The notes under the pieces were generated by a model, which worked only from the letters and a program-made list of their open reading frames with translations, did no database searches and was not told the origin of the DNA. A program made the position numbers and the translations under genes. From a virus, in IMG/VR virus record IMGVR_UViG_3300017717_000004, positions 1 through 60,901 of that record: DNA of 60,901 nucleotides. The stretch is one strand, 5' to 3'. The first letter of the stretch is position 1; the number at the start of each line of letters is the position of its first letter. This document shows, piece after piece, positions 1 to 60,901 of the stretch.

Positions 1-123
1 AAAAAAAGTTTAACTGGAGGTTTTGCAGAAAGAAGGTCTAAATAGCTTATATACAACAACAACTACACATGTTGATAAAAAAGACCTAGAGAAACAAAAC
101 AAATCTAAGTCTTTTAAATATGG
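1..123. repeat. Terminal direct repeat, left copy
   Basis: Bases 1-123 are identical to bases 60779-60901. The repeat begins inside the small terminase gene and runs into the large terminase gene, an unlikely natural terminus, so an assembly overlap of a circular or circularly permuted genome is the simplest reading. A true short terminal repeat remains possible. Confidence 0.95.
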
Positions 124-2269
124 CTATGATGATAAAAGAAACATTGTTGTAATATCAAAAAACGGAACCGTTGGTGATATAATTCATGTAAACGGTATTT
201 TTATAGGCTTACCTAAAGAGCCAAAAAACATATACTCTAGAAATAATTTAAAAAAGGAACAGTACTGGGAGGCAAAAGAGTATCCTAAAGCATTAAAACC
301 ACTTCAAACTATATTTCAATGGAATGAAATGAATAAAGAATATAAGGAAAAATGGGTTCCTTATATAGAAGAAGAGTTTGATAGAAGAGAAAATGGCTTT
401 TGGTTTAAGAATAATGGGGTACCCACATATATTACAGGCACACATTACATGTATCTTCAATGGACAAAAATTGATGTAGGCAAGCCAGATTTCAGAGAAT
501 CAAATAGGTTATTTTTTATATATTGGGAAGCGTGTAAGGCTGACATCAGGTGTTACGGAATGTGTTATTTAAAAAACAGACGTTCTGGTTTTTCATTTAT
601 GTCTTCTGCAGAAATAGTTAATCAAGCAACAATAAGGTCTGACTCAAGATTTGGTATTCTGTCTAAGACGGGTGCAGATGCTAAAAAAATGTTTACAGAC
701 AAAGTTGTTCCTATATCTGTAAATTATCCCTTTTTCTTCAAACCCATACAGGATGGTATGGATAGACCTAAATCCGAACTTGCATATAGGGTTCCAGCAT
801 CAAAACTAACAAGGAAATCTATATCAAACACAAGCACTATAAGTGATTTACAGGGATTAGATACAACTATTGATTGGAAAAACACAGGAGATAATAGTTA
901 TGATGGGGAAAAATTAGCCCTACTGGTGCATGATGAAAGCGGTAAGTGGGATAAGCCTGATAATATACTTAATAATTGGAGGGTAACAAAAACATGTTTG
1001 AGATTAGGTAGAAGGATTATAGGTAAATGTATGATGGGCTCTACCTCAAACGCACTCGACAAAGGAGGTGAAAACTTTAAAAAACTATATTACGACTCAG
1101 ACCCTAATACAAGAAATTCAAATGGACAGACCAAAAGCGGTATGTACAATTTATTTATTCCTATGGAGTGGAATATGGAGGGGTTTATTGATAAGTATGG
1201 TTTTCCTGTATTCGAAACCCCTAACAAGCCTTTATTAAGTAATTATGGAGATTATATAACACAAGGAGCTATTGATTATTGGCAAAATGAAGTAGATAGT
1301 TTAAAGCAGGACCCAGATGCCTTGAATGAATTTTATAGACAATTCCCAAGAACAGAATCTCATGCATTTAGGGATGAGTCTAAAAATACATTATTCAATC
1401 TCACTAGAATATATGAACAAATAGATTATAACGACTCATTTGCTATAAAATCAACAGTCACAAGAGGTAATTTTCATTGGAAAGCAGGAGTGAGAGATAG
1501 TGAAGTTATTTTTTCACCTGAAAACAAAGGTAGATTCTTTTTATCTTGGATTCCCTCTAAAGATTTAATAAATAATGTTATAGAGAAAAACGGAAAAAAA
1601 TATCCAGGCAACAAACATATAGGTTCATTTGGTGGTGACTCTTATGATATATCAGGTGTTGTAGGTGGTGGTGGTTCAAAAGGCTCTGTTCATGGAATGA
1701 CTAAGTTTCATATGGAAGACGCTCCTACAAACATGTTTTTTTTAGAATATATTTCAAGACCTCAAACAGCTGAAATATTTTATGAAGACGTTCTTATGGC
1801 TTTGCATTTTTATGGCATGCCAATCCTTTTGGAAAACAACAAGCCAAGAATTTTGTATTATTTAAAAGAAAGAGGCTATAGGGCTTTCTCAATAAATAGA
1901 CCAGATAAACATAGAAATATTTTGTCAAAATCAGAAAAAGAACTTGGCGGGATACCTTCATCAAGCGCTGTGATTTCTGTTCATGCAGAGAACATTGAAA
2001 GTTACATAGAATCACATGTTGGAGTTTTAAAAGATGAAGCAAGCGCTGACTTTGGAAGTTGTGGTAATATGTTTTTTAACAGAACTTTGTTGGATTGGGC
2101 TAACTACGATATCACTAATAGAACTAGGTTTGATGCAACGGTGAGCTCAGGCTTTGCTATAATGGCAAATCAATCAACTAAAAATAAAGGTGAAGAAAAA
2201 CGTAATCAAATAAATCTTAACTTTGCGAAATACAGTAACAAAGGTTTTGTTAGTGAAATTATTAAATAA
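23..2269 (+). CDS. terL: Terminase large subunit (ATPase-nuclease packaging motor)
   Basis: The protein (748 aa) powers DNA translocation into the prohead and cuts concatemers. A degenerate P-loop-like stretch KNRRSGFS lies near residues 184-191, a Walker B strand LALLVHDE near 298-305, and a coupling-type motif GSTSNA near 339. The C-terminal RNase H-like nuclease is suggested by GGDSYD near 537-542, an acidic ENN near 604 and Asp residues around 692-704. The start is a TTG that overlaps the end of the preceding small terminase gene (seen in the copy at 60801). An in-frame stop lies just upstream and the first in-frame ATG is about 100 codons further on, so TTG is the best start; GGAGG precedes it by only 2 nt. 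Family assignment rests on motif order and on the portal gene that follows. Confidence 0.93.
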   Translation: MQKEGLNSLYTTTTTHVDKKDLEKQNKSKSFKYGYDDKRNIVVISKNGTVGDIIHVNGIFIGLPKEPKNIYSRNNLKKEQYWEAKEYPKALKPLQTIFQWNEMNKEYKEKWVPYIEEEFDRRENGFWFKNNGVPTYITGTHYMYLQWTKIDVGKPDFRESNRLFFIYWEACKADIRCYGMCYLKNRRSGFSFMSSAEIVNQATIRSDSRFGILSKTGADAKKMFTDKVVPISVNYPFFFKPIQDGMDRPKSELAYRVPASKLTRKSISNTSTISDLQGLDTTIDWKNTGDNSYDGEKLALLVHDESGKWDKPDNILNNWRVTKTCLRLGRRIIGKCMMGSTSNALDKGGENFKKLYYDSDPNTRNSNGQTKSGMYNLFIPMEWNMEGFIDKYGFPVFETPNKPLLSNYGDYITQGAIDYWQNEVDSLKQDPDALNEFYRQFPRTESHAFRDESKNTLFNLTRIYEQIDYNDSFAIKSTVTRGNFHWKAGVRDSEVIFSPENKGRFFLSWIPSKDLINNVIEKNGKKYPGNKHIGSFGGDSYDISGVVGGGGSKGSVHGMTKFHMEDAPTNMFFLEYISRPQTAEIFYEDVLMALHFYGMPILLENNKPRILYYLKERGYRAFSINRPDKHRNILSKSEKELGGIPSSSAVISVHAENIESYIESHVGVLKDEASADFGSCGNMFFNRTLLDWANYDITNRTRFDATVSSGFAIMANQSTKNKGEEKRNQINLNFAKYSNKGFVSEIIK

Positions 2270-2271
2270 AT

Positions 2272-4851
2272 ATGATAAATAAGCCGAAATTCAGTTCAGG
2301 TGGCGGTTTCCCTAATCAATTTGCTCCAGACCAAGAAAAAGATTCATACGAGTATGGGTTGAGAGTTGGTCAAGCTATTGAGTCAGAATGGTTTTCCAGA
2401 GATTATGGTGGAAGCAGATATGGAGAACTACGCTCTGAATACCTAAAAAGAAGACTTTACGCAAGAGGAGAGCAACCAGTAGAAAAGTATAAAAATGAAT
2501 TAGCTATAAATGGTGACTTGTCTTATCTTAATTTAGATTGGACTCCTGTACCTATCATACCTAAGTTTGTTGATGTTGTTGTAAACGGCATATCAAATAG
2601 GTTGCTTGATGTAAAAGTAGAAGCTATAGACTCAATTTCCTCTATGGAAAGAGAAACTTTTAAGCAAGATGTTATAGCTGACATGGTTGCTAGACCAATA
2701 CTTAAAGAAATCAAGGATACAACTGGTGTTGATGCTTTCAATTATCCAGAAGAACAACTACCAGAAAATTCTGAGGAGTTGGATTTATATATGCAACTAA
2801 AATACAAACAAGGTGTTGAGGTTGCAGAAGAAGCTGCTATAAAATCTGTATTTGAACTCAACAACTATGATGAAATAAAAAGAAGAATTGATGAGGATAA
2901 TGTTGTTTTAGGTATATCGGCTGTAAAGCATTGTTTTGATGTACACAACGGAGTCAGAGTGGAGTATGTAGACCCAGTTAATTTTGTCTACTCTCCTACA
3001 GATGACCCTAACTTCAATAATTGTTATTATTATGGTGAAGTAAAATCAGTACATGTTACTGAAATAAAAAAAATTAATCCTGGACTTACACAAGAAGAAA
3101 TTGAAGAAATATCTAAAATGGCAAGTAGGTTTAACGGATACAGAAGTACTCAAAACCTAACAACACAAAGCGGCTTAGACAAGTCAAATGTTTCTTTGCT
3201 TTATTTTTGTTACAAAACAGACAAAGAAGTTACTTACAAAATAAAAGACAACGATAACGGTGGTCAAAAAGCAATAAAAAAAGACTCTCAGTTTAACCCA
3301 TCAGAAGAACAACAAGAAAGATTTAAAAAAGTTTCTAGAAGAATCGATGTTTGGTATGAGGGAGTTTTAGTTTTAGGTACAAATACTCTGCTTAAGTGGA
3401 ATGTAATGAACAATATGGTTAGACCTAAGTCTGCATTTCAAAGAACAATTCCCCCATACATCGTGTCAGCTATAAAGCTATCAAAAGGAAATATTGATTC
3501 TCTAGTTAAAAGAATGATACCTTTTGCCGACCAAATACAATTAACGCATTTAAAACTACAACAAGTAGTTGCTAAAATGATACCAGACGGGGTTTTTATA
3601 GATGCCGATGGTTTAAATAGTGTTGATTTAGGAAATGGAGCTTCTTATAACCCATCGGAAGCGCTATCAATGTACTTTCAGACAGGTAGTGTTATAGGTA
3701 GAAGTTATACTGAGGATGGAGATTTTAATAATGCAAGAGTTCCAATACAAGAACTTACAAGTAGTGGCTCAAATGCTAAAATAGCAAGTCTTATTAATAT
3801 GTATAATTACCAATTAAACATGATAAGAGCCGTTACTGGTATAAATGAAGCAAGAGATGGAAGTAGTCCAGACTCAAGAGCTTTAGTTGGTATTCAAAAA
3901 ATGGCTGCTTTAAACAGTAATACAGCCACAAGACATGTTGTTTTATCTGGAATACAAATTACAAAAAGACTTGCAGAAGCTATGTCTTATAGAATATCAG
4001 ACATACTTCAATATTCTGATTTTTCTGATGATTTTGCGAAAATGATTGGTAAGAATAATTTTGAAATTATTGCAGATATTCAGATGCTACATTTACACGA
4101 TTTTGGTATTTATATAGAAATAGAGCCAGATGAAGAAGAAAAGCAACAACTTGAACAAAACATACAGCAATCTATTTCAGCTGGATTAATAGGTCTTGAA
4201 GATGCTATTGATATTAGAACTATTAAGGACTTGACATTAGCAAACTCTCTTTTGAAACTAAGAAAAATCAAAAAAGAAACTGCAGATTTAGATAAGCAAC
4301 AAAAAGTAGCAGAAATACAATCTCAAGCAAATGCAAAATCTGCACAAGCAGCTTCTCAAGCTAGAATGCAAGAAGAACAATTTAAACTTCAATCTGAACA
4401 ACAAATGGCCCAAATGAAGGCTGAGTTAGATTTACAAAAAATGCAGGCTAAACTTCAAGTTGAAGCAGAGCTTTTAAAAATAAAGCATGGGTTCGATATG
4501 GAATTAAAGAGGCTTGAATCGGATGTCATAAAAAATAGAGAAGAATTCAAAGAAGATAGAAAAGACAAAAGAACCGAAAAACAAGCCACTCAACAAAGTA
4601 GGATGATAAAACAAAGAAAAGAAAATCTTCCTGCTACGGATTTTGAAGAAAAAGAAAATAAAAATATGGTTTCAAACCTACAATCATTAGGTGGGAATAT
4701 GCCACAAATAAGCGGTATAGCACCTCAACCTCCTTTTCCAGTTCGCCAAGAGCAACAAGCTTCTATTATGAGTCAACAAGAAATGCCTCAAGAACAAGCA
4801 GCGCCTTCTCCTGAACAAATCATGAGTATGCTGGGGCAAGGTGGTCAATAA
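2272..4851 (+). CDS. Portal protein
   Basis: 859-residue protein directly after terL (2-nt gap), the usual place for the portal ring at the capsid vertex through which DNA is packaged and ejected. The middle is a typical mixed alpha/beta portal body, with a helical stretch around residues 540-590 (SRALVGIQKMAALNS). Residues about 660-800 form a long Gln/Lys/Glu-rich predicted coiled coil, and the C-terminus is Pro/Gln-rich. The length suits large podovirus portals such as those of crAss-like phages. The assignment is from gene order and protein character, not from a catalytic motif. Confidence 0.85.
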   Translation: MINKPKFSSGGGFPNQFAPDQEKDSYEYGLRVGQAIESEWFSRDYGGSRYGELRSEYLKRRLYARGEQPVEKYKNELAINGDLSYLNLDWTPVPIIPKFVDVVVNGISNRLLDVKVEAIDSISSMERETFKQDVIADMVARPILKEIKDTTGVDAFNYPEEQLPENSEELDLYMQLKYKQGVEVAEEAAIKSVFELNNYDEIKRRIDEDNVVLGISAVKHCFDVHNGVRVEYVDPVNFVYSPTDDPNFNNCYYYGEVKSVHVTEIKKINPGLTQEEIEEISKMASRFNGYRSTQNLTTQSGLDKSNVSLLYFCYKTDKEVTYKIKDNDNGGQKAIKKDSQFNPSEEQQERFKKVSRRIDVWYEGVLVLGTNTLLKWNVMNNMVRPKSAFQRTIPPYIVSAIKLSKGNIDSLVKRMIPFADQIQLTHLKLQQVVAKMIPDGVFIDADGLNSVDLGNGASYNPSEALSMYFQTGSVIGRSYTEDGDFNNARVPIQELTSSGSNAKIASLINMYNYQLNMIRAVTGINEARDGSSPDSRALVGIQKMAALNSNTATRHVVLSGIQITKRLAEAMSYRISDILQYSDFSDDFAKMIGKNNFEIIADIQMLHLHDFGIYIEIEPDEEEKQQLEQNIQQSISAGLIGLEDAIDIRTIKDLTLANSLLKLRKIKKETADLDKQQKVAEIQSQANAKSAQAASQARMQEEQFKLQSEQQMAQMKAELDLQKMQAKLQVEAELLKIKHGFDMELKRLESDVIKNREEFKEDRKDKRTEKQATQQSRMIKQRKENLPATDFEEKENKNMVSNLQSLGGNMPQISGIAPQPPFPVRQEQQASIMSQQEMPQEQAAPSPEQIMSMLGQGGQ

Positions 4852-4870
4852 AATGTATAGGTTTTTTACT

Positions 4871-4878
4871 TAATTTTG
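4871..4878 (+). promoter_or_regulatory. Bacteroidetes-type -7 box upstream of the scaffold gene
   Basis: TAATTTTG matches TAnnTTTG, the -7 element of Bacteroidetes sigma factors, 26 nt before the ATG at 4905 and in the only gap between portal and capsid genes. No clear -33 element was seen. Confidence 0.45.
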
Positions 4879-4904
4879 CATTATAAATTTAAATTTAATT
4901 AATT

Positions 4905-6056
4905 ATGAATCAAGAAAATCAAGAAGTTGATTACAAAGTCGACTTATCAAAACCACCTGTTGAAAAAACAGAAGAGGTAAAAGAAGAAAAAGACAATACT
5001 CAGGAAGAGGTTGTTGAAGAAAATAAAGATATTGAATCCAATGATGCTATAGAAGAAAAGGCAGACGAGGTTTCAGGGAAAGAAGCTGAAGTAGTTGAAG
5101 AAGTTGAAGAGCAACCAGAGGTTTCTATCTCAAAAGAAGATGTAATTGCTGAATTCTTAACTAATAAATATAGTTTAGGGATTGAGGAATTAGATAACGT
5201 TCTTTCAAATAAAGAAAAAAAAGCTCAAGATTTACCTGAAGAGGTAGAGAAGTATTTGCAATATAAATCAGAAACCAAAAGAGGGTTGAAGGATTTTGTA
5301 AAAGCAAATGAAGATTTCTCTGAATATGAGGAGTCGACTATACTTAGAGAATATTATAAGCAATCTAATCCAGAATTAGACGACACTGATATAGCTTATC
5401 TTATAGAAGAAAAGTTTGCCGTTGAAGAAGGAATAGATACGCAAAAAGATATTAAAAGAAAAAATCTTGAGCGAAAACAAGAGCTTTATAAAGCAAAAGA
5501 GTTTTTTAAGCAAACGCAGGAAAAATACAAAGCCCCGCTTGAGTCAAGTTTGGAGGATTTACCTGAAAATGTAAAAGAAGCTGTTGAGTTTTATAATAAA
5601 TACAACGACGATACGCAAAAAGAGCAAGAGACGCAACTTAAACAAAGAGAAGTCTTTCAAAAGAAAACGTCTGAAGTTTTTTCTGATAAGTTCGAAGGTT
5701 TTGAATTTAATATTGGAGAAAAAACATTTAGTTATAAGCCTAAAGATTTAAATAAAGTTGCTAAAAATCAATCAGATTTAACCAACTTTATTAATAAGTT
5801 TTTAGATGATAACGGCTATATAAAGGACGCTAAGAAGTATCATACAGCTTTGAATATGGCTATGAACCCAGAGGCATATGCTAAGTTCTTTTATGAACAA
5901 GGTAAATCTGATGCGGTAAATGAAGTAGTTAAAGATGGTAAAAATATTGATATGAATGTGCGTTCTAATGTTGATTCGTCAAAACCTGGAACTAAATTTA
6001 GAGTCTTACAGGATTCTGGTAATTTTGGTTCTGGACTGAAAATTAGAAAAAAATAA
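4905..6056 (+). CDS. Candidate scaffolding protein
   Basis: 383 residues. The first ~100 residues are very rich in Glu, Lys and Val and look disordered. The remainder is predominantly helical and charged, ending in a basic tail (LKIRKK). Sitting between portal and major capsid genes, and being acidic, helical and without a catalytic motif, it fits an internal scaffold that guides capsid assembly and is then removed. No protease motif is visible. It could also be another head-internal protein. Confidence 0.65.
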   Translation: MNQENQEVDYKVDLSKPPVEKTEEVKEEKDNTQEEVVEENKDIESNDAIEEKADEVSGKEAEVVEEVEEQPEVSISKEDVIAEFLTNKYSLGIEELDNVLSNKEKKAQDLPEEVEKYLQYKSETKRGLKDFVKANEDFSEYEESTILREYYKQSNPELDDTDIAYLIEEKFAVEEGIDTQKDIKRKNLERKQELYKAKEFFKQTQEKYKAPLESSLEDLPENVKEAVEFYNKYNDDTQKEQETQLKQREVFQKKTSEVFSDKFEGFEFNIGEKTFSYKPKDLNKVAKNQSDLTNFINKFLDDNGYIKDAKKYHTALNMAMNPEAYAKFFYEQGKSDAVNEVVKDGKNIDMNVRSNVDSSKPGTKFRVLQDSGNFGSGLKIRKK

Positions 6057-6077
6057 TAAACGCTAAAAAAAAACAAA

Positions 6078-7472
6078 ATGGCACAATCAATTAATTTCCA
6101 AGGAAGCGCAGGCGCTCAAATCAGTGGCAGCACTTCCTTAACTCCTGCACCAGGAAAGGCTTTGCAAAACAGCAACTACCTTTCTAATGCAGATTACACA
6201 TTTGCACAGCAATACTTGCCAGACTTATATGAGCAAGAGTTTGAGCGTTACGGAAATCGTTCTGTAGCTTCTTTCTTGCGTATGGTAGGTGCTGAAATTC
6301 CTTCTTCTTCTGATTTAATCAAATGGAGCGAGCAAGGAAGATTACACATACAAGACTCTGGTACTATTAACGGCGCTGGCGACATCGACGGATTAACTGC
6401 TCACAGTCTTCGTGTAAACCAAACAATTATCATCTCTAAAACTGGAAGTCAAGCTAAAGCTTTAATTACAGCTGTAGCTGCTGACAGTATTACAGTAAAA
6501 ACATATGCATCTTTAGACTTAGTAAACCAGGCTGGTACTGATGGAAATGGTCCTTTTGATGACAATGATGCTGTAACTATCTTTGTATTTGGTTCTGAAT
6601 TTAAAAAAGGAACTAGTGGAATGGATGGTTCTTTAGAAGCTGATTTTGAAGCTAAAGAGAACAACCCAATTATCATCAAAGATAAGTATGAGGTATCAGG
6701 TTCTGAAATGGCACATGTTGGATGGGTTGAAGTAACTACTGAAGGCGGAGCTTCTGGATACTTATGGTATTTAAAATCAGAAAGTGAAACTAGACTAAGA
6801 TTTGAGGATTACCTTGAAACTTCAATGATTGAAGGTGAGCCTGCTGCGTCTGGTTCTGGAGCTGCAACAGCTGGTTACAAAGGTACAAAAGGTCTTTTCT
6901 ACGAAGTAGAAAATGGCGGAAACGTATCAACTGGAACTATCTCAGACAGAGAAGATTTAGAAGATATCGCTAAGGTTCTTGATAAAGAAGGAGCTATTCA
7001 AGAGAACGTTATGTTCGTGAATAGAGCTACATCTTTTGACGTAGACAAAGTATTAGCTGCACAAAACAATTCTGGAGCATCAACTGCTTCTTACGGATTG
7101 TTTGACAACGACGAAGATATGGCCTTGAACCTTGGGTTCTCTGGTTTCCGTATCGGATATGACTTTTACAAGTCTGACTGGAAATACTTAAATGATGCTA
7201 CTACTCGTGGTAACATTGGAGGAATTGACGGTATCGTTGTACCTGCTGGTTCTGTTACAGTTTATGACCAAGTTCTTGGAGAGAACGCTAAGAGACCTTT
7301 CTTACATGTAAGATATAGAGTTTCTCCTACTGAAGACAGAAAATACAAGTCTTGGGTAGTTGGTTCTGCTGGAGGAGCTGCAACAAGCGGTGACGACAAA
7401 ATGGAAGTTCACTTCTTATCAGAGCGTGCTCTGTGTACGATGGGAGCTAACAACTTCTTATTAATGAAGTAA
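6078..7472 (+). CDS. Major capsid protein
   Basis: 464 residues in the expected position after portal and scaffold. The N-terminus is Gly/Ser/Ala/Gln-rich, followed by a helical stretch (PDLYEQEFERYGNRS) and long beta-rich regions, as in HK97-fold capsid proteins. Codon use is visibly more C/G-rich at third positions than in neighbouring genes (many aac, ttc, gac codons), typical of a very highly expressed phage gene. A strong terminator follows directly. The fold is inferred; HK97-family structure prediction would be the test. Confidence 0.88.
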   Translation: MAQSINFQGSAGAQISGSTSLTPAPGKALQNSNYLSNADYTFAQQYLPDLYEQEFERYGNRSVASFLRMVGAEIPSSSDLIKWSEQGRLHIQDSGTINGAGDIDGLTAHSLRVNQTIIISKTGSQAKALITAVAADSITVKTYASLDLVNQAGTDGNGPFDDNDAVTIFVFGSEFKKGTSGMDGSLEADFEAKENNPIIIKDKYEVSGSEMAHVGWVEVTTEGGASGYLWYLKSESETRLRFEDYLETSMIEGEPAASGSGAATAGYKGTKGLFYEVENGGNVSTGTISDREDLEDIAKVLDKEGAIQENVMFVNRATSFDVDKVLAAQNNSGASTASYGLFDNDEDMALNLGFSGFRIGYDFYKSDWKYLNDATTRGNIGGIDGIVVPAGSVTVYDQVLGENAKRPFLHVRYRVSPTEDRKYKSWVVGSAGGAATSGDDKMEVHFLSERALCTMGANNFLLMK

Positions 7473-7480
7473 TAATAAAT

Positions 7481-7510
7481 GGGGAGGGGTTTTCTCCTCC
7501 CCTTTTTTTT
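7481..7510 (+). terminator. Intrinsic terminator after the capsid gene
   Basis: GGGGAGG (7481-7487) pairs with CCTCCCC (7496-7502), followed by eight T residues. This is a textbook rho-independent terminator 8 nt after the capsid stop codon. Confidence 0.92.
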
Positions 7511-7533
7511 AATTTAATCTAATACATAATATA

Positions 7534-8310
7534 ATGGCAACAAAAACTGCAAAAAATGCGTTTGGATATAACTCTATACTACCAAACTTAGAACAAAAAG
7601 AAAGAGTATTTATTTTAAAAGGAAATAAATCACCAATACGGCTTATGATAGCTGTAAAACACACTTCAAGAAAACCTTTAACATATTTTGACGGAAACCT
7701 AAATAGAGCACTAAGGTATGCTACAAACCAACTTAGTCCATTCCAGGACGAGCAAGACGGTGTAGCTACTATGGAGCCTATTGTTTTTGAAAATGGAACT
7801 TTAATTGTTCCTGATTTCAATGTTAATCTTCAAAAGTTTTTATTCATTCACCCCGAATATAATAAAACTTTTTTTGAATTAGACAAGGAGGCAAATGCGT
7901 CAAAAGAAGTTGAGGAAATGTATACAACATTAGACTCTCAAATAGCTGCTAAAAATTTAGATATAAATGACTTAGAAGCAATAGCTAGAGTTTGCTTATC
8001 ATCATCAGCTTCAAATCTAACATCATCAGAATTGAGAAGAGATATGATATTGTATGCAAAGAAAAACCCTACTGAATTCATGAGTTTAGTTAATGATGAG
8101 AATCTTAAACTAAGAAATATAGCTGCAAAAGCTGTTGAAATGGGTATTCTTCACATTAAATCAGACAACAGAACAGTTGTTTGGAATAAAGATAGAAAAA
8201 AGAAAGTAATTATGGCTCCATTTGGAGAAAACGTATATAGTGCTTTAGGTATGTATTTTAAGACAGACGAAGGACTTGATGTTTTACAAAAGATTACTAA
8301 CAGTCTATAA
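7534..8310 (+). CDS. Virion-module protein of unknown function
   Basis: 258 residues, between two strong terminators, so it forms its own short transcription segment after the capsid gene. The N-terminal half is beta-rich, the C-terminal half helical (around ELRRDMILYAKKNPTEFMSL). No catalytic motif or membrane segment was seen. The position suggests a head-associated or head-completion protein, but I do not recognise the family. Confidence 0.75.
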   Translation: MATKTAKNAFGYNSILPNLEQKERVFILKGNKSPIRLMIAVKHTSRKPLTYFDGNLNRALRYATNQLSPFQDEQDGVATMEPIVFENGTLIVPDFNVNLQKFLFIHPEYNKTFFELDKEANASKEVEEMYTTLDSQIAAKNLDINDLEAIARVCLSSSASNLTSSELRRDMILYAKKNPTEFMSLVNDENLKLRNIAAKAVEMGILHIKSDNRTVVWNKDRKKKVIMAPFGENVYSALGMYFKTDEGLDVLQKITNSL

Positions 8311-8337
8311 TTAGATTGTATGCATCGTGAAGGGAGA

Positions 8338-8365
8338 GAGGTTGCAAATTGCGACCTCTTTTTTT
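8338..8365 (+). terminator. Intrinsic terminator
   Basis: GAGGTTGC (8338-8345) pairs with GCGACCTC (8351-8358, one G-U pair) around a 5-nt loop, followed by seven T residues. It ends the transcript of the gene at 7534. Confidence 0.9.
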
Positions 8366-8374
8366 GTACTTTTG
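8342..8374 (+). promoter_or_regulatory. Bacteroidetes-type promoter embedded in the terminator
   Basis: TACTTTTG (8367-8374) fits the TAnnTTTG -7 box and lies 16 nt before the ATG at 8390. A TTG at 8342-8344, inside the terminator stem, is 22 nt upstream and could act as the -33 element. Termination and re-initiation are thus packed together. Confidence 0.55.
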
Positions 8375-8389
8375 TAAAAAATATATCCT

Positions 8390-9037
8390 ATGATTAATAG
8401 TGTAAGGAATACTGTTATGTTTTTGCTAAATAAAGATAACAGAGGATATGTATCTCCTTCAGAGTTTGATTTTTTTGCAAAACAAGCACAGCTTGAAATA
8501 TTTGAATCTTATTTTACAGAGTATTCAAAGGCTGTTTTTATGCAAAACAATAGAAGAAAAGCAGCAAACTACGGGGATACAGTTCAGCACATACAAAACA
8601 AAATTGATAAGTTTTATTCAAACGCAAACTTAGCATATCGTGATGTGGGACTTGCGAGTCCAAGCGTTGGTGAAGAGCAAGATTATTTTGACTTACCAAC
8701 TGATTTATATAAATTAATTAACATCACTTATCAAGGTGGTTTTGGTTCTAGCACAACTATGGGTGGCGGCGCTGTAGTTCAACCTGTTAGACCACACAAG
8801 TTTGATATGATTGTGAACAGCAATATTACTCAGCCGACCGTTACATATCCAATCTATGTTCGTAGTGCTAATACCATATATGTAAGACCTTTGTCGATAC
8901 AATCTAATATTCAGGCAAACTATATTCGAAGACCAGTCGACCCACACTGGGGTTATAACACTATTAACTCGGACCCTGTTTACAATGCAGATAGCTCAAC
9001 AAATTTTGAAATATCAGGAGAAGATGAAACAGAATGA
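8390..9037 (+). CDS. Candidate head-tail connector protein, ending at an in-frame TGA
   Basis: 215 residues to the first stop. The family is not recognised with certainty, but the place before the muzzle-like gene suggests a ring or adaptor protein of the head-tail connector. The N-terminal part is helical and charged; the rest is beta-rich. The reading frame does not end naturally: after the TGA at 9035-9037 the same frame stays open for 34 more codons to a TAA at 9142, and that extension looks like protein. The full product would be about 250 residues. Either a point mutation (for instance TTA to TGA) or readthrough would explain this. Confidence 0.7.
   Translation: MINSVRNTVMFLLNKDNRGYVSPSEFDFFAKQAQLEIFESYFTEYSKAVFMQNNRRKAANYGDTVQHIQNKIDKFYSNANLAYRDVGLASPSVGEEQDYFDLPTDLYKLINITYQGGFGSSTTMGGGAVVQPVRPHKFDMIVNSNITQPTVTYPIYVRSANTIYVRPLSIQSNIQANYIRRPVDPHWGYNTINSDPVYNADSSTNFEISGEDETE
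8808..8818 (+). repeat. TGATTGTGAAC motif copy
   Basis: Lies inside the gene at 8390, where it encodes MIVN. One of 11 exact TGATTGTGAA copies seen on the + strand (8808, 18899, 21968, 25940, 30053, 32142, 36980, 38349, 39252, 42042, 60070). Confidence 0.9.
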
Positions 9038-9142
9038 GTTGTGAAAATTTGCAAATATGCAGGATTAAGTATTAGAGAGGCTGATGTTGTACAAGTAACA
9101 GCGCAGCAAGAGCAAGTAGAATTTACAAAAGAAAACTCATAA
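9038..9142 (+). other. In-frame extension beyond the TGA of the preceding gene
   Basis: Directly after TGA the same frame encodes VVKICKYAGLSIREADV and onward to ENS with a TAA at 9140-9142. The segment reads like a conserved phage C-terminal helix pair rather than random sequence. The next gene starts 3 nt after this TAA, the spacing typical of this operon, whereas the TGA leaves a 108-nt gap. That supports 9142 as the ancestral gene end. Confidence 0.65.
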
Positions 9143-9145
9143 AGC

Positions 9146-10033
9146 ATGCCAGTTATAGGAAGACACATAGACCATAGAGAATATTATCAAAATGATGGCA
9201 ACTTGCCATTAAGTGAAAACTGGGGTACATATCAGTATTTACTCTTATCTGATATAATAAATAATTTTATGCTGTCTTATGTAGGCGACAATAAGGTTAT
9301 AAATAAGATAGATAGAAATGAAGTTGTATTTCATGCAAAAAGAGGTTTACAAGAAATTCATTATGATGCATTAAGAGAGGTAAAAGGTTTTGAGGCTGAA
9401 TTGCCAGATAACCTAAAAATGCATCTACCACACGACTTTGTTAGTTGTGTTAAGGTTTCATATGTTGGAGATGATGGTTTAACCCATCCTATTGTGACTA
9501 ATTATAACACAGCAACTCCTACAAGTTATCTTCAAGACAACACTGCTCAGAAAAACATACTTTTAGACAATAATGATGATGCTCTTACAGGTACTCCTGT
9601 AATTGAGACAAACTGGGCAAACCAGCCTGGTGATGCTAAAAAAATGCCTTCTAGAAATCTACTAGGTCAAAATTTTGGTATGGACACAGCTTCAAAAAAT
9701 AATAATGGAAGCTATGTTCTTGATAAAAACCAAGGTTTAATTCTTTTTAGTTCTGATTTAACTGGTAAGAATATTTTGATAGAATACGTTTCAGACGGTA
9801 TGTATGGCTTGGCTGATAATGAAATAAAAGTTCATAAACTTGCTGAAACCTTTATGTATGATTATATCGTTTCAAATATACTGAAACAAAAATTTGGTGT
9901 TCAAGAGTTTATTGTAAGAAGAGCTCAAAAACAAGCTTTAGCTTCATTAAGAAACACAAAAATTAGACTCAATTCTATTAAATTAAACGAACTAACTCAG
10001 ATATTAAGAGGAAGAGATAAGTGGATAAAGTAG
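9146..10033 (+). CDS. Candidate head-tail ring or connector protein
   Basis: 295 residues immediately upstream of the muzzle-like gene (1-nt gap), where crAss-like podoviruses keep ring proteins that join portal to tail. The N-terminal region has helical segments (LLLSDIINNFMLSYVG; NEVVFHAKRGLQEIHYDAL). The centre is beta-rich, and the C-terminus is a basic helical tail. No enzymatic motif. Ring-protein identity is inferred from order only. Confidence 0.7.
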   Translation: MPVIGRHIDHREYYQNDGNLPLSENWGTYQYLLLSDIINNFMLSYVGDNKVINKIDRNEVVFHAKRGLQEIHYDALREVKGFEAELPDNLKMHLPHDFVSCVKVSYVGDDGLTHPIVTNYNTATPTSYLQDNTAQKNILLDNNDDALTGTPVIETNWANQPGDAKKMPSRNLLGQNFGMDTASKNNNGSYVLDKNQGLILFSSDLTGKNILIEYVSDGMYGLADNEIKVHKLAETFMYDYIVSNILKQKFGVQEFIVRRAQKQALASLRNTKIRLNSIKLNELTQILRGRDKWIK

Positions 10034-10034
10034 T

Positions 10035-13000
10035 ATGAAAATACAGAATTTTTTTAATACAGGTAAAATGAACAAAGACGTCGATGAACGTCTTGTTAAA
10101 AGTGGAGAGTTTCTAGACGCTAGAAATATCAGAGTACTCAATACCGCTTCTAGTGATGCTGGGGCTATTGAAAATGAAAGGGGAAATGTTCAGCTAACAA
10201 ACATACCTGTAGCACAAAACCCAAAGTGTATTGGTTCTGTATCAGACGAGGCAGAAGAAAAAATATATTGGGCAGTAGTAAACAATGTTGGATATTCTTA
10301 CATATTTGAGTATGATGCGATAAACGACATAACATCAACTGTTTTGGCTGATGAGAGAACAGGTGATAGTCAGGTTTTAAATTTTGATTCAAATTATAAA
10401 ATTACAGGATTTAATGTTGTTTATAATGCATCAAAAAAATCAAAACTTTTATTATTTACTGATGGGTTAAACCCACCAAGAATGGTTGATATAAAAAGAG
10501 CTAAGGGTTATGGTATAAGTAATTTTATAGAAGATGATATTTCTTTATATAAAAAACCCCCAAGACAAGCTCCTGTTGTAAAACCTTTTAATAGTTTGAA
10601 TTCAACAGAAAACGCTGTGAAAGAGCAATTTTTTGCTTTTGGATATAGATATAGATACCTAGATGGTGGTTATTCTGCACCATCTTCTTTTTCCTACTTT
10701 CAGTTCACTCCAAAAAACTTTCAAATTGATTTTACGTCCATGGAAAACAAAGGCATGGATAATATATTTAATGGTTATAAAGTAACTTATAATAGTGGGG
10801 ATAAAAGAGTTACAGATGTTCAGCTTTTGTTTAAATACTCTACGGATAGTTCAATATTTATTATTGATAGTATTAACAAAAAAGAGAGCTCTATACTAGA
10901 TGACACTAATGAGACATATGAGTTTACTAATAAAAAAATATTTAAAACACTCCCAAAAGATGAGGTTTTTAGAATATTTGACAATGTTCCTTTAACCGCA
11001 AAAGCACAAGACTTTATTAACGATAGAATTGTTTTTGCAAACACCACAAGTCAATACGACGTGGTTGAAACTGAGGGTTCAAACGATAAAATAAAAATAT
11101 CATACGATGTTTCTTTAGATTCTGTGTCACAGGAAGGAGATGAGCTTGTTGGAACATTATCCGCCAGCGACACAAAAATAACCTTTGATTTATCAGGTGT
11201 TGATTTATTACAAGATAAAACAATAACATTTATTTTAAAATTGGAATCTGCAGAAGCTGGAACAGCGCCTGATGATTATTTTAATGGCTCTGCTCTTATC
11301 GAGTCCGCCTTTGTTATAGGTCAGGATTATGCAAATGTTACTGAACTAGTAGCGTCATCGGAGTTTATAGACTGTATAGCGTCAATGACTGGTATTTTTC
11401 AAAGTGTTGTTATAACCACACCCCCACCAAACCCATTAAATCTTGTTTATGGTTCAGTTACTTTAGATTCATCAACATCAACAACTTTTACCTTACTGAT
11501 GCCTGTTAATGTTCACACAACAGACGATACACCAGCAGACGCAACAGATAATGATGACCCAGCTTTTCAGACAGATATAAACGAAGTATTTACACTTGAA
11601 GATGGTTCAAATCTTAGAATAAAAGATACAGTAAGTAATGTATCTTTAAAATCTAATAGAAGTTTTGAAGTTGGGCTTTGTTATTTAGATTCACATGGTA
11701 GGTATTCAAGTATACTGCTTCCAAAAGAATCTTTAGGTGAGTCTATAAGTGAGGTTTTTGTGCCAATAGCAAATTCTGTAAATATTAATAAACTAAGAAT
11801 TAAACTTTTTAATAATCCTCCATATTGGGCTGATAGGTATAAATGGTTTGTAAAGGTAAACAAGGGACTTCATTATAATTTATATGCAACCATATTTTAC
11901 GAAGACCAAATCTACAGATGGATACTTTTACAAGGAGCTAATTTAGGAAAATTAGAAGTTGGAAAAAACTTAATTGTAAAGGCTGATGATAACGGTCCGC
12001 TACAACAAGAAGTGAAAACAAAAATTCTTGAAATTACAACCAAAAACGCTACAGACGAGGTGGCTGCAGGTCAAGGGTGGATTAATGGAAATGCAGATAG
12101 TTCAGGTGACCCATTAGTGGAATTAGCAGGAACATTTGTAAAAATAAGACCCAATGGATTCACTTTAGATTTTAACCCAGATAACTTTATTAATTACTCA
12201 TCAAGCAGGAGATTTGGTAGAGGTGGTGGGTCTGGTACTAATACAATCTGGATTCCAAAAGGAAGTAGTAGTGCTTTGGGCTTGTTAATATTGGGGAATT
12301 CTGGTCAATTAGATGAAGGTCTTCTTCAAAAAAAAACTAGCGCACCTGGAGTAAGCCCTATAGAGTGGTCTGATATTGCTATAACACCAGGGACTCAAAT
12401 AAAATTGGAGTTGGTTTATAGTGAAAGTGATGGTAGTCCTAATTTTAATTATTTCAAAGAATGGACTTCTAATAATGAGTATGTAAGTACACCAACAAGA
12501 AACGCTCTTCAGTTATTTTTTGATAGCGAAACAAATTTCACAAAAACAGAAGACTATGCTATGAGTGGTTATGATACAGCCACATCTATTAGGTTTAGAG
12601 TTCCTTCTCTAAATGATGAAAATGAAGGCTTCAAGTTAGTCATAGCAAAATCTAATTCGTCAATGGCAGGAAGATGGGTTATGAGAGTTCAGGCTACAGA
12701 AGGGACTGCAACTTTTGAATCCTCTAGATTAACATGTAATTTAAATCTTGTTTTAGTTACCACATTAGGAATTTTTGAAACAGAGCCAGATGATATAGAT
12801 AACGATATTTATTACGAAACAGAAGAAACTTTTTTGATTGAAAATGGCCTTCACAAAGGAAATGAGCAAGACCAAACATCTACATTACCTGCTATTTCTA
12901 AACTAGGATTTGGTAATTGCTTTAGTTTTGGTAATGGGGTAGAATCAGTCAGGGTCAAAGACGATAGGTTTTTGCCTTCTTTTGATATAAAATCAAGACC

Positions 13001-15383
13001 AAATATAGCTATAGTTGAGGGATATGAAAGAAAAGAGGATACTAATAAGCTTATATATAGTGGGCCGTTTAATGAAAACAGCGGATATAATACACTAAAT
13101 GAGTTTAATTCAAGTAGAGGTATAACAAAGTACATGGACATGAAATATGGTTCTATACAAAAGCTTTTTGCAAGGGAATCTGATTTAATAGTTTTTCAAG
13201 AAGACAGAGTTTCAAAGGTCTTGTATGGAAAAAATATACTTACAAGTCCTGACGGAACTGGTAGCTTATCTCAAATAGAACAAGTTTTAGGGCAAGACGT
13301 TCCTTTTTCTGGAGAATACGGTATTTCTTTAAATCCAGAATCTTTTGGCTTTTATGAAGGTAAAATGTATTTCTCAGACGCAAATAGAGGTACTGTTTTA
13401 AGATTGGGAGGAGATGGAATAACACCGATATCTTATATTGGAATGAAATCTTTCTTTAAAGAAAATCTTTACAATAATAAAAATAATTTTAACATAGGTG
13501 GATTTGACCCTAAATATCATCAGTATGTGTTATCAATGAGTAGCGTTCAGATGCCATCAGAACCACTTGAACTTGATTGTGCTTCTGTATTCACAAAAAC
13601 ACTTGCTGGAACATTTACATATAGTTTAAATGTAGGTCAATTCCCAGGAACTGCAACTGTAGGTTACAGCACAACAGGAACTATATCAATTTCTATTGTG
13701 TACAACGGAAATACCTATGGTAGCACAGGTTTGACTGGAACAGGAACTGTTACATTTCCTGTAACATCTAGTGATTTAGAGACAACAAATTTAGCCACCG
13801 TACAAATAACGCCTGTAGGGGTGGTTACTGCAACAATAACTCATGTTTGTCCAGTTCCAGAAACGCTTGAAATAGTTCTTATTGTTGTTAATGATTCACA
13901 AGAAGCGAGTGAAACAATTATAAATAGATATAAGCATAATGGAAGTAACGGGAATAATTATAATTCTGAATTAGATGTATTTGATTTTGATGAATTAACA
14001 AGGTTTGAGACTATATCTGGATTTATGGGAGGAGATGTTATACCAGACAATGGAGATACGGTTACTATTTCCTCATTGAAACAAATAGGAGTTCACACTG
14101 GAGATTTTAATGAGTGTAATAGTTTGGGATATCTTGTTTCTGAGGCCAGTTTAACAGTTCAAAACGTAGTAGACCAGGCCACATATCCAGCAGTTACAAC
14201 CACTACAACTTCCACAGAAGAGGAAAACATTGCAACATTTACATTTAACAGAACTAATACAAGTCAAAAATTGTATTTAGTGTGGAACTATATTGATAAT
14301 CTTCCCGTTTTAGTTAATGATACTGTGACAGGAATTGCTAATGGTGGAAGTAGTGTAATTAATGTAGTAGCTAACGACACAATTCCTTCACCATTCACTA
14401 TTACAATAGGAACACAACCAACAAATGGAACAGCTGTAGTTAATGCTAATAACACTATTACATATACACATACCTCGGGTAACAGTTTAAATGACAGCTT
14501 TACTTATATCGTAAGTAGGGGTGGAGCTTGTACTGCAGAAGCCACTGTAACAACGGAAGCCCTTGCAATTACAGTAGATACATATATTTACATATATTTT
14601 GATGATTCTGGCTCTATGAATAACACAGAGGCAGAGCTCCAAACAATGAGAGCTGGAGCCTTAAAATCCACTCTTCAGGACCTTTACGCAACAGGAGGGA
14701 CTGAATCAAGCGGTAACACAAACACAGCTACTAATGGTAGTGATGAATACGATGCTAAGGTAACTATTGTTTATGGAGCTACTGGGGGGTGGACAAATGA
14801 GAGAACTTTTGCTGCTATTGGTGATAATGACGTTAATGATTTCATAGCCACGAACACACACAACTCGTTTCCTTCAGATGCAGCTAATGTTATAGTAATG
14901 GTTTTCCAAGACGAAGCGAGTGCTGGTTATCACGATTCTAGAACTAGCGGTAGTTTTAATAATGACGCTAGAACAAATAATTATAACACAGATATGGCTG
15001 ATATAAGGTCAAGAGTTACCTCTTTAAACACCTCTAATTCATCTTTTTATAGGGGAGTTGTTTTTCAAGTAGAGGATAATTCAGGAAACCCAGACTATCC
15101 ATTTAAAGCGTTTTTGCAGGCTGTTGAAGGCGGTACTGCTTCAAACTACACAGGAACAAATGGATTAAGTGATTTGATGACAGGAAGCACGCCTACGTTT
15201 GTTTTTGAGTATGATATTGAAGACAGTACAAGCAATGATGCTACTGCTCCATTTAAGCCAGGCTCCACAACTGATAGATTTGACCAATGGCAATATTACT
15301 ATCTATATTGGATGACACACGCACTTAACACGCTAGGATATACACCAGATGGTCAAAGTTGGCCAATAATAATAGACGACTAA
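10035..15383 (+). CDS. Giant muzzle-like tail protein with Ig-like and VWA domains
   Basis: 1782 residues. The first ~1165 residues resemble the tail muzzle/stem protein of crAss-like podoviruses: an N-terminus of the type MNKDVDERLVKSGEFLDARN, then repeated beta-strand-rich segments and a late GGFDPKYHQYVLS motif. After this come beta-rich modules, an Ig-like/cadherin-like segment around residues 1423-1508 (NDTVTG ... GTAVVNANNTITYTH ... DSFTYIV), and a von Willebrand factor A domain from about 1512 with a metal-site motif DDSGS at 1523-1527. The last ~600 residues look like an inserted adhesion region, since the muzzle C-terminus appears in the next gene. Likely role: tail tube/nozzle plus surface binding. 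The muzzle call is by remembered family features; the MIDAS motif is directly visible. Confidence 0.78.
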   Translation: MKIQNFFNTGKMNKDVDERLVKSGEFLDARNIRVLNTASSDAGAIENERGNVQLTNIPVAQNPKCIGSVSDEAEEKIYWAVVNNVGYSYIFEYDAINDITSTVLADERTGDSQVLNFDSNYKITGFNVVYNASKKSKLLLFTDGLNPPRMVDIKRAKGYGISNFIEDDISLYKKPPRQAPVVKPFNSLNSTENAVKEQFFAFGYRYRYLDGGYSAPSSFSYFQFTPKNFQIDFTSMENKGMDNIFNGYKVTYNSGDKRVTDVQLLFKYSTDSSIFIIDSINKKESSILDDTNETYEFTNKKIFKTLPKDEVFRIFDNVPLTAKAQDFINDRIVFANTTSQYDVVETEGSNDKIKISYDVSLDSVSQEGDELVGTLSASDTKITFDLSGVDLLQDKTITFILKLESAEAGTAPDDYFNGSALIESAFVIGQDYANVTELVASSEFIDCIASMTGIFQSVVITTPPPNPLNLVYGSVTLDSSTSTTFTLLMPVNVHTTDDTPADATDNDDPAFQTDINEVFTLEDGSNLRIKDTVSNVSLKSNRSFEVGLCYLDSHGRYSSILLPKESLGESISEVFVPIANSVNINKLRIKLFNNPPYWADRYKWFVKVNKGLHYNLYATIFYEDQIYRWILLQGANLGKLEVGKNLIVKADDNGPLQQEVKTKILEITTKNATDEVAAGQGWINGNADSSGDPLVELAGTFVKIRPNGFTLDFNPDNFINYSSSRRFGRGGGSGTNTIWIPKGSSSALGLLILGNSGQLDEGLLQKKTSAPGVSPIEWSDIAITPGTQIKLELVYSESDGSPNFNYFKEWTSNNEYVSTPTRNALQLFFDSETNFTKTEDYAMSGYDTATSIRFRVPSLNDENEGFKLVIAKSNSSMAGRWVMRVQATEGTATFESSRLTCNLNLVLVTTLGIFETEPDDIDNDIYYETEETFLIENGLHKGNEQDQTSTLPAISKLGFGNCFSFGNGVESVRVKDDRFLPSFDIKSRPNIAIVEGYERKEDTNKLIYSGPFNENSGYNTLNEFNSSRGITKYMDMKYGSIQKLFARESDLIVFQEDRVSKVLYGKNILTSPDGTGSLSQIEQVLGQDVPFSGEYGISLNPESFGFYEGKMYFSDANRGTVLRLGGDGITPISYIGMKSFFKENLYNNKNNFNIGGFDPKYHQYVLSMSSVQMPSEPLELDCASVFTKTLAGTFTYSLNVGQFPGTATVGYSTTGTISISIVYNGNTYGSTGLTGTGTVTFPVTSSDLETTNLATVQITPVGVVTATITHVCPVPETLEIVLIVVNDSQEASETIINRYKHNGSNGNNYNSELDVFDFDELTRFETISGFMGGDVIPDNGDTVTISSLKQIGVHTGDFNECNSLGYLVSEASLTVQNVVDQATYPAVTTTTTSTEEENIATFTFNRTNTSQKLYLVWNYIDNLPVLVNDTVTGIANGGSSVINVVANDTIPSPFTITIGTQPTNGTAVVNANNTITYTHTSGNSLNDSFTYIVSRGGACTAEATVTTEALAITVDTYIYIYFDDSGSMNNTEAELQTMRAGALKSTLQDLYATGGTESSGNTNTATNGSDEYDAKVTIVYGATGGWTNERTFAAIGDNDVNDFIATNTHNSFPSDAANVIVMVFQDEASAGYHDSRTSGSFNNDARTNNYNTDMADIRSRVTSLNTSNSSFYRGVVFQVEDNSGNPDYPFKAFLQAVEGGTASNYTGTNGLSDLMTGSTPTFVFEYDIEDSTSNDATAPFKPGSTTDRFDQWQYYYLYWMTHALNTLGYTPDGQSWPIIIDD

Positions 15384-15387
15384 TAAT

Positions 15388-16161
15388 ATGAGTTTAAAAT
15401 TAGGAAATAGAACAATAACATTTGATGAAGTTTATAACGTATGGACTTCTTTTCATTCATATGAACCAGAATGGATGGAAAGACTGGGTGCTAATTTTTA
15501 TACATTCAAAGGTGGAGAGTTGTATATTCATGACGAAAACGAAACAAGAACTAGTTTTTACGGTATTTCTTATGGGTGTGATGTTACTTATTCAGCAAAC
15601 AAAAACCCTTCGGAAATTAAATTATTTAAAACAGTTAATTTAGAGTCAAACTCTAATGGTTGGTTTGCAGAAATAACATCTGAACTTGAATCAGGTAGAA
15701 TAGGAACCAACTCTAATTTATTGTTTGAGGAAAAAGAAGGCATGAGGTATGGGTATATTAGAAGATATGAAACTGATAGATTAAACTTCAATAAATTGTC
15801 TGTAGTTGGTTTAGGTAACTTACAAAGCGAACCAGCTGCAAATCAATTTGCGTTAACAGATAACATACCAAATCAAGTCCAGGCAAATAATGCCGATGGT
15901 CTCGGAGGCGATGAGCTTTATTTTAATAGTGGCTCTACGCAGCTTATTGGTACTATAGATAGCTATGTTGACAATGTTATAACAGTAGCTTCAACCGATA
16001 ATGACCCAGGTGTAGGAGATTTTCTTTTTGTTGTCAAAAACGCAGAAGCAGAGTCTTTTGGATTGAGGGGTTATCATGCAAAAGTAAAATTAATAAACAA
16101 TAATACAGATTTTGTAGAGTTGTTTGGTGCGAATAGTGAGGTATTTAAGAGTTACATCTAA
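15388..16161 (+). CDS. Muzzle-like tail protein, apparent detached C-terminal part
   Basis: 257 residues, starting 4 nt after the previous gene. Residues ~10-60 (DEVYNVWTSFHSYEPEWMER ... FYTFKGGELYIHD ... SFYG) match what normally follows the FDPKYHQYVLS motif within a single muzzle-type polypeptide. Here that motif lies ~620 residues before the end of the upstream protein. I infer that one ancestral gene has been split, with VWA/Ig modules added at the break. It should assemble with the upstream product in the tail. Confidence 0.72.
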   Translation: MSLKLGNRTITFDEVYNVWTSFHSYEPEWMERLGANFYTFKGGELYIHDENETRTSFYGISYGCDVTYSANKNPSEIKLFKTVNLESNSNGWFAEITSELESGRIGTNSNLLFEEKEGMRYGYIRRYETDRLNFNKLSVVGLGNLQSEPAANQFALTDNIPNQVQANNADGLGGDELYFNSGSTQLIGTIDSYVDNVITVASTDNDPGVGDFLFVVKNAEAESFGLRGYHAKVKLINNNTDFVELFGANSEVFKSYI

Positions 16162-16167
16162 AATTCG

Positions 16168-16175
16168 TATATTTG
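16168..16175 (+). promoter_or_regulatory. Bacteroidetes-type -7 box
   Basis: TATATTTG fits TAnnTTTG and lies 24 nt before the ATG at 16200, in the only sizeable gap of this part of the operon. It could start a transcript for the ejection protein genes. No clear -33 box. Confidence 0.5.
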
Positions 16176-16199
16176 TATAACTATATATAGAAGAAAAAA

Positions 16200-16925
16200 A
16201 TGGCATTTTTAACAACAATGGGATTGGTAACTGGAGGTTTAGGCTCCGTTAATCAATTTATACAAGGAGGTAAGATGAAAAGGCAAGCCTCAGATATGCT
16301 TGCTGGTATAAGGGATGTTGAGTTAACTAATTTAGCAGAAAACCTAAAACCTTCTTTAGCAGCCGAAAGAACAGCAATACAGGGTATAAATCAAAGCATG
16401 TCTAATGCTGTAGATGTTGCTGGAACTATGGATGCTGCTCAAGCTATGGCTATGTTGGGTTCAGCACAAGGTCAGGCTTTTGACCAACAAACAAAAGTTT
16501 TTGATTCAATTCTTCAGAAAGAGTCTGATTTTGACGTAATGCGAATGGAACAAGAAGTAAAAAACAGAGATATACTGGAGGCGAGAAACATGGCGAAACG
16601 TCAAATGGCTATGGGACAAATGCAGGCTGGGGCTGAAATGCAAAGCGCAGCTGTAAAGGATTTTGCAACAACAGCTGTTAGTGCTGGTGTGGCTCAAGAA
16701 GCCGCACAGGCTGAGGCAGGCTTTACAGACCCTAAAGCCCTTAGATTAAGTAAAAAAGCATCTAAATTTGGCGTAGGTAAGGATAAGCTTACTGAGGTCT
16801 ACAATGCAAGTGGTACAGCAGGTCTTAAACAACTAGTAAAAGACAACAGACCTGATTTTAAAGATGGTAAATTTGCTCAGTTCTTTTCAGGTATTGGTAG
16901 TAAAATAGGAAGCTTGTTTAATTAA
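16200..16925 (+). CDS. Helical internal virion protein candidate
   Basis: 241 residues, nearly all helical, rich in Ala, Met and Gln, with a short glycine-rich hydrophobic N-terminus (FLTTMGLVTGGLGSV) that could touch membrane. First of three consecutive genes after the tail proteins that look like internal core or ejection proteins, as in T7-like and crAss-like podoviruses. No enzymatic motif. Confidence 0.65.
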   Translation: MAFLTTMGLVTGGLGSVNQFIQGGKMKRQASDMLAGIRDVELTNLAENLKPSLAAERTAIQGINQSMSNAVDVAGTMDAAQAMAMLGSAQGQAFDQQTKVFDSILQKESDFDVMRMEQEVKNRDILEARNMAKRQMAMGQMQAGAEMQSAAVKDFATTAVSAGVAQEAAQAEAGFTDPKALRLSKKASKFGVGKDKLTEVYNASGTAGLKQLVKDNRPDFKDGKFAQFFSGIGSKIGSLFN

Positions 16926-16931
16926 TATAAT

Positions 16932-18896
16932 ATGGGATACTCAGGGGGAATATATTCAAAGCCAATTTTAGGGGGGTTTTCAGATGTTGCAAATCTATAT
17001 CTTCAAGGGAAGATGCAGGTTATCAATATTAGACAACAAGTAAGACAGCAAAGAAGTGAAGAGCTTCAGGCTTTGGCAGAACAAGCCGCTGAAATAGAGG
17101 CTACTGGTGTTTCTGAGATAGACAAGCTTTATCAACAGGGTGCAAATGACTTAAGACAAGCTGCTAGTGATGCTCATACAGCCAATATACTTGGTCGAAC
17201 TAATAGAGGCGTAGCAACTGCGCGCGTAAATAACTACACATCACAAGCCTCACAGTTAGCAAATGCGTCCACTATCATCAAAACAAAAGTTGATGAGATG
17301 GACAAAGAAATATTAAACGGAAAAGTAAACGATTATTCGAGAGCAAAGTATTTAAGAGGTTGGTTTACTGAGCAAAATTTAGTCCCAAGGTATATAAAAA
17401 TTCCAGTCGACCCCAATGACGCATCAAAAGGTTATACACAGGTGCCACAATACCAAACAATGGGCACTGAAATGATTGACGGAAAACTTCATTATAGAAA
17501 AACATCTAATTTTCTTAATACAAACACTGGGGTAGAAGAAGTTCAAACTCGATTGACAAGTATAAACGAAATGAGCAATACGCCTGATTTATTTATGCAG
17601 TTTGATGTTAATGATTATGTTAAGGAATCAACAAATGCAATAGGTCAAAGTCAAGCAGTTGATTTAGTGCCAGGACAACCTGCTGGAAGCCCTCCTCCAT
17701 TTACAAGTCAACAAACAATAACTGCACAAGGAGGAAATACTCAAATATACACAAGAGTTATAGCTCCATCAAGATTAATTCAGGTGGCTGATATGATAGA
17801 AACAGATATTAATGCTGTTCTACAGGATGATAAAAAAGTTATTTCTATTCTATCTGAATATTATAATGCAAGGGCGATTGGAGATGAAGGTTTTGGTGGT
17901 ATGAAAGACCAAAGTCAAATTAATGATTTATTTGGAGAGACAGAGTATACAGACCAATCTACTGGAGTTGTAACAAAAATACCTCAATTTTATGATAAAA
18001 ATGGTGATGGCATTACTTTAACTAATACAGATTCAAGCGGCAATATAATAGACCCAACTATAATTCAGTTGGATGCGTATAATAACGAAGAGATTACAGA
18101 CGACCAGAGGTCTATTGTGGGAGCTATACTAAGAAAGAAAATGCTTAATGCGTTTAACATAAAGCTTTCTGATTTCAAAATAAGAGATATATTAAAAGCA
18201 AAAAAACCTAAAGGTGACGAATCCTTAAGCGTTTTAGCTTCAGTTTATACAAAGAATGGTCAAACAACTACAACAGACTTTGATAATATTAACACCATGA
18301 TTTCATTAACAGAAGCACAAAACGCCAATAACACAAGCCTTACCACTCAAATATTGCAAGAAAGGAATACAAATGGTTTTACTACGAGAGGGTTTAATAA
18401 TCAAGTTGCCGCAACAGTATTTAAACCAACAAATGAGTATGGTAGTATTAACATAGGTAATGAGTTCCAGGAAGTCTTAAGTGAAAATATGCTTATTTCT
18501 GACCTTTACAACAAAAAACTGGATAAAATAAGAGGAGTAGGCTTCTCTGAAGACCCATCTGGAACTGGTAATTCTAGAATATTCGTTACTGGTGATGTTA
18601 TAGTTGCAGAGACTGAAGCGGATTGGAATCAAACATCTGGTGGTCAAAACGCTGCCTCTTCAGGATACTCTACAAACTCAAAACAACAAGTCGTAAGTGA
18701 ATCTGTTTCTGTTTTAGAAGATTCTAAGATTCAAAGATTATATCAAAATTTATATGCTAATGTTCCAGGTTTTGACGCTAAAATGCGAGGTTTAGGGTTT
18801 ACTGGGCCTACTGCAAAAAGCTCTACCTTTGGCAATAGCGCTTATGTCGATGCTATAATTACATATATTAAAGATAAGAAAAACAACGCACTATAA
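16932..18896 (+). CDS. Internal virion / ejection protein candidate
   Basis: 654 residues. The N-terminus GYSGGIYSKPILGGFSDVA is followed by a long Gln/Ala/Glu-rich helical region (~residues 30-150), then a mixed domain. It begins 6 nt after the preceding gene and ends 1 nt before the giant gene downstream. Helical, Gln/Ala-rich proteins in this position are typically packaged in the head and injected with the DNA. No lytic transglycosylase motif was seen. Confidence 0.65.
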   Translation: MGYSGGIYSKPILGGFSDVANLYLQGKMQVINIRQQVRQQRSEELQALAEQAAEIEATGVSEIDKLYQQGANDLRQAASDAHTANILGRTNRGVATARVNNYTSQASQLANASTIIKTKVDEMDKEILNGKVNDYSRAKYLRGWFTEQNLVPRYIKIPVDPNDASKGYTQVPQYQTMGTEMIDGKLHYRKTSNFLNTNTGVEEVQTRLTSINEMSNTPDLFMQFDVNDYVKESTNAIGQSQAVDLVPGQPAGSPPPFTSQQTITAQGGNTQIYTRVIAPSRLIQVADMIETDINAVLQDDKKVISILSEYYNARAIGDEGFGGMKDQSQINDLFGETEYTDQSTGVVTKIPQFYDKNGDGITLTNTDSSGNIIDPTIIQLDAYNNEEITDDQRSIVGAILRKKMLNAFNIKLSDFKIRDILKAKKPKGDESLSVLASVYTKNGQTTTTDFDNINTMISLTEAQNANNTSLTTQILQERNTNGFTTRGFNNQVAATVFKPTNEYGSINIGNEFQEVLSENMLISDLYNKKLDKIRGVGFSEDPSGTGNSRIFVTGDVIVAETEADWNQTSGGQNAASSGYSTNSKQQVVSESVSVLEDSKIQRLYQNLYANVPGFDAKMRGLGFTGPTAKSSTFGNSAYVDAIITYIKDKKNNAL

Positions 18897-18897
18897 G

Positions 18898-21800
18898 ATG
18901 ATTGTGAACGAACAAACAACAACACCAGATATCAATACAGAATCTTCTGATGTTACAACAAATACAGCTGTGGTCGAAAATGATTCTCAGAATCAAACTA
19001 ACCCAACAGACCCGCCTATTGTTGTTGATAAAGTGGTTAATTATTTTAAGTCTAAACTTGATAAGGCAGGTAAAAAATATGATGAAAAACTTCTTTACCA
19101 ATACGCAAAAAGAAGCGACTTAAAAACCTTTATAAGAAAGTGGCATGTTTACAATGGATTTGCAAACCAACTGCCATCTCCATCAGAGGTGGATAGTGTC
19201 TACAACACTTGGATAGACCAAAACGCCATTGAAAAAAAAAATCAAAACCAGACTGCACAACAGGTTCTACAGAGCCAACCAAATGTTCAGTCTACAGATT
19301 CGGACTCACCTTCCACATCTACAGATGGAAGCTCTTCATCGGCGCCAAATACAATAAATCTCAGTGAAGAAGATTTAAATAACGCTAGTAACACCAATAC
19401 AGACGAAATAAATCTATATGATTTTGACTCTTGGAAAAAAGAAATAGAGATAAAAGGTATTGGGGGTTATTTAAGTGAAACAAGATATCTTTCCACGATA
19501 GTAAATCAAATTCCTAAAGAGGTTTTTGAAATGAATGAAAGAGATGCGGAAAGAGAATTAAAAAAACTTCTTACGCCATATCAATACGAGGTTTCTCAAG
19601 CTGTTGGCACATCTAATCAGTTAAAAATAAAAACTCCTGACGGAAGAGAGCAGATTATTGAACTATACCCCAACCTTAAAAAACAAAGATTAAATTATAT
19701 TAATGATGGTGGAGTAGAGGATTTGGTAGATAACAGGTTCAAGCAATTTAAAAACTTTTTACTTGGATATGACGATGATGGAAATGTTGTAGGTAATCCA
19801 AACCTTGTTCAAAACATGGCTGATAGGTTTTCTAACTCTAACAATATAATTATAGATATTTTTCAGGAGACTGAAAGATTTGTAACGCCTGAATTAGTTG
19901 ATTTAGAAAATCTAGCAGGGTCTCTTGGTGTTAGTGTTGACACATTTATGAAAGACGGCCTTATAGACTCAAGAAGTGTAGAGCTTGGCATCATATCTGC
20001 TAAAGCAAGCTTACAACAAGTTTATGATGATGCAATAGCGCAGGAACAAAATATATTCAATATAGCGTCTCAAAATGTAAGGTCAAAATTTAAAAACGTA
20101 TATCGTGCTTCTGGAGAAGCCGTAACTACCGAAATCAAAAAAGAAACAGCTTCTTTATTTGAGTCATACGACCCAGATAACAATATTTTTGCAGTAAAAC
20201 AAGCATATAAATATTTAGATGATATGCTTGTGGCGATAAAAGAAAAAAAAGACATAGCTTCTAAATTTATGGGTTCTGCTTTGGCTTTGTCAGGCACTTA
20301 TAAGGGTTTTGATTTAAATGACAGCGTAGGCATGATGTATGCCGTTAGAGCTGGTTTAGATTTGGGAGATATGCCATCAGATGGTATATTGATAAATGGA
20401 CTTCCTTCTTCTGCAAATAGTTTTCAAAATATAGTTACAGACCCACAAGGACTTCATGATATTATGAAGGGTAAAATAAAAATTGAAGTAGACCCAAATA
20501 GTGATGCTTATGGCGTTTTAGCTCCTTATATTTCAGGAGCTTTAAAACTACAGGATAGAAACGAGGCCTACGACTCTACAGGGGGGCTTAAAGGTACAGC
20601 AGGCCAAGCCTTAGCAAATGCTAATATAGCATATGAGTGGGTAGAAGACTTAGTTCAAGGTGTAGGTATTGGTGTTTTAGATATTGGGGCAAACACTGGT
20701 GTTCTGTTTTCAGATGCACTACAAATGATTGGGTTTGATAAAACAACAGCAGATTCAGTGGTTTTTGGAATGTATGGCCTTCCAACGACCCCAGGACTGA
20801 TATCTCCTCAAGAAGTTTTAATGCTTAAAGAATCGGCGTTGCCTTTATACGATAAGCAAATAAAAGATGCGGATAGTTTTGGTGAAATGTTGGCTTTAGT
20901 GAATCAACCATTTTCTCAATCCATACCCTACTTTGCTGCTTTTGCAGTGAATCCAGCACTTGGGCTTACTGTAACAGGAACAAGTTCTTATGGAGCATCG
21001 AAAACAGAGTTTGATAGATTAAAAATGGCGGCGCAAGATGCATTAGATAGGGGAGCAGAGCTAACAGAAAGCCAAAAGAAAATACTATCGGTTGGAGAAT
21101 GGGAAGCCAGAGGCATAGCTTTTTCAAAAGCAGCACAAGAGACAATAATGACAAGGCTTTTTACATATAGATATTTTAAAAGTATGTCTGGAGCTAAAAA
21201 TTTTAGTGGTGCCAAAAACCTTGAAAACGCAAGAAAATTAGCTGAAAGTTTTGAAAAGGTTGCTGTAAAATCAAGAATGGATGGTTTCAAGAAAATGTTT
21301 GGTGTTGATGGGAAAGCTTTACGAAATGAAATTATAGAAGAAGAAATAATAGCACTAAATAACTACACCATAAATGTAATGTGGGGTCTAGAAGAGTATG
21401 ACCAGAAAAAACTTAACGACCTTATGGTTAATACAGGTTTGATATCTGTTTTTTCTTCTACTGCTATGCAAAAGTTTGCGACTTTTGGCATGAATAAAAA
21501 AATTAGAGGAGTTGTTGATAGTACTATAAAAGGGAACATAAAACTAGACTCTGAAAGACAAGTAGTTGAAAACTACCTTAAAGCTGATGTTGATGTTGCT
21601 GTAATAGAACAAGATGCTGAAAAAAATGGAACACCATTAGAGGGAAATGACTCTTATAATTCAGCTCTTCGGATGAGAAGCAAATATCAGGAAGAGTTGA
21701 TGGATATAGAAAATGCAAAGCAAGAGCTCGTAGACAACATGAGTGAATCTGATAAAGCGGCTTATTTGGAGCTTATTATTAGGCTAGAAGAGTCTCATAA

Positions 21801-24800
21801 AATATTAAACTCTGACAAAACCAATACTGAAAAACAGGTTGCACTCGATAATATACCTAAATTACAAGAGTCATTAAGAAGTATTCTTGCGAGAAACCCT
21901 TCTGAATTAGGTTTTCATTTATTGAACAGTAAAACACAGCAAGAGTATTTTGACAAGGCTATGAATATGATTGTGAACGAGGAAAAAGATAAAGCTGTAC
22001 AAGAGGGTAAGGGGGATGATTTTTCTATTGACCTCAGCTCAACAGACCCTATGGTTATTCAAAGAGCTGCTGAGATGTATAAAAATGAATTAGAGACAGG
22101 TCTTAGAAACAACAGAGAATCCTTTTTACCAGCATCTTCATATAATGTTTTAGACCCAACCAAGTACATGGTTGATGTGACTAGGGAGGAAATGGATAAC
22201 TTCAACATACAAGCAAGTATAGAGTCTTTTAGGTTGAAGCAATATAACGCAAAAACTCTTGACGAAAAAGGTGGGAAAAAGCCAGACAACCAAAGAGAAA
22301 ATTTAGAACAGCCTAAAGTTGAGCTAACAACTGAGGGTATTGAAAGACCTGTTACAAAAGAAGATGTTTTATTGCAGCAAAAAATAGACGAGCAACAAGA
22401 GAAAAAAGACAACCTAAAAGAAGACTCTGGTAAAAAACAAACTCTAGGCGAATATAAAACAGAATCAATAGACGACATTGTAAATATTATTGAATCGTTT
22501 GCTATAAATGAAGACTTCATGGCTTCTTTGCCTGAATACCAGCAAAAACATATTGTTAAGTTTTTTAGTGATATTGAACTAGGAAAAGACCCACAATTAG
22601 GTCATGTTAGGTCTATACTAGACTCTCATAGAATTGCTACAGACATATCTGGTAGGTCAGCAGATAAAATAGAAATATTTCAAGCACTAGGGTTTAAAAA
22701 AGACGAAATTGCAAACCTTACAGTAGAGCAAATGTACGCAAAGCTTAATTCTTTGTCTCAAAAATTTGTTACAGCAGGTTTTAATGTGGGAAGCTTTAAG
22801 ACTGGATTTGGTACAGGAGATATAATTCTAAAAACATTGTTTAGAGATAAATATGTTGGAAGTAAATTTTATGACTTATTTAGAAGGGTTAGTAGAAAAG
22901 TTGACGAAAGCAGACAAACAACAAACTTACAATACAAAGAGGCTTTAAGTTTATATGAAAAATTAGTTATAAAACAAAACTCAGAAACAGGAGGCAATAA
23001 GTCTGTAAACCCAAATGATTTAGAAAACTCCTATACTCTTTACATGTTGGCAGGCGGATTTAGGAAGTCTGGCAAAACAAATGAAAAAGGAGTTGATTTA
23101 GAGTTTAGTAGATTTAAAAGCCTTTTATCACAAGAGTTGAGGTTAAGAAAACAAGAGTTTGATTCATCTTCTGGCACAAATAAAGCAAAGTATAAAAAAG
23201 AATATGAAATGTTTAAAAGGGTTTATGATGCTCTTGGATATGAAACAGCAAATAGCTATAGTGAATTAAATGCATCTGAAGCCGATATAAATTTTATTAA
23301 GCGGGTTTCTCTTCTCCAGCCTGGAGATTTAGCCTTGCGAAGAATAACTGATTTCGGAGGCAAACTAGATAACCAAGACAGAGGAACTAGTGTTCCTTTT
23401 GTAGATGGAAGTTATATTCCGATTCCTTTGTTTAAAGGATTTGATTCATCTGGCTCAAGAACGTCGTCTAAAGACGGTGGAGAAGGTTCAAACATAAATG
23501 ACGCTTCAAACCTAATGTCCATAGAGTTTGTAGAAAACCTTTCAGAAGACCTTAGACTAAACCCAGGTATGTTTGCAAAAAATGTTTTTGACAAAATGAA
23601 TGGGGCTTTAACTGACATAAATGCAAGACAGGATGTTGTTACTTTAAAATACCTAATGGACAATCCTAGATTTCAAGAATTGTTTAGCAGTAAAAAAGAA
23701 TATGATGTTTTAGCAGCTTATTTTAAAGGAAGAGAAAAGATTTTTAATAATATTGTGGCACAAGGCAACAATAATGTAGTTGAAGTATCATCTGGCGCTA
23801 AGTATATAATTCCTAAAGTTATAAGAGCGGCTTACAGCACATGGGCGGCAAGAGCACTCGCAAGGTTAGACCAAAGACCATCTCAGTTTTATAGTGCTAT
23901 TAGTGGTACTGCTCCCTACTTAAAATCTAAGTTTGCTAAAAACCATTTAAATAGTGGAACATTTAAGTTTACAGGAGGTCTTTCTACTTTAACAAACGGG
24001 ACAAAGGCTAGAACTATTGTTGGTAAGTATATGCAAAATAGCATGTTTGGAAGGGGTGATTTATCAAATATATACTCAAAATCAAGAACAGGACTTCGTA
24101 ATGCTATTCAAGCAGAATTCCTACTTGACGAAAATCAACAAATACCAACAAGCTATTACTTAAACTTTTTAAACATAAAAGACAAAGATGGCGCCATAAT
24201 AAAAGAAGTAGGAGCTGTATCTACTTTGAACAACTTTATAGATTATATTTCTAAAGGAAGTGAGCTTTCTCTAGATATATTTTTAGCAAGTGCAGATAGA
24301 GCTGCAGCTAATGTAGCTTTTGAGTCTCATTACATAGACGCAAGAGTGAAGCAAGGGGAAAATCTTGAGAATGTTGACATGACGGCGTGGTGGAAAAAAG
24401 AAAATGAAAACCCAAATACTGATGCAATAAACGAAGCTGATGCTTTAGTTGCTCAAACCATGAGACAAACAGGTAAGTTTTCTGAAGCAGATATATATAA
24501 TAACGGAGAGACAGGTCAAAACATATTAAGAGCATTTATACCTTTTCAAAGGTTTATTACAAACGCAAGAGCAAATTTTGCTAATCAAGTAGCTATATTA
24601 AATGACCCAACCATTCCACCAAGTCAAAAATCAGAAGCTAAATCAGCTATACAAGGAATAATTCAGGAAATTATGACTTTTAAAAGTGTAAAGCTTGGTA
24701 GCGCTTTAGTTACCATGAAGGGCTTTGCTGCTGGTATATTAGGATTTGGTTTGTCTGATGATGATATTAGGAGACGTGGGGGTGTTACTCAACTTATTGG

Positions 24801-25647
24801 GGCGGATATGCTTCCTGTTGAGGATAGGCCTGGCTTATTAGAATCAGGTCCAAATGAATACTCTGATTTATTTGGAGATTTACCTCCAGGACAAAAAGAA
24901 ACACTTGAGGCTGACTTTATATCCAAGATGGCTAGTAGAGAGTATGCTTCTATTGAAGGGTTTTCTTATTACATAGGAGAATATGCTAGAGAGTATGAAA
25001 ACAAATTTAAGGTTGGTAATACTTATAGTGTTTTGTCTGCAGCTATTGGTGATGTATTGTTGACAACAAAACCATTCGCACTTCCAAGTGCTGGAGAAAG
25101 TGCTCTTTTAGTTAAGCTAAATGAAATGATGGGTAATGAATTTTTCAATGACTTTGTAAGTAAAGATATTGAAAACGCAAAAACTAAAGGCGGCAGAAGA
25201 GAGTTGATACTTGAAAACTTTTCAGGAGTGTATGGTATAGGTGAAGAACAATATAATAAGGTTGTAGAGGCTTTAGATTTGTATTTTGAAAATGAAGTAA
25301 ACATCTATACAGGGGAATACGGAAATAGAACACAATATGTAGGAGGTGGAAATAATGAAGCTAGAACAAAACAATTAAGAAGCAGTATAGGGTTTTTAGT
25401 TAGCCTTAGAACTCTTGGAGAAAACTTCTTACCAGGCGTTCCTAAAGGCGATTTAATTAAAATAGGTAACTACCTACAGAGAGCTATAGAGAATGAGTTT
25501 AAGACAACTAAAAAAGACCCACTGATGCCTACAATAGATAGAGGTTCGGATTCTGGATTAATAAATGATGCCTATCAGCTACTTAAAGGTCCAAGACAAA
25601 ATAACGAGGAAGAGATAAAAAAATACTTAAAGCAATTTCAAAGGTAA
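18898..25647 (+). CDS. Giant internal virion protein (2249 aa)
   Basis: The largest gene in the genome. Order of features: a Thr/Asn/Ser-rich N-terminus; long helical regions; a hydrophobic section around residues 580-700 (GVGIGVLDIGANTGVLFSDA; IPYFAAFAVNPALGLTV); an acidic coiled-coil-like region near 900-1200; and a C-terminal region (YSTWAARALARLDQRPSQF; SADRAAANVAFESHYIDARV; RAFIPFQRFITNARANFANQ) resembling the large polyvalent or internal virion proteins of podoviruses. No RNA-polymerase metal motif of the DxDxD type was recognised. Likely ejected into the host with the DNA. Its start codon lies inside one copy of the TGATTGTGAAC repeat and residues near 1024 repeat the same MIVNE peptide. 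The end overlaps the convergent gene by 10 bp. Confidence 0.75.
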   Translation: MIVNEQTTTPDINTESSDVTTNTAVVENDSQNQTNPTDPPIVVDKVVNYFKSKLDKAGKKYDEKLLYQYAKRSDLKTFIRKWHVYNGFANQLPSPSEVDSVYNTWIDQNAIEKKNQNQTAQQVLQSQPNVQSTDSDSPSTSTDGSSSSAPNTINLSEEDLNNASNTNTDEINLYDFDSWKKEIEIKGIGGYLSETRYLSTIVNQIPKEVFEMNERDAERELKKLLTPYQYEVSQAVGTSNQLKIKTPDGREQIIELYPNLKKQRLNYINDGGVEDLVDNRFKQFKNFLLGYDDDGNVVGNPNLVQNMADRFSNSNNIIIDIFQETERFVTPELVDLENLAGSLGVSVDTFMKDGLIDSRSVELGIISAKASLQQVYDDAIAQEQNIFNIASQNVRSKFKNVYRASGEAVTTEIKKETASLFESYDPDNNIFAVKQAYKYLDDMLVAIKEKKDIASKFMGSALALSGTYKGFDLNDSVGMMYAVRAGLDLGDMPSDGILINGLPSSANSFQNIVTDPQGLHDIMKGKIKIEVDPNSDAYGVLAPYISGALKLQDRNEAYDSTGGLKGTAGQALANANIAYEWVEDLVQGVGIGVLDIGANTGVLFSDALQMIGFDKTTADSVVFGMYGLPTTPGLISPQEVLMLKESALPLYDKQIKDADSFGEMLALVNQPFSQSIPYFAAFAVNPALGLTVTGTSSYGASKTEFDRLKMAAQDALDRGAELTESQKKILSVGEWEARGIAFSKAAQETIMTRLFTYRYFKSMSGAKNFSGAKNLENARKLAESFEKVAVKSRMDGFKKMFGVDGKALRNEIIEEEIIALNNYTINVMWGLEEYDQKKLNDLMVNTGLISVFSSTAMQKFATFGMNKKIRGVVDSTIKGNIKLDSERQVVENYLKADVDVAVIEQDAEKNGTPLEGNDSYNSALRMRSKYQEELMDIENAKQELVDNMSESDKAAYLELIIRLEESHKILNSDKTNTEKQVALDNIPKLQESLRSILARNPSELGFHLLNSKTQQEYFDKAMNMIVNEEKDKAVQEGKGDDFSIDLSSTDPMVIQRAAEMYKNELETGLRNNRESFLPASSYNVLDPTKYMVDVTREEMDNFNIQASIESFRLKQYNAKTLDEKGGKKPDNQRENLEQPKVELTTEGIERPVTKEDVLLQQKIDEQQEKKDNLKEDSGKKQTLGEYKTESIDDIVNIIESFAINEDFMASLPEYQQKHIVKFFSDIELGKDPQLGHVRSILDSHRIATDISGRSADKIEIFQALGFKKDEIANLTVEQMYAKLNSLSQKFVTAGFNVGSFKTGFGTGDIILKTLFRDKYVGSKFYDLFRRVSRKVDESRQTTNLQYKEALSLYEKLVIKQNSETGGNKSVNPNDLENSYTLYMLAGGFRKSGKTNEKGVDLEFSRFKSLLSQELRLRKQEFDSSSGTNKAKYKKEYEMFKRVYDALGYETANSYSELNASEADINFIKRVSLLQPGDLALRRITDFGGKLDNQDRGTSVPFVDGSYIPIPLFKGFDSSGSRTSSKDGGEGSNINDASNLMSIEFVENLSEDLRLNPGMFAKNVFDKMNGALTDINARQDVVTLKYLMDNPRFQELFSSKKEYDVLAAYFKGREKIFNNIVAQGNNNVVEVSSGAKYIIPKVIRAAYSTWAARALARLDQRPSQFYSAISGTAPYLKSKFAKNHLNSGTFKFTGGLSTLTNGTKARTIVGKYMQNSMFGRGDLSNIYSKSRTGLRNAIQAEFLLDENQQIPTSYYLNFLNIKDKDGAIIKEVGAVSTLNNFIDYISKGSELSLDIFLASADRAAANVAFESHYIDARVKQGENLENVDMTAWWKKENENPNTDAINEADALVAQTMRQTGKFSEADIYNNGETGQNILRAFIPFQRFITNARANFANQVAILNDPTIPPSQKSEAKSAIQGIIQEIMTFKSVKLGSALVTMKGFAAGILGFGLSDDDIRRRGGVTQLIGADMLPVEDRPGLLESGPNEYSDLFGDLPPGQKETLEADFISKMASREYASIEGFSYYIGEYAREYENKFKVGNTYSVLSAAIGDVLLTTKPFALPSAGESALLVKLNEMMGNEFFNDFVSKDIENAKTKGGRRELILENFSGVYGIGEEQYNKVVEALDLYFENEVNIYTGEYGNRTQYVGGGNNEARTKQLRSSIGFLVSLRTLGENFLPGVPKGDLIKIGNYLQRAIENEFKTTKKDPLMPTIDRGSDSGLINDAYQLLKGPRQNNEEEIKKYLKQFQR
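18899..18909 (+). repeat. TGATTGTGAAC motif copy at a start codon
   Basis: Overlaps the ATG of the 2249-residue protein gene, so the motif encodes the initial MIVNE. A second copy in the same gene at 21968 encodes the same MIVNE peptide internally. Confidence 0.9.
21968..21978 (+). repeat. TGATTGTGAAC motif copy
   Basis: Internal to the giant ejection protein gene, coding for MIVNE in the sense direction. Confidence 0.9.
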
Positions 25648-26093
25648 TATTTATCCTTTATTATATTAATAACTTCTTGACAGTCCTTTTGATTTCTTGG
25701 TACAAATAAATCAGTACACCATCCTTTTAGATTTATATACCTTTTAAACAACTTCCAAACCAAAGGAAATCTTTCATTTGGATTGCCTTTGCATTCTATT
25801 ATATATCTTGGGGGTACTTGAGTGTCAACAAAGTCTGGAGTGTATGTTATTGGTAGTATTTTTTTATTTCCCCTATCATGAAGATATTTTTTTGTTGGGG
25901 TTTTTTCGTAAGAAGAATGGTCTGAGAAAAATGAATCAATGATTGTGAACTTTTCAGATTCGTAACCAGCTTTAATTTTATTAGCTTTTAGAAGCAGATA
26001 CATATGAGATTCTAGTTTCGACTGAAACTGTATGCCGTCTATTTTTGTTTTTTTAGAGCGAGTTATTTGTCTTCCTTTTTTATATCTTCTCAT
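25638..26093 (-). CDS. PD-(D/E)XK endonuclease, DUF1064-like
   Basis: 151 residues. The central ITYTPDFV and the RYIIECKG strand supply the Asp and the E-x-K of a PD-(D/E)XK nuclease core, arranged as in phage DUF1064 nucleases. The upstream FQSKLESHMYLLL segment gives the conserved first helix with Glu. It is the last gene of the leftward replication arm and probably acts on branched or damaged phage DNA (recombination, junction resolution or host DNA breakdown). The exact substrate is not visible. Confidence 0.75.
   Translation of the reverse strand: MRRYKKGRQITRSKKTKIDGIQFQSKLESHMYLLLKANKIKAGYESEKFTIIDSFFSDHSSYEKTPTKKYLHDRGNKKILPITYTPDFVDTQVPPRYIIECKGNPNERFPLVWKLFKRYINLKGWCTDLFVPRNQKDCQEVINIIKDKYYL
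25940..25950 (+). repeat. TGATTGTGAAC motif copy, antisense to its gene
   Basis: Inside the leftward nuclease gene, so the motif is on the non-coding strand (the gene reads FTII here). This shows the orientation follows the genome, not transcription. Confidence 0.9.
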
Positions 26094-26095
26094 TT

Positions 26096-26542
26096 TTATT
26101 CATCTACATCCTCAAGATACATATAATTATCAATATGCATATCATCTAAGTTTTTTATAGCTTGGATAATGTTTTCTGCATATACAACCGTATCAAGATA
26201 CTTTTTAGTTTTGCCATTATCTAAAGAAACAGGAATATATTTTTTTAAATCATTTATTCCATTCCAATACAAAACCTCATTTAAAGCTTGTTCTATTTTA
26301 CTTTTATTTCTTAAATATTCCACAGCCATTTTGTTTGTTATAAAAAATTCTTTTGAAACAAGATAAACATATTCGTCTTTTACACTTACAACCTCAAGAT
26401 TTCCATTCTCATAAACTGATATATATATAAACGAATCATCTAAATATATCTTCAAATCTATGTTAATTAAAGAGTCTCTTACGAAAATCAACTCTGCTTC
26501 ACTAAGGTCTTTGTTTACGAATATTTTTTTTCTAAAGTCCAT
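26096..26542 (-). CDS. Hypothetical protein
   Basis: 148 residues from the ATG at 26542; an in-frame ATG 30 nt further upstream is possible but would run toward the terminator hairpin. Mixed alpha/beta with several acidic segments and an acidic C-terminus (YLEDVDE). Lies 2 nt upstream of the nuclease gene and just downstream of a leftward terminator, so the two may have their own expression level. Function unknown. Confidence 0.65.
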   Translation of the reverse strand: MDFRKKIFVNKDLSEAELIFVRDSLINIDLKIYLDDSFIYISVYENGNLEVVSVKDEYVYLVSKEFFITNKMAVEYLRNKSKIEQALNEVLYWNGINDLKKYIPVSLDNGKTKKYLDTVVYAENIIQAIKNLDDMHIDNYMYLEDVDE

Positions 26543-26556
26543 AAACAAATTTAATG

Positions 26557-26592
26557 AAAAAACCCTAAGCAATTTTGGCAGAGCTTAGGGTT
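26557..26592 (-). terminator. Leftward intrinsic terminator
   Basis: AACCCTAAGC (26561-26570) and GCTTAGGGTT (26583-26592) are perfectly complementary over 10 bp around a 12-nt loop. On the minus strand the stem is followed by a run of T residues (six A on the + strand), so it should stop or reduce leftward transcription before the last two genes. Confidence 0.88.
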
Positions 26593-26688
26593 CTTATGAA
26601 TGAAAACAATGTAACAAAGAATAAAACCAAAGACTTATGGTTAGTTAGGGTGTCAAAAGTAATCTTTGTTCATACCAAATATATGAAA

Positions 26689-26868
26689 TTATTCATAAGG
26701 ACTATCACCCCAGCCGAACTCATAGTTAATAGTTACTAACAGAAAGTGCATCTTTACAGTATTGTAAGGCTCTTCTTCTGTTGCTTCGAATGTTTCAAAG
26801 CCAACTATCATTCCTTGATGAGGCCACCTAAATGTCATAGATAACATGTACCAGTTTTTTTCTTCCAT
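26689..26868 (-). CDS. Small hypothetical protein (59 aa)
   Basis: Frame from ATG at 26868 to TAA at 26689, with sequence like MEEKNWYMLSMTFRWPHQGM and ending FGWGDSPYE. It directly follows the metallophosphoesterase gene (1-nt gap) and has aromatic-rich, protein-like composition, so I take it as real. Upstream (right) are the other leftward genes; downstream is a terminator. Function unknown. Confidence 0.7.
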   Translation of the reverse strand: MEEKNWYMLSMTFRWPHQGMIVGFETFEATEEEPYNTVKMHFLLVTINYEFGWGDSPYE

Positions 26869-26869
26869 T

Positions 26870-27967
26870 TTAAAAAATATGTGTTAATCTAGCTACCTGC
26901 CCAAACTTTGGGTGGTGTAAAAATCCTTCTACAGCTTTAGGGTTATGTTGGTATCCATTTCTATGATGCCAAGAATCTGTCCCACTTGGACTTCTTAGGC
27001 TTTCCACAGTAACCCCTGCGTAATCTTTTGCGTTTTTGTGATGGACATGGTGCGTGTACACATACCTATGCTTACACTTGCTCCAAAATTTATTAGCCTC
27101 GACAGCCATAAGTAGAGGTAGGTCTGGAATTTTAGCCCCATCTCCATGTGTTGTCCCTATAAGGTTTTGCCCATAACTATAATATTTTCTATGCTTGATA
27201 CTTACATCAAACGATACATTCTCACAATTTCTAAACCAAGAGGATATGACATCTGCTAAAAAGAATCCGTTTGTGTAATCGTGATTAGAAGGATTGTATG
27301 TTACATGAACATCTGCCACAGATAGCAGGCTTTCTATTACATCAACATAAAGCTTTTTAGCGTTTAAAAAGTTCTCATACCACATTCCATCGGTGTCTTG
27401 TGGTGTACCACTTGTAGTGGTTCTTCTCGGTGTATCTATATGTAATATGTCGTTCCCGATAATTAATAATATTTTTTCTATATTAAATCCTGATGATTTA
27501 CTAAGTATTCCTTTTATACCTTGTTTAACTCTTTTAACTGCTATTTGTTGATTATAATCTTCTCCTGTCTCAAAGCTTGTAGCCAACTTCCCAATATGAA
27601 CATCTGCTGGGTCTAAAACAAGCAGGTGTGGATTAGTTTGTTTATCTCTTTTGATTGGAGCGTATGATGGAGAGTGTTTATCCATCTCACTAATAATCCT
27701 TTTTGAAATATCATTATATGATATAACATTGGGTCTGACTTTTACAGAATATTCTTTTGTTTTATCCCAATATTCTTTGACCGAAGAAAAATCTATACCC
27801 CTCTGCCTACAATACTCATAAACCCCACTATGCCTTATCTTGTTTAGCTCTAATTGTTGTTCTTGGTCAAGATAAACTCTGAACTTTACTCTTCCTGGTT
27901 GAGGTTTTTTTGGTCTTATGCCAAGTGCCTTGGCTTCATCATCTGATAAATAACATCTCTTCTTCAT
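26870..27967 (-). CDS. Calcineurin-like metallophosphoesterase
   Basis: 365 residues. The metal-binding motifs occur in family order: DPADVHIG (D-x-H), IGNDILHID (G-N-D), NPSNHDY (the N-H-D motif), THGDG (H-G-D) and YTHHVHHK (H-x-H). The N-terminal ~90 residues form a separate helical, basic region that could bind DNA. Related phage enzymes are often annotated as SbcD-like or DNA-associated phosphoesterases. In this replication cluster a nuclease or phosphodiesterase role on nucleic acid is likely, but the substrate is inferred. Confidence 0.82.
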   Translation of the reverse strand: MKKRCYLSDDEAKALGIRPKKPQPGRVKFRVYLDQEQQLELNKIRHSGVYEYCRQRGIDFSSVKEYWDKTKEYSVKVRPNVISYNDISKRIISEMDKHSPSYAPIKRDKQTNPHLLVLDPADVHIGKLATSFETGEDYNQQIAVKRVKQGIKGILSKSSGFNIEKILLIIGNDILHIDTPRRTTTSGTPQDTDGMWYENFLNAKKLYVDVIESLLSVADVHVTYNPSNHDYTNGFFLADVISSWFRNCENVSFDVSIKHRKYYSYGQNLIGTTHGDGAKIPDLPLLMAVEANKFWSKCKHRYVYTHHVHHKNAKDYAGVTVESLRSPSGTDSWHHRNGYQHNPKAVEGFLHHPKFGQVARLTHIF

Positions 27968-28134
27968 GGCTCCATTGATTTTTTCATTTGCCGTAGGTCA
28001 TATATCAAGGAGTTTATGGTGTTTTTTCCATCTTCAAACTCTCCGTCAAAAACATGTTCATAAGCGTCGTTTAGTTTGTCGTGCATACGATTAAATGTTT
28101 TTTCAAGATAAGCTTGCCTAGATGATAGTGCCAT
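27964..28134 (-). CDS. Small hypothetical protein (56 aa)
   Basis: ATG at 28134 to TGA at 27964, overlapping the next gene as ATGA. The product is helical and charged (MALSSRQAYLEKTFNRMHDK at the N-terminus, ending KKSMEP). The translational overlap and the 2-nt gap to the upstream gene fit the operon style. Function unknown. Confidence 0.72.
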   Translation of the reverse strand: MALSSRQAYLEKTFNRMHDKLNDAYEHVFDGEFEDGKNTINSLIYDLRQMKKSMEP

Positions 28135-28136
28135 TT

Positions 28137-28373
28137 TTATTCTTTATCCATATGCCATAAAAGCTTTTCTCCGTCAGATTTATCAATCTGCTTTATTGCT
28201 CTGTAAAGAGCTCTTGATTTCTTTTTGGCTTCGTTTCTTTCGTTTTTACTAGAGTTTGAGCCAAGATTAGTGTAAAGACTGCAATCATATTCAAGTATTG
28301 CGTCTATCTTTTTTTTGTCACTCCAAGTCTTATAGCCAAGGATTTTTTCTGTAAATTTTGTTACATCTTCCAT
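28137..28373 (-). CDS. Small hypothetical protein (78 aa)
   Basis: Highly charged, mostly helical, rich in Lys, Asp and Ser, with no Cys motif. Lies 1 nt after the MazG-like gene in the leftward operon. No family recognised. Confidence 0.7.
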   Translation of the reverse strand: MEDVTKFTEKILGYKTWSDKKKIDAILEYDCSLYTNLGSNSSKNERNEAKKKSRALYRAIKQIDKSDGEKLLWHMDKE

Positions 28374-28374
28374 T

Positions 28375-28920
28375 TCATAAAAATTGTTTTAGGTTTGGTT
28401 TAAAATACTCAGACCCTTTCATCACCTTACCATCATTCCTTCTCAAAACTTTTCCATTTTCAAGCTTACTCATGTTTGATTTATGAACCTCTTCGAACAT
28501 TTCAAAAATAACATCTGACAATCCATGCGCTATCACAAAACCATAAAGCACATACATCATATCGACTATAGCATCTGAAACCTCAACTAAGTCCATGTTA
28601 AAAGAGGCTTTTTTATATTCATTTAATTCTTCCAATAATAAATTGTATCTTAAATCAGATTCTTCTTTTGATATTAAGACAGGGTTTTTTGAAGTCAATA
28701 AAGAAAATGTTTTATTGAATTGCTTTACCATATCTAATTTTTGGTCTTTGACCGAAAGATGCTTTTCAATATAAAGAGTTGCATCCATTAACTCTTCTTG
28801 AAGATGCTGAAGAAAGTTATCAGTTGAGTTTTCATCAAGAGTAGTGTTGTATTTTTCTATACCCCTTATACTCCTGTCTGTGTACTTGTTTTTTACTGAT
28901 TCTACTATTGAGTCAAACAT
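28375..28920 (-). CDS. MazG-like nucleotide pyrophosphohydrolase
   Basis: 181 residues with two helical parts. Residues ~15-55 contain LQEELMDATLYIEKHL, the E-E-x-x-D-A pattern seen in phage dNTP pyrophosphohydrolase-like domains. Residues ~90-175 contain LLLEELNEYKKA, then VSDAIVDMMYVLYG (E-x-x-E plus D-x-x-D) and an EEVHKSNMSKL segment typical of phosphoribosyl-ATP pyrophosphohydrolase-like proteins. Such all-alpha NTP pyrophosphatases hydrolyse unwanted (d)NTPs and tune nucleotide pools or host alarmone levels. Cytoplasmic. The substrate cannot be read from sequence. Confidence 0.8.
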   Translation of the reverse strand: MFDSIVESVKNKYTDRSIRGIEKYNTTLDENSTDNFLQHLQEELMDATLYIEKHLSVKDQKLDMVKQFNKTFSLLTSKNPVLISKEESDLRYNLLLEELNEYKKASFNMDLVEVSDAIVDMMYVLYGFVIAHGLSDVIFEMFEEVHKSNMSKLENGKVLRRNDGKVMKGSEYFKPNLKQFL

Positions 28921-28959
28921 TTCCTAAACTTTATTTTTAGGAAATATACTAATAATATT

Positions 28960-29259
28960 TTAGATAATCAATTTTTCTTTAAAATTTTTCCTAACTTTAA
29001 CTAAGTCTGTATACTTTTTTGTGTTTTCTTTAAGTAAATGAACTAGCTCGTGAATGATTCCTTCATCTGACAAACAATCATCGGTTGGTATGTCTTTTAC
29101 CCAACAAACATATACAGCAAAATGTAATGCTGATACGATGTTTTCTAAGAACTCATCATCTTCCATACTTAAAAAATCATAGTACGTTAATCTTACTTCT
29201 TTTTTATTGAAAGCATATAGCTTATCTCCTATCTTGTATTCTTTTGGCAATTTCTTCAT
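28960..29259 (-). CDS. Hypothetical protein (99 aa)
   Basis: Mixed N-terminus (KKLPKEYKIGDKLYAFNKKE), then an acidic helical region containing IIHELVHLLKE. This resembles a HExxH shape but reads H-E-L-V-H, so a zinc-protease-like site is possible only in form. It overlaps the upstream gene by 38 nt. Function unknown. Confidence 0.62.
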   Translation of the reverse strand: MKKLPKEYKIGDKLYAFNKKEVRLTYYDFLSMEDDEFLENIVSALHFAVYVCWVKDIPTDDCLSDEGIIHELVHLLKENTKKYTDLVKVRKNFKEKLII

Positions 29260-29443
29260 AAATTTCTATTATTTTGTTTTGCATTTGTTTTTGCTCTGTT
29301 TTCCAATTATATGTTTCAGAGCCTTGTTTTTTTCTTCCATTATAATCAACTTCTACCTTCATATGATTTCTATCATACACAACAGGGTAAACCTTTACTC
29401 CGTTTTTAAAGCATATTGACATTTGTTCGTTTATTTCCTTCAA
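29222..29443 (-). CDS. Small hypothetical protein (73 aa), TTG start
   Basis: Starts at TTG (29443), overlapping the stop of the upstream nuclease-like gene in a TTGA arrangement; the first in-frame ATG is at residue 8. The C-terminal half is a charged helix (KTEQKQMQNKIIEIYEEIAK). Overlaps the following gene by 38 nt. Function unknown. Confidence 0.6.
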   Translation of the reverse strand: MKEINEQMSICFKNGVKVYPVVYDRNHMKVEVDYNGRKKQGSETYNWKTEQKQMQNKIIEIYEEIAKRIQDRR

Positions 29444-29838
29444 AACTTACATTTCTCATTATCCCATCTTCTTCCCAAATAGTTTAGGAAAGATGTTAAT
29501 TTGTATTTATTTTTTGTTTTACCCCATTGATACCTGTGAAAATATTCTGTAACGTAACAAGCGTCTAATGGTATATTGTCGTTCACATCATAAACATCCT
29601 CATATTCTACTTTTAAGACAACACTTTTTTTGGTTCTCCATGAAGATGATATTCTTTCTAACAACAGTCTCTGTCCAAGAGGTATATCTATTCCTTGTTT
29701 CTTAACCTCTATAAGAATTAATATATCATTATCAAACTCTAAAACAGCATCTATGTCACTAGGATGCATTGCTCCATTCTGAACGCCTGTAAAGTCTATA
29801 GCCCTTACTATTTCTTTACTGTTTCTAATTAAGGTCAT
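29440..29838 (-). CDS. PD-(D/E)XK-type nuclease-like protein
   Basis: 132 residues. HPSDIDAVLEFDNDILILIEVKKQG gives an Asp followed, after a hydrophobic strand, by E-V-K: the core of a PD-(D/E)XK (VRR/Hjc-like) nuclease. Short single-domain proteins of this kind in phages act as endonucleases or junction resolvases. It overlaps both neighbours by a few bases. The call rests on the active-site pattern alone. Confidence 0.65.
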   Translation of the reverse strand: MTLIRNSKEIVRAIDFTGVQNGAMHPSDIDAVLEFDNDILILIEVKKQGIDIPLGQRLLLERISSSWRTKKSVVLKVEYEDVYDVNDNIPLDACYVTEYFHRYQWGKTKNKYKLTSFLNYLGRRWDNEKCKF

Positions 29839-30169
29839 CTATTAATCTTATTTTCACATTAGACCACTTACCTCCTTTAATTTTGTAATCCACTAAAAAA
29901 TCTATTCTTTTAACCCACCTCTTATTCATTCTATCCTCAACAGTCCATTCTCCATCCATATCCCCTGCTCCTTCAACGCAAACCTTAGCGCCGAATACAA
30001 ATCCGTATTCTTCTAGGTCTCTTGATACAGCAATCCACCTATGTGAGCCAGGTGATTGTGAATTTATTGTTTTTAGTGATGCCGTTGTTAAATAATCGGC
30101 GTTACATTGTTTGGGGTCGGCGTGATAAATTGTAGCCGTTACCATAATTCCTAATAAAATTGTTTTCAT
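29825..30169 (-). CDS. Secreted double-psi beta-barrel (3D/RlpA-like) protein
   Basis: 114 residues. A short basic-hydrophobic N-terminus (MKTILLGIMVTATIYHA) looks like a signal peptide. The body HRWIAVSRDL ... GFVFGAKVCVEG ... MDGEWTVEDRMNKRWVKRID follows the pattern of the 3D domain of MltA and RlpA-like barrels, with the acidic EDRM in the place of the conserved Asp. Start overlaps the primase-helicase stop as ATGA. It might modify or bind peptidoglycan, but catalysis is unproven. Confidence 0.6.
   Translation of the reverse strand: MKTILLGIMVTATIYHADPKQCNADYLTTASLKTINSQSPGSHRWIAVSRDLEEYGFVFGAKVCVEGAGDMDGEWTVEDRMNKRWVKRIDFLVDYKIKGGKWSNVKIRLIDDLN
30053..30062 (+). repeat. TGATTGTGAA motif copy, antisense to its gene
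   Basis: Inside the leftward 3D/RlpA-like gene (encoded peptide NSQS). Confidence 0.9.
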
Positions 30170-31929
30170 TTGTTTATATTTAATTGTTCAAATTCTAAAT
30201 CTAAGGTTTTTGTAACCTCATAAGGGTTGTTTTTATCCTCCATCCAATTAGTGTTATCCCAAGACACGTTTCCGTTGTCCATCTCAGTATACCTACCATT
30301 GTTCACATTCCACGAAAGTTCTGTGTGTGCTTGGTTTTCACCTAGATTAGCAAACTTAACCTTCAGCACTTTAACTTTTACTGTCGCATTTTCATAATCT
30401 CTATGAACCAGAATTCCATGCGGACTCATGTCATAAAATTCCCCACCTCCTTTAACATCATAAAAAGTAGGCTCTATTAACTTACCCTTATCGTTCTGTG
30501 GTTTAGTTGGGTGTGCCACAATTATGCATATCACATCATTCTTTTTACAAAACGTATCTACTTTATTAAGGTATGCGTTTGTGTAGTCTGTAATGCTTAA
30601 GTTTAAATTGTTTTTATCCCTTATCTTGTTGTAAGGGTCAATTACAAGGCACCTTATACCCACTCTTCTGACTAATTCCTCTCCCTTTTTAAGAACCTTA
30701 TCTAAATCAAACCCATCTTCATAGTCAATAAAAAAAAAGTTTTTATTAATGTGTTCAACACATTTCTTCCAATCTTTCTTCTTTGTTTCTTCATACTTTG
30801 GAGTGTTTCCGTATATTTTCCTCACTAACTTATCTACATGTAGGTATTGTGGATAGTTTTCTGTTGAAGCGTATGCAGTTTTCCAATCATACATCATATT
30901 GTATCCTATTGTCATTTGGTCTACAAAGTCAGACTTACCGCTACTTGGAAAACCTGTAACAACTATAAATTGCTTTGTGTATGTTGAAAATATACCATCA
31001 AAACTATCTAAGCCTATTTTAAAGCCATTCTTTACACCATTTCTATAGAAATCATCAAGTTCCCCAACCATATCAGAAACCCTTAATACGTTTTCTATTG
31101 GACATGGCGTCGCATCATCAATAACTTTAAACAAAGCATCCTTACCATATTTAAGTAAATATTCGTTTGCATCCTTACAGTCTTTAAGGTCGCATAAATA
31201 AACTTTTTCTGAGCCGAATCTTCTTATTAATTCTTTCTTTCCGTTTTCACCTGCTTCATCTGAATCCACACAAATGTATATCTTCTTCTTACTCTCGAAG
31301 TGATAATAGAAATCGTTTAAATAATCTAAATTAACTTGGCCGTTTGCAGTAAAGCCATTAGGCACACTAACAACATTCTTTCTACCACATTCAACAAAAG
31401 ACAAGCAATCAATTTCACCCTCAGTTACTATACAAGTGTCAGAATCAATAATAGAATCCATATTGTAACACATCTTTCTAGCGCCCTTATATAGTTTAAA
31501 GTTTTTTTGTGAATCTCTATACTTTACATTAACAACCGTATTGTTGTATATGTAGTTAAACATTATAACTTTAACTTCTTTACTTACCTGTGGCATATAT
31601 TCAACACCCGCAGTAACACCGCAAGACTGTAGTGTTTCTTTTGATATACCTCTTGAAACAAACCAATCTAATACATTATTTGTTGGCTTATATGTCTTTT
31701 CAATTACAGGAATAACATAGTTGTCGTCTTTTGCTTTTTCATATGTGTGAAGCTGTAACACCTCTCCACAATGTTGACATGTTCCAAGACCCCTGTCCCA
31801 ATCCAACATCAAGCACTTTTGGCTTTTCTTTTTTCTTGTATGACTACACTTTGGACATGTAGACTTCTTTGCTCTTGTATCTAATTTGAATACATTGTAA
31901 TCTTTTATTTCGTAGCCGTTAATATCCAT
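30166..31929 (-). CDS. Primase-helicase (T7 gp4/Twinkle type)
   Basis: 587 residues. The N-terminal zinc-binding region has CPKC near 25-28, a Cys at 39 and CQHC at 51-54. A TOPRIM primase core follows, with VTEGEIDCLS near 168-177 and VDSDEAGENGKKE near 221-233. A RecA-like helicase comes next, with Walker A GFPSSGKSD at 326-334, Walker B LVIDPYN near 428-434 and AHPTKP near 472. It unwinds DNA and makes primers at the fork. No DNA polymerase is encoded in the window, so it probably works with host polymerase III. Start overlaps the DnaD-like gene by 11 nt. Confidence 0.93.
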   Translation of the reverse strand: MDINGYEIKDYNVFKLDTRAKKSTCPKCSHTRKKKSQKCLMLDWDRGLGTCQHCGEVLQLHTYEKAKDDNYVIPVIEKTYKPTNNVLDWFVSRGISKETLQSCGVTAGVEYMPQVSKEVKVIMFNYIYNNTVVNVKYRDSQKNFKLYKGARKMCYNMDSIIDSDTCIVTEGEIDCLSFVECGRKNVVSVPNGFTANGQVNLDYLNDFYYHFESKKKIYICVDSDEAGENGKKELIRRFGSEKVYLCDLKDCKDANEYLLKYGKDALFKVIDDATPCPIENVLRVSDMVGELDDFYRNGVKNGFKIGLDSFDGIFSTYTKQFIVVTGFPSSGKSDFVDQMTIGYNMMYDWKTAYASTENYPQYLHVDKLVRKIYGNTPKYEETKKKDWKKCVEHINKNFFFIDYEDGFDLDKVLKKGEELVRRVGIRCLVIDPYNKIRDKNNLNLSITDYTNAYLNKVDTFCKKNDVICIIVAHPTKPQNDKGKLIEPTFYDVKGGGEFYDMSPHGILVHRDYENATVKVKVLKVKFANLGENQAHTELSWNVNNGRYTEMDNGNVSWDNTNWMEDKNNPYEVTKTLDLEFEQLNINK

Positions 31930-32662
31930 TCTGTATTATTTTAAATTCAAACCCTGGTTGGTCGTAGTTTTTTTTATCTCTATTTAATTCATCTTCACTA
32001 CCTGTTTTAAGGCTTTGACCTTTCCATTTCCACTTAAAATTACCTGTGTTTTTTGCTTGGTCTTTGTTATATTTTAGCCAATTTACAAAGTGTGATTTAT
32101 AATCTTTGATTGTTATCTTTACATCATCAGTCATGGTCAAATGATTGTGAAAAATCTTCAATGTTTTTTCAAGACCATCGTTCGATATTTGATTTTGCAT
32201 ACAGACAACCTCTCTCCACGACATTCCATCAAGACATTCTTTTAGAAAAATATTATTATTATTTTCTTGTATTATTATTTTCTTATTTATGTTTGTCTTT
32301 GGCTTGTCTTTTGTTTGTCGTTTGCGTGTCGATTTCTTTTTTTGTACAGCACTTTCTATTTGATAACTATCATAGTTACAGATAGTTACCTTTGTATACT
32401 TGTTAGTCGTTTGCGTGTCGATTTCACCTGTTTTTGTAAGGCGCTTTAACGCAGTTCTTATTTGTCTTACAGGTATGTCGAGGTCTGAAGAAAGCCTGGA
32501 TAGCGAAGTTATATATTCACCTTTAGATACAGGCCTTCCCATGAAACGACAATTGTCGTAACAAGCATTTAAAAGTAAATGTATAAATAAATTTTTTGTA
32601 TTGGAGTCTTTATACCACTCCCAATCCAGAATCCTCCTGTGTAGTTTTATGTATCCCTTCAT
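31919..32662 (-). CDS. Replication initiator-like protein with N-terminal winged helix (DnaD/O-like)
   Basis: 247 residues. The N-terminus MKGYIKLHRRILDWEWYKDS and GEYITSLSRLSSDLDIPVRQ ... ALKRLTKTGEIDTQT form the classical winged-helix start of phage DnaD-like or lambda-O-like replication proteins. A basic linker and a C-terminal helical part with YKSHFVNWLKYNK resemble a DnaD-type tail. It sits directly upstream of the primase-helicase gene and would load helicase at the origin. Exact family is inferred. Confidence 0.78.
   Translation of the reverse strand: MKGYIKLHRRILDWEWYKDSNTKNLFIHLLLNACYDNCRFMGRPVSKGEYITSLSRLSSDLDIPVRQIRTALKRLTKTGEIDTQTTNKYTKVTICNYDSYQIESAVQKKKSTRKRQTKDKPKTNINKKIIIQENNNNIFLKECLDGMSWREVVCMQNQISNDGLEKTLKIFHNHLTMTDDVKITIKDYKSHFVNWLKYNKDQAKNTGNFKWKWKGQSLKTGSEDELNRDKKNYDQPGFEFKIIQNGY
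32142..32151 (+). repeat. TGATTGTGAA motif copy, antisense to its gene
   Basis: Inside the leftward DnaD-like gene (encoded peptide FHNH). Confidence 0.9.
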
Positions 32663-33182
32663 TGTTTATTCTATCTAATGTTACAACCTCGTTTACTTTA
32701 TCTGCCAATATATCAACAAGGTTTTTGTTTTCATATAAGTTTTCTGTTATCTGACTATATTTAAGCAAGAAGTTTAAATCCTCTTCTTCATATATTTTTC
32801 TTACAATTCTTTTTTTGTAAATGTTTGCTTCGTCAAACATATATTGTTCGTAGTCAGCGTAAAATTTTATTTCATTTTCTAGCTCTTGTAATTCTTTTCT
32901 AAAATCCTTATCAACGTCAGCTATATCTTTAACCACCCTAACACTATAAAGTATTGTTGCGTGATTATGGGGACTATTCCTTCCCCTAACCTTTGAATAA
33001 TCTCCGATTGCTTGTAGCGATAGTCTTGTAAATTTTTGAGCAAAATAAAAAAACATTTTTCTTAAGTCAGCAACTTCTCTTCGCCTTGTATCCCTAAACA
33101 GATACCCTTTTTCTTTGTCATGCCGCCTTTCTATTATATCTGATATAATATCAAGGGTTTTATATTGTCCTTCTCTATTCAT
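32610..33182 (-). CDS. DnaA domain IV-like DNA-binding protein
   Basis: 190 residues from ATG at 33182; a longer frame from 33260 would translate across a G7/C7 hairpin, so I prefer the internal start. Residues ~25-95 contain RRREVADLRKMFFYFAQKFT ... SLQAIGDYSKVRGRNSPHNH ... TILYSVRVV. This closely follows the DnaA C-terminal helix-turn-helix and its signature DHTTVLHA. No AAA+ ATPase is present, so this is a stand-alone origin-binding domain plus a helical tail. It overlaps the DnaD-like gene by 53 nt. Confidence 0.75.
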   Translation of the reverse strand: MNREGQYKTLDIISDIIERRHDKEKGYLFRDTRRREVADLRKMFFYFAQKFTRLSLQAIGDYSKVRGRNSPHNHATILYSVRVVKDIADVDKDFRKELQELENEIKFYADYEQYMFDEANIYKKRIVRKIYEEEDLNFLLKYSQITENLYENKNLVDILADKVNEVVTLDRINNEGIHKTTQEDSGLGVV

Positions 33183-33201
33183 TGTATTGTATTTAAGCTT
33201 G

Positions 33202-33252
33202 AGGGGGGGTAAAACTTTAGGATTATGAAACCTTATATTAACAAACCCCCCC
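33202..33252 (-). promoter_or_regulatory. G7/C7 inverted repeat in the leader of the DnaA-like gene
   Basis: Seven G residues (33203-33209) and seven C residues (33246-33252) can pair, extended outside by CTTGA and TTCAAG after a 4-nt bulge. It sits between the SSB gene and the preferred start of the DnaA-like gene, so an attenuator or mRNA-processing hairpin is plausible. Confidence 0.5.
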
Positions 33253-33269
33253 TTATTCAAGCCATTAGA

Positions 33270-33602
33270 TTAAAATGGTAAGTCTTCTATAACTTCATTA
33301 TTCATGGAGTTTTGACTTACTGTTTGAAAAGGCTCACCGCCTTCGTTATCCTTCTGCCCTTTTACAACTTTTCCGTCTGTCCAAATCACAGACCCATTAC
33401 CTAAGTAATGTTTTGGTGCTTTGTTTTGACGCTCGTCTTGGTCTTGAGCAATAGTAATTGATACGTTTTTCCCGTATCTTGATTCATCATTAATAGAAAT
33501 AGTAATAGGTATATAACTATCTTTCTCTCCTTTAATGATTTTTTTCTTGTCGATTTTCTTCAATTCTGAAGCCTTTATCGACGCATTGATAAGTGTAGAC
33601 AT
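33270..33602 (-). CDS. ssb: Single-stranded DNA-binding protein
   Basis: 110 residues. Beta-rich core (SYIPITISINDESRYGKNVS; SITIAQDQDERQNKAP; NGSVIWTDGKV) with an acidic tail ending in EDLPF, the hallmark C-terminal peptide through which SSB recruits partners. Lies among primase-helicase, exonuclease and annealing-protein genes. Would coat single strands during replication and recombination. The OB fold is inferred. Confidence 0.8.
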   Translation of the reverse strand: MSTLINASIKASELKKIDKKKIIKGEKDSYIPITISINDESRYGKNVSITIAQDQDERQNKAPKHYLGNGSVIWTDGKVVKGQKDNEGGEPFQTVSQNSMNNEVIEDLPF

Positions 33603-33606
33603 AAAT

Positions 33607-33699
33607 TTAATTTAAGATTAATAAAATGATTATAATTATTGCATATGCAATTGTTTCAGCTATTCTACTTAGCTTTCTGTCTTTGTTAAATCTCGCCAT
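33607..33699 (-). CDS. Tiny membrane protein (30 aa)
   Basis: ATG at 33699 to TAA at 33607. A basic N-terminus (MARFNKDRKLSR) is followed by one hydrophobic helix (ETIAYAIIIIILLILN). It overlaps the exonuclease gene end by 14 nt and fills the gap to the SSB gene. A single-pass inner-membrane peptide is likely. Function unknown. Confidence 0.55.
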   Translation of the reverse strand: MARFNKDRKLSRIAETIAYAIIIIILLILN

Positions 33700-34498
33700 A
33701 GACTGTAAAATTTTCAAGTCTGTGACTTTTATTAACAAAATATTTTAAATAATTCTCTTCAGCTTTTGATACCTTTTCTCTACCTCTGTCATAGGCATCA
33801 TCAGAAACTTCATACAAACCAACACAACCTGTTCCTTTTTCAATAACAAGGAACTTCATTGGCTTTTGAAACATTGTTGAGTATATAAAGGCTTGACTAT
33901 CGTAATTATAAGCCTTGCTGCTATACTTAAAACCTCCAAGCGAACTTGATGTTTTTATATCAATCAAACAATCTTCTGTAACAATGTCTGCTTTACATTT
34001 CCATAAAACATCGCTATCTGTGTGTCCCATAGTTCCAAAATTTGGGACTTCATATTTAGATTTTTTGTTGTTTAAAAACTGCTTTACTGTTTCGTTCTTT
34101 AAAGAGGTGTCAACTAAAAGATTTAGGTCGTCCCATTCTTTTTTAAGAAAAATTAAACCACCTGCCTCAGCTGAAGCTTCTTTGTACTTATTAGTGTTTC
34201 TTGTAGAGGCTTCAATATAATTGTCGTTTTGAGTTTTTCCAAACATAATAAGTTCGTGAAAGGCTCTACCAAACATTAAATTAACACTATCTTCTCTTGG
34301 CTCAGAATACTGCGTTGGGTTGTTTATAAGCTGACTAATGTTAGAGTTTGATAAAAACTTACCACCATAGTCCCCATAATAATGCTCATCGCTTGAAAGC
34401 TTTGCCAAAACTTCTTCTCTATTTCTGTATGTCCAATGCTGTCCAGCTGTCATTCCATGTGGAGTTGAGTCCACTATGTAATCCCCTACTTTTTCCAT
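33686..34498 (-). CDS. RecE/Cas4-like exonuclease (PD-(D/E)XK)
   Basis: 270 residues. Motifs in order: NSNISQLINNPTQY (first helix), GRAFHELIM (the conserved His), CKADIVTEDCLIDIKTSSSL (D and D-x-K of the nuclease core) and YDSQAFIYSTMF (the QxxxY motif). This is the pattern of phage RecE-like/DUF3799 exonucleases that resect double-strand ends to feed a single-strand annealing protein. The gene upstream looks like that partner, overlapping by 13 nt. Confidence 0.85.
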   Translation of the reverse strand: MEKVGDYIVDSTPHGMTAGQHWTYRNREEVLAKLSSDEHYYGDYGGKFLSNSNISQLINNPTQYSEPREDSVNLMFGRAFHELIMFGKTQNDNYIEASTRNTNKYKEASAEAGGLIFLKKEWDDLNLLVDTSLKNETVKQFLNNKKSKYEVPNFGTMGHTDSDVLWKCKADIVTEDCLIDIKTSSSLGGFKYSSKAYNYDSQAFIYSTMFQKPMKFLVIEKGTGCVGLYEVSDDAYDRGREKVSKAEENYLKYFVNKSHRLENFTVYGEI

Positions 34499-34890
34499 GA
34501 CGCATCCTTTCTTTTAAAGTCGTCGCTTTCATCTTCAGAAAAGACACCCAACTCGTAAAATCCTGTTAACTTAAGCACTGCACGAGACATTGCCCTTTTT
34601 TCTGCCATTTCCATTACATACCATGTGTTGCAATTTCCGTCCCTATGACTTGTTCCTTTTAGTGCTGAACCAAAAGTTTGTATTGTGTTGCCACTTGCAT
34701 CTGCATTTGCTTTTACAACGCAGTAATTTGGTTCGCAATTTATCACATCATAAGTGATTGTGATTTTTTCAACTGCCTGGATTCTGTCAATCCCAGACCT
34801 TGTGATGATTATGTAATGTTGATGCTTGAACACATCGTCTTTGCTTAAACCATACTTTTGGTATAAGGCTTTTAGTTTATCTGTTTTCAT
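34486..34890 (-). CDS. Candidate single-strand annealing protein (ERF/RecT-like)
   Basis: 134 residues. The central beta-rich part (YIIITRSGIDRIQAVEKITI) is followed by TWYVMEMAEKRAMSRAVLKL, similar to the helix of ERF-family annealing proteins where an A-x-x-R-A pattern is conserved. The acidic C-terminus (FSEDESDDF) is also common. Overlap with an exonuclease gene is the classic layout of a two-component phage recombinase. Family is inferred. Confidence 0.68.
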   Translation of the reverse strand: MKTDKLKALYQKYGLSKDDVFKHQHYIIITRSGIDRIQAVEKITITYDVINCEPNYCVVKANADASGNTIQTFGSALKGTSHRDGNCNTWYVMEMAEKRAMSRAVLKLTGFYELGVFSEDESDDFKRKDASWKK

Positions 34891-34917
34891 TCTTACTATA
34901 TTTAATTATTAACAAAT

Positions 34918-35346
34918 TTAATTTATATTTTGTTGATATCCTAATTTTAATTTAAATTCTTTTAAAACTTTTATTTCTTTATTAGCTATTTTGTAATGAT
35001 ACTCTTTGTTTTTTTCATTTTTTTTAGCAATAGCTATTTGCATATATTCCCTGTTTGTTTTAATTCTTGTTATTGAATTTTTTATAAAAAGGTTGTCGCA
35101 AAATCTTTCAACACCATACACTTTCATTTCTATTATTTCATGCATATTTAACGGCCTATAAATATCTGTTGAGGTATCATAAGCTTCGTAATTGTTTTGG
35201 TCGTCAATTGAAATACAAATCCTGCGATAATATATTTTATCGTTTTCTATCACTCTTTTTTTTTCTTGGCTTAAATTTTCTATAAAGTTCCAACAAAATT
35301 TAAGTATTTTGTTTTTATTTTCAGTAAAAAATTTTTTAGCTGACAT
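34918..35346 (-). CDS. Hypothetical protein (142 aa)
   Basis: Start chosen at 35346, just inside the end of the upstream gene; an in-frame ATG 48 nt upstream exists but would overlap more. Lys/Asn/Ile-rich, mixed fold, with a YYRRICISIDDQNNYEAYD segment. No family recognised; the base composition is more AT-rich than its neighbours. Confidence 0.6.
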   Translation of the reverse strand: MSAKKFFTENKNKILKFCWNFIENLSQEKKRVIENDKIYYRRICISIDDQNNYEAYDTSTDIYRPLNMHEIIEMKVYGVERFCDNLFIKNSITRIKTNREYMQIAIAKKNEKNKEYHYKIANKEIKVLKEFKLKLGYQQNIN

Positions 35347-35569
35347 TTTCGTCTCCATCTTCCATAAGTGTTTTGAGTTTAAATATTTTTTCATCGAGTG
35401 CGTCGCATAGTAATTTTACATACTCAGCATCTTCTTTTTCTCCATAGTTATTTTCTGCCTCCCAAACATTATGAAGAAACTTACTACTTTCTTTTGTTAG
35501 TTGTAGGAGTTCTGTTAACTCTTTTCTAAGTGCTTTGTTTTCCAAAGACAATATTTCATTAATTCCCAT
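35336..35569 (-). CDS. Hypothetical coiled-coil protein (77 aa)
   Basis: Entirely helical and acidic with heptad-like Leu spacing (LSLENKALRKELTELLQL), ending GDENVS. Overlaps neighbours on both sides by about 11 nt. Function unknown. Confidence 0.62.
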   Translation of the reverse strand: MGINEILSLENKALRKELTELLQLTKESSKFLHNVWEAENNYGEKEDAEYVKLLCDALDEKIFKLKTLMEDGDENVS

Positions 35570-35714
35570 GTCTACTTAATTTAATTGTTTCTATTTCTCC
35601 ATGCTCGGCACTATCAACATAGTTTTGTGCTGACTTTTCGCATAGCGTTGTTACTGTTCTGTTTGGCATTTCGCCACCATAGTACAAGTGTACTTTATAC
35701 ATTGTTTCATTCAT
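35559..35714 (-). CDS. Small hypothetical protein (51 aa)
   Basis: ATG at 35714 to TAA at 35559. The product starts MNETMYKVHLYYGGEMPNRT and ends KLSRHGN. The beta-like start and helical middle (CEKSAQNYVDSAEHGE) look protein-like, and both ends abut or overlap neighbouring genes. No family recognised. Confidence 0.62.
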   Translation of the reverse strand: MNETMYKVHLYYGGEMPNRTVTTLCEKSAQNYVDSAEHGEIETIKLSRHGN

Positions 35715-35720
35715 ATCTTT

Positions 35721-35924
35721 TTATTTTAGTGGGACTTGAGTCCAAGAGTTTTGTTTTTTATATTTTGTTATCTTGCTTTCAAGCAACTCTATGTACTTCA
35801 TAAAAGCCTCTATGTAATACACATCATCTGTTTTTAATTCTTCAAGGCGATAGCCATTAAAGTAATTAAACCCATCATCTACCTTGTCTATTAAAATAGA
35901 TTTTTTTGATTTCTTTTCTGCCAT
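35721..35924 (-). CDS. Small hypothetical protein (67 aa)
   Basis: Basic N-terminus (MAEKKSKKS), then a helical body (YYIEAFMKYIELLESKITKY). Overlaps the preceding gene by 50 nt. Function unknown. Confidence 0.55.
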   Translation of the reverse strand: MAEKKSKKSILIDKVDDGFNYFNGYRLEELKTDDVYYIEAFMKYIELLESKITKYKKQNSWTQVPLK

Positions 35925-36240
35925 TTTTATTAAATTTAATTTTCTTTATTACTTTGTACTTATCTTCTAACTCATCATTGACATAGTCAATAATTATGTT
36001 TTTTTCATATGGTTCCAGGTCGCACCATTGTTTAAATGTTGGTGGTCGCATAGTAGTTTGTTTTGATGTTGAGCAAGAGGTAAGCAAGAGTATTGCTATT
36101 ATAATTATTATACCCACATAACTAAAAACTGTTGCTTTCAAGTTCCTACTATATTGTTCTTTACTTCTACCTTGATAATCGATATCTTCATCATCGTATT
36201 GTCTTAGGTATTCTTTTCCGTTGTTTGTAAAATGTTTCAT
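35875..36240 (-). CDS. Small single-pass membrane or lipoprotein-like protein (121 aa)
   Basis: A hydrophilic ~35-residue N-terminus is followed by a hydrophobic helix VGIIIIIAILLLTSC and then a basic C-terminal region. LLLTSCS resembles a lipobox but is far from the N-terminus, so a transmembrane anchor is more likely. Overlaps the next gene by 50 nt. Function unknown. Confidence 0.58.
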   Translation of the reverse strand: MKHFTNNGKEYLRQYDDEDIDYQGRSKEQYSRNLKATVFSYVGIIIIIAILLLTSCSTSKQTTMRPPTFKQWCDLEPYEKNIIIDYVNDELEDKYKVIKKIKFNKNGRKEIKKIYFNRQGR

Positions 36241-36245
36241 ATCAA

Positions 36246-36608
36246 TTAAAGTTCTGCGTTAAAATATAAACAATCTTCATTTTCATTCTCGTCAAACCAT
36301 ACTTTCATTTGCTCTCCAAGATTGTAGTCTGCATATTCTGACAAGTCTTTTCTTGTCACCCCATGTTCTTCCATAATTTTGTCATTGTAGCCATTTACTT
36401 TTTCAAACATATTTTTTACTTTATCTACATGACCTCTTGATTTTATTGATGCAAGTACCCTAACTATATCTTTATAGCTTTCTCTGTTTACACAATATTC
36501 TATGTAACCTGATGAGCACTCAAAAGCACCAAATCTTGTTCCCGCATCACTGCTTTGCACTGCAAACATAAATTTTCCTTCTATGTCGCCACTATAATAT
36601 CTTCCCAT
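36246..36608 (-). CDS. Hypothetical protein (120 aa)
   Basis: N-terminal beta-rich part (GRYYSGDIEGKFMFAVQSSD) with two Cys, then an acidic helical C-terminus. It is 5 nt downstream of the next gene in the operon. No family recognised. Confidence 0.62.
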   Translation of the reverse strand: MGRYYSGDIEGKFMFAVQSSDAGTRFGAFECSSGYIEYCVNRESYKDIVRVLASIKSRGHVDKVKNMFEKVNGYNDKIMEEHGVTRKDLSEYADYNLGEQMKVWFDENENEDCLYFNAEL

Positions 36609-36613
36609 AATTT

Positions 36614-36850
36614 CTATTTTTTAAAGTTTTCAATTGTAAAGTTTACTAATTCTATTATTTCATCGGAATAAAATATTGCATTAACTTTTGATAAATCATC
36701 CGAATATTTTTTATCTATACCAAAAGCATGTCGCATAATTTCTGTATGCTTATTTGCAATGTTGTCTATTACTTCATAAGTTTTTTCAAATACTTTTGAG
36801 TTTTTTTCATTGACCATAAGGTCTGAATGTAAATAATCTTTTGTTGCCAT
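36614..36850 (-). CDS. Small hypothetical protein (78 aa)
   Basis: Helical and charged, with no Cys and no membrane segment. It is the first gene of the leftward block that follows the iteron-like array and hairpin at 36.94-37.05 kb, so it may be translated from a transcript starting there. Function unknown. Confidence 0.6.
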   Translation of the reverse strand: MATKDYLHSDLMVNEKNSKVFEKTYEVIDNIANKHTEIMRHAFGIDKKYSDDLSKVNAIFYSDEIIELVNFTIENFKK

Positions 36851-36940
36851 ATTTTTATTAATTATTAACTAAGTTACGATTTTTTTTGTTGATAACCTAA
36901 AGTTTTTGTTGTTATATTCATATATTTTGCAATTTTTTTC

Positions 36941-36979
36941 TCGTCGCATCGTCGCATCGTCGCTTGTCGCATCGTCGCA
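36941..36979 (+). repeat. Iteron-like array, five TCGTCGCA-type units
   Basis: Units are TCGTCGCA, TCGTCGCA, TCGTCGCT, TGTCGCA and TCGTCGCA in direct tandem, followed without spacing by TGATTGTGAAC. The array is the most GC-rich stretch of an otherwise AT-rich gap. Scattered single GTCGCAT copies also occur on the + strand (31109, 31189, 35402, 36045, 36730, 40990). Confidence 0.9.
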
Positions 36980-36990
36980 TGATTGTGAAC
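36980..36990 (+). repeat. TGATTGTGAAC motif copy beside the iteron array
   Basis: Intergenic, directly abutting five TCGTCGCA-type units. Confidence 0.9.
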
Positions 36991-37005
36991 AACGAATGAA
37001 AGAAA

Positions 37006-37054
37006 AGAAAGTAGGGTAGCGTTTGAACTTTGTTCTTAACTACCCTATCTTTCT
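37006..37054 (-). terminator. Long hairpin, probable leftward terminator
   Basis: AGAAAGTAGGGTAG (37006-37019) pairs with CTACCCTATCTTTCT (37040-37054) with one bulged base and a ~20-nt loop. It begins at the stop codon of the small leftward gene at 37053. On the minus strand a T-rich stretch follows, so it can end the leftward early transcript. Confidence 0.7.
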
Positions 37055-37169
37055 ACTCACACGAAAGAAATATTGCAAGTATTATAACTATCCATAGCAA
37101 TATGTTTGCTATTTTGAATATTATAAATACTGCATTTGTCTTTATGCCTATCCATTTTGATTTTTTCAT
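37053..37169 (-). CDS. Tiny membrane protein (38 aa)
   Basis: ATG at 37169 to TAG at 37053. Basic start MKKSKWIGIKTN, then a long hydrophobic helix (AVFIIFKIANILLWIVIILA) and a short tail with one Cys. Lies 4 nt after the 594-residue gene and ends in the hairpin. Probably a single-pass inner-membrane peptide. Function unknown. Confidence 0.6.
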   Translation of the reverse strand: MKKSKWIGIKTNAVFIIFKIANILLWIVIILAIFLSCE

Positions 37170-37173
37170 ATTT

Positions 37174-38958
37174 TTAATTTATATATCTTACTTCTAAATT
37201 TGTTTGTGATTGAACGTATTCTTGTATTTCTTCTTGTGTACAGTCTTCGTGCATATCATAACATTCAGTACTGTCATCTTCATACTCTATTTCAAAAGTT
37301 TGTGTGTTACTTTCACTTACAAACCCTTTGATAGGACATTCGAATGCATTATGATACCAACATCCGTCATAATCAGAATAATATAGTTCATCTGTATGAT
37401 AGTAGTCTCCAGAGTCTTCATCCATAGCCATATCATCAAAATCTTCAGTTACATATCCATCTCCTTGAAGTTCAATAGCTGTTTCATATAGTATGTCTTG
37501 GTCTTGTAATTCTGAATATACTGTATCGTCATTGTGATAATAATCTCCCTCACTTTCAACCCAAACAGCGTCTTCTTGGTGAACTCTATTTCCGTCATGA
37601 AGTGTAACCATATTTTCGTCATGTGGACCACCCTCAGTTGATTCTAATGTAATATCTCCACTTGAATTACATAGTTGAATTTCATCTCCATTTAGGTCAT
37701 CAGTATATTTCATAGTGTCCATATATGGATACTTTCTGTTTTCAGAGTTTTGTAGTGTAACAGTTAATTCTTTATCCACAATAGCACCAATACTATTTAC
37801 CATACGATAATCGTGATAGTTTTGTTTGTTTTTGTGTAACCAACCATTTTCTTTTGCATATGATTGAAATTTAGCAATAGCTATATCACTACCATATATT
37901 CTATCCATAAATATATCTCCTCCATCTGTATACCATAATATAGCTCTTGCTACAGTTTTATTGTCATTATCTAAAGCCCTAACCATTTTTACTTTATCTG
38001 GATTTTCTGTGTAAATTTCAAAGTAATCTTGACATTCAATGTGTTTCATACAAGAGTTACTTAGACTACCTATGTTTACACTTTCACTATGATTTTTATA
38101 GCTGTATGTAGAAGCAATATCCATACCCTCAACAACTTCCAATTTAAAATCAAAGACATATAAAGATTTTATTGTATTTGACATTTTTTCAATTGCACTA
38201 TCAGGACAGTAAATATTAGCTTGTTGTAGCATTTTACGAATACCTTTACCGTATTTGATATTTTGTCTTGCATCCTTTATCCATTTCTGATTATTATTCA
38301 TAACAGTACGTTTGTGTTTTGGTGTATACGTCATTGTACCGTCTGCTGTGATTGTGAAATGTCTATCGTGATTTATATCATATGCGTATTTTCCTGCTTG
38401 ATGTATAGCATCTTGTACCCAATATATATTATCATCGTTTCTACTAAACCCTAATATTCTATCTGTTAGTGATGCTGACAATAGTCTTGTACCATTAAAA
38501 CTATTTGATTCATAAAACAAATTGGTGTTTTCGTACAAGTTAATTCTATTTGCGTCATACAAGTATAGCTTTTGTGCTTGATACTTTGTATTTTCTGCTG
38601 TAACTTCAGATGCAGTATCCTCATCTATAGGTCTACCGTCAGCAAATTTCTTATAGTATATAAATGTTTGACGCATATATTTTTCTCCAATCATATAGTT
38701 TTTTAAGTCTATCATTAGTCTTAATAATCTTTCTTTTGGTAATATACACATTATAGGTGTATCGTGATTTTTTCCCCAATTAGTGTAAAACATTCTGTAC
38801 ATTTCGTTTGATTTGTACACAGATGTTCTACTTCTTAGTGTGAATCGATTCAACAGAGTTACATTGTCATCTCCTTTACCGAAGTATTTTTTGTCCAAAC
38901 CACTTTTTATTATTAGTTGAACAATATCTCCTACTGATATTTCAATTTTACTATGCAT
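37174..38958 (-). CDS. Large hypothetical protein with Tyr/His/Asp repeats (594 aa)
   Basis: No family recognised. The N-terminal two thirds look globular, with one notable segment NPDKVKMVRALDNDNKTVAR ... ILWYTDGGDIFMDRIYG. The C-terminal ~150 residues are strongly acidic and contain three related units: EGDYYHNDDTVYSE, SGDYYHTDELYYSD and DGCWYHNAFECP, like a small repeated metal- or ligand-binding motif. The composition is unlike the AT-driven Lys/Asn-rich neighbours. It precedes the peptidase gene's product in the same operon (2-nt gap), so the two may act together. Confidence 0.6.
   Translation of the reverse strand: MHSKIEISVGDIVQLIIKSGLDKKYFGKGDDNVTLLNRFTLRSRTSVYKSNEMYRMFYTNWGKNHDTPIMCILPKERLLRLMIDLKNYMIGEKYMRQTFIYYKKFADGRPIDEDTASEVTAENTKYQAQKLYLYDANRINLYENTNLFYESNSFNGTRLLSASLTDRILGFSRNDDNIYWVQDAIHQAGKYAYDINHDRHFTITADGTMTYTPKHKRTVMNNNQKWIKDARQNIKYGKGIRKMLQQANIYCPDSAIEKMSNTIKSLYVFDFKLEVVEGMDIASTYSYKNHSESVNIGSLSNSCMKHIECQDYFEIYTENPDKVKMVRALDNDNKTVARAILWYTDGGDIFMDRIYGSDIAIAKFQSYAKENGWLHKNKQNYHDYRMVNSIGAIVDKELTVTLQNSENRKYPYMDTMKYTDDLNGDEIQLCNSSGDITLESTEGGPHDENMVTLHDGNRVHQEDAVWVESEGDYYHNDDTVYSELQDQDILYETAIELQGDGYVTEDFDDMAMDEDSGDYYHTDELYYSDYDGCWYHNAFECPIKGFVSESNTQTFEIEYEDDSTECYDMHEDCTQEEIQEYVQSQTNLEVRYIN
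38349..38358 (+). repeat. TGATTGTGAA motif copy, antisense to its gene
   Basis: Inside the leftward 594-residue gene (encoded peptide FTIT). Confidence 0.9.
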
Positions 38959-38960
38959 AA

Positions 38961-40115
38961 TTATAATTTTTTAAGTTTGTTATCATCTTCATAAAACCTG
39001 TTACCGTCTATATCAGCATTAACATTGTCGATAATTGTATCTTCAATAGTATATAGTTCTTCTATATCGACGGTTTCCATATGTTTTTCATCTATAATGA
39101 AATCATCATACTCAACATCAACACTTGTATGACAGTTCATACAGTAACATACGTCATCATATTCTTCGTACCATACTTCGTGAGCACCACAGTTAGGACA
39201 CTCTGTTTGTAGTTTACTTGTCCCAATTGTGTCGTGTACATTAGATTTTTGTGATTGTGAATTATCCCAAGCATCTTTGCTGTATCCGTCATAGTAGAAA
39301 TCATCATAATAGTCATAACCACGCCCATATGCTCCATACATAGCTGGTGAATATGATATGCGATTCCCCTCGATTTCATATCTGATACCGTCTTGATTTA
39401 CTTTGTCAAATATTTCAATACACATTTGTTTTGTTGCATTTACTTCACTTATTACAATGTATTCATTGTCTGTGTGTGGGTCGTAATATCCACAAGACAT
39501 ATTAGCAACTTGAACTTTTGTTTTTTCTGCTATTTCTCCAACGTCAGTAATACCACCAGCACAACATTTACGATTGTATTTTTTTAGTATACTTTCTATT
39601 GACTCTTGAAAGCTTTCGTCTGATAGTTTAGTGCCAGAAATACTTGTCACAAAATCATCAATACCACGTCTATCACATTCCAACACAACGTTGCTGTCGG
39701 CAAAGAAACTGAAGTCAGCTTGACTTGAACCTTTGCAACCAACTTCTTCGTCTTTGAAAAAGACAGCTTTGAAGTTATCATAGTGTTGTAATAGTGATAG
39801 TGTGATATAAACGCCAACTTTGTCATCTCCACCAATACCATATCTTTTACAGTTTGTTCTGTCAATAGCAAGTAGCTTGTCGTCAATTTTGACAAGTTCG
39901 ATGTTGTTGTTGATGTCGTGAACAGTATCAATATGGCATACCATTGTTGGATATAAATCTGCGTCGCCTTTTGCAACATAGATGTTACCATAGTTGTCTG
40001 TTGTGAAGTCAAGTTTCATACTTCTGACTTTCTTCTTGATGAATGATTCCATTCTGTGGGACTTGTACGATTCTGTTTGGATTCGCATTGTGTCCAGTAA
40101 TAAATTGTTTTTCAT
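38961..40115 (-). CDS. M20/M42-like metallopeptidase with C-terminal zinc ribbon
   Basis: 384 residues. Peptidase-T-like motifs appear in order: MVCHIDTVHD (H61-x-D63), IGGDDKVG (metal Asp near 97), FKDEEVGCKGS (catalytic Glu pair 123-124), VLECDRRG (Asp near 148) and YYDPHTDNEY (His near 214). This is the order in M20 di-zinc peptidases. A Tyr/Gly/Asp-rich linker (~258-280) then leads to a zinc ribbon CPNC ... CMNC (306-309, 325-328) and an acidic tail. Probably an intracellular peptidase or amidohydrolase; the substrate is unknown. The fused ribbon is unusual for the family. Confidence 0.8.
   Translation of the reverse strand: MKNNLLLDTMRIQTESYKSHRMESFIKKKVRSMKLDFTTDNYGNIYVAKGDADLYPTMVCHIDTVHDINNNIELVKIDDKLLAIDRTNCKRYGIGGDDKVGVYITLSLLQHYDNFKAVFFKDEEVGCKGSSQADFSFFADSNVVLECDRRGIDDFVTSISGTKLSDESFQESIESILKKYNRKCCAGGITDVGEIAEKTKVQVANMSCGYYDPHTDNEYIVISEVNATKQMCIEIFDKVNQDGIRYEIEGNRISYSPAMYGAYGRGYDYYDDFYYDGYSKDAWDNSQSQKSNVHDTIGTSKLQTECPNCGAHEVWYEEYDDVCYCMNCHTSVDVEYDDFIIDEKHMETVDIEELYTIEDTIIDNVNADIDGNRFYEDDNKLKKL
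39252..39261 (+). repeat. TGATTGTGAA motif copy, antisense to its gene
   Basis: Inside the leftward peptidase gene, in its linker (encoded peptide NSQS). Confidence 0.9.
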
Positions 40116-40138
40116 TGTGTGAGTTTATTAATTGTTGT

Positions 40139-40345
40139 CTACTCTTTAAGGTTTTCGACTGCCCCTATTTTGTTTTGTAGATTTAGTAAGGCTAACTTGT
40201 AACCATAGTTCTTAGCTAATTGCATTAGCAAAAAGTCATTACTACCGTTGTTTGCTTTTGCGAATTCATTTAGATATTCTTCTGTAGGTGTAGCTACTAT
40301 ACTCTTGTTCAGTTTTTCTAATTCTTTTCTGATATATTTTTCCAT
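40139..40345 (-). CDS. Small hypothetical protein (68 aa)
   Basis: Helical, with a charged start (EKYIRKELEKLNKSIVATPT) and a Leu-rich end. Located 23 nt before the peptidase gene and 4 nt after a membrane protein gene. Function unknown. Confidence 0.6.
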   Translation of the reverse strand: MEKYIRKELEKLNKSIVATPTEEYLNEFAKANNGSNDFLLMQLAKNYGYKLALLNLQNKIGAVENLKE

Positions 40346-40349
40346 AATA

Positions 40350-40655
40350 TTATATTTTCATTGTGTGATAATATTGTATAAAGCTTGTTGTATATAGCGC
40401 ACCAATAAATAACCAAACAGGCGAAGTGAATAGTATTTGTGTTGTTGAAAAACTACTTATGATATGTGATAGTAGCGCCATACTACTAAACACAAACAAC
40501 CAATACATAAATGATATGAATACTTTCATATATGTGTTGAGGTTTAGATTTTCTGTTGTCGTACTATCAGCTATAGTGATTGTGATTGCACCGTTCCTAC
40601 TTTTTTTCTGAACGGTTGTGATGCCTGTAGGCAAAGTTTTAGTGATTGTTTTCAT
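40350..40655 (-). CDS. Two-TM membrane protein (101 aa)
   Basis: A hydrophilic Thr-rich N-terminal ~40 residues, then two hydrophobic helices (VFISFMYWLFVFSSMALLSH and ILFTSPVWLFIGALYTTSF) with a short hydrophilic connection. Size and topology fit a holin- or superinfection-exclusion-type membrane protein, but the location in the early leftward arm speaks against a holin. Function unknown. Confidence 0.62.
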   Translation of the reverse strand: MKTITKTLPTGITTVQKKSRNGAITITIADSTTTENLNLNTYMKVFISFMYWLFVFSSMALLSHIISSFSTTQILFTSPVWLFIGALYTTSFIQYYHTMKI

Positions 40656-40827
40656 GTGAATTGAATTTTAGATTATTGATTTTATTTTCAAGTCTTGTGA
40701 CTTGAGAGTCTGCAAAGTCAATACGACCTTGTAGAACCAACAGTTGATTTATCAACACATCTCTGTGTATAATCCAGTCAGCCTGTTCGTTTTCTTGTAG
40801 TATAATTGCTTGTGTATATGTAGCCAT
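40639..40827 (-). CDS. Small hypothetical coiled-coil protein (62 aa)
   Basis: ATG at 40827 chosen, because a longer frame from 40941 would run through the tRNA gene. The product MATYTQAIILQENEQADWII then continues as a heptad-like helix (GRIDFADSQVTRLENKINNL). It overlaps the next gene by 17 nt. Function unknown. Confidence 0.62.
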   Translation of the reverse strand: MATYTQAIILQENEQADWIIHRDVLINQLLVLQGRIDFADSQVTRLENKINNLKFNSHENNH

Positions 40828-40841
40828 AATTATAAATTTTG

Positions 40842-40915
40842 TAGCGCCTGTAGGATTCGAACCTACATTTGCATCGTGAAAGGATGATGTCCTAAACCAA
40901 TTAGACGAAGGCGCC
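40842..40915 (-). tRNA. tRNA-Glu (anticodon TTC)
   Basis: The minus strand folds as a full cloverleaf. The acceptor GGCGCCT pairs with AGGCGCT (first pair G-U). The D arm is GTCT/GGAC with GG in its loop. The anticodon loop is CTTTCAC with TTC at 34-36. The T arm is GTAGG/CCTAC with loop TTCGAAT. The anticodon stem has a T-C mismatch at its first pair. CCA is not encoded. A small GTGAG/CTCAC hairpin lies just upstream. Confidence 0.93.
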
Positions 40916-41078
40916 AGATAGTGAGAAGTAAGGAAACTCACTTATATTAACTAAACATACACATTGACTTACTTTTTTATATGATTTGCGTCGCATCATT
41001 GGGTGTGTATTTCCCCTTTTGCCAGCAAGCGAAGAACAAACCAAATGCCCGTATTCACGAGCATCGGTTGCCTGTATA

Positions 41079-41435
41079 CTATTCAGGTCTTTCTTCAGCC
41101 AAACGGTCAACCACTTCTTCTACTGTGGATTCACGTTCTTCTGTTGCAACTAAGAAGCCTAACTGACTGAACACGCTATCAGGTGTGTTCAAGACTGGCT
41201 CTTCTGCTACTGCATCCATTTTCTTTTCAAACAACCACTCTGGAATTGTTACTTGTACCAATTTCTTTTTGGCATCAACAATGCTGAGTTGTGATTGTGA
41301 TTTAGGCATATACACTCTATCAAATAATTTAGTGTTACCTTGTTTGCAGTTCGATAAAACAATTGCTTTACCTGAAGCGTGAATTTCCACTAATGTGGCT
41401 TTGAATGTTACTGTTGTTGAATTTGAATTTTTCAT
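41079..41435 (-). CDS. Hypothetical protein (118 aa)
   Basis: Beta-rich first half (TTVTFKATLVEIHASGKAIV; KLVQVTIPEWLFEKK) and an acidic C-terminus (ERESTVEEVVDRLAEERPE). First gene of the leftward arm after the divergent region. Could be a small nucleic-acid-binding (OB-like) or regulatory protein, but this is only a guess from shape. Confidence 0.6.
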   Translation of the reverse strand: MKNSNSTTVTFKATLVEIHASGKAIVLSNCKQGNTKLFDRVYMPKSQSQLSIVDAKKKLVQVTIPEWLFEKKMDAVAEEPVLNTPDSVFSQLGFLVATEERESTVEEVVDRLAEERPE

Positions 41436-41468
41436 TTTATGTATATTTAAAAATTAATACCCAACGAA

Positions 41469-41663
41469 TACAAATGCTTACTTGATATAACCGAGGCCAG
41501 ACTTCAATTGTTTTCAAATATTTTCATGAAAGGCTTTAGCCGCTTCGAAAAAATTTTAAAAGAATTTAAGCTGGGTTGAAAACTTGCCAAGCTTCGATAA
41601 AATTTTTAATCAAAAATTTTTCAAGGTTGAGCAACCGAAGGGGATACCAAGTAAGCATTTGTA
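41469..41663. other. Structured element bounded by a 16-bp inverted repeat
   Basis: TACAAATGCTTACTTG (41469-41484) is exactly reverse-complementary to CAAGTAAGCATTTGTA (41648-41663). Inside are smaller self-complementary parts, for example GGTTG-AG-CAACC (41624-41635) and an AAAATTTTT-rich pair. It may be the leader of the leftward transcript, a structured RNA, or a regulatory DNA element. I do not recognise a known RNA family. Confidence 0.55.
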
Positions 41664-41775
41664 AATTTGTATGGGATTTTTAATACATAAAATAAAATTC
41701 CAACGGCAGTAATATTCAATTCCATAATAGAAATTCAGGCATTCAAGTGAAGTGATTGTTCGGACTGCATACAAA

Positions 41776-41802
41776 TCTATCTATCTATCTATTTATTTAT
41801 TT
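41776..41802 (+). repeat. Tetranucleotide repeat (CTAT/TTAT)
   Basis: About seven tetramer units, ATCT repeated then ATTT repeated, ending just before a TGATTGTG variant of the genome-wide motif. Prone to slippage; sits in the non-coding divergent region. Confidence 0.85.
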
Positions 41803-42041
41803 GATTGTGTGTATGGCTTAACCAATCACAGCTCTATCTGATGAACCAAAAAGGAATACCAACAAGTGACAATAACAGAGTTGTCGATTAATAAAATGGG
41901 TGTAGTAGTATATGCAAGTCCTGACAACAGCTGATGACTTTCATACAGTTATGGTTATTAGTGACATAAGGTTGTGAAACCAACAGTTGAAGTGGTGACA
42001 TTATGTTTAGGTGAAAGACAAGGATAGGATAGGTTATCGAA

Positions 42042-42051
42042 TGATTGTGAA
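42042..42051 (+). repeat. TGATTGTGAA motif copy in the divergent non-coding region
   Basis: Non-coding copy within the divergent region; single-mismatch relatives TGATTGTGAT occur nearby at 40577 and 41292 and also at 34754. Confidence 0.9.
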
Positions 42052-42103
42052 TACGAGCATTACCATTGGGATGAAGGGGGTGGGTATAGGAAGGGGTGCC
42101 AAA

Positions 42104-42120
42104 GGATACCGTAGGTATCC
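42104..42120. other. Small perfect hairpin GGATACC-GTA-GGTATCC
   Basis: A 7-bp stem with a 3-nt loop, flanked by two GCCAAAG copies (GCCAAAG before and CGCCAAAGC after). Could be an operator or a small RNA stem within the divergent region. Confidence 0.5.
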
Positions 42121-42359
42121 GCCAAAGCGAGAGAGGCGAAGCCGAGCGAGCGAGATAGATAGTATTTGTAAATTGACATAGGTATAGAAAAAAGCTAAAA
42201 AAAATAGAGTAATGAACGGATAGAAACAACCCCCATATAATATATAAATCAATTTACATAACGATAGTGTAGGTAAAAAATATAGATTACCTAAAACCTC
42301 AGCATATGCGTGGCGTATTTTTGAAAACAGTTAAAGTAATATAAATAGGTCATCATTAG

Positions 42360-42407
42360 TTTACATTATTGCGCCACATATTTACATCGGATAATTAAGT
42401 ATATTTG
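42360..42407 (+). promoter_or_regulatory. Rightward promoter region with shared 20-bp element
   Basis: TTTACATTATTGCGCCACAT (42360-42379) recurs at 42740 with one change. TATATTTG (42400-42407) fits the -7 box, 14 nt before the ATG at 42422. Likely starts the rightward early transcript. Confidence 0.6.
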
Positions 42408-42421
42408 TAAAAAATAAAGTT

Positions 42422-42736
42422 ATGCCAAACAAAAAGAAAAACGATTCAATACCTCAGCCAACATACAAGAATATAAAAATGTTTGCTAATATTAGAAACC
42501 AAAATATGGGGTCGAACCAACCAGTCACAAAAAACGACTCAATTGTATATAGACAAGGTTTTGATTTTGGGTTAAAGCATCAAGGCGGCATGAATCCTCC
42601 ACCAGCAAATGAAAACTTAATGTTCCGAGGGGGAAGATGGGAAGGTCAAAACACTGAAAATCCAATAAAGAACGCTACAAGACCAAACATCATTACAAGA
42701 GGTATGAATGCCATAAAAGACTTCTTTAACGATTAG
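42422..42736 (+). CDS. Hypothetical protein (104 aa)
   Basis: First gene rightward from the divergent region, 14 nt after a TAnnTTTG box. Asn/Gln/Pro-rich and apparently largely disordered, with an RGGRWEGQNTENP segment and an amphipathic C-terminal helix (MNAIKDFFND). No family recognised. Confidence 0.65.
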   Translation: MPNKKKNDSIPQPTYKNIKMFANIRNQNMGSNQPVTKNDSIVYRQGFDFGLKHQGGMNPPPANENLMFRGGRWEGQNTENPIKNATRPNIITRGMNAIKDFFND

Positions 42737-42739
42737 TTG

Positions 42740-42779
42740 TTTACATTTTTGCGCCACATTGTTTTTTTTTGTATATTTG
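42740..42779 (+). promoter_or_regulatory. Bacteroidetes-type promoter with shared 20-bp element
   Basis: TTTACATTTTTGCGCCACAT (42740-42759) contains a TTTTG (-33 type, ending 42751). It is followed after 20 nt by TATATTTG (42772-42779), an almost ideal Bacteroidetes promoter just upstream of the ATG at 42783. Confidence 0.7.
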
Positions 42780-42782
42780 TAT

Positions 42783-42878
42783 ATGAAAAAGATAAAATGG
42801 TCTGTCGTATTGGTTTGGGTGAGTATATTTACAATCTCTTATTTAATATGGTCACCTATTTTAAAATTGATTTTCTAA
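42783..42878 (+). CDS. Tiny membrane protein (31 aa)
   Basis: ATG 4 nt after the -7 box. MKKIKWSVVLVWVSIFTISY with a hydrophobic helix up to the TAA at 42876-42878, which overlaps the next ATG as TAATG. A frame in another register covers the same DNA, but the promoter spacing and overlap favour this pair. Function unknown. Confidence 0.5.
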   Translation: MKKIKWSVVLVWVSIFTISYLIWSPILKLIF

Positions 42879-43000
42879 TGTGGAAAACAAACTATAGTAT
42901 AAATGTCGAAATTGACAACAAAGTTGGCGCAGGAAATTATTGGACTCAAACATCAACCTGGGACAAGGAATTTAATACAAAAATTACAGCAAAAGATTGA
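42878..43000 (+). CDS. Small hypothetical protein (40 aa)
   Basis: Starts in a TAATG overlap with the tiny membrane protein gene. MWKTNYSINVEIDNKVGAGN then YWTQTSTWDKEFNTKITAKD; beta-like and Thr/Asn-rich. The two could also be one longer protein by frame choice. Function unknown. Confidence 0.45.
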   Translation: MWKTNYSINVEIDNKVGAGNYWTQTSTWDKEFNTKITAKD

Positions 43001-43068
43001 TGAACTTGAGCGACAAGCAAGTGACAAGCCAAAGACACGCAAAACAAGCTGATTTACAGGTGATATAC

Positions 43069-43111
43069 GTCAGTTTTTTAGCTTATTAAAAAAAAAGAGG
43101 CTAAAATCGAC
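43069..43111. other. Hairpin in the groEL leader
   Basis: The arms TTTTAGC (43076-43082) and GCTAAAA (43100-43106) pair, extended by GTC and GAC at the ends, around a loop with a run of A. It lies in the 168-bp stretch before groEL, where I see no convincing gene (a 29-codon frame from 43000 is doubtful). It may modulate groEL expression. Confidence 0.4.
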
Positions 43112-43168
43112 ATGCCTATATAAAAAGAAGAAAAGAAAAGAATAAAAATTTAATATAATAATACATAA

Positions 43169-44764
43169 ATGATTGAAAAAAACATAGTTTTTGGTTCTGA
43201 TGGCAGGAAAAAACTAAAAAAAGGCATTGATACCCTTGCAGAGGCTGTTTCCTCTACTTTAGGTGCTTCAGGAAAGACAGTAATTATTGAAGACCAGTTT
43301 GGAAACCCTCATATTACAAAAGATGGGGTAACAGTAGCTAATAGTATATTGCTTTCAGACCCAGTAGAGAACCTCGGCTGTAGCATTTTAAAGCAAGCTT
43401 CACAAAAAACAGCGTCGGAAGCAGGAGATGGTACTACAACTTCCTGTGTTTTAGCAAAATCCATGATAGATAAGTGTTTTGACCAAATAAATAGCGTTGA
43501 AAATGTAACTCAAGCTAAAGAAGGTATAGAACATGCCGCTAGATTGGTGGTAAAAACACTCGAAAAAATGAAAACTGAAGTGACAGACGAAAAATTACTT
43601 CAAGTTTCTACTATTTCGGCTAACGGAGATGAGTATATTGGTAAGATGATAGCAGATGCCTATATAAAAGTAGGTAAAGATGGTGTTGTAACAATGGACG
43701 AGTCCACCACAGGCGAGGATTATACCGAAATAACTAATGGAACCAAAATACAAAGAGGGTATGGTACTCCATTTAGCATAAACAACCTTAGAAATAAGTC
43801 AGTAGAGTTTCAAAACCCCTTAATTGTCATTAGTGACATGAAAATTGACATGCACGAACGACTTCATTTTGCGTTTGAGGCCTCAATAAAGCAAAAAAAG
43901 CCACTTTTAATCATTTCAGACCTAGACGACAGGGTAAAATTGTTTATAGCACAAAATATAAACAAGAAAAACCTTACGGCTAACTTTTTAACACCTGAAG
44001 GTATAGGTATAAAAAGATTTGAACTACTTGAAGACCTTTGTATGATGACTGGAGCTAGAATGATTTCAGAAATGTCAGGAGATTCTTCTCAAAATATTGA
44101 TGCATCTTATCTTGGCACCTGTAGACAGATGATTTCAAACTCAACAGAAACCGTTTTGGTGTTTGATGAGGCGGAAAACAAGAAAAAAGATGAGGTTATT
44201 GAGTGGTTAAATAAAGAAATACGATTAAGTGCCAATAAAACCGATAAGTGGCACTTGCAAGACAGATTATCTAAATTAGCTGGTGGTGTAGCAACCATAA
44301 AACTTGCTGGTAACTCAGAAGTTGAGCTGAAAGAGAAGAAAGATAGGGTAGATGATTCCATCCATGCAACAAAAGCAGCCTTAGAAGAAGGTATTGTTGC
44401 TGGTGGAGGGGTAGCCTTATTAGACGTACATAGAAAAATTTCCAAAAAATCTCCGAGAAGCAACTCTGATTCTTTTGTTTGGGGTTATAATATATTAATT
44501 GAGTCTCTGCCGAGTGCCTGGGAAAAAATCATAGAAAACTCAGGGCAATCAACAGAACACAAGTATATTGTAAGTAAAATGGAAAACAGAACCATCAAAC
44601 ATGGATTAGATGTTAAAACTGGTAAGTTTGGAAATATGATAAGAATGGGGATTATTGACCCCTTTAAAGTAACTAAAAATGCTGTTTTAAACTCAGCATC
44701 AGTTGCATCAATAATACTGACGACATCATGTGTCGTCTCAAACAAGAGAATAAATAAAAATTAA
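43169..44764 (+). CDS. groEL: Phage-encoded chaperonin GroEL
   Basis: 531 residues, alignable by eye over the full length with bacterial Hsp60: GASGKTVIIEDQFG and ITKDGVTVANS near the start, the ATP-site GDGTTTS with its Asp at residue 87, and DDSIHATKAALEEG followed by IVAGGGVALL near 380-410. The C-terminus ends NKRINKN and lacks the Gly-Gly-Met tail of cellular GroEL. The apical region is divergent (IIKNAQ-like parts absent). It folds proteins in a double-ring cage, probably phage capsid or tail proteins. A groES-like gene follows after one small gene. No frameshift visible. Confidence 0.95.
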   Translation: MIEKNIVFGSDGRKKLKKGIDTLAEAVSSTLGASGKTVIIEDQFGNPHITKDGVTVANSILLSDPVENLGCSILKQASQKTASEAGDGTTTSCVLAKSMIDKCFDQINSVENVTQAKEGIEHAARLVVKTLEKMKTEVTDEKLLQVSTISANGDEYIGKMIADAYIKVGKDGVVTMDESTTGEDYTEITNGTKIQRGYGTPFSINNLRNKSVEFQNPLIVISDMKIDMHERLHFAFEASIKQKKPLLIISDLDDRVKLFIAQNINKKNLTANFLTPEGIGIKRFELLEDLCMMTGARMISEMSGDSSQNIDASYLGTCRQMISNSTETVLVFDEAENKKKDEVIEWLNKEIRLSANKTDKWHLQDRLSKLAGGVATIKLAGNSEVELKEKKDRVDDSIHATKAALEEGIVAGGGVALLDVHRKISKKSPRSNSDSFVWGYNILIESLPSAWEKIIENSGQSTEHKYIVSKMENRTIKHGLDVKTGKFGNMIRMGIIDPFKVTKNAVLNSASVASIILTTSCVVSNKRINKN

Positions 44765-44768
44765 AATT

Positions 44769-44924
44769 ATGGTTATATCGAATGAAATATTTGAATCTTA
44801 TAGACTTCAAAAAAGGAAAGAAACAAAAGCAGCAAACCTTTTGATTACAAATGGTTATACTGTATTAGACGAAAAAGGAAAAGTCCTAACTAAACAAAAA
44901 TTAGGCGTTGAAGGCAGTTGGTAG
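44769..44924 (+). CDS. Small hypothetical protein (51 aa)
   Basis: ATG at 44769 to TAG at 44924, overlapping the groES start by 17 nt. N-terminal helix (MVISNEIFESYRLQKRKETK), then a beta-like part (NGYTVLDEKGKVLTKQ). Placed between the chaperonin and co-chaperonin genes, it may belong to the folding module. Function unknown. Confidence 0.6.
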   Translation: MVISNEIFESYRLQKRKETKAANLLITNGYTVLDEKGKVLTKQKLGVEGSW

Positions 44925-45186
44925 TTTTATTATTGTAAAAGATGATGAGGTGGTTCAAAAAAATGAACTGGGACTCATTATAACTGAAAAATCAGATAAT
45001 AACATAAGATATGTTATAGGTCAGGTAGTAACTGTTGGCGAAGATGTCAAAGAGGTTAAGCCTGGTCAATTTGTTTACTTTGACAAGATATCAGGCTCTG
45101 AGCTGAGGATTAAAGGAACTAAGCTTAAGGCTATTAGAGAAAAAGATGTCGTTGTAACAATGGATGATGTTAACACCGCTATTTGA
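44908..45186 (+). CDS. groES: Co-chaperonin GroES-like
   Basis: 92 residues from a TTG start. The beginning KAVGSFIIVKDDEVVQKNEL and the mobile-loop-like GLIITEKSDNN are followed by IGQVVTVGEDVKEVKPGQFV, the classic GroES strand pair, and a RIKGTKLKAIREKDVV end. It would cap the phage GroEL during the folding cycle. The TTG start is supported by the lack of an in-frame ATG and by the overlap with the small upstream gene. Confidence 0.9.
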   Translation: MKAVGSFIIVKDDEVVQKNELGLIITEKSDNNIRYVIGQVVTVGEDVKEVKPGQFVYFDKISGSELRIKGTKLKAIREKDVVVTMDDVNTAI

Positions 45187-45208
45187 TTATGAATCACATA
45201 GAATAATA

Positions 45209-45913
45209 ATGGAAACCCCTTTTATTTTTAAAGGGGATGATTATCTGTATTTTCCAGAAGGAGTTGATTTTTACAGTTTATATAGAACAAAAAGAAAGAT
45301 AAATTCTTTTTCAGAACTTGAATATATTGCAGAGAAGTTTATTCATTTAAACCCTGAATTTAAACTATCTCTAATGACCTCTTTATTTAAAATTCTATCA
45401 GACAGAGACTCTGGACACATAATTAGAACATATACCTCATTAAGGGTTGAGGCTATGGTCACAAGAGTTTACAATAAGAAAAAGGTGCCCTATTGTAAGA
45501 GAAAAAGAAAAATAATATTCAACCCCTCTAAAATGATTGATAGAAAAACTAAAATGAAAATAGTTGGCTCTATTATTGGGACAAAAAAAAGACCTACTAG
45601 CTCAGAGATTGACCAAGTTATTGAAGAGATGTGGCTTGAAAAAGAAAAGATTACACTAATAAAAGTAGCAAAAAAACTTCACACATCAAGATATCTTGTT
45701 TCTTGGTACTTTAATGAAGAAACAAAATCATCAATCAAAAAAGCTAATCTAGATATTAAAAACGAAAATTTAATAAGTAGAGCGATAGAAGCTATTGATT
45801 TTTTAACAGACAAAGGCAACGCACTGAAGATGAGAGAGTTAAAAAAAATAACCTCTATAAGAAACTATTCTCTATTAAAAAAGGCAGTTTTTATGTATCA
45901 GAATGAAGATTAG
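45209..45913 (+). CDS. Putative DNA-binding protein with helix-turn-helix (234 aa)
   Basis: ATG at 45209 chosen, 22 nt after the groES stop; an upstream frame start would overlap groES. Basic. Residues ~165-190 (KITLIKVAKKLHTSRYLVSW) read as a helix-turn-helix, preceded by TSSEIDQVIEEMWLEKE, so a regulator role is plausible. The C-terminus overlaps the convergent gene by 23 nt. No firm family. Confidence 0.6.
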   Translation: METPFIFKGDDYLYFPEGVDFYSLYRTKRKINSFSELEYIAEKFIHLNPEFKLSLMTSLFKILSDRDSGHIIRTYTSLRVEAMVTRVYNKKKVPYCKRKRKIIFNPSKMIDRKTKMKIVGSIIGTKKRPTSSEIDQVIEEMWLEKEKITLIKVAKKLHTSRYLVSWYFNEETKSSIKKANLDIKNENLISRAIEAIDFLTDKGNALKMRELKKITSIRNYSLLKKAVFMYQNED

Positions 45914-46367
45914 ATGCGTTCATTTTTTCAATAACCTTTTTATATATCTTATCAGCATAAGATGTCTTTTTGAATATAGGGTTAGAACGAGGCTCTTCTG
46001 ATATAGGCTCGTCATTCATAAGTTTTTTATAAGTAAGCAAACATATTGTTTTTGCTTTATGTGTAAGCTCCCATATTTTTGCTCTTCCATACTTCTCACC
46101 TCCAGGTCTCCATTCTTTTATTAAATCTTTTTTTACCATTTCATAAAACCTTCTTTTATCCCAAGACATTGTGTTTCCGTAATAATTAAAATCTTCTTTT
46201 CTGAAATAAGGTAGGTCATACAAATAAAGCAACATATCTAACTCCATTGAACTTATGTTATATTTTCTTTTTATGTAATATTTCACAACCCTCCAATACT
46301 TTAAAAAATTATATTGTCTTTCTCTAGGTTGTCTTTTAATAATTTTTCTTTTATAAGATTTTATCAT
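45891..46367 (-). CDS. Winged-helix regulator candidate, leftward
   Basis: 158 residues from ATG at 46367. After a basic N-terminus, YYIKRKYNISSMELDMLLYL, FRKEDFNYYG, KRRFYEMVKKDLIKEWRPGG and RAKIWELTHKAKTI follow the helix-helix-wing order of MarR/PadR-like proteins. It is the only leftward gene in the rightward arm and sits back to back with the promoter of the structural gene at 46443, the usual layout of an autoregulated switch. Confidence 0.7.
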   Translation of the reverse strand: MIKSYKRKIIKRQPRERQYNFLKYWRVVKYYIKRKYNISSMELDMLLYLYDLPYFRKEDFNYYGNTMSWDKRRFYEMVKKDLIKEWRPGGEKYGRAKIWELTHKAKTICLLTYKKLMNDEPISEEPRSNPIFKKTSYADKIYKKVIEKMNASNLHSDT

Positions 46368-46410
46368 AGATTTAATTATTTGGGTCAAAAATACGAAAAA
46401 CATTTTTTGG

Positions 46411-46418
46411 TATCTTTG
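46411..46418 (+). promoter_or_regulatory. Bacteroidetes-type -7 box upstream of the gene at 46443
   Basis: TATCTTTG fits TAnnTTTG, 24 nt before the ATG. A TTTG at 46379 is too far away (28 nt) for an ideal -33. The box lies in the gap shared with the divergent regulator gene. Confidence 0.5.
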
Positions 46419-46442
46419 CCTTATAATTTAAAAAACATCATT

Positions 46443-47231
46443 ATGCCAACTAAGTTGCCAAAAAGACTAAGACCATACACTGCAGGTGTAAACAAGCCCT
46501 TCGGAAAAATGAAAGGAAGGGGAATTCAATATAGATATTTATCAAGTCAATTTACTCCATATGAAGGAAGCAAACTTGTTAACAGACCAAAAGGGGGAGG
46601 AGTAGTCTCTTCTAATGCTTTTGCTAGTGGATATCAATCTTATAACAGCGTAAGTGGAAACACTCCAGGCTCTCAATACGATATTAAAAACCCAATGAAA
46701 GGTCCTGAGGTTAGAATGAGTCAAAGAAGTGGTGGGAGCTTTAGCGGAGTTGGTGGTAACAGACCTTATCCAGGAAACAGAGCCTCTCTCAAGGCTGCGG
46801 ATAGAGGAGCTAAAGCGACAGCAAAAGCCTATGACGTAATGGAAAAGGGATATGCTAAAGCAAAATTCCTTGACACTAAGGGAGATATAAAGGCAAGAAA
46901 CATTCTTTCTAAAATCGACGAGAACACGAGCGAAAAGAAGAAAGCTCGATTAATGAAAAGAGCTCAGAAAGTAGACAAGAGGCTTGATAAGAGAGCACAA
47001 AGAGTCTTAGATAGAAAAATGAATAAGGCTGGAAAAGACAAATACAGAAAAAAAATTGGAGCTGCTGGAACTGATATTCAGGGGATGGCTAATTTCATGT
47101 ATGGTAAATTTTTAGAGCGTTCGGAAAAGCTTACTAGCAAAATGAACGCACCAAAAACATATATGCCTAGAACAAGCAAAGCAACAACTACAAACAGTAG
47201 ACGAAGAAAAACTACGTTTGAAAGAGATTAA
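46443..47231 (+). CDS. Basic, low-complexity protein (262 aa)
   Basis: Starts MPTKLPKRLRPYTAGVNKPF. The first ~110 residues are rich in Gly, Ser, Pro, Arg and Tyr and look disordered; the remainder is Lys/Arg/Ala-rich helix (KKARLMKRAQKVDKRLDKRA). It leads the cluster of tiny lysine-rich proteins. Such a composition suggests nucleic-acid binding or packaging, but no family is recognised. Confidence 0.65.
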   Translation: MPTKLPKRLRPYTAGVNKPFGKMKGRGIQYRYLSSQFTPYEGSKLVNRPKGGGVVSSNAFASGYQSYNSVSGNTPGSQYDIKNPMKGPEVRMSQRSGGSFSGVGGNRPYPGNRASLKAADRGAKATAKAYDVMEKGYAKAKFLDTKGDIKARNILSKIDENTSEKKKARLMKRAQKVDKRLDKRAQRVLDRKMNKAGKDKYRKKIGAAGTDIQGMANFMYGKFLERSEKLTSKMNAPKTYMPRTSKATTTNSRRRKTTFERD

Positions 47232-47233
47232 TC

Positions 47234-47398
47234 ATGGCAAAAGAAAAAAAGAAAAAAGGTAATAAGATTTGCCCAGCTGGTATAGCTTGGGCAAAAAGAA
47301 CCTTTGACACATATCCTTCTGCATATGCAAATATGGCTGCAAGTAAATATTGTAAAGACCCTAATTACGCTAAAGGAGCTAAGAAAAAGAAAAAATAA
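47234..47398 (+). CDS. Tiny conserved basic protein with CPAGIAWAKR motif (54 aa)
   Basis: ATG at 47234 to TAA at 47398, then overlap with the next ATG. The motif ICPAGIAWAKRTF ... YPSAYANMAASKYCKDP is one I recognise from many phage genomes as a short conserved protein of unknown function. Two Cys and a poly-Lys tail. Probably virion- or DNA-associated. Confidence 0.75.
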   Translation: MAKEKKKKGNKICPAGIAWAKRTFDTYPSAYANMAASKYCKDPNYAKGAKKKKK

Positions 47399-47517
47399 TG
47401 GACGCAAAAAAATTGAAAGAAATATCAAGTCAGTTAAAGAAAGCATCTGCTATGCACAAAGCTCAAGCAGGTAAGATTGATAGATTAATAAAATCTATGT
47501 CAAAGAAAAAGAAATAA
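47398..47517 (+). CDS. Tiny basic helical protein (39 aa)
   Basis: Overlaps the previous stop as TAATG. MDAKKLKEISSQLKKASAMH then KAQAGKIDRLIKSMSKKKK. One amphipathic helix with a poly-Lys end. Function unknown. Confidence 0.68.
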   Translation: MDAKKLKEISSQLKKASAMHKAQAGKIDRLIKSMSKKKK

Positions 47518-47521
47518 AAAA

Positions 47522-47866
47522 ATGAACAAAATACCACCATCTATTCTTCAGTCAAATAGCACAATAAAGCAGAAGATTAAAAATCAAAAGGCTACTGAAA
47601 AGTTTAAAAATAAAACTATAGATATTCATTTTTCAGATACTAATTACGATAACACTATTGGAGCTAGTAAATTAAAAATGAAAATCTCAAAAAGGGGAAG
47701 AGGTACTGAAAGATTTAAGGAGGTTATGCAGCAGCCAGATGGAAGCTACATGCTATACACTATGAACAATAGTGGGGTTGCAAGAGAAAAACAAATATCA
47801 GAAAGAAGAGCCAAGGGCTTTATAAGAAGAATGCAAAAAGCTCAAAAAAGATTACAAAATAAATAA
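47522..47866 (+). CDS. Basic hypothetical protein (114 aa)
   Basis: Lys/Arg/Gln-rich with a central beta-like part (QPDGSYMLYTMNNSGVAREK) and a C-terminal basic helix (RRAKGFIRRMQKAQKRLQNK). Part of the small basic protein cluster. No family recognised. Confidence 0.68.
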   Translation: MNKIPPSILQSNSTIKQKIKNQKATEKFKNKTIDIHFSDTNYDNTIGASKLKMKISKRGRGTERFKEVMQQPDGSYMLYTMNNSGVAREKQISERRAKGFIRRMQKAQKRLQNK

Positions 47867-47874
47867 TTCAAATT

Positions 47875-48108
47875 ATGTGGAAATTAACAAAACAATATTT
47901 TAAAGACATGTGGACTGCTTTATGGAGCAAAACAACGATAGATGAAAAAGCTATAGCCACTGTAAAAGAAATTAAAAAAAGATATAAGCTCACAGCTCAA
48001 GAACTTGCAGATGTAGCAAATGCTATAAAAGAAGTTGGTAATCAGCTAGGTGATATTGACGACGCTGTGAAAGGAAAAGCTAGAAAAGGTAGAAAAGCTA
48101 AAAAATAA
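47875..48108 (+). CDS. Small basic protein (77 aa)
   Basis: N-terminal Trp-rich start (MWKLTKQYFKDMWTALWSKT), then EIKKRYKLTAQELADVANAI ... VGNQLGDIDDAVKG and a Lys/Arg tail. The VGNQLGDIDDAVKGKARKGR part recurs in small marine-phage proteins. Function unknown. Confidence 0.7.
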   Translation: MWKLTKQYFKDMWTALWSKTTIDEKAIATVKEIKKRYKLTAQELADVANAIKEVGNQLGDIDDAVKGKARKGRKAKK

Positions 48109-48111
48109 AAT

Positions 48112-48417
48112 ATGCCAGATTACGATAAAATAGGTTTTAAGAATACAGCTATAGATAAGCTCAACACGTTCAATAGGTTTAATAAGAATAAGATTCCGTT
48201 GAAAAGAAAGAAAACAGAAGAAGATAAACAAAGAGAACAAGCTATTACTTCTTATGCTTCTACTTTAACCGCTAAGAATACTGGACCTACTCTTTTGGGT
48301 GATGGCTCCGCTATGACATATGCCGCTAATGTAGTAGGCACAGGTGTAAAAGCGCTATTTAAACTGGCTGCAAAGAATGTAGCAAAAAAAGGAGTTGTTA
48401 AAAAAATAAGTCAATAG
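48112..48417 (+). CDS. Hypothetical protein (101 aa)
   Basis: Basic N-terminal half (NKNKIPLKRKKTEEDKQREQ), then an Ala/Gly/Val-rich stretch (GDGSAMTYAANVVGTGVKAL) that could insert in a membrane or pack as a helix, and a basic end. The last base of its stop overlaps the next gene. Function unknown. Confidence 0.62.
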   Translation: MPDYDKIGFKNTAIDKLNTFNRFNKNKIPLKRKKTEEDKQREQAITSYASTLTAKNTGPTLLGDGSAMTYAANVVGTGVKALFKLAAKNVAKKGVVKKISQ

Positions 48418-48671
48418 TGGGTGAGCTTAAAAAATGGCGTGACGAAAAATGGGTTAGAATTGGCACAGATGGTTCTATAAAAGGAGCATGTGGCACAAGC
48501 AAGAATAAAAAAAATCCAGATAGATGTTTGCCTTTAAAAAAGGCTCAGTCAATGACTAAAGCTGAAAGAGCTAAAACAGCAAGAAAAAAGAAAAGAGCTG
48601 GAAGAAAAGGAAAAACTGTAGTTGCAAACACAAAAGCAGGTAGAGTAACTAAAAAATATACAAAAAGATAA
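48417..48671 (+). CDS. Small basic protein with KWVRIGTDGSIKG motif (84 aa)
   Basis: The GTG start lies in the TAGTG overlap. KWVRIGTDGSIKGACGTSKN ... NPDRCLPLKKAQ is a segment I recognise from marine phage and giant-phage small proteins of unknown function, with two Cys in a CGTS...C arrangement and a long Lys/Arg C-terminus. Possibly a zinc-binding nucleic-acid protein. Confidence 0.75.
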   Translation: MGELKKWRDEKWVRIGTDGSIKGACGTSKNKKNPDRCLPLKKAQSMTKAERAKTARKKKRAGRKGKTVVANTKAGRVTKKYTKR

Positions 48672-48673
48672 TT

Positions 48674-49234
48674 ATGGCAAATATTAGTACATATATACTC
48701 GATACAGGTATAGATATAAATGACAAGGTAATTGGCACAGACGGAACAACAGGAGAAGACCAGGGTAAAACTAAAAACTTCTCTGTATCTGCACTTAGGT
48801 CTTTTATTGGCTCAGGAGGGAACTTTGTTACTAAAAAGATAACAGTAAGTACAGCGCAATTAAGAACAATCCACACAGGTCCTGTTGTTCTAATAGACCT
48901 TACGGATAATGAAGTTGCCGATGTTGTATCAGTTATTATAAAAACAAGCAATCAAACTTCTCAAAATAAATTAAATTTCCCAGACGCATTAACAATAGAA
49001 CCAGCTATATCTAACAACACCTCTTATAACTACCCTATAGCCGCTGCTTCATTAAATAACACATCAAATATTGTTTACAAGCCCATAGTTGCGGCTGGAG
49101 GTACAGACCCTGGCCCTATTGTAGGTGATGTTAGATTTAAAAGCACCAGTTCATCAAATGCGCCTACAGAAACAGGCACCGCAACTACAGAAGTAACTAT
49201 TTGGATTACTTATCAAATAATAGATATATCGTAA
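48674..49234 (+). CDS. Candidate minor tail fibre protein (186 aa)
   Basis: The N-terminus MANISTYILDTGIDINDKVI with GTDGTTG ... KTKNF shares a pattern with that of the gene at 53861 (MARISTYAIDTIVTAQDKWI, GTDSNGTVTKNF). The rest is Thr/Ser/Ile-rich beta structure. The shared head suggests a common virion attachment segment and different distal parts. Overlaps the next gene as TAATG. Confidence 0.62.
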   Translation: MANISTYILDTGIDINDKVIGTDGTTGEDQGKTKNFSVSALRSFIGSGGNFVTKKITVSTAQLRTIHTGPVVLIDLTDNEVADVVSVIIKTSNQTSQNKLNFPDALTIEPAISNNTSYNYPIAAASLNNTSNIVYKPIVAAGGTDPGPIVGDVRFKSTSSSNAPTETGTATTEVTIWITYQIIDIS

Positions 49235-49524
49235 TGGCAGACAAAAGTAAAATGAAATGCAATGTTGTTAGAGCAAGCGACAGAGCAGGAAAAAAGAAAA
49301 TGGTTAAAGCTTGTGCTAATGGAAAAGAAAAGCTAATTCATTTTGGAGCAAAAGGCTATGGTCATAATTATTCAGCCGCAGCAAGAAAGTCTTTTAAAGC
49401 AAGGCATAAATGCTCATCAGCTACAAATAAATTAACGGCAAGATATTGGGCTTGTAAAAAGTTATGGGCTGGTAAGGGCGGCTCTACAAAGTCTTCACCA
49501 AGTTCAAAAAGAGGAAAATATTAA
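49234..49524 (+). CDS. Basic Cys-containing protein (96 aa)
   Basis: ATG at 49234 in a TAATG overlap. KMKCNVVRASDRAGKKKMVK, GKEKLIHFGAKGYGHN, KSFKARHKCSSATNKLTARY and WACKKLWAG follow a pattern I recognise in small marine-phage proteins: a KHxC/ARYWxCK-like, probable zinc-binding unit. Basic tail. Function unknown. Confidence 0.75.
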   Translation: MADKSKMKCNVVRASDRAGKKKMVKACANGKEKLIHFGAKGYGHNYSAAARKSFKARHKCSSATNKLTARYWACKKLWAGKGGSTKSSPSSKRGKY

Positions 49525-49527
49525 GTT

Positions 49528-49983
49528 ATGGCCAAGGAAAAGAAGAAAATAATAAACACCGACGTTTTGTTTATGCCAAAAATTAAGAGCGATAAACAAA
49601 AAAGACAGAACATTAGAGATATAAGAAAAAATAGAAGACAAAATCTAAGGAATGCTCAATCAAGAGAAGAAAAGGAATCTATAAGACAAGAGGCAAGGGG
49701 TTTAATACGACAACAAAGAGGTGGTAAAACTCAAGCTGGAGAAATAATACAAGATGTTCAAGGTGCTGCATCACAGGTAAATAAACTAAGAAAGAATATA
49801 CAAAATACAACACTTGGACAAGTAATTCCTTTAGGAGCGAGTATTATTAAAAACGCTCAAAGTTTAAATGTAAAGAAATTGACATCAAACGCTAAAGATG
49901 TTGTGAGTCTTTTAACTGGAAAAAACAAAAAGGGAGCAAGTGTGATAGCCAGAAACAGCTCTGGATGTAACTGTGACTGTTAG
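49528..49983 (+). CDS. Basic helical protein with Cys-rich C-terminus (151 aa)
   Basis: Strongly basic first half (KKNRRQNLRNAQSREEKESI-like composition), an Ala/Val-rich helical middle and a C-terminal SSGCNCDC. The short Cys cluster at the extreme end could bind metal or form disulphides. Function unknown. Confidence 0.65.
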   Translation: MAKEKKKIINTDVLFMPKIKSDKQKRQNIRDIRKNRRQNLRNAQSREEKESIRQEARGLIRQQRGGKTQAGEIIQDVQGAASQVNKLRKNIQNTTLGQVIPLGASIIKNAQSLNVKKLTSNAKDVVSLLTGKNKKGASVIARNSSGCNCDC

Positions 49984-50017
49984 TAAAAGGTATTTAGATT
50001 TTTATTAAATTTGAAAA

Positions 50018-50140
50018 ATGAAGTCAAAAAAGAAAAAGCTTACTGCAAAACAAATGAAAATAGCTAAATTAGCTCCGCCTTTTGATAAGATAACAGGTGC
50101 TGATTTTAAGAAATTAGCAAAACTAAAAAAGAAAAAATAA
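50018..50140 (+). CDS. Tiny basic protein, KKLTAKQMKIAKLAPPFDKI motif (40 aa)
   Basis: ATG at 50018 to TAA at 50140. The segment LTAKQMKIAKLAPPFDKITG with following ADFKKL is a conserved short phage protein I recognise, of unknown function. Poly-Lys at both ends. A TAAATTTG sequence at 50006 lies too close to act as a normal promoter. Confidence 0.7.
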   Translation: MKSKKKKLTAKQMKIAKLAPPFDKITGADFKKLAKLKKKK

Positions 50141-50155
50141 TTTAAAAAAATAATT

Positions 50156-50248
50156 ATGCCATACGGAAGCGCAACATACAGTAAAAAGAAATCTAAGCCA
50201 ATGGCTAAGAAGAAAAAAGTAGTTAAGAAGAAAAAAAAGAAAAAATAA
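50156..50248 (+). CDS. Tiny Lys-rich protein (30 aa)
   Basis: MPYGSATYSKKKSKPMAKKK and then a Lys/Val tail. The MPYGxxTY start is shared by tiny proteins in other phages. Almost half of the residues are Lys. Function unknown. Confidence 0.6.
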   Translation: MPYGSATYSKKKSKPMAKKKKVVKKKKKKK

Positions 50249-50250
50249 TA

Positions 50251-50403
50251 ATGGATAGGGGTCTAGGAGATACTGTAGAGAGATTAACTAAAGCAACTGG
50301 AATAAAAAAGGTTGCAGACACTATATCTAAGAAAATGGGAAAACCTTGTGGGTGTGGAGAAAGAAGAGACACCCTAAACAGAATGTTCCCATACGGTAAA
50401 TAA
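50251..50403 (+). CDS. Tiny protein with CGCGERR motif (50 aa)
   Basis: ATG at 50251 to TAA at 50403. GLGDTVERLTKATGIKKVAD and CGCGERRDTLNRMFPYG match a small conserved phage protein: a helix followed by a C-G-C cluster and an N-x-M/L-FPY end. Likely metal-binding and virion- or lysis-associated. Function unknown. Confidence 0.72.
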   Translation: MDRGLGDTVERLTKATGIKKVADTISKKMGKPCGCGERRDTLNRMFPYGK

Positions 50404-50405
50404 CT

Positions 50406-50651
50406 ATGTTAAGTAAAACAGCAAGATATTACCGAGACAATCCTAAAGCAAGAATAAAGCATAGGAAGTCAAGCGCAAAAGCTCAAAAGAAAAAAGAAGC
50501 AGTGCGCAAAAGAGTTGAATGCAATCTATTTAATAAAAAAAACAAGAAATCGAAAAAAGGAGACAAATTAGATTGCTCCCACAAAGGTAGTCGTTTGGTA
50601 TTAGAAAGACAAAAGGCTAACAGAGCTAGGGGCGGCGGTAAGAAAAAGTAA
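50406..50651 (+). CDS. Basic protein, HNH-like or nucleic-acid binding (81 aa)
   Basis: YYRDNPKARIKHRKSSAKAQ, ECNLFNKKNKKSKKGDKLDC and SHKGSRLVLERQKANRARGG. The pattern recurs in marine phages and resembles small treble-clef-type proteins, but the HNH catalytic set is not complete. Function unknown. Confidence 0.68.
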   Translation: MLSKTARYYRDNPKARIKHRKSSAKAQKKKEAVRKRVECNLFNKKNKKSKKGDKLDCSHKGSRLVLERQKANRARGGGKKK

Positions 50652-50652
50652 A

Positions 50653-51813
50653 ATGAAAAAATTATTATGGTTGGTGCTTTTATTTAGCGCCACACTTAAT
50701 GCACAGATATTAGATAAAATATTTAAATATAGTACAGTATACGCTGCTGGTGATATTTCTAACTCAATAGAAGAAGCAGAGCCATTATATTTTGTACGAA
50801 CAAATCCCAACGGTGGACTTTACAGCGTTCCAGTTGTAGAAGATAATACACCAGAATACCCTTACGATTACAGAATAGGTTTTGGAATAAGAAAACTCGC
50901 AAGGTTTGATTATGAAAGAAAACCAAAGAATTTTTATGATGGAACAGAAAGTCAATTGGCTTTTACTGCTCCAACTTCTGCTGTTATAGGACTTGAATAT
51001 CAGTTCCATTTCGAAGAAGAAAGATTTAGAGGCATCAAATATAAAAACCATAGATATTTTGTAAAGCACACAGGAAAATATCACATTATAAAAGCAGAAT
51101 CTAGAGAGGTTGGTAGAATAAACCTCAACTACATGTCAGCTGAAGCAAGACTTAGAGTTCCTATTGGAAAAAAGTTTTCGGTATCTATGGGTGCTATTTA
51201 CCGTACTCATGAACGCCCTTATGGGTATAACCCAATTGAAATATGGCTAAACGAACTAGATGAAGATGGCTTTCCTGTAAACTATTGGTATGAGCTTGGG
51301 TTTGAATATGGTTATGACGATATATTCTACACATCTGAGGACGAGTTTGGGAACGAGACTTCTGATTGGTATTGGATAGACTCTCAAGGAAATAGAGTTG
51401 CTGATTCTGATTTAGAGTTTAGGGAAACAGTTTTTAGAAATCTAATGAATAGATATAATAGAGAGATGTGGAGTCAACTTGATTCTTTTGGTGAGATTGC
51501 TCCTATAATTGGATTTGATTTTTATCATTATAAAAACAATTTCTGGCTACATGCTTATGGTAATTATATACTTCCTCATCATAAATACCTTAAAGGAGAT
51601 GAAACAGTTTCTTATTTAAATAGAAATAACTGGGGGTTAGGTGGATTGGTTGAAGACGCAAAACTTGAACAATGGGAAGATTACTCTGCTGGATTAAGTT
51701 TTGGTTGGAAGCTGGGAAGAAATATAGGAGTTTTTGCTGAGGGCGAATACTCAAAAATGTGGGATAGTAAACTTTTCCAAACAACATTTGGAATTAATTA
51801 TATGTTTAAGTAA
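50653..51813 (+). CDS. Secreted outer-membrane-like beta-barrel protein (386 aa)
   Basis: Starts with a clear signal peptide MKKLLWLVLLFSATLNAQIL (cleavage after NAQ). The rest is beta-strand-rich with alternating aromatic residues and a final strand ending in Phe-Lys (FGINYMFK), typical of outer-membrane barrels. FGIRKLARFDYE, YRTHERPYGYNPIEIW and DWYWIDSQGNRVAD stand out as conserved-looking loops. A phage gene of this kind could alter the host surface, for example to block superinfection, or be a lysis aid. Overlaps the next ATG. Confidence 0.72.
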   Translation: MKKLLWLVLLFSATLNAQILDKIFKYSTVYAAGDISNSIEEAEPLYFVRTNPNGGLYSVPVVEDNTPEYPYDYRIGFGIRKLARFDYERKPKNFYDGTESQLAFTAPTSAVIGLEYQFHFEEERFRGIKYKNHRYFVKHTGKYHIIKAESREVGRINLNYMSAEARLRVPIGKKFSVSMGAIYRTHERPYGYNPIEIWLNELDEDGFPVNYWYELGFEYGYDDIFYTSEDEFGNETSDWYWIDSQGNRVADSDLEFRETVFRNLMNRYNREMWSQLDSFGEIAPIIGFDFYHYKNNFWLHAYGNYILPHHKYLKGDETVSYLNRNNWGLGGLVEDAKLEQWEDYSAGLSFGWKLGRNIGVFAEGEYSKMWDSKLFQTTFGINYMFK

Positions 51814-52106
51814 TGAGCGAAAAAGCACCTCAAATATCAGAAGACACTAAAGTAACCTTAGATTTTAAAACCATAGGAATGATAGTCGGTTTTGTTGTAA
51901 CTTTATCAGGGATGTGGTATACATTGCAGGCCGACATAGCTGAAGCTATGACAAAGCCTGAACCTGTAATAGACAGAGTTGAGTATGATTTAAAAGATGA
52001 GTTGATACGCCAAACAATAATGGACACTCAAGAAGATGTTGAAATGATTCTAGAAAAACTAGATAAGCTCGACGAAAGAATATATGAGATGCAAAAAGGA
52101 AGATGA
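51813..52106 (+). CDS. Single-TM coiled-coil protein (97 aa)
   Basis: One transmembrane helix (IGMIVGFVVTLSGMWYTLQA) near residues 21-40, then an acidic coiled coil (TQEDVEMILEKLDKLDERIY). Topology is like an i-spanin or holin-associated protein. Overlaps the next gene by 4 nt within the lysis cassette. Confidence 0.68.
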   Translation: MSEKAPQISEDTKVTLDFKTIGMIVGFVVTLSGMWYTLQADIAEAMTKPEPVIDRVEYDLKDELIRQTIMDTQEDVEMILEKLDKLDERIYEMQKGR

Positions 52107-52522
52107 TGAAATATTTACTATTATTATTAAGTTTTTCTTCTTTTGCACAAACACAATATGAGGTAGTACCAAAGAAATACTGGATAACAGATTCAGATTT
52201 TGAAGAAAAAATAAAAGAAAATAGCCAATATGACGATTCTGACTCAGGCATAGTTGTTATTGAGTTCTGGGCTGAGTTTAACCAGGACAATTGTTTTAGA
52301 GAGTGGAGTGGTTTAAAAGGTGTTACATATCACAGGGTTGATGTTGCTTTAGCGCCACTCGCTAAAAAAAAGTACAGGATAAGAATGGCTCCAACTGTTT
52401 TAGTTTTTAAAGATGGTATAAAGGAGTTGTCTTACAAAGCGGGGTTGGATTTAGAATTTCCTTCAAGTATTTCTGAAATACAATCAGATATAAATAGTTT
52501 AAAAAAAGAAAATAGATTTTGA
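52103..52522 (+). CDS. Secreted thioredoxin-like protein (139 aa)
   Basis: Signal peptide MMKYLLLLLSFSSFAQ, then a thioredoxin-fold pattern: VVIEFWAEFN, YHRVDVA, and YRIRMAPTVLVFKDG with the cis-Pro (APT). The active-site position reads FNQDNC, so only one Cys of the usual CxxC pair remains and classic disulphide exchange is unlikely. Probably periplasmic; perhaps a binding or chaperone-like partner in lysis. Overlaps neighbours on both sides. Confidence 0.75.
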   Translation: MMKYLLLLLSFSSFAQTQYEVVPKKYWITDSDFEEKIKENSQYDDSDSGIVVIEFWAEFNQDNCFREWSGLKGVTYHRVDVALAPLAKKKYRIRMAPTVLVFKDGIKELSYKAGLDLEFPSSISEIQSDINSLKKENRF

Positions 52523-52731
52523 AAAAAGTATTAGTGTTGATAATTGTTTTGTTTTTAACGTCTAGCTGTGCACCAGCTAAACCATCATGGGACAGAGCTC
52601 ATCCTGACACTTTATTTGAAGTAGTTAATGTAAAAGACAGTAAAAAAGTAACTGAATTTGATAAGGGATTAATGAAGTTTTTATCAATGAGTACAGTGAT
52701 TTGGCTTTTACATGTTTTAACAACAAAATAA
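52519..52731 (+). CDS. Lipoprotein with C-terminal TM: unimolecular spanin candidate (70 aa)
   Basis: TTG start in a TTGA overlap. The signal MKKVLVLIIVLFLTSSC has a lipobox (LTSSC), so the mature Cys would be lipidated. A second hydrophobic segment (FLSMSTVIWLLHVL) lies near the C-terminus. Lipidation at one end and a TM at the other is the layout of u-spanins that fuse inner and outer membranes; this one is short. Directly upstream of the endolysin candidate. Confidence 0.6.
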   Translation: MKKVLVLIIVLFLTSSCAPAKPSWDRAHPDTLFEVVNVKDSKKVTEFDKGLMKFLSMSTVIWLLHVLTTK

Positions 52732-52741
52732 AAATTAGAAT

Positions 52742-53347
52742 ATGGCTTGTTGTGGAGTATGCTTTACTATGAAGCAAATTAAAGATGCAGTTAAGGGATT
52801 AGGCCACAAATGGTTTGAGTCTGGTCAATATAACGTAAATATTGTTGGGGTTAGAAATTCTGAAACAGAAGACAATGTGACTAATAAATTTGATGACTGT
52901 ATAACTGTTTCTTATAAAGATGAACAAGATGAGTGGTGTTTTCACTGCTTCAAAGCAACAACTGACCCAGGTAAGTATTGGGTTGAAAATATTATGAATA
53001 AAAAAGGTGTTGCCATATTAAAAGAAGGTCAGTATTCTGGCTCACATAAAATCAGAAAACACCAGGGCAAGTATAATGCACTTGGACAAAAATTACCCAT
53101 GACTGTTTACAGAGATAAAAATCTTAATGAGGTCTATGATTTAGAAACCTTAGATAACGGCATATTTGGAATAAATATTCATAAAGCTGGCAAAAGTTCT
53201 ACAAGAGTTGATAAGTGGTCTGCTGGATGTCAGGTCATGGCTAATAGCGACGACTTTGAAGAGTTTATGTCAATAATGTATAATGCAAAAGAGGTTTGGG
53301 GAAACTCATTTACTTACACTCTTATTAATTCAAATGATATATCATGA
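52742..53347 (+). CDS. L,D-transpeptidase-like endolysin candidate (201 aa)
   Basis: The C-terminal third contains GIFGINIHKAGKSSTRVDKW followed by SAGCQV: a His then S-x-G-C, the catalytic layout of the YkuD (L,D-transpeptidase) fold, with Cys as nucleophile. The N-terminal half is less clear, beginning CCGVC. Located between spanin and holin candidates, so a peptidoglycan-cleaving or remodelling enzyme is likely. No signal peptide, hence holin-dependent export. Activity is inferred. Confidence 0.75.
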   Translation: MACCGVCFTMKQIKDAVKGLGHKWFESGQYNVNIVGVRNSETEDNVTNKFDDCITVSYKDEQDEWCFHCFKATTDPGKYWVENIMNKKGVAILKEGQYSGSHKIRKHQGKYNALGQKLPMTVYRDKNLNEVYDLETLDNGIFGINIHKAGKSSTRVDKWSAGCQVMANSDDFEEFMSIMYNAKEVWGNSFTYTLINSNDIS

Positions 53348-53808
53348 GCACAAAACCTAAAAAGAAATTCAAAGACACTACGGTGGGAAAACTGCTTTTG
53401 GGAGCTGCGGGGATGATAAACCCAACACTTGGCAAAGTTTTAGAGGGGGTAACTTCACCTAAAGAAGCTATTGCAGAAATAACTAAAGCAGATGTCTCTA
53501 ATGAAGATAAAATCAAACTACAGCAGCTTATATATGAGCAACAAAATAAAGAAATAGAATCAATAACTTCAAGATGGCAAGCAGATTCTATGTCAGACTC
53601 ATGGATGTCTAAGAATGTTCGTCCAATGGTTTTAATATGGTGTATAACTATATTCTCAATGGCTGGTATATTAGATAGTGTTGAAACAATACCATTTCAA
53701 ATAAACGCTTTGTGGAATGACACTTTCGAAAAGGTAATGATGGCTGTTGTTTTAGCTTATTTTGGAGGACGTACAACAGAAAAAGCAACAAGCTTATTTA
53801 AAAAGTAA
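53344..53808 (+). CDS. Holin, three-TM type (154 aa)
   Basis: After a helical N-terminal half comes SRWQADSMSDSWMSKNVRPM followed by hydrophobic helices (VLIWCITIFSMAGILDSV; VMMAVVLAYFGGRTTE). This SRWxADxxSDSWLSKNVRP segment is the signature of 3TM (GTA-type) holins, which permeabilise the inner membrane at lysis. Overlaps the endolysin stop as ATGA. Confidence 0.88.
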   Translation: MSTKPKKKFKDTTVGKLLLGAAGMINPTLGKVLEGVTSPKEAIAEITKADVSNEDKIKLQQLIYEQQNKEIESITSRWQADSMSDSWMSKNVRPMVLIWCITIFSMAGILDSVETIPFQINALWNDTFEKVMMAVVLAYFGGRTTEKATSLFKK

Positions 53809-53835
53809 TTAAGATAATTGCTTTGTATTAAATCT

Positions 53836-53843
53836 TATCTTTG
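53836..53843 (+). promoter_or_regulatory. Bacteroidetes-type -7 box before the tail fibre genes
   Basis: TATCTTTG fits TAnnTTTG, 17 nt before the ATG at 53861 and in the only gap after the lysis cassette. No good -33 element at the ideal distance. Confidence 0.5.
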
Positions 53844-53860
53844 CATAAAGAATTTATTAA

Positions 53861-54562
53861 ATGGCTAGAATAAGTACATACGCAATAGATACTATTGTAA
53901 CTGCACAAGATAAATGGATTGGTACTGATTCAAATGGAACTGTAACTAAAAACTTTACCGCATCTGATGTAGCGGCTTTCTTAAATACATCATCATCCAT
54001 TGAAAGCACAGGCACAAGGTTTAAATTTAAAAGAACAAGTGAAAGAAGTTCAGGTTCTTTTGTTTTATCTACTGATGCAGGCACTAATGTTTCTTATTCT
54101 TCAGTATCAAATATAGAAATTAGTGTTACTGATGCTGGAGACACAAATGTGTCGGCTATGTACACACCCCTTGTGGGTTCTATAGTTTTGATTAGATTGG
54201 CTTCTAACCCATCAAGTTTTGGTGTTTATAAGTGGTCTAGTGCAAACATAAATAGCCTTAACGCATTGTTTTATGATGTCACTCTAACCTACCAAGGTGG
54301 AAATGGTGGCTTGGAATCTGAATCAGATTATTTAATATCTTTGCTAACGTATGATGTAGATAGTATTGATAAGAATTTTGTATTTACTCAAGCTACTCCG
54401 TCAAACACCTGGAGTGTTAATCACAACCTAAATAAATTTCCAAGTGCAACTATTGTTGATACAGCTGGAACACAAGTAATAGGAAAAGTAGAACACACGG
54501 ATGTAAATAATTTAACAATAAGCTTTGCTAGTTCATTTGCTGGAAAAGCTTTTATAAACTAA
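53861..54562 (+). CDS. Tail fibre protein (233 aa)
   Basis: The N-terminal ISTYAIDTIVTAQDKWIGTD segment is shared with the protein at 48674. The middle is a Ser/Thr/Val-rich beta region. The C-terminal NTWSVNHNLNKFPSATIVDT ... VIGKVEHTDVNNLTISF is a fibre-tip-like domain also visible at the end of the next protein. Likely part of the receptor-binding apparatus. Confidence 0.75.
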   Translation: MARISTYAIDTIVTAQDKWIGTDSNGTVTKNFTASDVAAFLNTSSSIESTGTRFKFKRTSERSSGSFVLSTDAGTNVSYSSVSNIEISVTDAGDTNVSAMYTPLVGSIVLIRLASNPSSFGVYKWSSANINSLNALFYDVTLTYQGGNGGLESESDYLISLLTYDVDSIDKNFVFTQATPSNTWSVNHNLNKFPSATIVDTAGTQVIGKVEHTDVNNLTISFASSFAGKAFIN

Positions 54563-54571
54563 TAATAAAAA

Positions 54572-56368
54572 ATGTCTGAAATTAAGTATTTAAGCAATAT
54601 TTCTCTAGAAAATCTAGAGCTTAGAAATGCAAAAGTTCATGTTGTATCCTCCGACCCAACTTTAGCAGGAGCAACATATGAAGGTAGGATTATATATAAT
54701 TCAAGTGAAAATGTTTTAAAGTTCCATAATGGTGGCTCAAGCAACTACTGGGTTTCTTTGTCATCTGCATCTGGTGATATAGAGTCTGTTACAGTTACGG
54801 CTGGCAGCGGTCTAGGTGTTGCAAGTGGTAGTGAGACAAGTTCTTCTGGAGATTTTTCTGTAGCACTTGAGGTTAATGTTGATGACACTACGATAGAAAT
54901 AAATAGTGATACTATTCGAGCAAAAACAGCAGCTATTGCGGATGGGGGTACAGCTTTAGCTACAGCAGACCAAATACATACTTTTGTTACAAGTTTTAAT
55001 TATATAGATGGGAATGAAACTATTGCACTTACTGGTGATGTTACAGGCTCAGGAACAACATCTATAGCTACAACTATAGCTTCTGCAGCTGTTCATCATA
55101 GCATGTTAAATGATGACATTATTTCTGGTCAAGGAGCTTTAACATCAGGATTAGTTGCTACGGATGAATTTATGATAAGTGATGGTGGTGTTGTTAAGAA
55201 AATGGATGTTAGTGTTCTTGAAACTTACATGCAGAACAACCTTACATTCACTACAAATAGCGATGTTCTTCAAGGTATCAGTGCTGACACGGCAAACGCA
55301 GATAGATTTATTACTTCTGTAGCAAATGCATCTGGTGCTCAACAAGGGCTTTCTCATAGCACATTAAAATATAACCCAAGCACAGAAACTTTAAAAGTAA
55401 CAAACCTTGTTGTTTCTGGAACATCTACAACAATAAACACTGAGACTATTGCTCTTGCTGATAACATTATTACTCTTAATAGCAATGCTTCAGGTACTCC
55501 AACTGAGAATGCAGGTTTAGAAGTAGAAAGAGGTAGTTCAACAAATGTGTTATTAAGATGGAATGAGTCAAATGATAGATGGGAGTTTACTAATGACGGT
55601 TCGACTTATTACAATATTCCTATAAGTACAGAATACAATAACTACCAACACCCAACTCACCCTGGCGATGATATTGATATTGACACTACAGCTCTTACAG
55701 GAGCGGTTGTTATATCTGATTTAGATATCAATATTACTACAGACACTCTTGGTCATGTTACAGATGCTAATGCAAGTGTAGCCACAAGAAGCCTTACTTT
55801 ATCTGATTTAGGATACACAGGTTCTGCAACAGCAGACAACTATGGTGGATGGAATTTAAAACTTGATGGAAGTAATACCACAGGTGGTGCTTCTGTAACA
55901 AGTGGAGAAGAAGTAGAATTCCTAAGCACAACTTCAGAGCATGGCGGTGTTACAATTTCAAACCCAGCTGCTAACGATTTAGAGTTTAATGTTGTTCAAG
56001 GTAGCACAACAAAAAGAGGTGCTCTTGAATTAGCAACAAACACCGAGGCTGCAGCTGGAACAGATACTGCAAGAGCAGTGACTCCTGCTGGTGTAGCTGC
56101 TTTTGTAAGCGCAACTAATTTTGCGGTTATATTACAGGCTAGTGAAAGCTCTGTTACAAAAGCTACTAATACTTATACAGTAACACACAACTTAGGTTCA
56201 AGAGATGTAATAGTTCAAGTCTATGATATTTATGGAGACGGAAGCACTATAACTTATGATACTGTTCATGTGGACGTGTTGAGAGCAACAACAAACACAA
56301 TAAAAGTAGGATTCGCCGCTTCGGTAACAGACGGACACTTTAAAGTATTGATTACCAAGGTGGCATAA
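54572..56368 (+). CDS. Long tail fibre protein (598 aa)
   Basis: Starts MSEIKYLSNISLENLELRNA. Beta-rich, Thr/Ser/Gly/Asn-heavy, with repetitive fibre-like segments (TSGLVATDEFMISDGGVVKK; NTETIALADNIITLNSNASG). The C-terminus YTVTHNLGSRDVIVQVYDIY ... NTIKVGFAASV parallels the C-terminus of the preceding fibre. Probably trimeric and receptor-binding. Confidence 0.8.
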   Translation: MSEIKYLSNISLENLELRNAKVHVVSSDPTLAGATYEGRIIYNSSENVLKFHNGGSSNYWVSLSSASGDIESVTVTAGSGLGVASGSETSSSGDFSVALEVNVDDTTIEINSDTIRAKTAAIADGGTALATADQIHTFVTSFNYIDGNETIALTGDVTGSGTTSIATTIASAAVHHSMLNDDIISGQGALTSGLVATDEFMISDGGVVKKMDVSVLETYMQNNLTFTTNSDVLQGISADTANADRFITSVANASGAQQGLSHSTLKYNPSTETLKVTNLVVSGTSTTINTETIALADNIITLNSNASGTPTENAGLEVERGSSTNVLLRWNESNDRWEFTNDGSTYYNIPISTEYNNYQHPTHPGDDIDIDTTALTGAVVISDLDINITTDTLGHVTDANASVATRSLTLSDLGYTGSATADNYGGWNLKLDGSNTTGGASVTSGEEVEFLSTTSEHGGVTISNPAANDLEFNVVQGSTTKRGALELATNTEAAAGTDTARAVTPAGVAAFVSATNFAVILQASESSVTKATNTYTVTHNLGSRDVIVQVYDIYGDGSTITYDTVHVDVLRATTNTIKVGFAASVTDGHFKVLITKVA

Positions 56369-56377
56369 ATTTAATTT

Positions 56378-58543
56378 ATGTCAATAAAATTCAAATCCAG
56401 GGTTGATGCCGAGCAAGACTTAAATGTTTATAATGCTCTTGTAGTAAAGGCTAATGAATCCTCCGTATCAGGCATTAGGCTTGTCCATGCGGGAACAACA
56501 GGGTATATAGAAAACTCAAAAGGAAAGACTCATTTTATGGGTTCTAGTGGAGGCGATGGCGCTCCTCAAATCTATATGACTTTTGACGACACCAATAGTA
56601 GACGCGTTGGTATAAGCAGTCAAGACCCTGCGTTTTTATTTGATGTGGGTGGAGCTATAGGTCTTCAGGGAAGTCAAGGCTTACATTTTGAGGGAAGCAC
56701 TGCAGGCGTAGGGCCAAACATTATATCAAACACATCTCATGACTTAAAATTTAGAACAAGAGGAACTTCTTCTCCTTATTCTAATGCCGAAAGAATGACT
56801 ATTCTTGCCTCTAATGGGTATGTGGGTATCAATAATACTAGCCCAGACAGTACATTTCATGTAGGCGGTAATGTTAGAATAGACACTATAAGTAATTTAA
56901 CTTCTCAGGGCTCAAAATTTTTAATAGCTGATTCAAATGGAGAGGTAAAATATAGGTCTGCATCTCAAGTGTTGAGTGATATAGGCGCAGGCACAGGAGG
57001 TGGTAATGTATCTAACACAGGCACTCCAGCAAACAACCAATTAGCTATATGGACAGACGCAACAACAATTGAAGGGGTTTCTAATTTAACTTATAATGGA
57101 ACCACTCTTAATGTTGATGCACAAGTAGACATAGATGCAAGTGGTGTAGCTTGCGAAATAACGTCAAGTCAATCCAAAGCTTTAGTATTAAGGGGTGGAG
57201 TTAATTCTAGTAATATACAAGAGTGGGGGACAGCTTCTGCATTGACCATATATTCTGTAGTTGATAATAATGGTAATTTTGGGATTCGAAATACAAATCC
57301 TGGTAAACCACTTGATGTTACTGGTACAATAAGAACCAGTACAGATTTGATAGTAGGTGAAACAGGGCAAAATGGATATATAACCTTAGCTCAAAGCGAC
57401 TCAATCGGAGATACTAGAAACTCACAAATAATGTTTCAAAGGGCGTTAGAGTTTAGAAGTGACGGTGGAAGTACTGATAATATATTACGTTTGGAGCACA
57501 ATGGTGATGTGTCTATTCAAAATGGAAGTTTATCAGTAGGAACAGACAACACAGATGCTACAGTAACAATAAAAGGCACAGTTGGTTCTGTAGCACACAC
57601 TATACAAAATTCAAATGAAACAACTTTCCGTTTAAGTACAGCTGTAGAAAGCTCCGCTACTAATACAGTAGTGTTTAGACATGGTTTATATTATAATACC
57701 ACTGAAAATACAAGTATAGCATTCTTTAGAGGAGGTAGTACTACAGGAGGTTTTATGTCGTTCCAAACTAATAACGGAACAGAAAGAATGCGTATTGAGT
57801 CTGGAGGAAATGTTGGTATACAAACCACATCTCCTAATGCCACACTGCATGTGGATTCGCCAAGCACAACTGCTGCAAGTTTAACTTTTGGGGCTTCATG
57901 TGGTCAAATTTTTCAAAATGAAAATTCTGAACTTGCAATAGGATTAAGTAATTCAAGTCCATATAATTTATGGATGCAAGCAAGAAAAAGCTCAAACGCA
58001 GCAAGAAACATAGCCTTACAGCCATTAGGTGGAAATGTAGGAGTTGGTTTTGATGCAGCTAACATTTCAGAAAAACTACATGTTAATGGAGTTGTAAAGG
58101 CTGATGGTGGGTTAAAAGGATATGTTCCTGCTTTTCATCATGGTGGTTTCTATCATAGTAGCTCATCAAGCTCTAGCACTGTATATTGGATTCCAACAAA
58201 CTATATTGTTGAAACAACAAGTAACCAATATTATAACACCTGGATTGCTCCTTATGATGGAAGAGTAATAAAAATAATAATGAGATGGGCTAGTGGTTCA
58301 GCACCTCAAGCAACAAGTGTAACTTTTAGGTGGGCAAAGAACGGAAGTACTCAGCTAACTACATTCGCAGGAACAGTAACAAACGCGGCCAGCACATCAA
58401 TGAAGGTTGTAAAGGAGTTTGCTAATACAGATATTACTTTTAGCGAAGGCGATAAATATAAGCTTGGTTTTCAGACAAACGGAGGTAATAGATATTTGTA
58501 TGGTTTTACATACACTGTAGTAATAGAGTATAATAAAGATTAA
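56378..58543 (+). CDS. Tail fibre / spike protein (721 aa)
   Basis: Contains repeated structural units of the type [36 protein letters not shown] and [18 protein letters not shown]: the fibre shaft repeat often seen in phages and in surface proteins of Bacteroidetes. The C-terminal ~100 residues ([16 protein letters not shown] ... [10 protein letters not shown]) form a compact beta domain, likely the receptor-binding head. Confidence 0.82.
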
Positions 58544-58544
58544 T

Positions 58545-59105
58545 ATGGCTAGTATAAATGACAATATAAGAGGTAAAAAATTATTTAAAGAAGGCAGTTC
58601 AGGGGCGTCAGCTTCTAAAGGAGGTGATGGAGAAATAACTATTTCTAAAGAAAAATCAGATGAGCTTGCTGCTTTAACAGATATTAGTGATGTTTTTAAT
58701 GATGATGGATTGTATCAATCTAATAAATTTTTACTAAAACAAGTTGAAGATTTAAGAGCTGATGTTGAAGAGTTGCACGCTTTTATAAAAGATGCTTTTG
58801 GTAAAGACTCTTCATCTGCGGCATCACAAGGTGCTAAAGGAGATACTGGAGCTCAAGGTCCAAAAGGTGACACAGGAGCTCAAGGTCCAGCAGGTTCAAA
58901 CGGTACAAATGGTAGTGATGGGGCTAAGGGCGATACTGGTGCACAAGGACCTCAAGGAATACAAGGTGCTACTGGACCTACAGGACCAGCTGGTGCTGAT
59001 GGTAAAAACGGTAGTGACGCTTCTGTAAGTGGATTTAAAGGTCAAAGAACAGTTGGTAAAGAAACCTGGACTTTTGAAAATGGTTTATTAAAAACAGTAA
59101 AATAA
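58545..59105 (+). CDS. Collagen-like tail fibre protein (186 aa)
   Basis: A short N-terminal part with a helical stretch ([20 protein letters not shown]) that can trimerise is followed by about 20 Gly-X-Y triplets ([20 protein letters not shown] type) and a 30-residue C-terminal cap ([20 protein letters not shown]). Collagen-like triple helices are common in phage fibres. Starts 1 nt after the previous gene. Confidence 0.85.
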
Positions 59106-59111
59106 TATATT

Positions 59112-59450
59112 ATGGCAAAAACATATACTTGGGAAATAAAAGCATTGGATGTTCATAAAGAAAAAGATTCTCTTAATGACGTTGTTTATCAAATACACTA
59201 CAGATACAAATGTGTTAGTGATGATGATTTAGACGAAAATAACAATCCTTACATAGCCTCCGTACCAGGAAGTCTTGATATTGGAGAACCAGATTCTGAA
59301 AACTATATAGAGTTTGATGACTTAAAAGAGTCTGATGTTAAAGCTTGGCTTAATGAAGGCTTAAATGCTGAAGAGTTAAAAACCGCTCTTTCAAATGAAA
59401 TAGATGAAATGGTTACACCAACTATAGAAAGAAAAAATACTCCTTGGTAA
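59112..59450 (+). CDS. Conserved phage protein of the tail region (112 aa)
   Basis: KTYTWEIKALDVHKEKDSLN then VVYQIHYRYKCV ... ASVPGSLDIGEPDSENYIEF ... DVKAWLNEGLNAEELKTAL. The beta-sandwich-like start with a helical end is a pattern I recognise in a small family of uncharacterised phage proteins next to fibre genes. Role unknown. Confidence 0.7.
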   Translation: MAKTYTWEIKALDVHKEKDSLNDVVYQIHYRYKCVSDDDLDENNNPYIASVPGSLDIGEPDSENYIEFDDLKESDVKAWLNEGLNAEELKTALSNEIDEMVTPTIERKNTPW

Positions 59451-59475
59451 TCGATTCTTATTTTTAGTATATTTG
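59444..59475 (+). promoter_or_regulatory. Bacteroidetes-type promoter for the terminase leader genes
   Basis: TTG (59444-59446), then 21 nt, then TATATTTG (59468-59475), 24 nt before the ATG at 59500. Good agreement with the Bacteroidetes -33/-7 arrangement. Confidence 0.65.
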
Positions 59476-59499
59476 TATATAAATTAAATCTTAAATAAA

Positions 59500-59763
59500 A
59501 TGGCAAAAAAAACAAAATCAGTGCCTGTACAGGCCTCAGTCGTTATTGACGAAAAAATCCTCAACCAAATAAAAGAGATTAGAAGAACCCAATCTAACTT
59601 ACAGTTGGAAATTGGTTCTCTATCTGTTAAAAAACATTTAATACTACACCAACTCCATGAAATAGGGGATAATCTGCAAAACATAATGAAGGCTCTTGAG
59701 GAGCAGCATGGAAAAGGCACTTTGAACTTAGATACAGGAGAGATAAAATTAGATTCCGAGTAA
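59500..59763 (+). CDS. Coiled-coil hypothetical protein (87 aa)
   Basis: KTKSVPVQASVVIDEKILNQ then a long helix with heptad-like spacing (IRRTQSNLQLEIGSLSVKKH; IGDNLQNIMKALEEQHGKGT), and a short beta end (LNLDTGEIKLDSE). First gene after a promoter. Function unknown; a virion assembly factor is possible. Confidence 0.65.
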   Translation: MAKKTKSVPVQASVVIDEKILNQIKEIRRTQSNLQLEIGSLSVKKHLILHQLHEIGDNLQNIMKALEEQHGKGTLNLDTGEIKLDSE

Positions 59764-59764
59764 A

Positions 59765-59989
59765 TTGCAGATAAGAAAAATATCCATAGGAGCTGATTAT
59801 AAAGGAAGTGCGATGCATTATATCTTAGGCCAGTCTGTGCTTAATGGTAAATATGAAATTCACCTCATTGAGTTTAGTTCTGAAAAAGAATCTTTTCTTA
59901 TACATATCGAAAAAGATAATGAACTTTACTTATGGAAGGAATTTAATAAAAACATTCCTGTTTCCATAGAGTATAATATACATTTTTAA
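59765..59989 (+). CDS. Small conserved phage protein (74 aa), TTG start
   Basis: TTG start next to the preceding stop. ISIGADYKGSAMHYILGQSV, YEIHLIEFSSEKESFLIHIE and LYLWKEFNKNIPVSIEYNIH: alternating beta strands with a conserved-looking WKEF and EYN end. I recognise similar small proteins from marine phages. Function unknown. Confidence 0.65.
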   Translation: MQIRKISIGADYKGSAMHYILGQSVLNGKYEIHLIEFSSEKESFLIHIEKDNELYLWKEFNKNIPVSIEYNIHF

Positions 59990-59990
59990 A

Positions 59991-60548
59991 ATGCAATCTC
60001 CGTATTATTTTATAGTCAAACCACTTGGTTCTGAGTATAATAATGAGATTGAAATCGCTGGTCAGCAAGTGATTGTGAACTCGACTGTCGAGAATCACGA
60101 GCATGTCAATAGACACGCTGAGATTATTTATGTGCCACAAAGACATAAAGGAGAGATATCAAAAGGCGATTCAATTATTGTTCATCACAATATATTTAGA
60201 ATATATTACGATATGAAGGGTAACCCAAAAAAATCACCTAACTATTTTAAGGACGGATTATATTTTATAGATGAGTTTCAGTTTTATCTATATAATAACG
60301 GAAAACAATGGAATGCCGTTGGAGACAATTGTTTTGTAAAGCCAATCACAAAAGAAGACACTTATTTATATGAAGATTCTTTAGAAGATAATACTGGTGT
60401 AATTGCTTATGATAATTACAATTTAAATAAATTAGGTGTTTTTAAAGGCGACAAAGTAAACTTCAGAAAAAATAGTGAATACAAATTTACTATAGGCGAC
60501 GAAGTTTTGTATAGAATGAAAACTAATGATATATGCGCAATATTATGA
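59991..60548 (+). CDS. Second GroES-fold candidate (185 aa)
   Basis: The N-terminal half shows a GroES-type layout: YYFIVKPLGSEYNNEIEIAG, VIVNSTVENHEHVNRHAEII and RHKGEISKGDSIIVHHN, where the last segment matches the GroES strand around a buried basic loop and the stretch before it would be a mobile loop. The rest (residues ~80-185) is not in standard GroES and is rich in Tyr, Asn and Asp. It could serve the phage GroEL as a gp31-like cap for a large capsid protein. Contains a TGATTGTGAAC copy. Inference only. Confidence 0.5.
   Translation: MQSPYYFIVKPLGSEYNNEIEIAGQQVIVNSTVENHEHVNRHAEIIYVPQRHKGEISKGDSIIVHHNIFRIYYDMKGNPKKSPNYFKDGLYFIDEFQFYLYNNGKQWNAVGDNCFVKPITKEDTYLYEDSLEDNTGVIAYDNYNLNKLGVFKGDKVNFRKNSEYKFTIGDEVLYRMKTNDICAIL
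60070..60080 (+). repeat. TGATTGTGAAC motif copy
   Basis: Inside the GroES-fold candidate gene, sense direction, encoding VIVN. Confidence 0.9.
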
Positions 60549-60823
60549 TAGATTCTAAGGAAATAAAAGAAAGAATTATAAAAGCTGGTCATGAGGCTGT
60601 AAGACAATTAATTAAAGTTGCTGAAGAGGAGATTATAAAGCCAGACCCAGAAGATGAGCTGGCTGCAGATAGATTAAAAAACGCTGCTGCAACAAAAAAA
60701 CTTGCAATCTTTGACGCTTTTGAAATATTAAACAGGATTGAAAATGAAAAAAATATGCTTGAGAATCCTGAAGAAGAGAAAAAAAGTTTAACTGGAGGTT
60801 TTGCAGAAAGAAGGTCTAAATAG
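60545..60823 (+). CDS. terS: Terminase small subunit candidate
   Basis: 92 residues from ATG at 60545, which overlaps the upstream stop as ATGA; a start at 60533 is also possible. KERIIKAGHEAVRQLIKVAE ... DELAADRLKNAAATKKLAIF and DAFEILNRIENEKNML form a helical DNA-binding/oligomerisation layout. The gene overlaps the large terminase gene by 23 nt (seen in the repeated copy). It should recognise the phage DNA for packaging. Small terminases are poorly conserved, so position is the main evidence. Confidence 0.75.
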   Translation: MIDSKEIKERIIKAGHEAVRQLIKVAEEEIIKPDPEDELAADRLKNAAATKKLAIFDAFEILNRIENEKNMLENPEEEKKSLTGGFAERRSK

Positions 60824-60901
60824 CTTATATACAACAACAACTACACATGTTGATAAAAAAGACCTAGAGAAACAAAACAAATCTAAGTCTTTTAAATATG
60901 G
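60779..60901. repeat. Terminal direct repeat, right copy
   Basis: Exact copy of bases 1-123; contains the end of the small terminase gene and the TTG start of the large terminase gene. Confidence 0.95.

What the first reader, a model, noticed from the sequence alone, without database searches (positions are those of the whole stretch)
36851..37054. Candidate origin: AT-rich stretch, five TCGTCGCA-type units, oriented motif and hairpin
A single 200-bp gap combines an AT-rich segment, a tandem iteron-like array, one copy of the genome-wide oriented motif directly abutting it, and a 13-bp hairpin. The phage encodes a DnaA-domain-IV-like protein, a DnaD-like protein, SSB and primase-helicase but no polymerase, so it needs an origin that recruits host machinery. 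The hairpin may instead simply be a terminator.
Basis: partly seen in the sequence, partly recalled or inferred. Interest (0 to 1): 0.72.

Follow-up and report, generated by a model that had tools for sequence, protein, structure and literature searches.

The report
Conserved iteron-promoter gap with strand-locked motif
A 200-base gap in a marine flavobacterial phage is a conserved control region upstream of its DNA-replication genes, and it carries one copy of a 9-base signal that occurs on only one DNA strand of these phages and gets steadily rarer with distance from a single starting point, which suggests that something reads the genome in one direction.

Summary
The gap (36851-37054) holds an 83% AT segment, five TCGTCGCA-type units, one TGATTGTGA abutting them, and a hairpin.

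Relatives refine the reading. The architecture recurs upstream of the replication operon in about nine loci: terminator hairpin, TTCACAATCA (x1-2), 3-6 same-strand GCGAC units, then a flavobacterial promoter (TAnnTT[A/T]G). So the AT-rich segment is at least partly a promoter, and the hairpin is most likely a terminator. The exact 8-mer is not conserved; the GCGAC core is.

Origin at the gap is possible but unproven (about 0.3). Detrended GC skew has its minimum at 41.9 kb. The oriented motif is densest at the 41.4-42.4 kb divergent region, not at 37 kb.

The larger discovery is that motif:
- The window has 14 copies on one strand, 0 on the other.
- The family has 203 sites (138 distinct flanks), 0 on the opposite strand.
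- Copies keep their strand inside oppositely transcribed late genes.
- Spacing grows around the whole circle (Spearman 0.92-0.95, three genomes).
- 8 of 8 alignable sites are conserved in one relative (background 9-mers: 10.6%).

It is not a host Chi (247 host-class genomes) and breaks the orientation rule of L5 stoperators. Two cousins have graded GTGTC-N6-GACAC palindromes.

The parts
36614..36850 (-). First gene downstream of the gap (78 aa, predicted long helical hairpin, not a helix-turn-helix); conserved in motif-bearing relatives, no match in the motif-less ones compared
36869..36876 (-). -7 promoter box TAACTTAG (TAAATTTG in one subclade), 18-25 bases before the start codon
   Evidence: consensus TAnnTTTG in PMC9723704
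36887..36895 (-). Conserved TTAT[C/T]AACA inside the AT-rich segment (one mismatch from a DnaA box; also part of the promoter spacer)
36897..36900 (-). -33-like TTAG (TTTG in L016), 20-nt spacer to the -7 box
36941..36980 (-). Five same-strand ATGCGAC-type units (read TCGTCGCA on +)
36980..36988 (-). Polar motif TCACAATCA (TGATTGTGA on +) at the gap
37006..37054 (-). Terminator-like hairpin, -21.6 kcal/mol, z -6.1; different hairpins with T runs at the same place in relatives
37053..37169 (-). 38-aa membrane-type ORF whose stop abuts the hairpin
41436..42421 (.). About 1 kb non-coding divergent region: GC-skew minimum and starting point of the motif gradient
42042..42050 (-). First copy of the polar motif, in conserved TTCACAATCATTCGATArCC..CCTATCC
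41292..41300 (-). Polar motif copy
40577..40585 (-). Polar motif copy
39252..39260 (-). Polar motif copy
38349..38357 (-). Polar motif copy
34755..34763 (-). Polar motif copy
32142..32150 (-). Polar motif copy
30053..30061 (-). Polar motif copy
25940..25948 (-). Polar motif copy in the last early gene (DUF1064), conserved in G002, G004 and G005
21968..21976 (-). Polar motif copy, antisense inside a late gene
18899..18907 (-). Polar motif copy, antisense across the start codon of the 2249-aa late gene
8808..8816 (-). Polar motif copy, antisense in a late gene, conserved in G002
60070..60078 (-). Polar motif copy, antisense in a late gene, conserved in G004 and G005
30166..31929 (-). TOPRIM primase-helicase
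31919..32662 (-). DnaD-like helicase loader
32610..33260 (-). DnaA-domain-IV-like protein, candidate binder of the GCGAC array or the motif
33686..34498 (-). Exonuclease VIII-like nuclease
45891..46403 (-). 170-aa protein against the local gene direction, conserved across the family, its relative annotated 'repressor' in MW202828; alternative binder

Best explanation
The gap is the conserved control junction at the head of the phage's leftward replication operon. Read leftward it is: a terminator ending the upstream small genes, a polar TCACAATCA mark, a cluster of same-strand GCGAC iterons, and a host-type promoter for the operon that makes the recombination proteins, the DnaA-like and DnaD-like proteins and the primase-helicase. 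Shown: architecture, conservation, strand and position. Inferred: a phage DNA-binding protein (best candidate the DnaA-domain-IV protein) assembles on the GCGAC iterons to control firing of the replication operon, possibly opening DNA there as well. The TCACAATCA copy is one member of a genome-wide series of all-or-none polar marks, read by something that travels one way (leftward) from the divergent region near 42 kb. Shown: strand lock, graded spacing, conservation. Inferred: that a travelling machine reads them.
For: Same order of elements in L010, L012, L014, L016, L020, L021 and L029; motif plus array also in L022 and L026. GCGAC occurs 59 times in the 60 nt downstream and 4 times upstream of 111 distinct motif sites. 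The -7 box TAnnTT[A/T]G precedes the same gene in 11 of 11 sequences examined and matches the sigma-A consensus of Flavobacterium (PMC9723704). A hairpin with a T run but unrelated sequence sits at the same place in relatives. Motif: 14:0 in the window, 203:0 across oriented family sequences, with extra selectivity at both flanks. 8 of 8 alignable sites are kept in G002 against 10.6% for all 9-mers. Spacing rises with distance round the circle, Spearman 0.945, 0.92 and 0.94. Late copies are antisense, 14 of 14 placed in open frames in four genomes.
Against: In L022 and L026 (contigs G004 and G005) the array lies in a coding frame about 350-400 bp from the promoter, which is awkward for a simple operator. 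No binding partner is demonstrated. G009 has the replication genes without array or motif, so neither is needed for this kind of replication. Eight-base spacing is tight for independent double-strand binding. The window terminator has an interrupted U tract.
Confidence: 0.5

Rival explanations
1. The gap is the phage replication origin: GCGAC iterons bind an initiator, the AT-rich TTAT[C/T]AACA segment melts, and DnaD-like and primase-helicase proteins are loaded there.
For: Iterons on one strand next to an AT-rich segment with a conserved near-DnaA box, directly upstream of the initiator and loader genes. In G005 and G004 motif-plus-GCGAC modules recur inside coding sequence of the replication operon, a DNA-level role.
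Against: Detrended skew minimum is at 41,877 and skew does not change at 37 kb (confounded by gene direction). The motif gradient starts at 42 kb. The conserved AT-rich part is explained by a promoter. G009 keeps the replication genes without the array.
Confidence: 0.3
2. The polar motif copies are stoperator-like sites: a phage repressor bound to them blocks leftward RNA polymerase, shutting off early genes and stopping antisense transcription into late genes.
For: Density is highest next to the presumed early promoter. Cluster A mycobacteriophages have 20-30 asymmetric, polar repressor sites with subcluster-specific sequences (PMC6550527, PMC9283540), and here cousins have different sequences. 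There is no gap between the convergent blocks at 25.6 kb.
Against: Stoperators follow the direction of transcription, whereas late copies here are antisense. Sites lie inside genes and are all-or-none exact rather than a degenerate operator. Cousin sites are palindromic. No integrase was seen among the proteins scanned, though not every protein was scanned.
Confidence: 0.3
3. The polar motif copies are host Chi sites that protect a rolling-circle tail or DNA end near 42 kb from RecBCD or AddAB.
For: Geometry fits: a nuclease entering at 42 kb would meet the densest, correctly oriented sites first. Lambdoid phages concentrate Chi near their origins and packaging sites (PMC3784561). The recognition is exact.
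Against: TGATTGTGA is not enriched in 7 Flavobacteriales/Polaribacter genomes or 247 genomes of the class (at most about 0.03 per kb against 0.23 per kb in the phage). Cousins use palindromes. The phage has its own exonuclease.
Confidence: 0.06
4. Strand lock is avoidance of head-to-head sites of a Type III-like restriction system.
For: Known cause of one-orientation sites in some phages (recalled, not checked here).
Against: Avoidance explains orientation but not about 45-fold excess over expectation, graded spacing or site conservation.
Confidence: 0.03
5. The array is a neutral simple repeat in a spacer behind a terminator.
For: Unit length and number vary among relatives (8, 12, 14, about 20 bp).
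Against: GCGAC core, strand, position after TCACAATCA and clustering (59 versus 4) are conserved while the rest diverges.
Confidence: 0.1

Closest known systems
Iteron/promoter control regions of replication operons (lambda ori/oR-type, plasmid Rep iterons)
   Same: Same-strand direct repeats next to an AT-rich segment and the promoter of the replication genes
   Different: Repeat core is only 5-7 bp with irregular spacing of 7-20 bp; array follows a separate genome-wide polar motif; no binding shown
Chi sites in recombinase-less lambdoid phages (PMC3784561)
   Same: Exact short asymmetric motif, over-represented, concentrated near a presumed origin
   Different: Not enriched in host-class genomes; present on one strand of the whole genome with none on the other; replaced by palindromes in cousins; phage encodes its own exonuclease
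Stoperators of Cluster A mycobacteriophages (PMC6550527, PMC9283540)
   Same: About 14-30 dispersed asymmetric sites per genome, polar, sequence differs between subgroups
   Different: Here orientation follows the DNA strand, not transcription; sites lie inside genes; exact rather than degenerate
KOPS/AIMS-type polar marks of bacterial chromosomes (recalled)
   Same: Strand-locked, density gradient along the replicon
   Different: One polarity round the whole circle rather than two replichores; 9-bp exact motif in a 60-kb phage

Membership tests
Replication origin (iteron type) | Tandem same-strand repeats beyond chance next to an AT-rich segment | tested here: met
Replication origin (iteron type) | Array conserved in relatives at the same place | tested here: met
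   core and position in about nine loci; exact unit not conserved
Replication origin (iteron type) | Strand-composition switch at the site | tested here: not met
   detrended skew minimum at 41,877, no change at 37 kb; confounded by gene direction
Replication origin (iteron type) | Initiator binds and unwinds; autonomous replication | not testable with these tools
   needs binding assays and minireplicons
Flavobacterial sigma-A promoter | TAnnTTTG -7 box with upstream TTG-type box about 20 nt away, just before the gene | tested here: met
   TAnnTT[A/T]G in 11 of 11 sequences, perfect TAAATTTG in three; TTAG-N20 in the window
Host Chi site | Over-represented in the host genome | tested here: not met
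   (actual host unknown, class sampled)
Host Chi site | Attenuates RecBCD or AddAB | not testable with these tools
   biochemistry needed
L5-type stoperators | Dispersed asymmetric sites, subgroup-specific consensus | tested here: met
L5-type stoperators | Orientation follows transcription | tested here: not met
   late copies antisense, 14 of 14
L5-type stoperators | Mostly in short intergenic spaces | tested here: not met
   most copies lie in coding frames, all three phases in early genes
L5-type stoperators | Homologous repressor, temperate phage | tested here: inconclusive
   no such repressor or integrase hit among the proteins scanned; not every protein was scanned
DnaA domain IV protein | DnaA DNA-binding fold | tested here: met
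   Bac_DnaA_C E 4.7e-7, 1.3 bits below the curated cut-off; TIGR00362 C-terminal match; Foldseek 3pvp, 1j1v
Intrinsic terminator | G+C-rich hairpin followed by U tract, after a stop codon | tested here: met
   U tract interrupted in the window

The most novel reading that the evidence does not exclude
A subgroup of flavobacterial podophages marks its circular genome with exact, one-strand, 9-bp polar signs (TCACAATCA) whose spacing grows steadily from the divergent region round the whole circle, with cousins using graded GTGTC-N6-GACAC palindromes instead. A phage-encoded machine moving one way (unidirectional or rolling-circle replication, end processing, or packaging) reads them, and the gap at 37 kb is where one mark is fused to the initiator iterons. 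This would be a phage-specific directional signal not described before.
Probability: 0.3. Interest if true: 0.85.

Novelty: new variant of a known kind. Interest (0 to 1): 0.62.

Why it matters
The gap gives a defined target for how these abundant marine flavobacterial phages start replication, with relatives showing which bases matter. The strand-locked, distance-graded motif is unusual: strict strand exclusivity over about 200 sites, in oppositely transcribed genes too, implies a one-way process acting on phage DNA. It can be tested with one phage and site-directed changes in a laboratory host.

Tried and rejected
Exact TCGTCGCATCGTCGCAT scan of IMG/VR: one hit on a 101-kb contig with no copy of the polar motif in the fetched stretch. 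Counting TCGTCGCA in relatives first suggested that the array is absent; looking for the GCGAC core corrected this.

Host Chi: rejected by counts in class genomes. Type III restriction avoidance: explains orientation only. Codon or peptide cause of the motif: rejected, because early copies occur in all three phases and late copies are antisense, where the other two frames need stops or Cys. In contrast, the strand bias of isolated GCGAC follows coding sense in both gene blocks, so only its clustering is meaningful.

The 20-nt inverted repeat at 41469-41663 looked like a rival origin structure but is not seen in the aligned relatives. The 78-aa protein after the gap is a helical hairpin, not an obvious DNA-binding fold. 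Comparing gene content of motif-bearing and motif-less relatives did not single out a reader protein. Motif search in elemoC, phi10:1, G009 and G010 found nothing comparable. Paper search for strand-specific phage motifs found nothing.

Full report
WHAT WAS CHECKED. The window is an IMG/VR virus record of 60,901 bases. Its terminase is 63% identical to that of MW202828 and more distant from those of Flavobacterium elemo phages. The gap lies between a 38-aa ORF (37053-37169, -) and a 78-aa gene (36614-36850, -), both leftward. AT-rich stretch, array, motif and hairpin are all present and exceed chance.

RELATIVES OF THE GAP. A scan with the primase-helicase gave 33 loci. Reading the gap in those that reach it shows one architecture: stop codon of a small gene, a hairpin with T run (sequence not conserved), TTCACAATCA once or twice 24-26 bp apart, 3-6 GCGAC units on the same strand (typically GATGCGAC, spacing 7 to about 20 bp), an AT-rich block TTAGGTTAT[C/T]AACAA...TAAnTTAGTTAA, and the start of the 78-aa gene. 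TAAnTTAG is TAAATTTG in three relatives, matching the sigma-A -7 box TAnnTTTG of Flavobacterium (PMC9723704). In L022 and L026 the motif-array module sits about 350-400 bp upstream of the promoter inside an open frame, and further small modules occur in the 78-aa and SSB-position genes. GCGAC occurs 59 times in the 60 nt after 111 distinct motif sites and 4 times before them. The array is therefore conserved in kind, although the exact TCGTCGCA is not.

THE POLAR MOTIF. TGATTGTGA occurs 14 times on + and never on - in the window, and no shuffle comes near. It is the most strand-exclusive over-represented 9-mer in the window, G002 and G005, and among the top in G004. Across the window, the primase loci and further family contigs there are 203 sites with 138 distinct flanks and none on the other strand; the wider consensus is [T/A]TCACAATCA[T/C/a]. 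Contig-wide counts agree: 97:0 in ten records, and 15:0, 10:0, 6:0 and 4:0 in further ones. Early copies are sense to their genes in all three phases; late copies are antisense, because late genes run the other way while the motif keeps its strand. G002, G004 and G005 are colinear with the window. Of the window sites that can be aligned, 8 of 8 are kept in G002 (all 9-mers: 10.6%), and 3 of 4 in each of G004 and G005 (7.5%). Measured from the copy in the divergent region (42042) in the direction of TCACAATCA, spacing rises steadily round the circle: 750, 715, 1325, 903, 1369, 2225, 2613, 2089, 4113, 3972, 3069, 10091, 9639. Spearman is 0.945; G005 gives 0.92 and G004 0.94. No site lies in the 18 kb on the other side. 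Copies keep their polarity past the half-way point, which does not fit two symmetric replichores.

COUSINS. MW202828 has 14 exact GTGTCGTTAACGACAC, starting in its divergent region and dense in its early genes, several about 20 bp before start codons. G011 has 17 GTGTC-N6-GACAC with spacing that again grows leftward from its divergent region through early and into late genes. G009, G010, an elemo phage and phi10:1 have nothing comparable. G009 nevertheless has DnaA-, DnaD- and primase-like genes.

ORIGIN OR NOT. The skew test favours 41.9 kb, but skew follows gene direction here and is weak evidence. The motif gradient starts at 42.0 kb, not at 37 kb. The AT-rich segment has a sufficient explanation as a promoter. 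For an origin: iterons, a near-DnaA box, position above the loader genes, and modules that persist inside coding sequence. I give about 0.3 to an origin at the gap and 0.5 to a replication-operon control region, which may overlap.

WHAT READS THE MARKS. Host Chi is unlikely. Stoperators are the closest regulatory analogue, but their sites follow transcription (PMC6550527, PMC9283540), which fails here. Chi in lambdoid phages is the closest replication analogue (PMC3784561). The exactness of the motif (few one-mismatch variants) resembles sites read by a travelling enzyme more than a degenerate operator; this is inference. The DnaA-like protein has a DnaA domain IV fold and keeps an [N/D/H]HA[T/S/A] signature in place of the bacterial DHTT (the bacterial signature is from memory), so it may bind a changed box. 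The family-wide 170-aa protein at 45891-46403 is a second candidate.

LIMITS. No read depth, transcripts, host identity or binding data. Contigs are metagenomic. Sites in homologous positions, and overlapping stretches of the same contig, are not independent, so the 203 sites and 138 flanks are not independent events and the counts are not probabilities.

Noticed in passing
Whole window; 14 TGATTGTGA positions listed in parts: Strand-exclusive, distance-graded 9-bp motif; larger than the finding given.
   Followed up: yes
L121 43745-50000 and L122 (MW202828): 14 exact copies of a 16-bp palindrome GTGTCGTTAACGACAC with graded spacing from the divergent region.
   Followed up: partly
L158-L160 (G011): 17 GTGTC-N6-GACAC palindromes, spacing growing leftward from the divergent region into late genes.
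   Followed up: partly
41469-41663: 20-nt inverted repeat (95% complementary, 155-nt loop) in the non-coding divergent region; not seen in the aligned relatives.
   Followed up: partly
40136-40168 (-): Rfam DUF805b RNA match, 32.5 bits, E 8e-6, just under the gathering score.
   Followed up: no
40841-40915 (-): tRNA-Glu(TTC) gene.
   Followed up: no
45164-45913 (+): 249-aa protein next to GroES with a weak RinA-like (late transcription activator) match, E 0.0012.
   Followed up: no
43169-45186 (+): Phage GroEL and GroES, conserved in synteny across the family.
   Followed up: no
L121 42896-43220: GC-rich CGCGAC-type low-complexity array beside the divergent region of MW202828.
   Followed up: no
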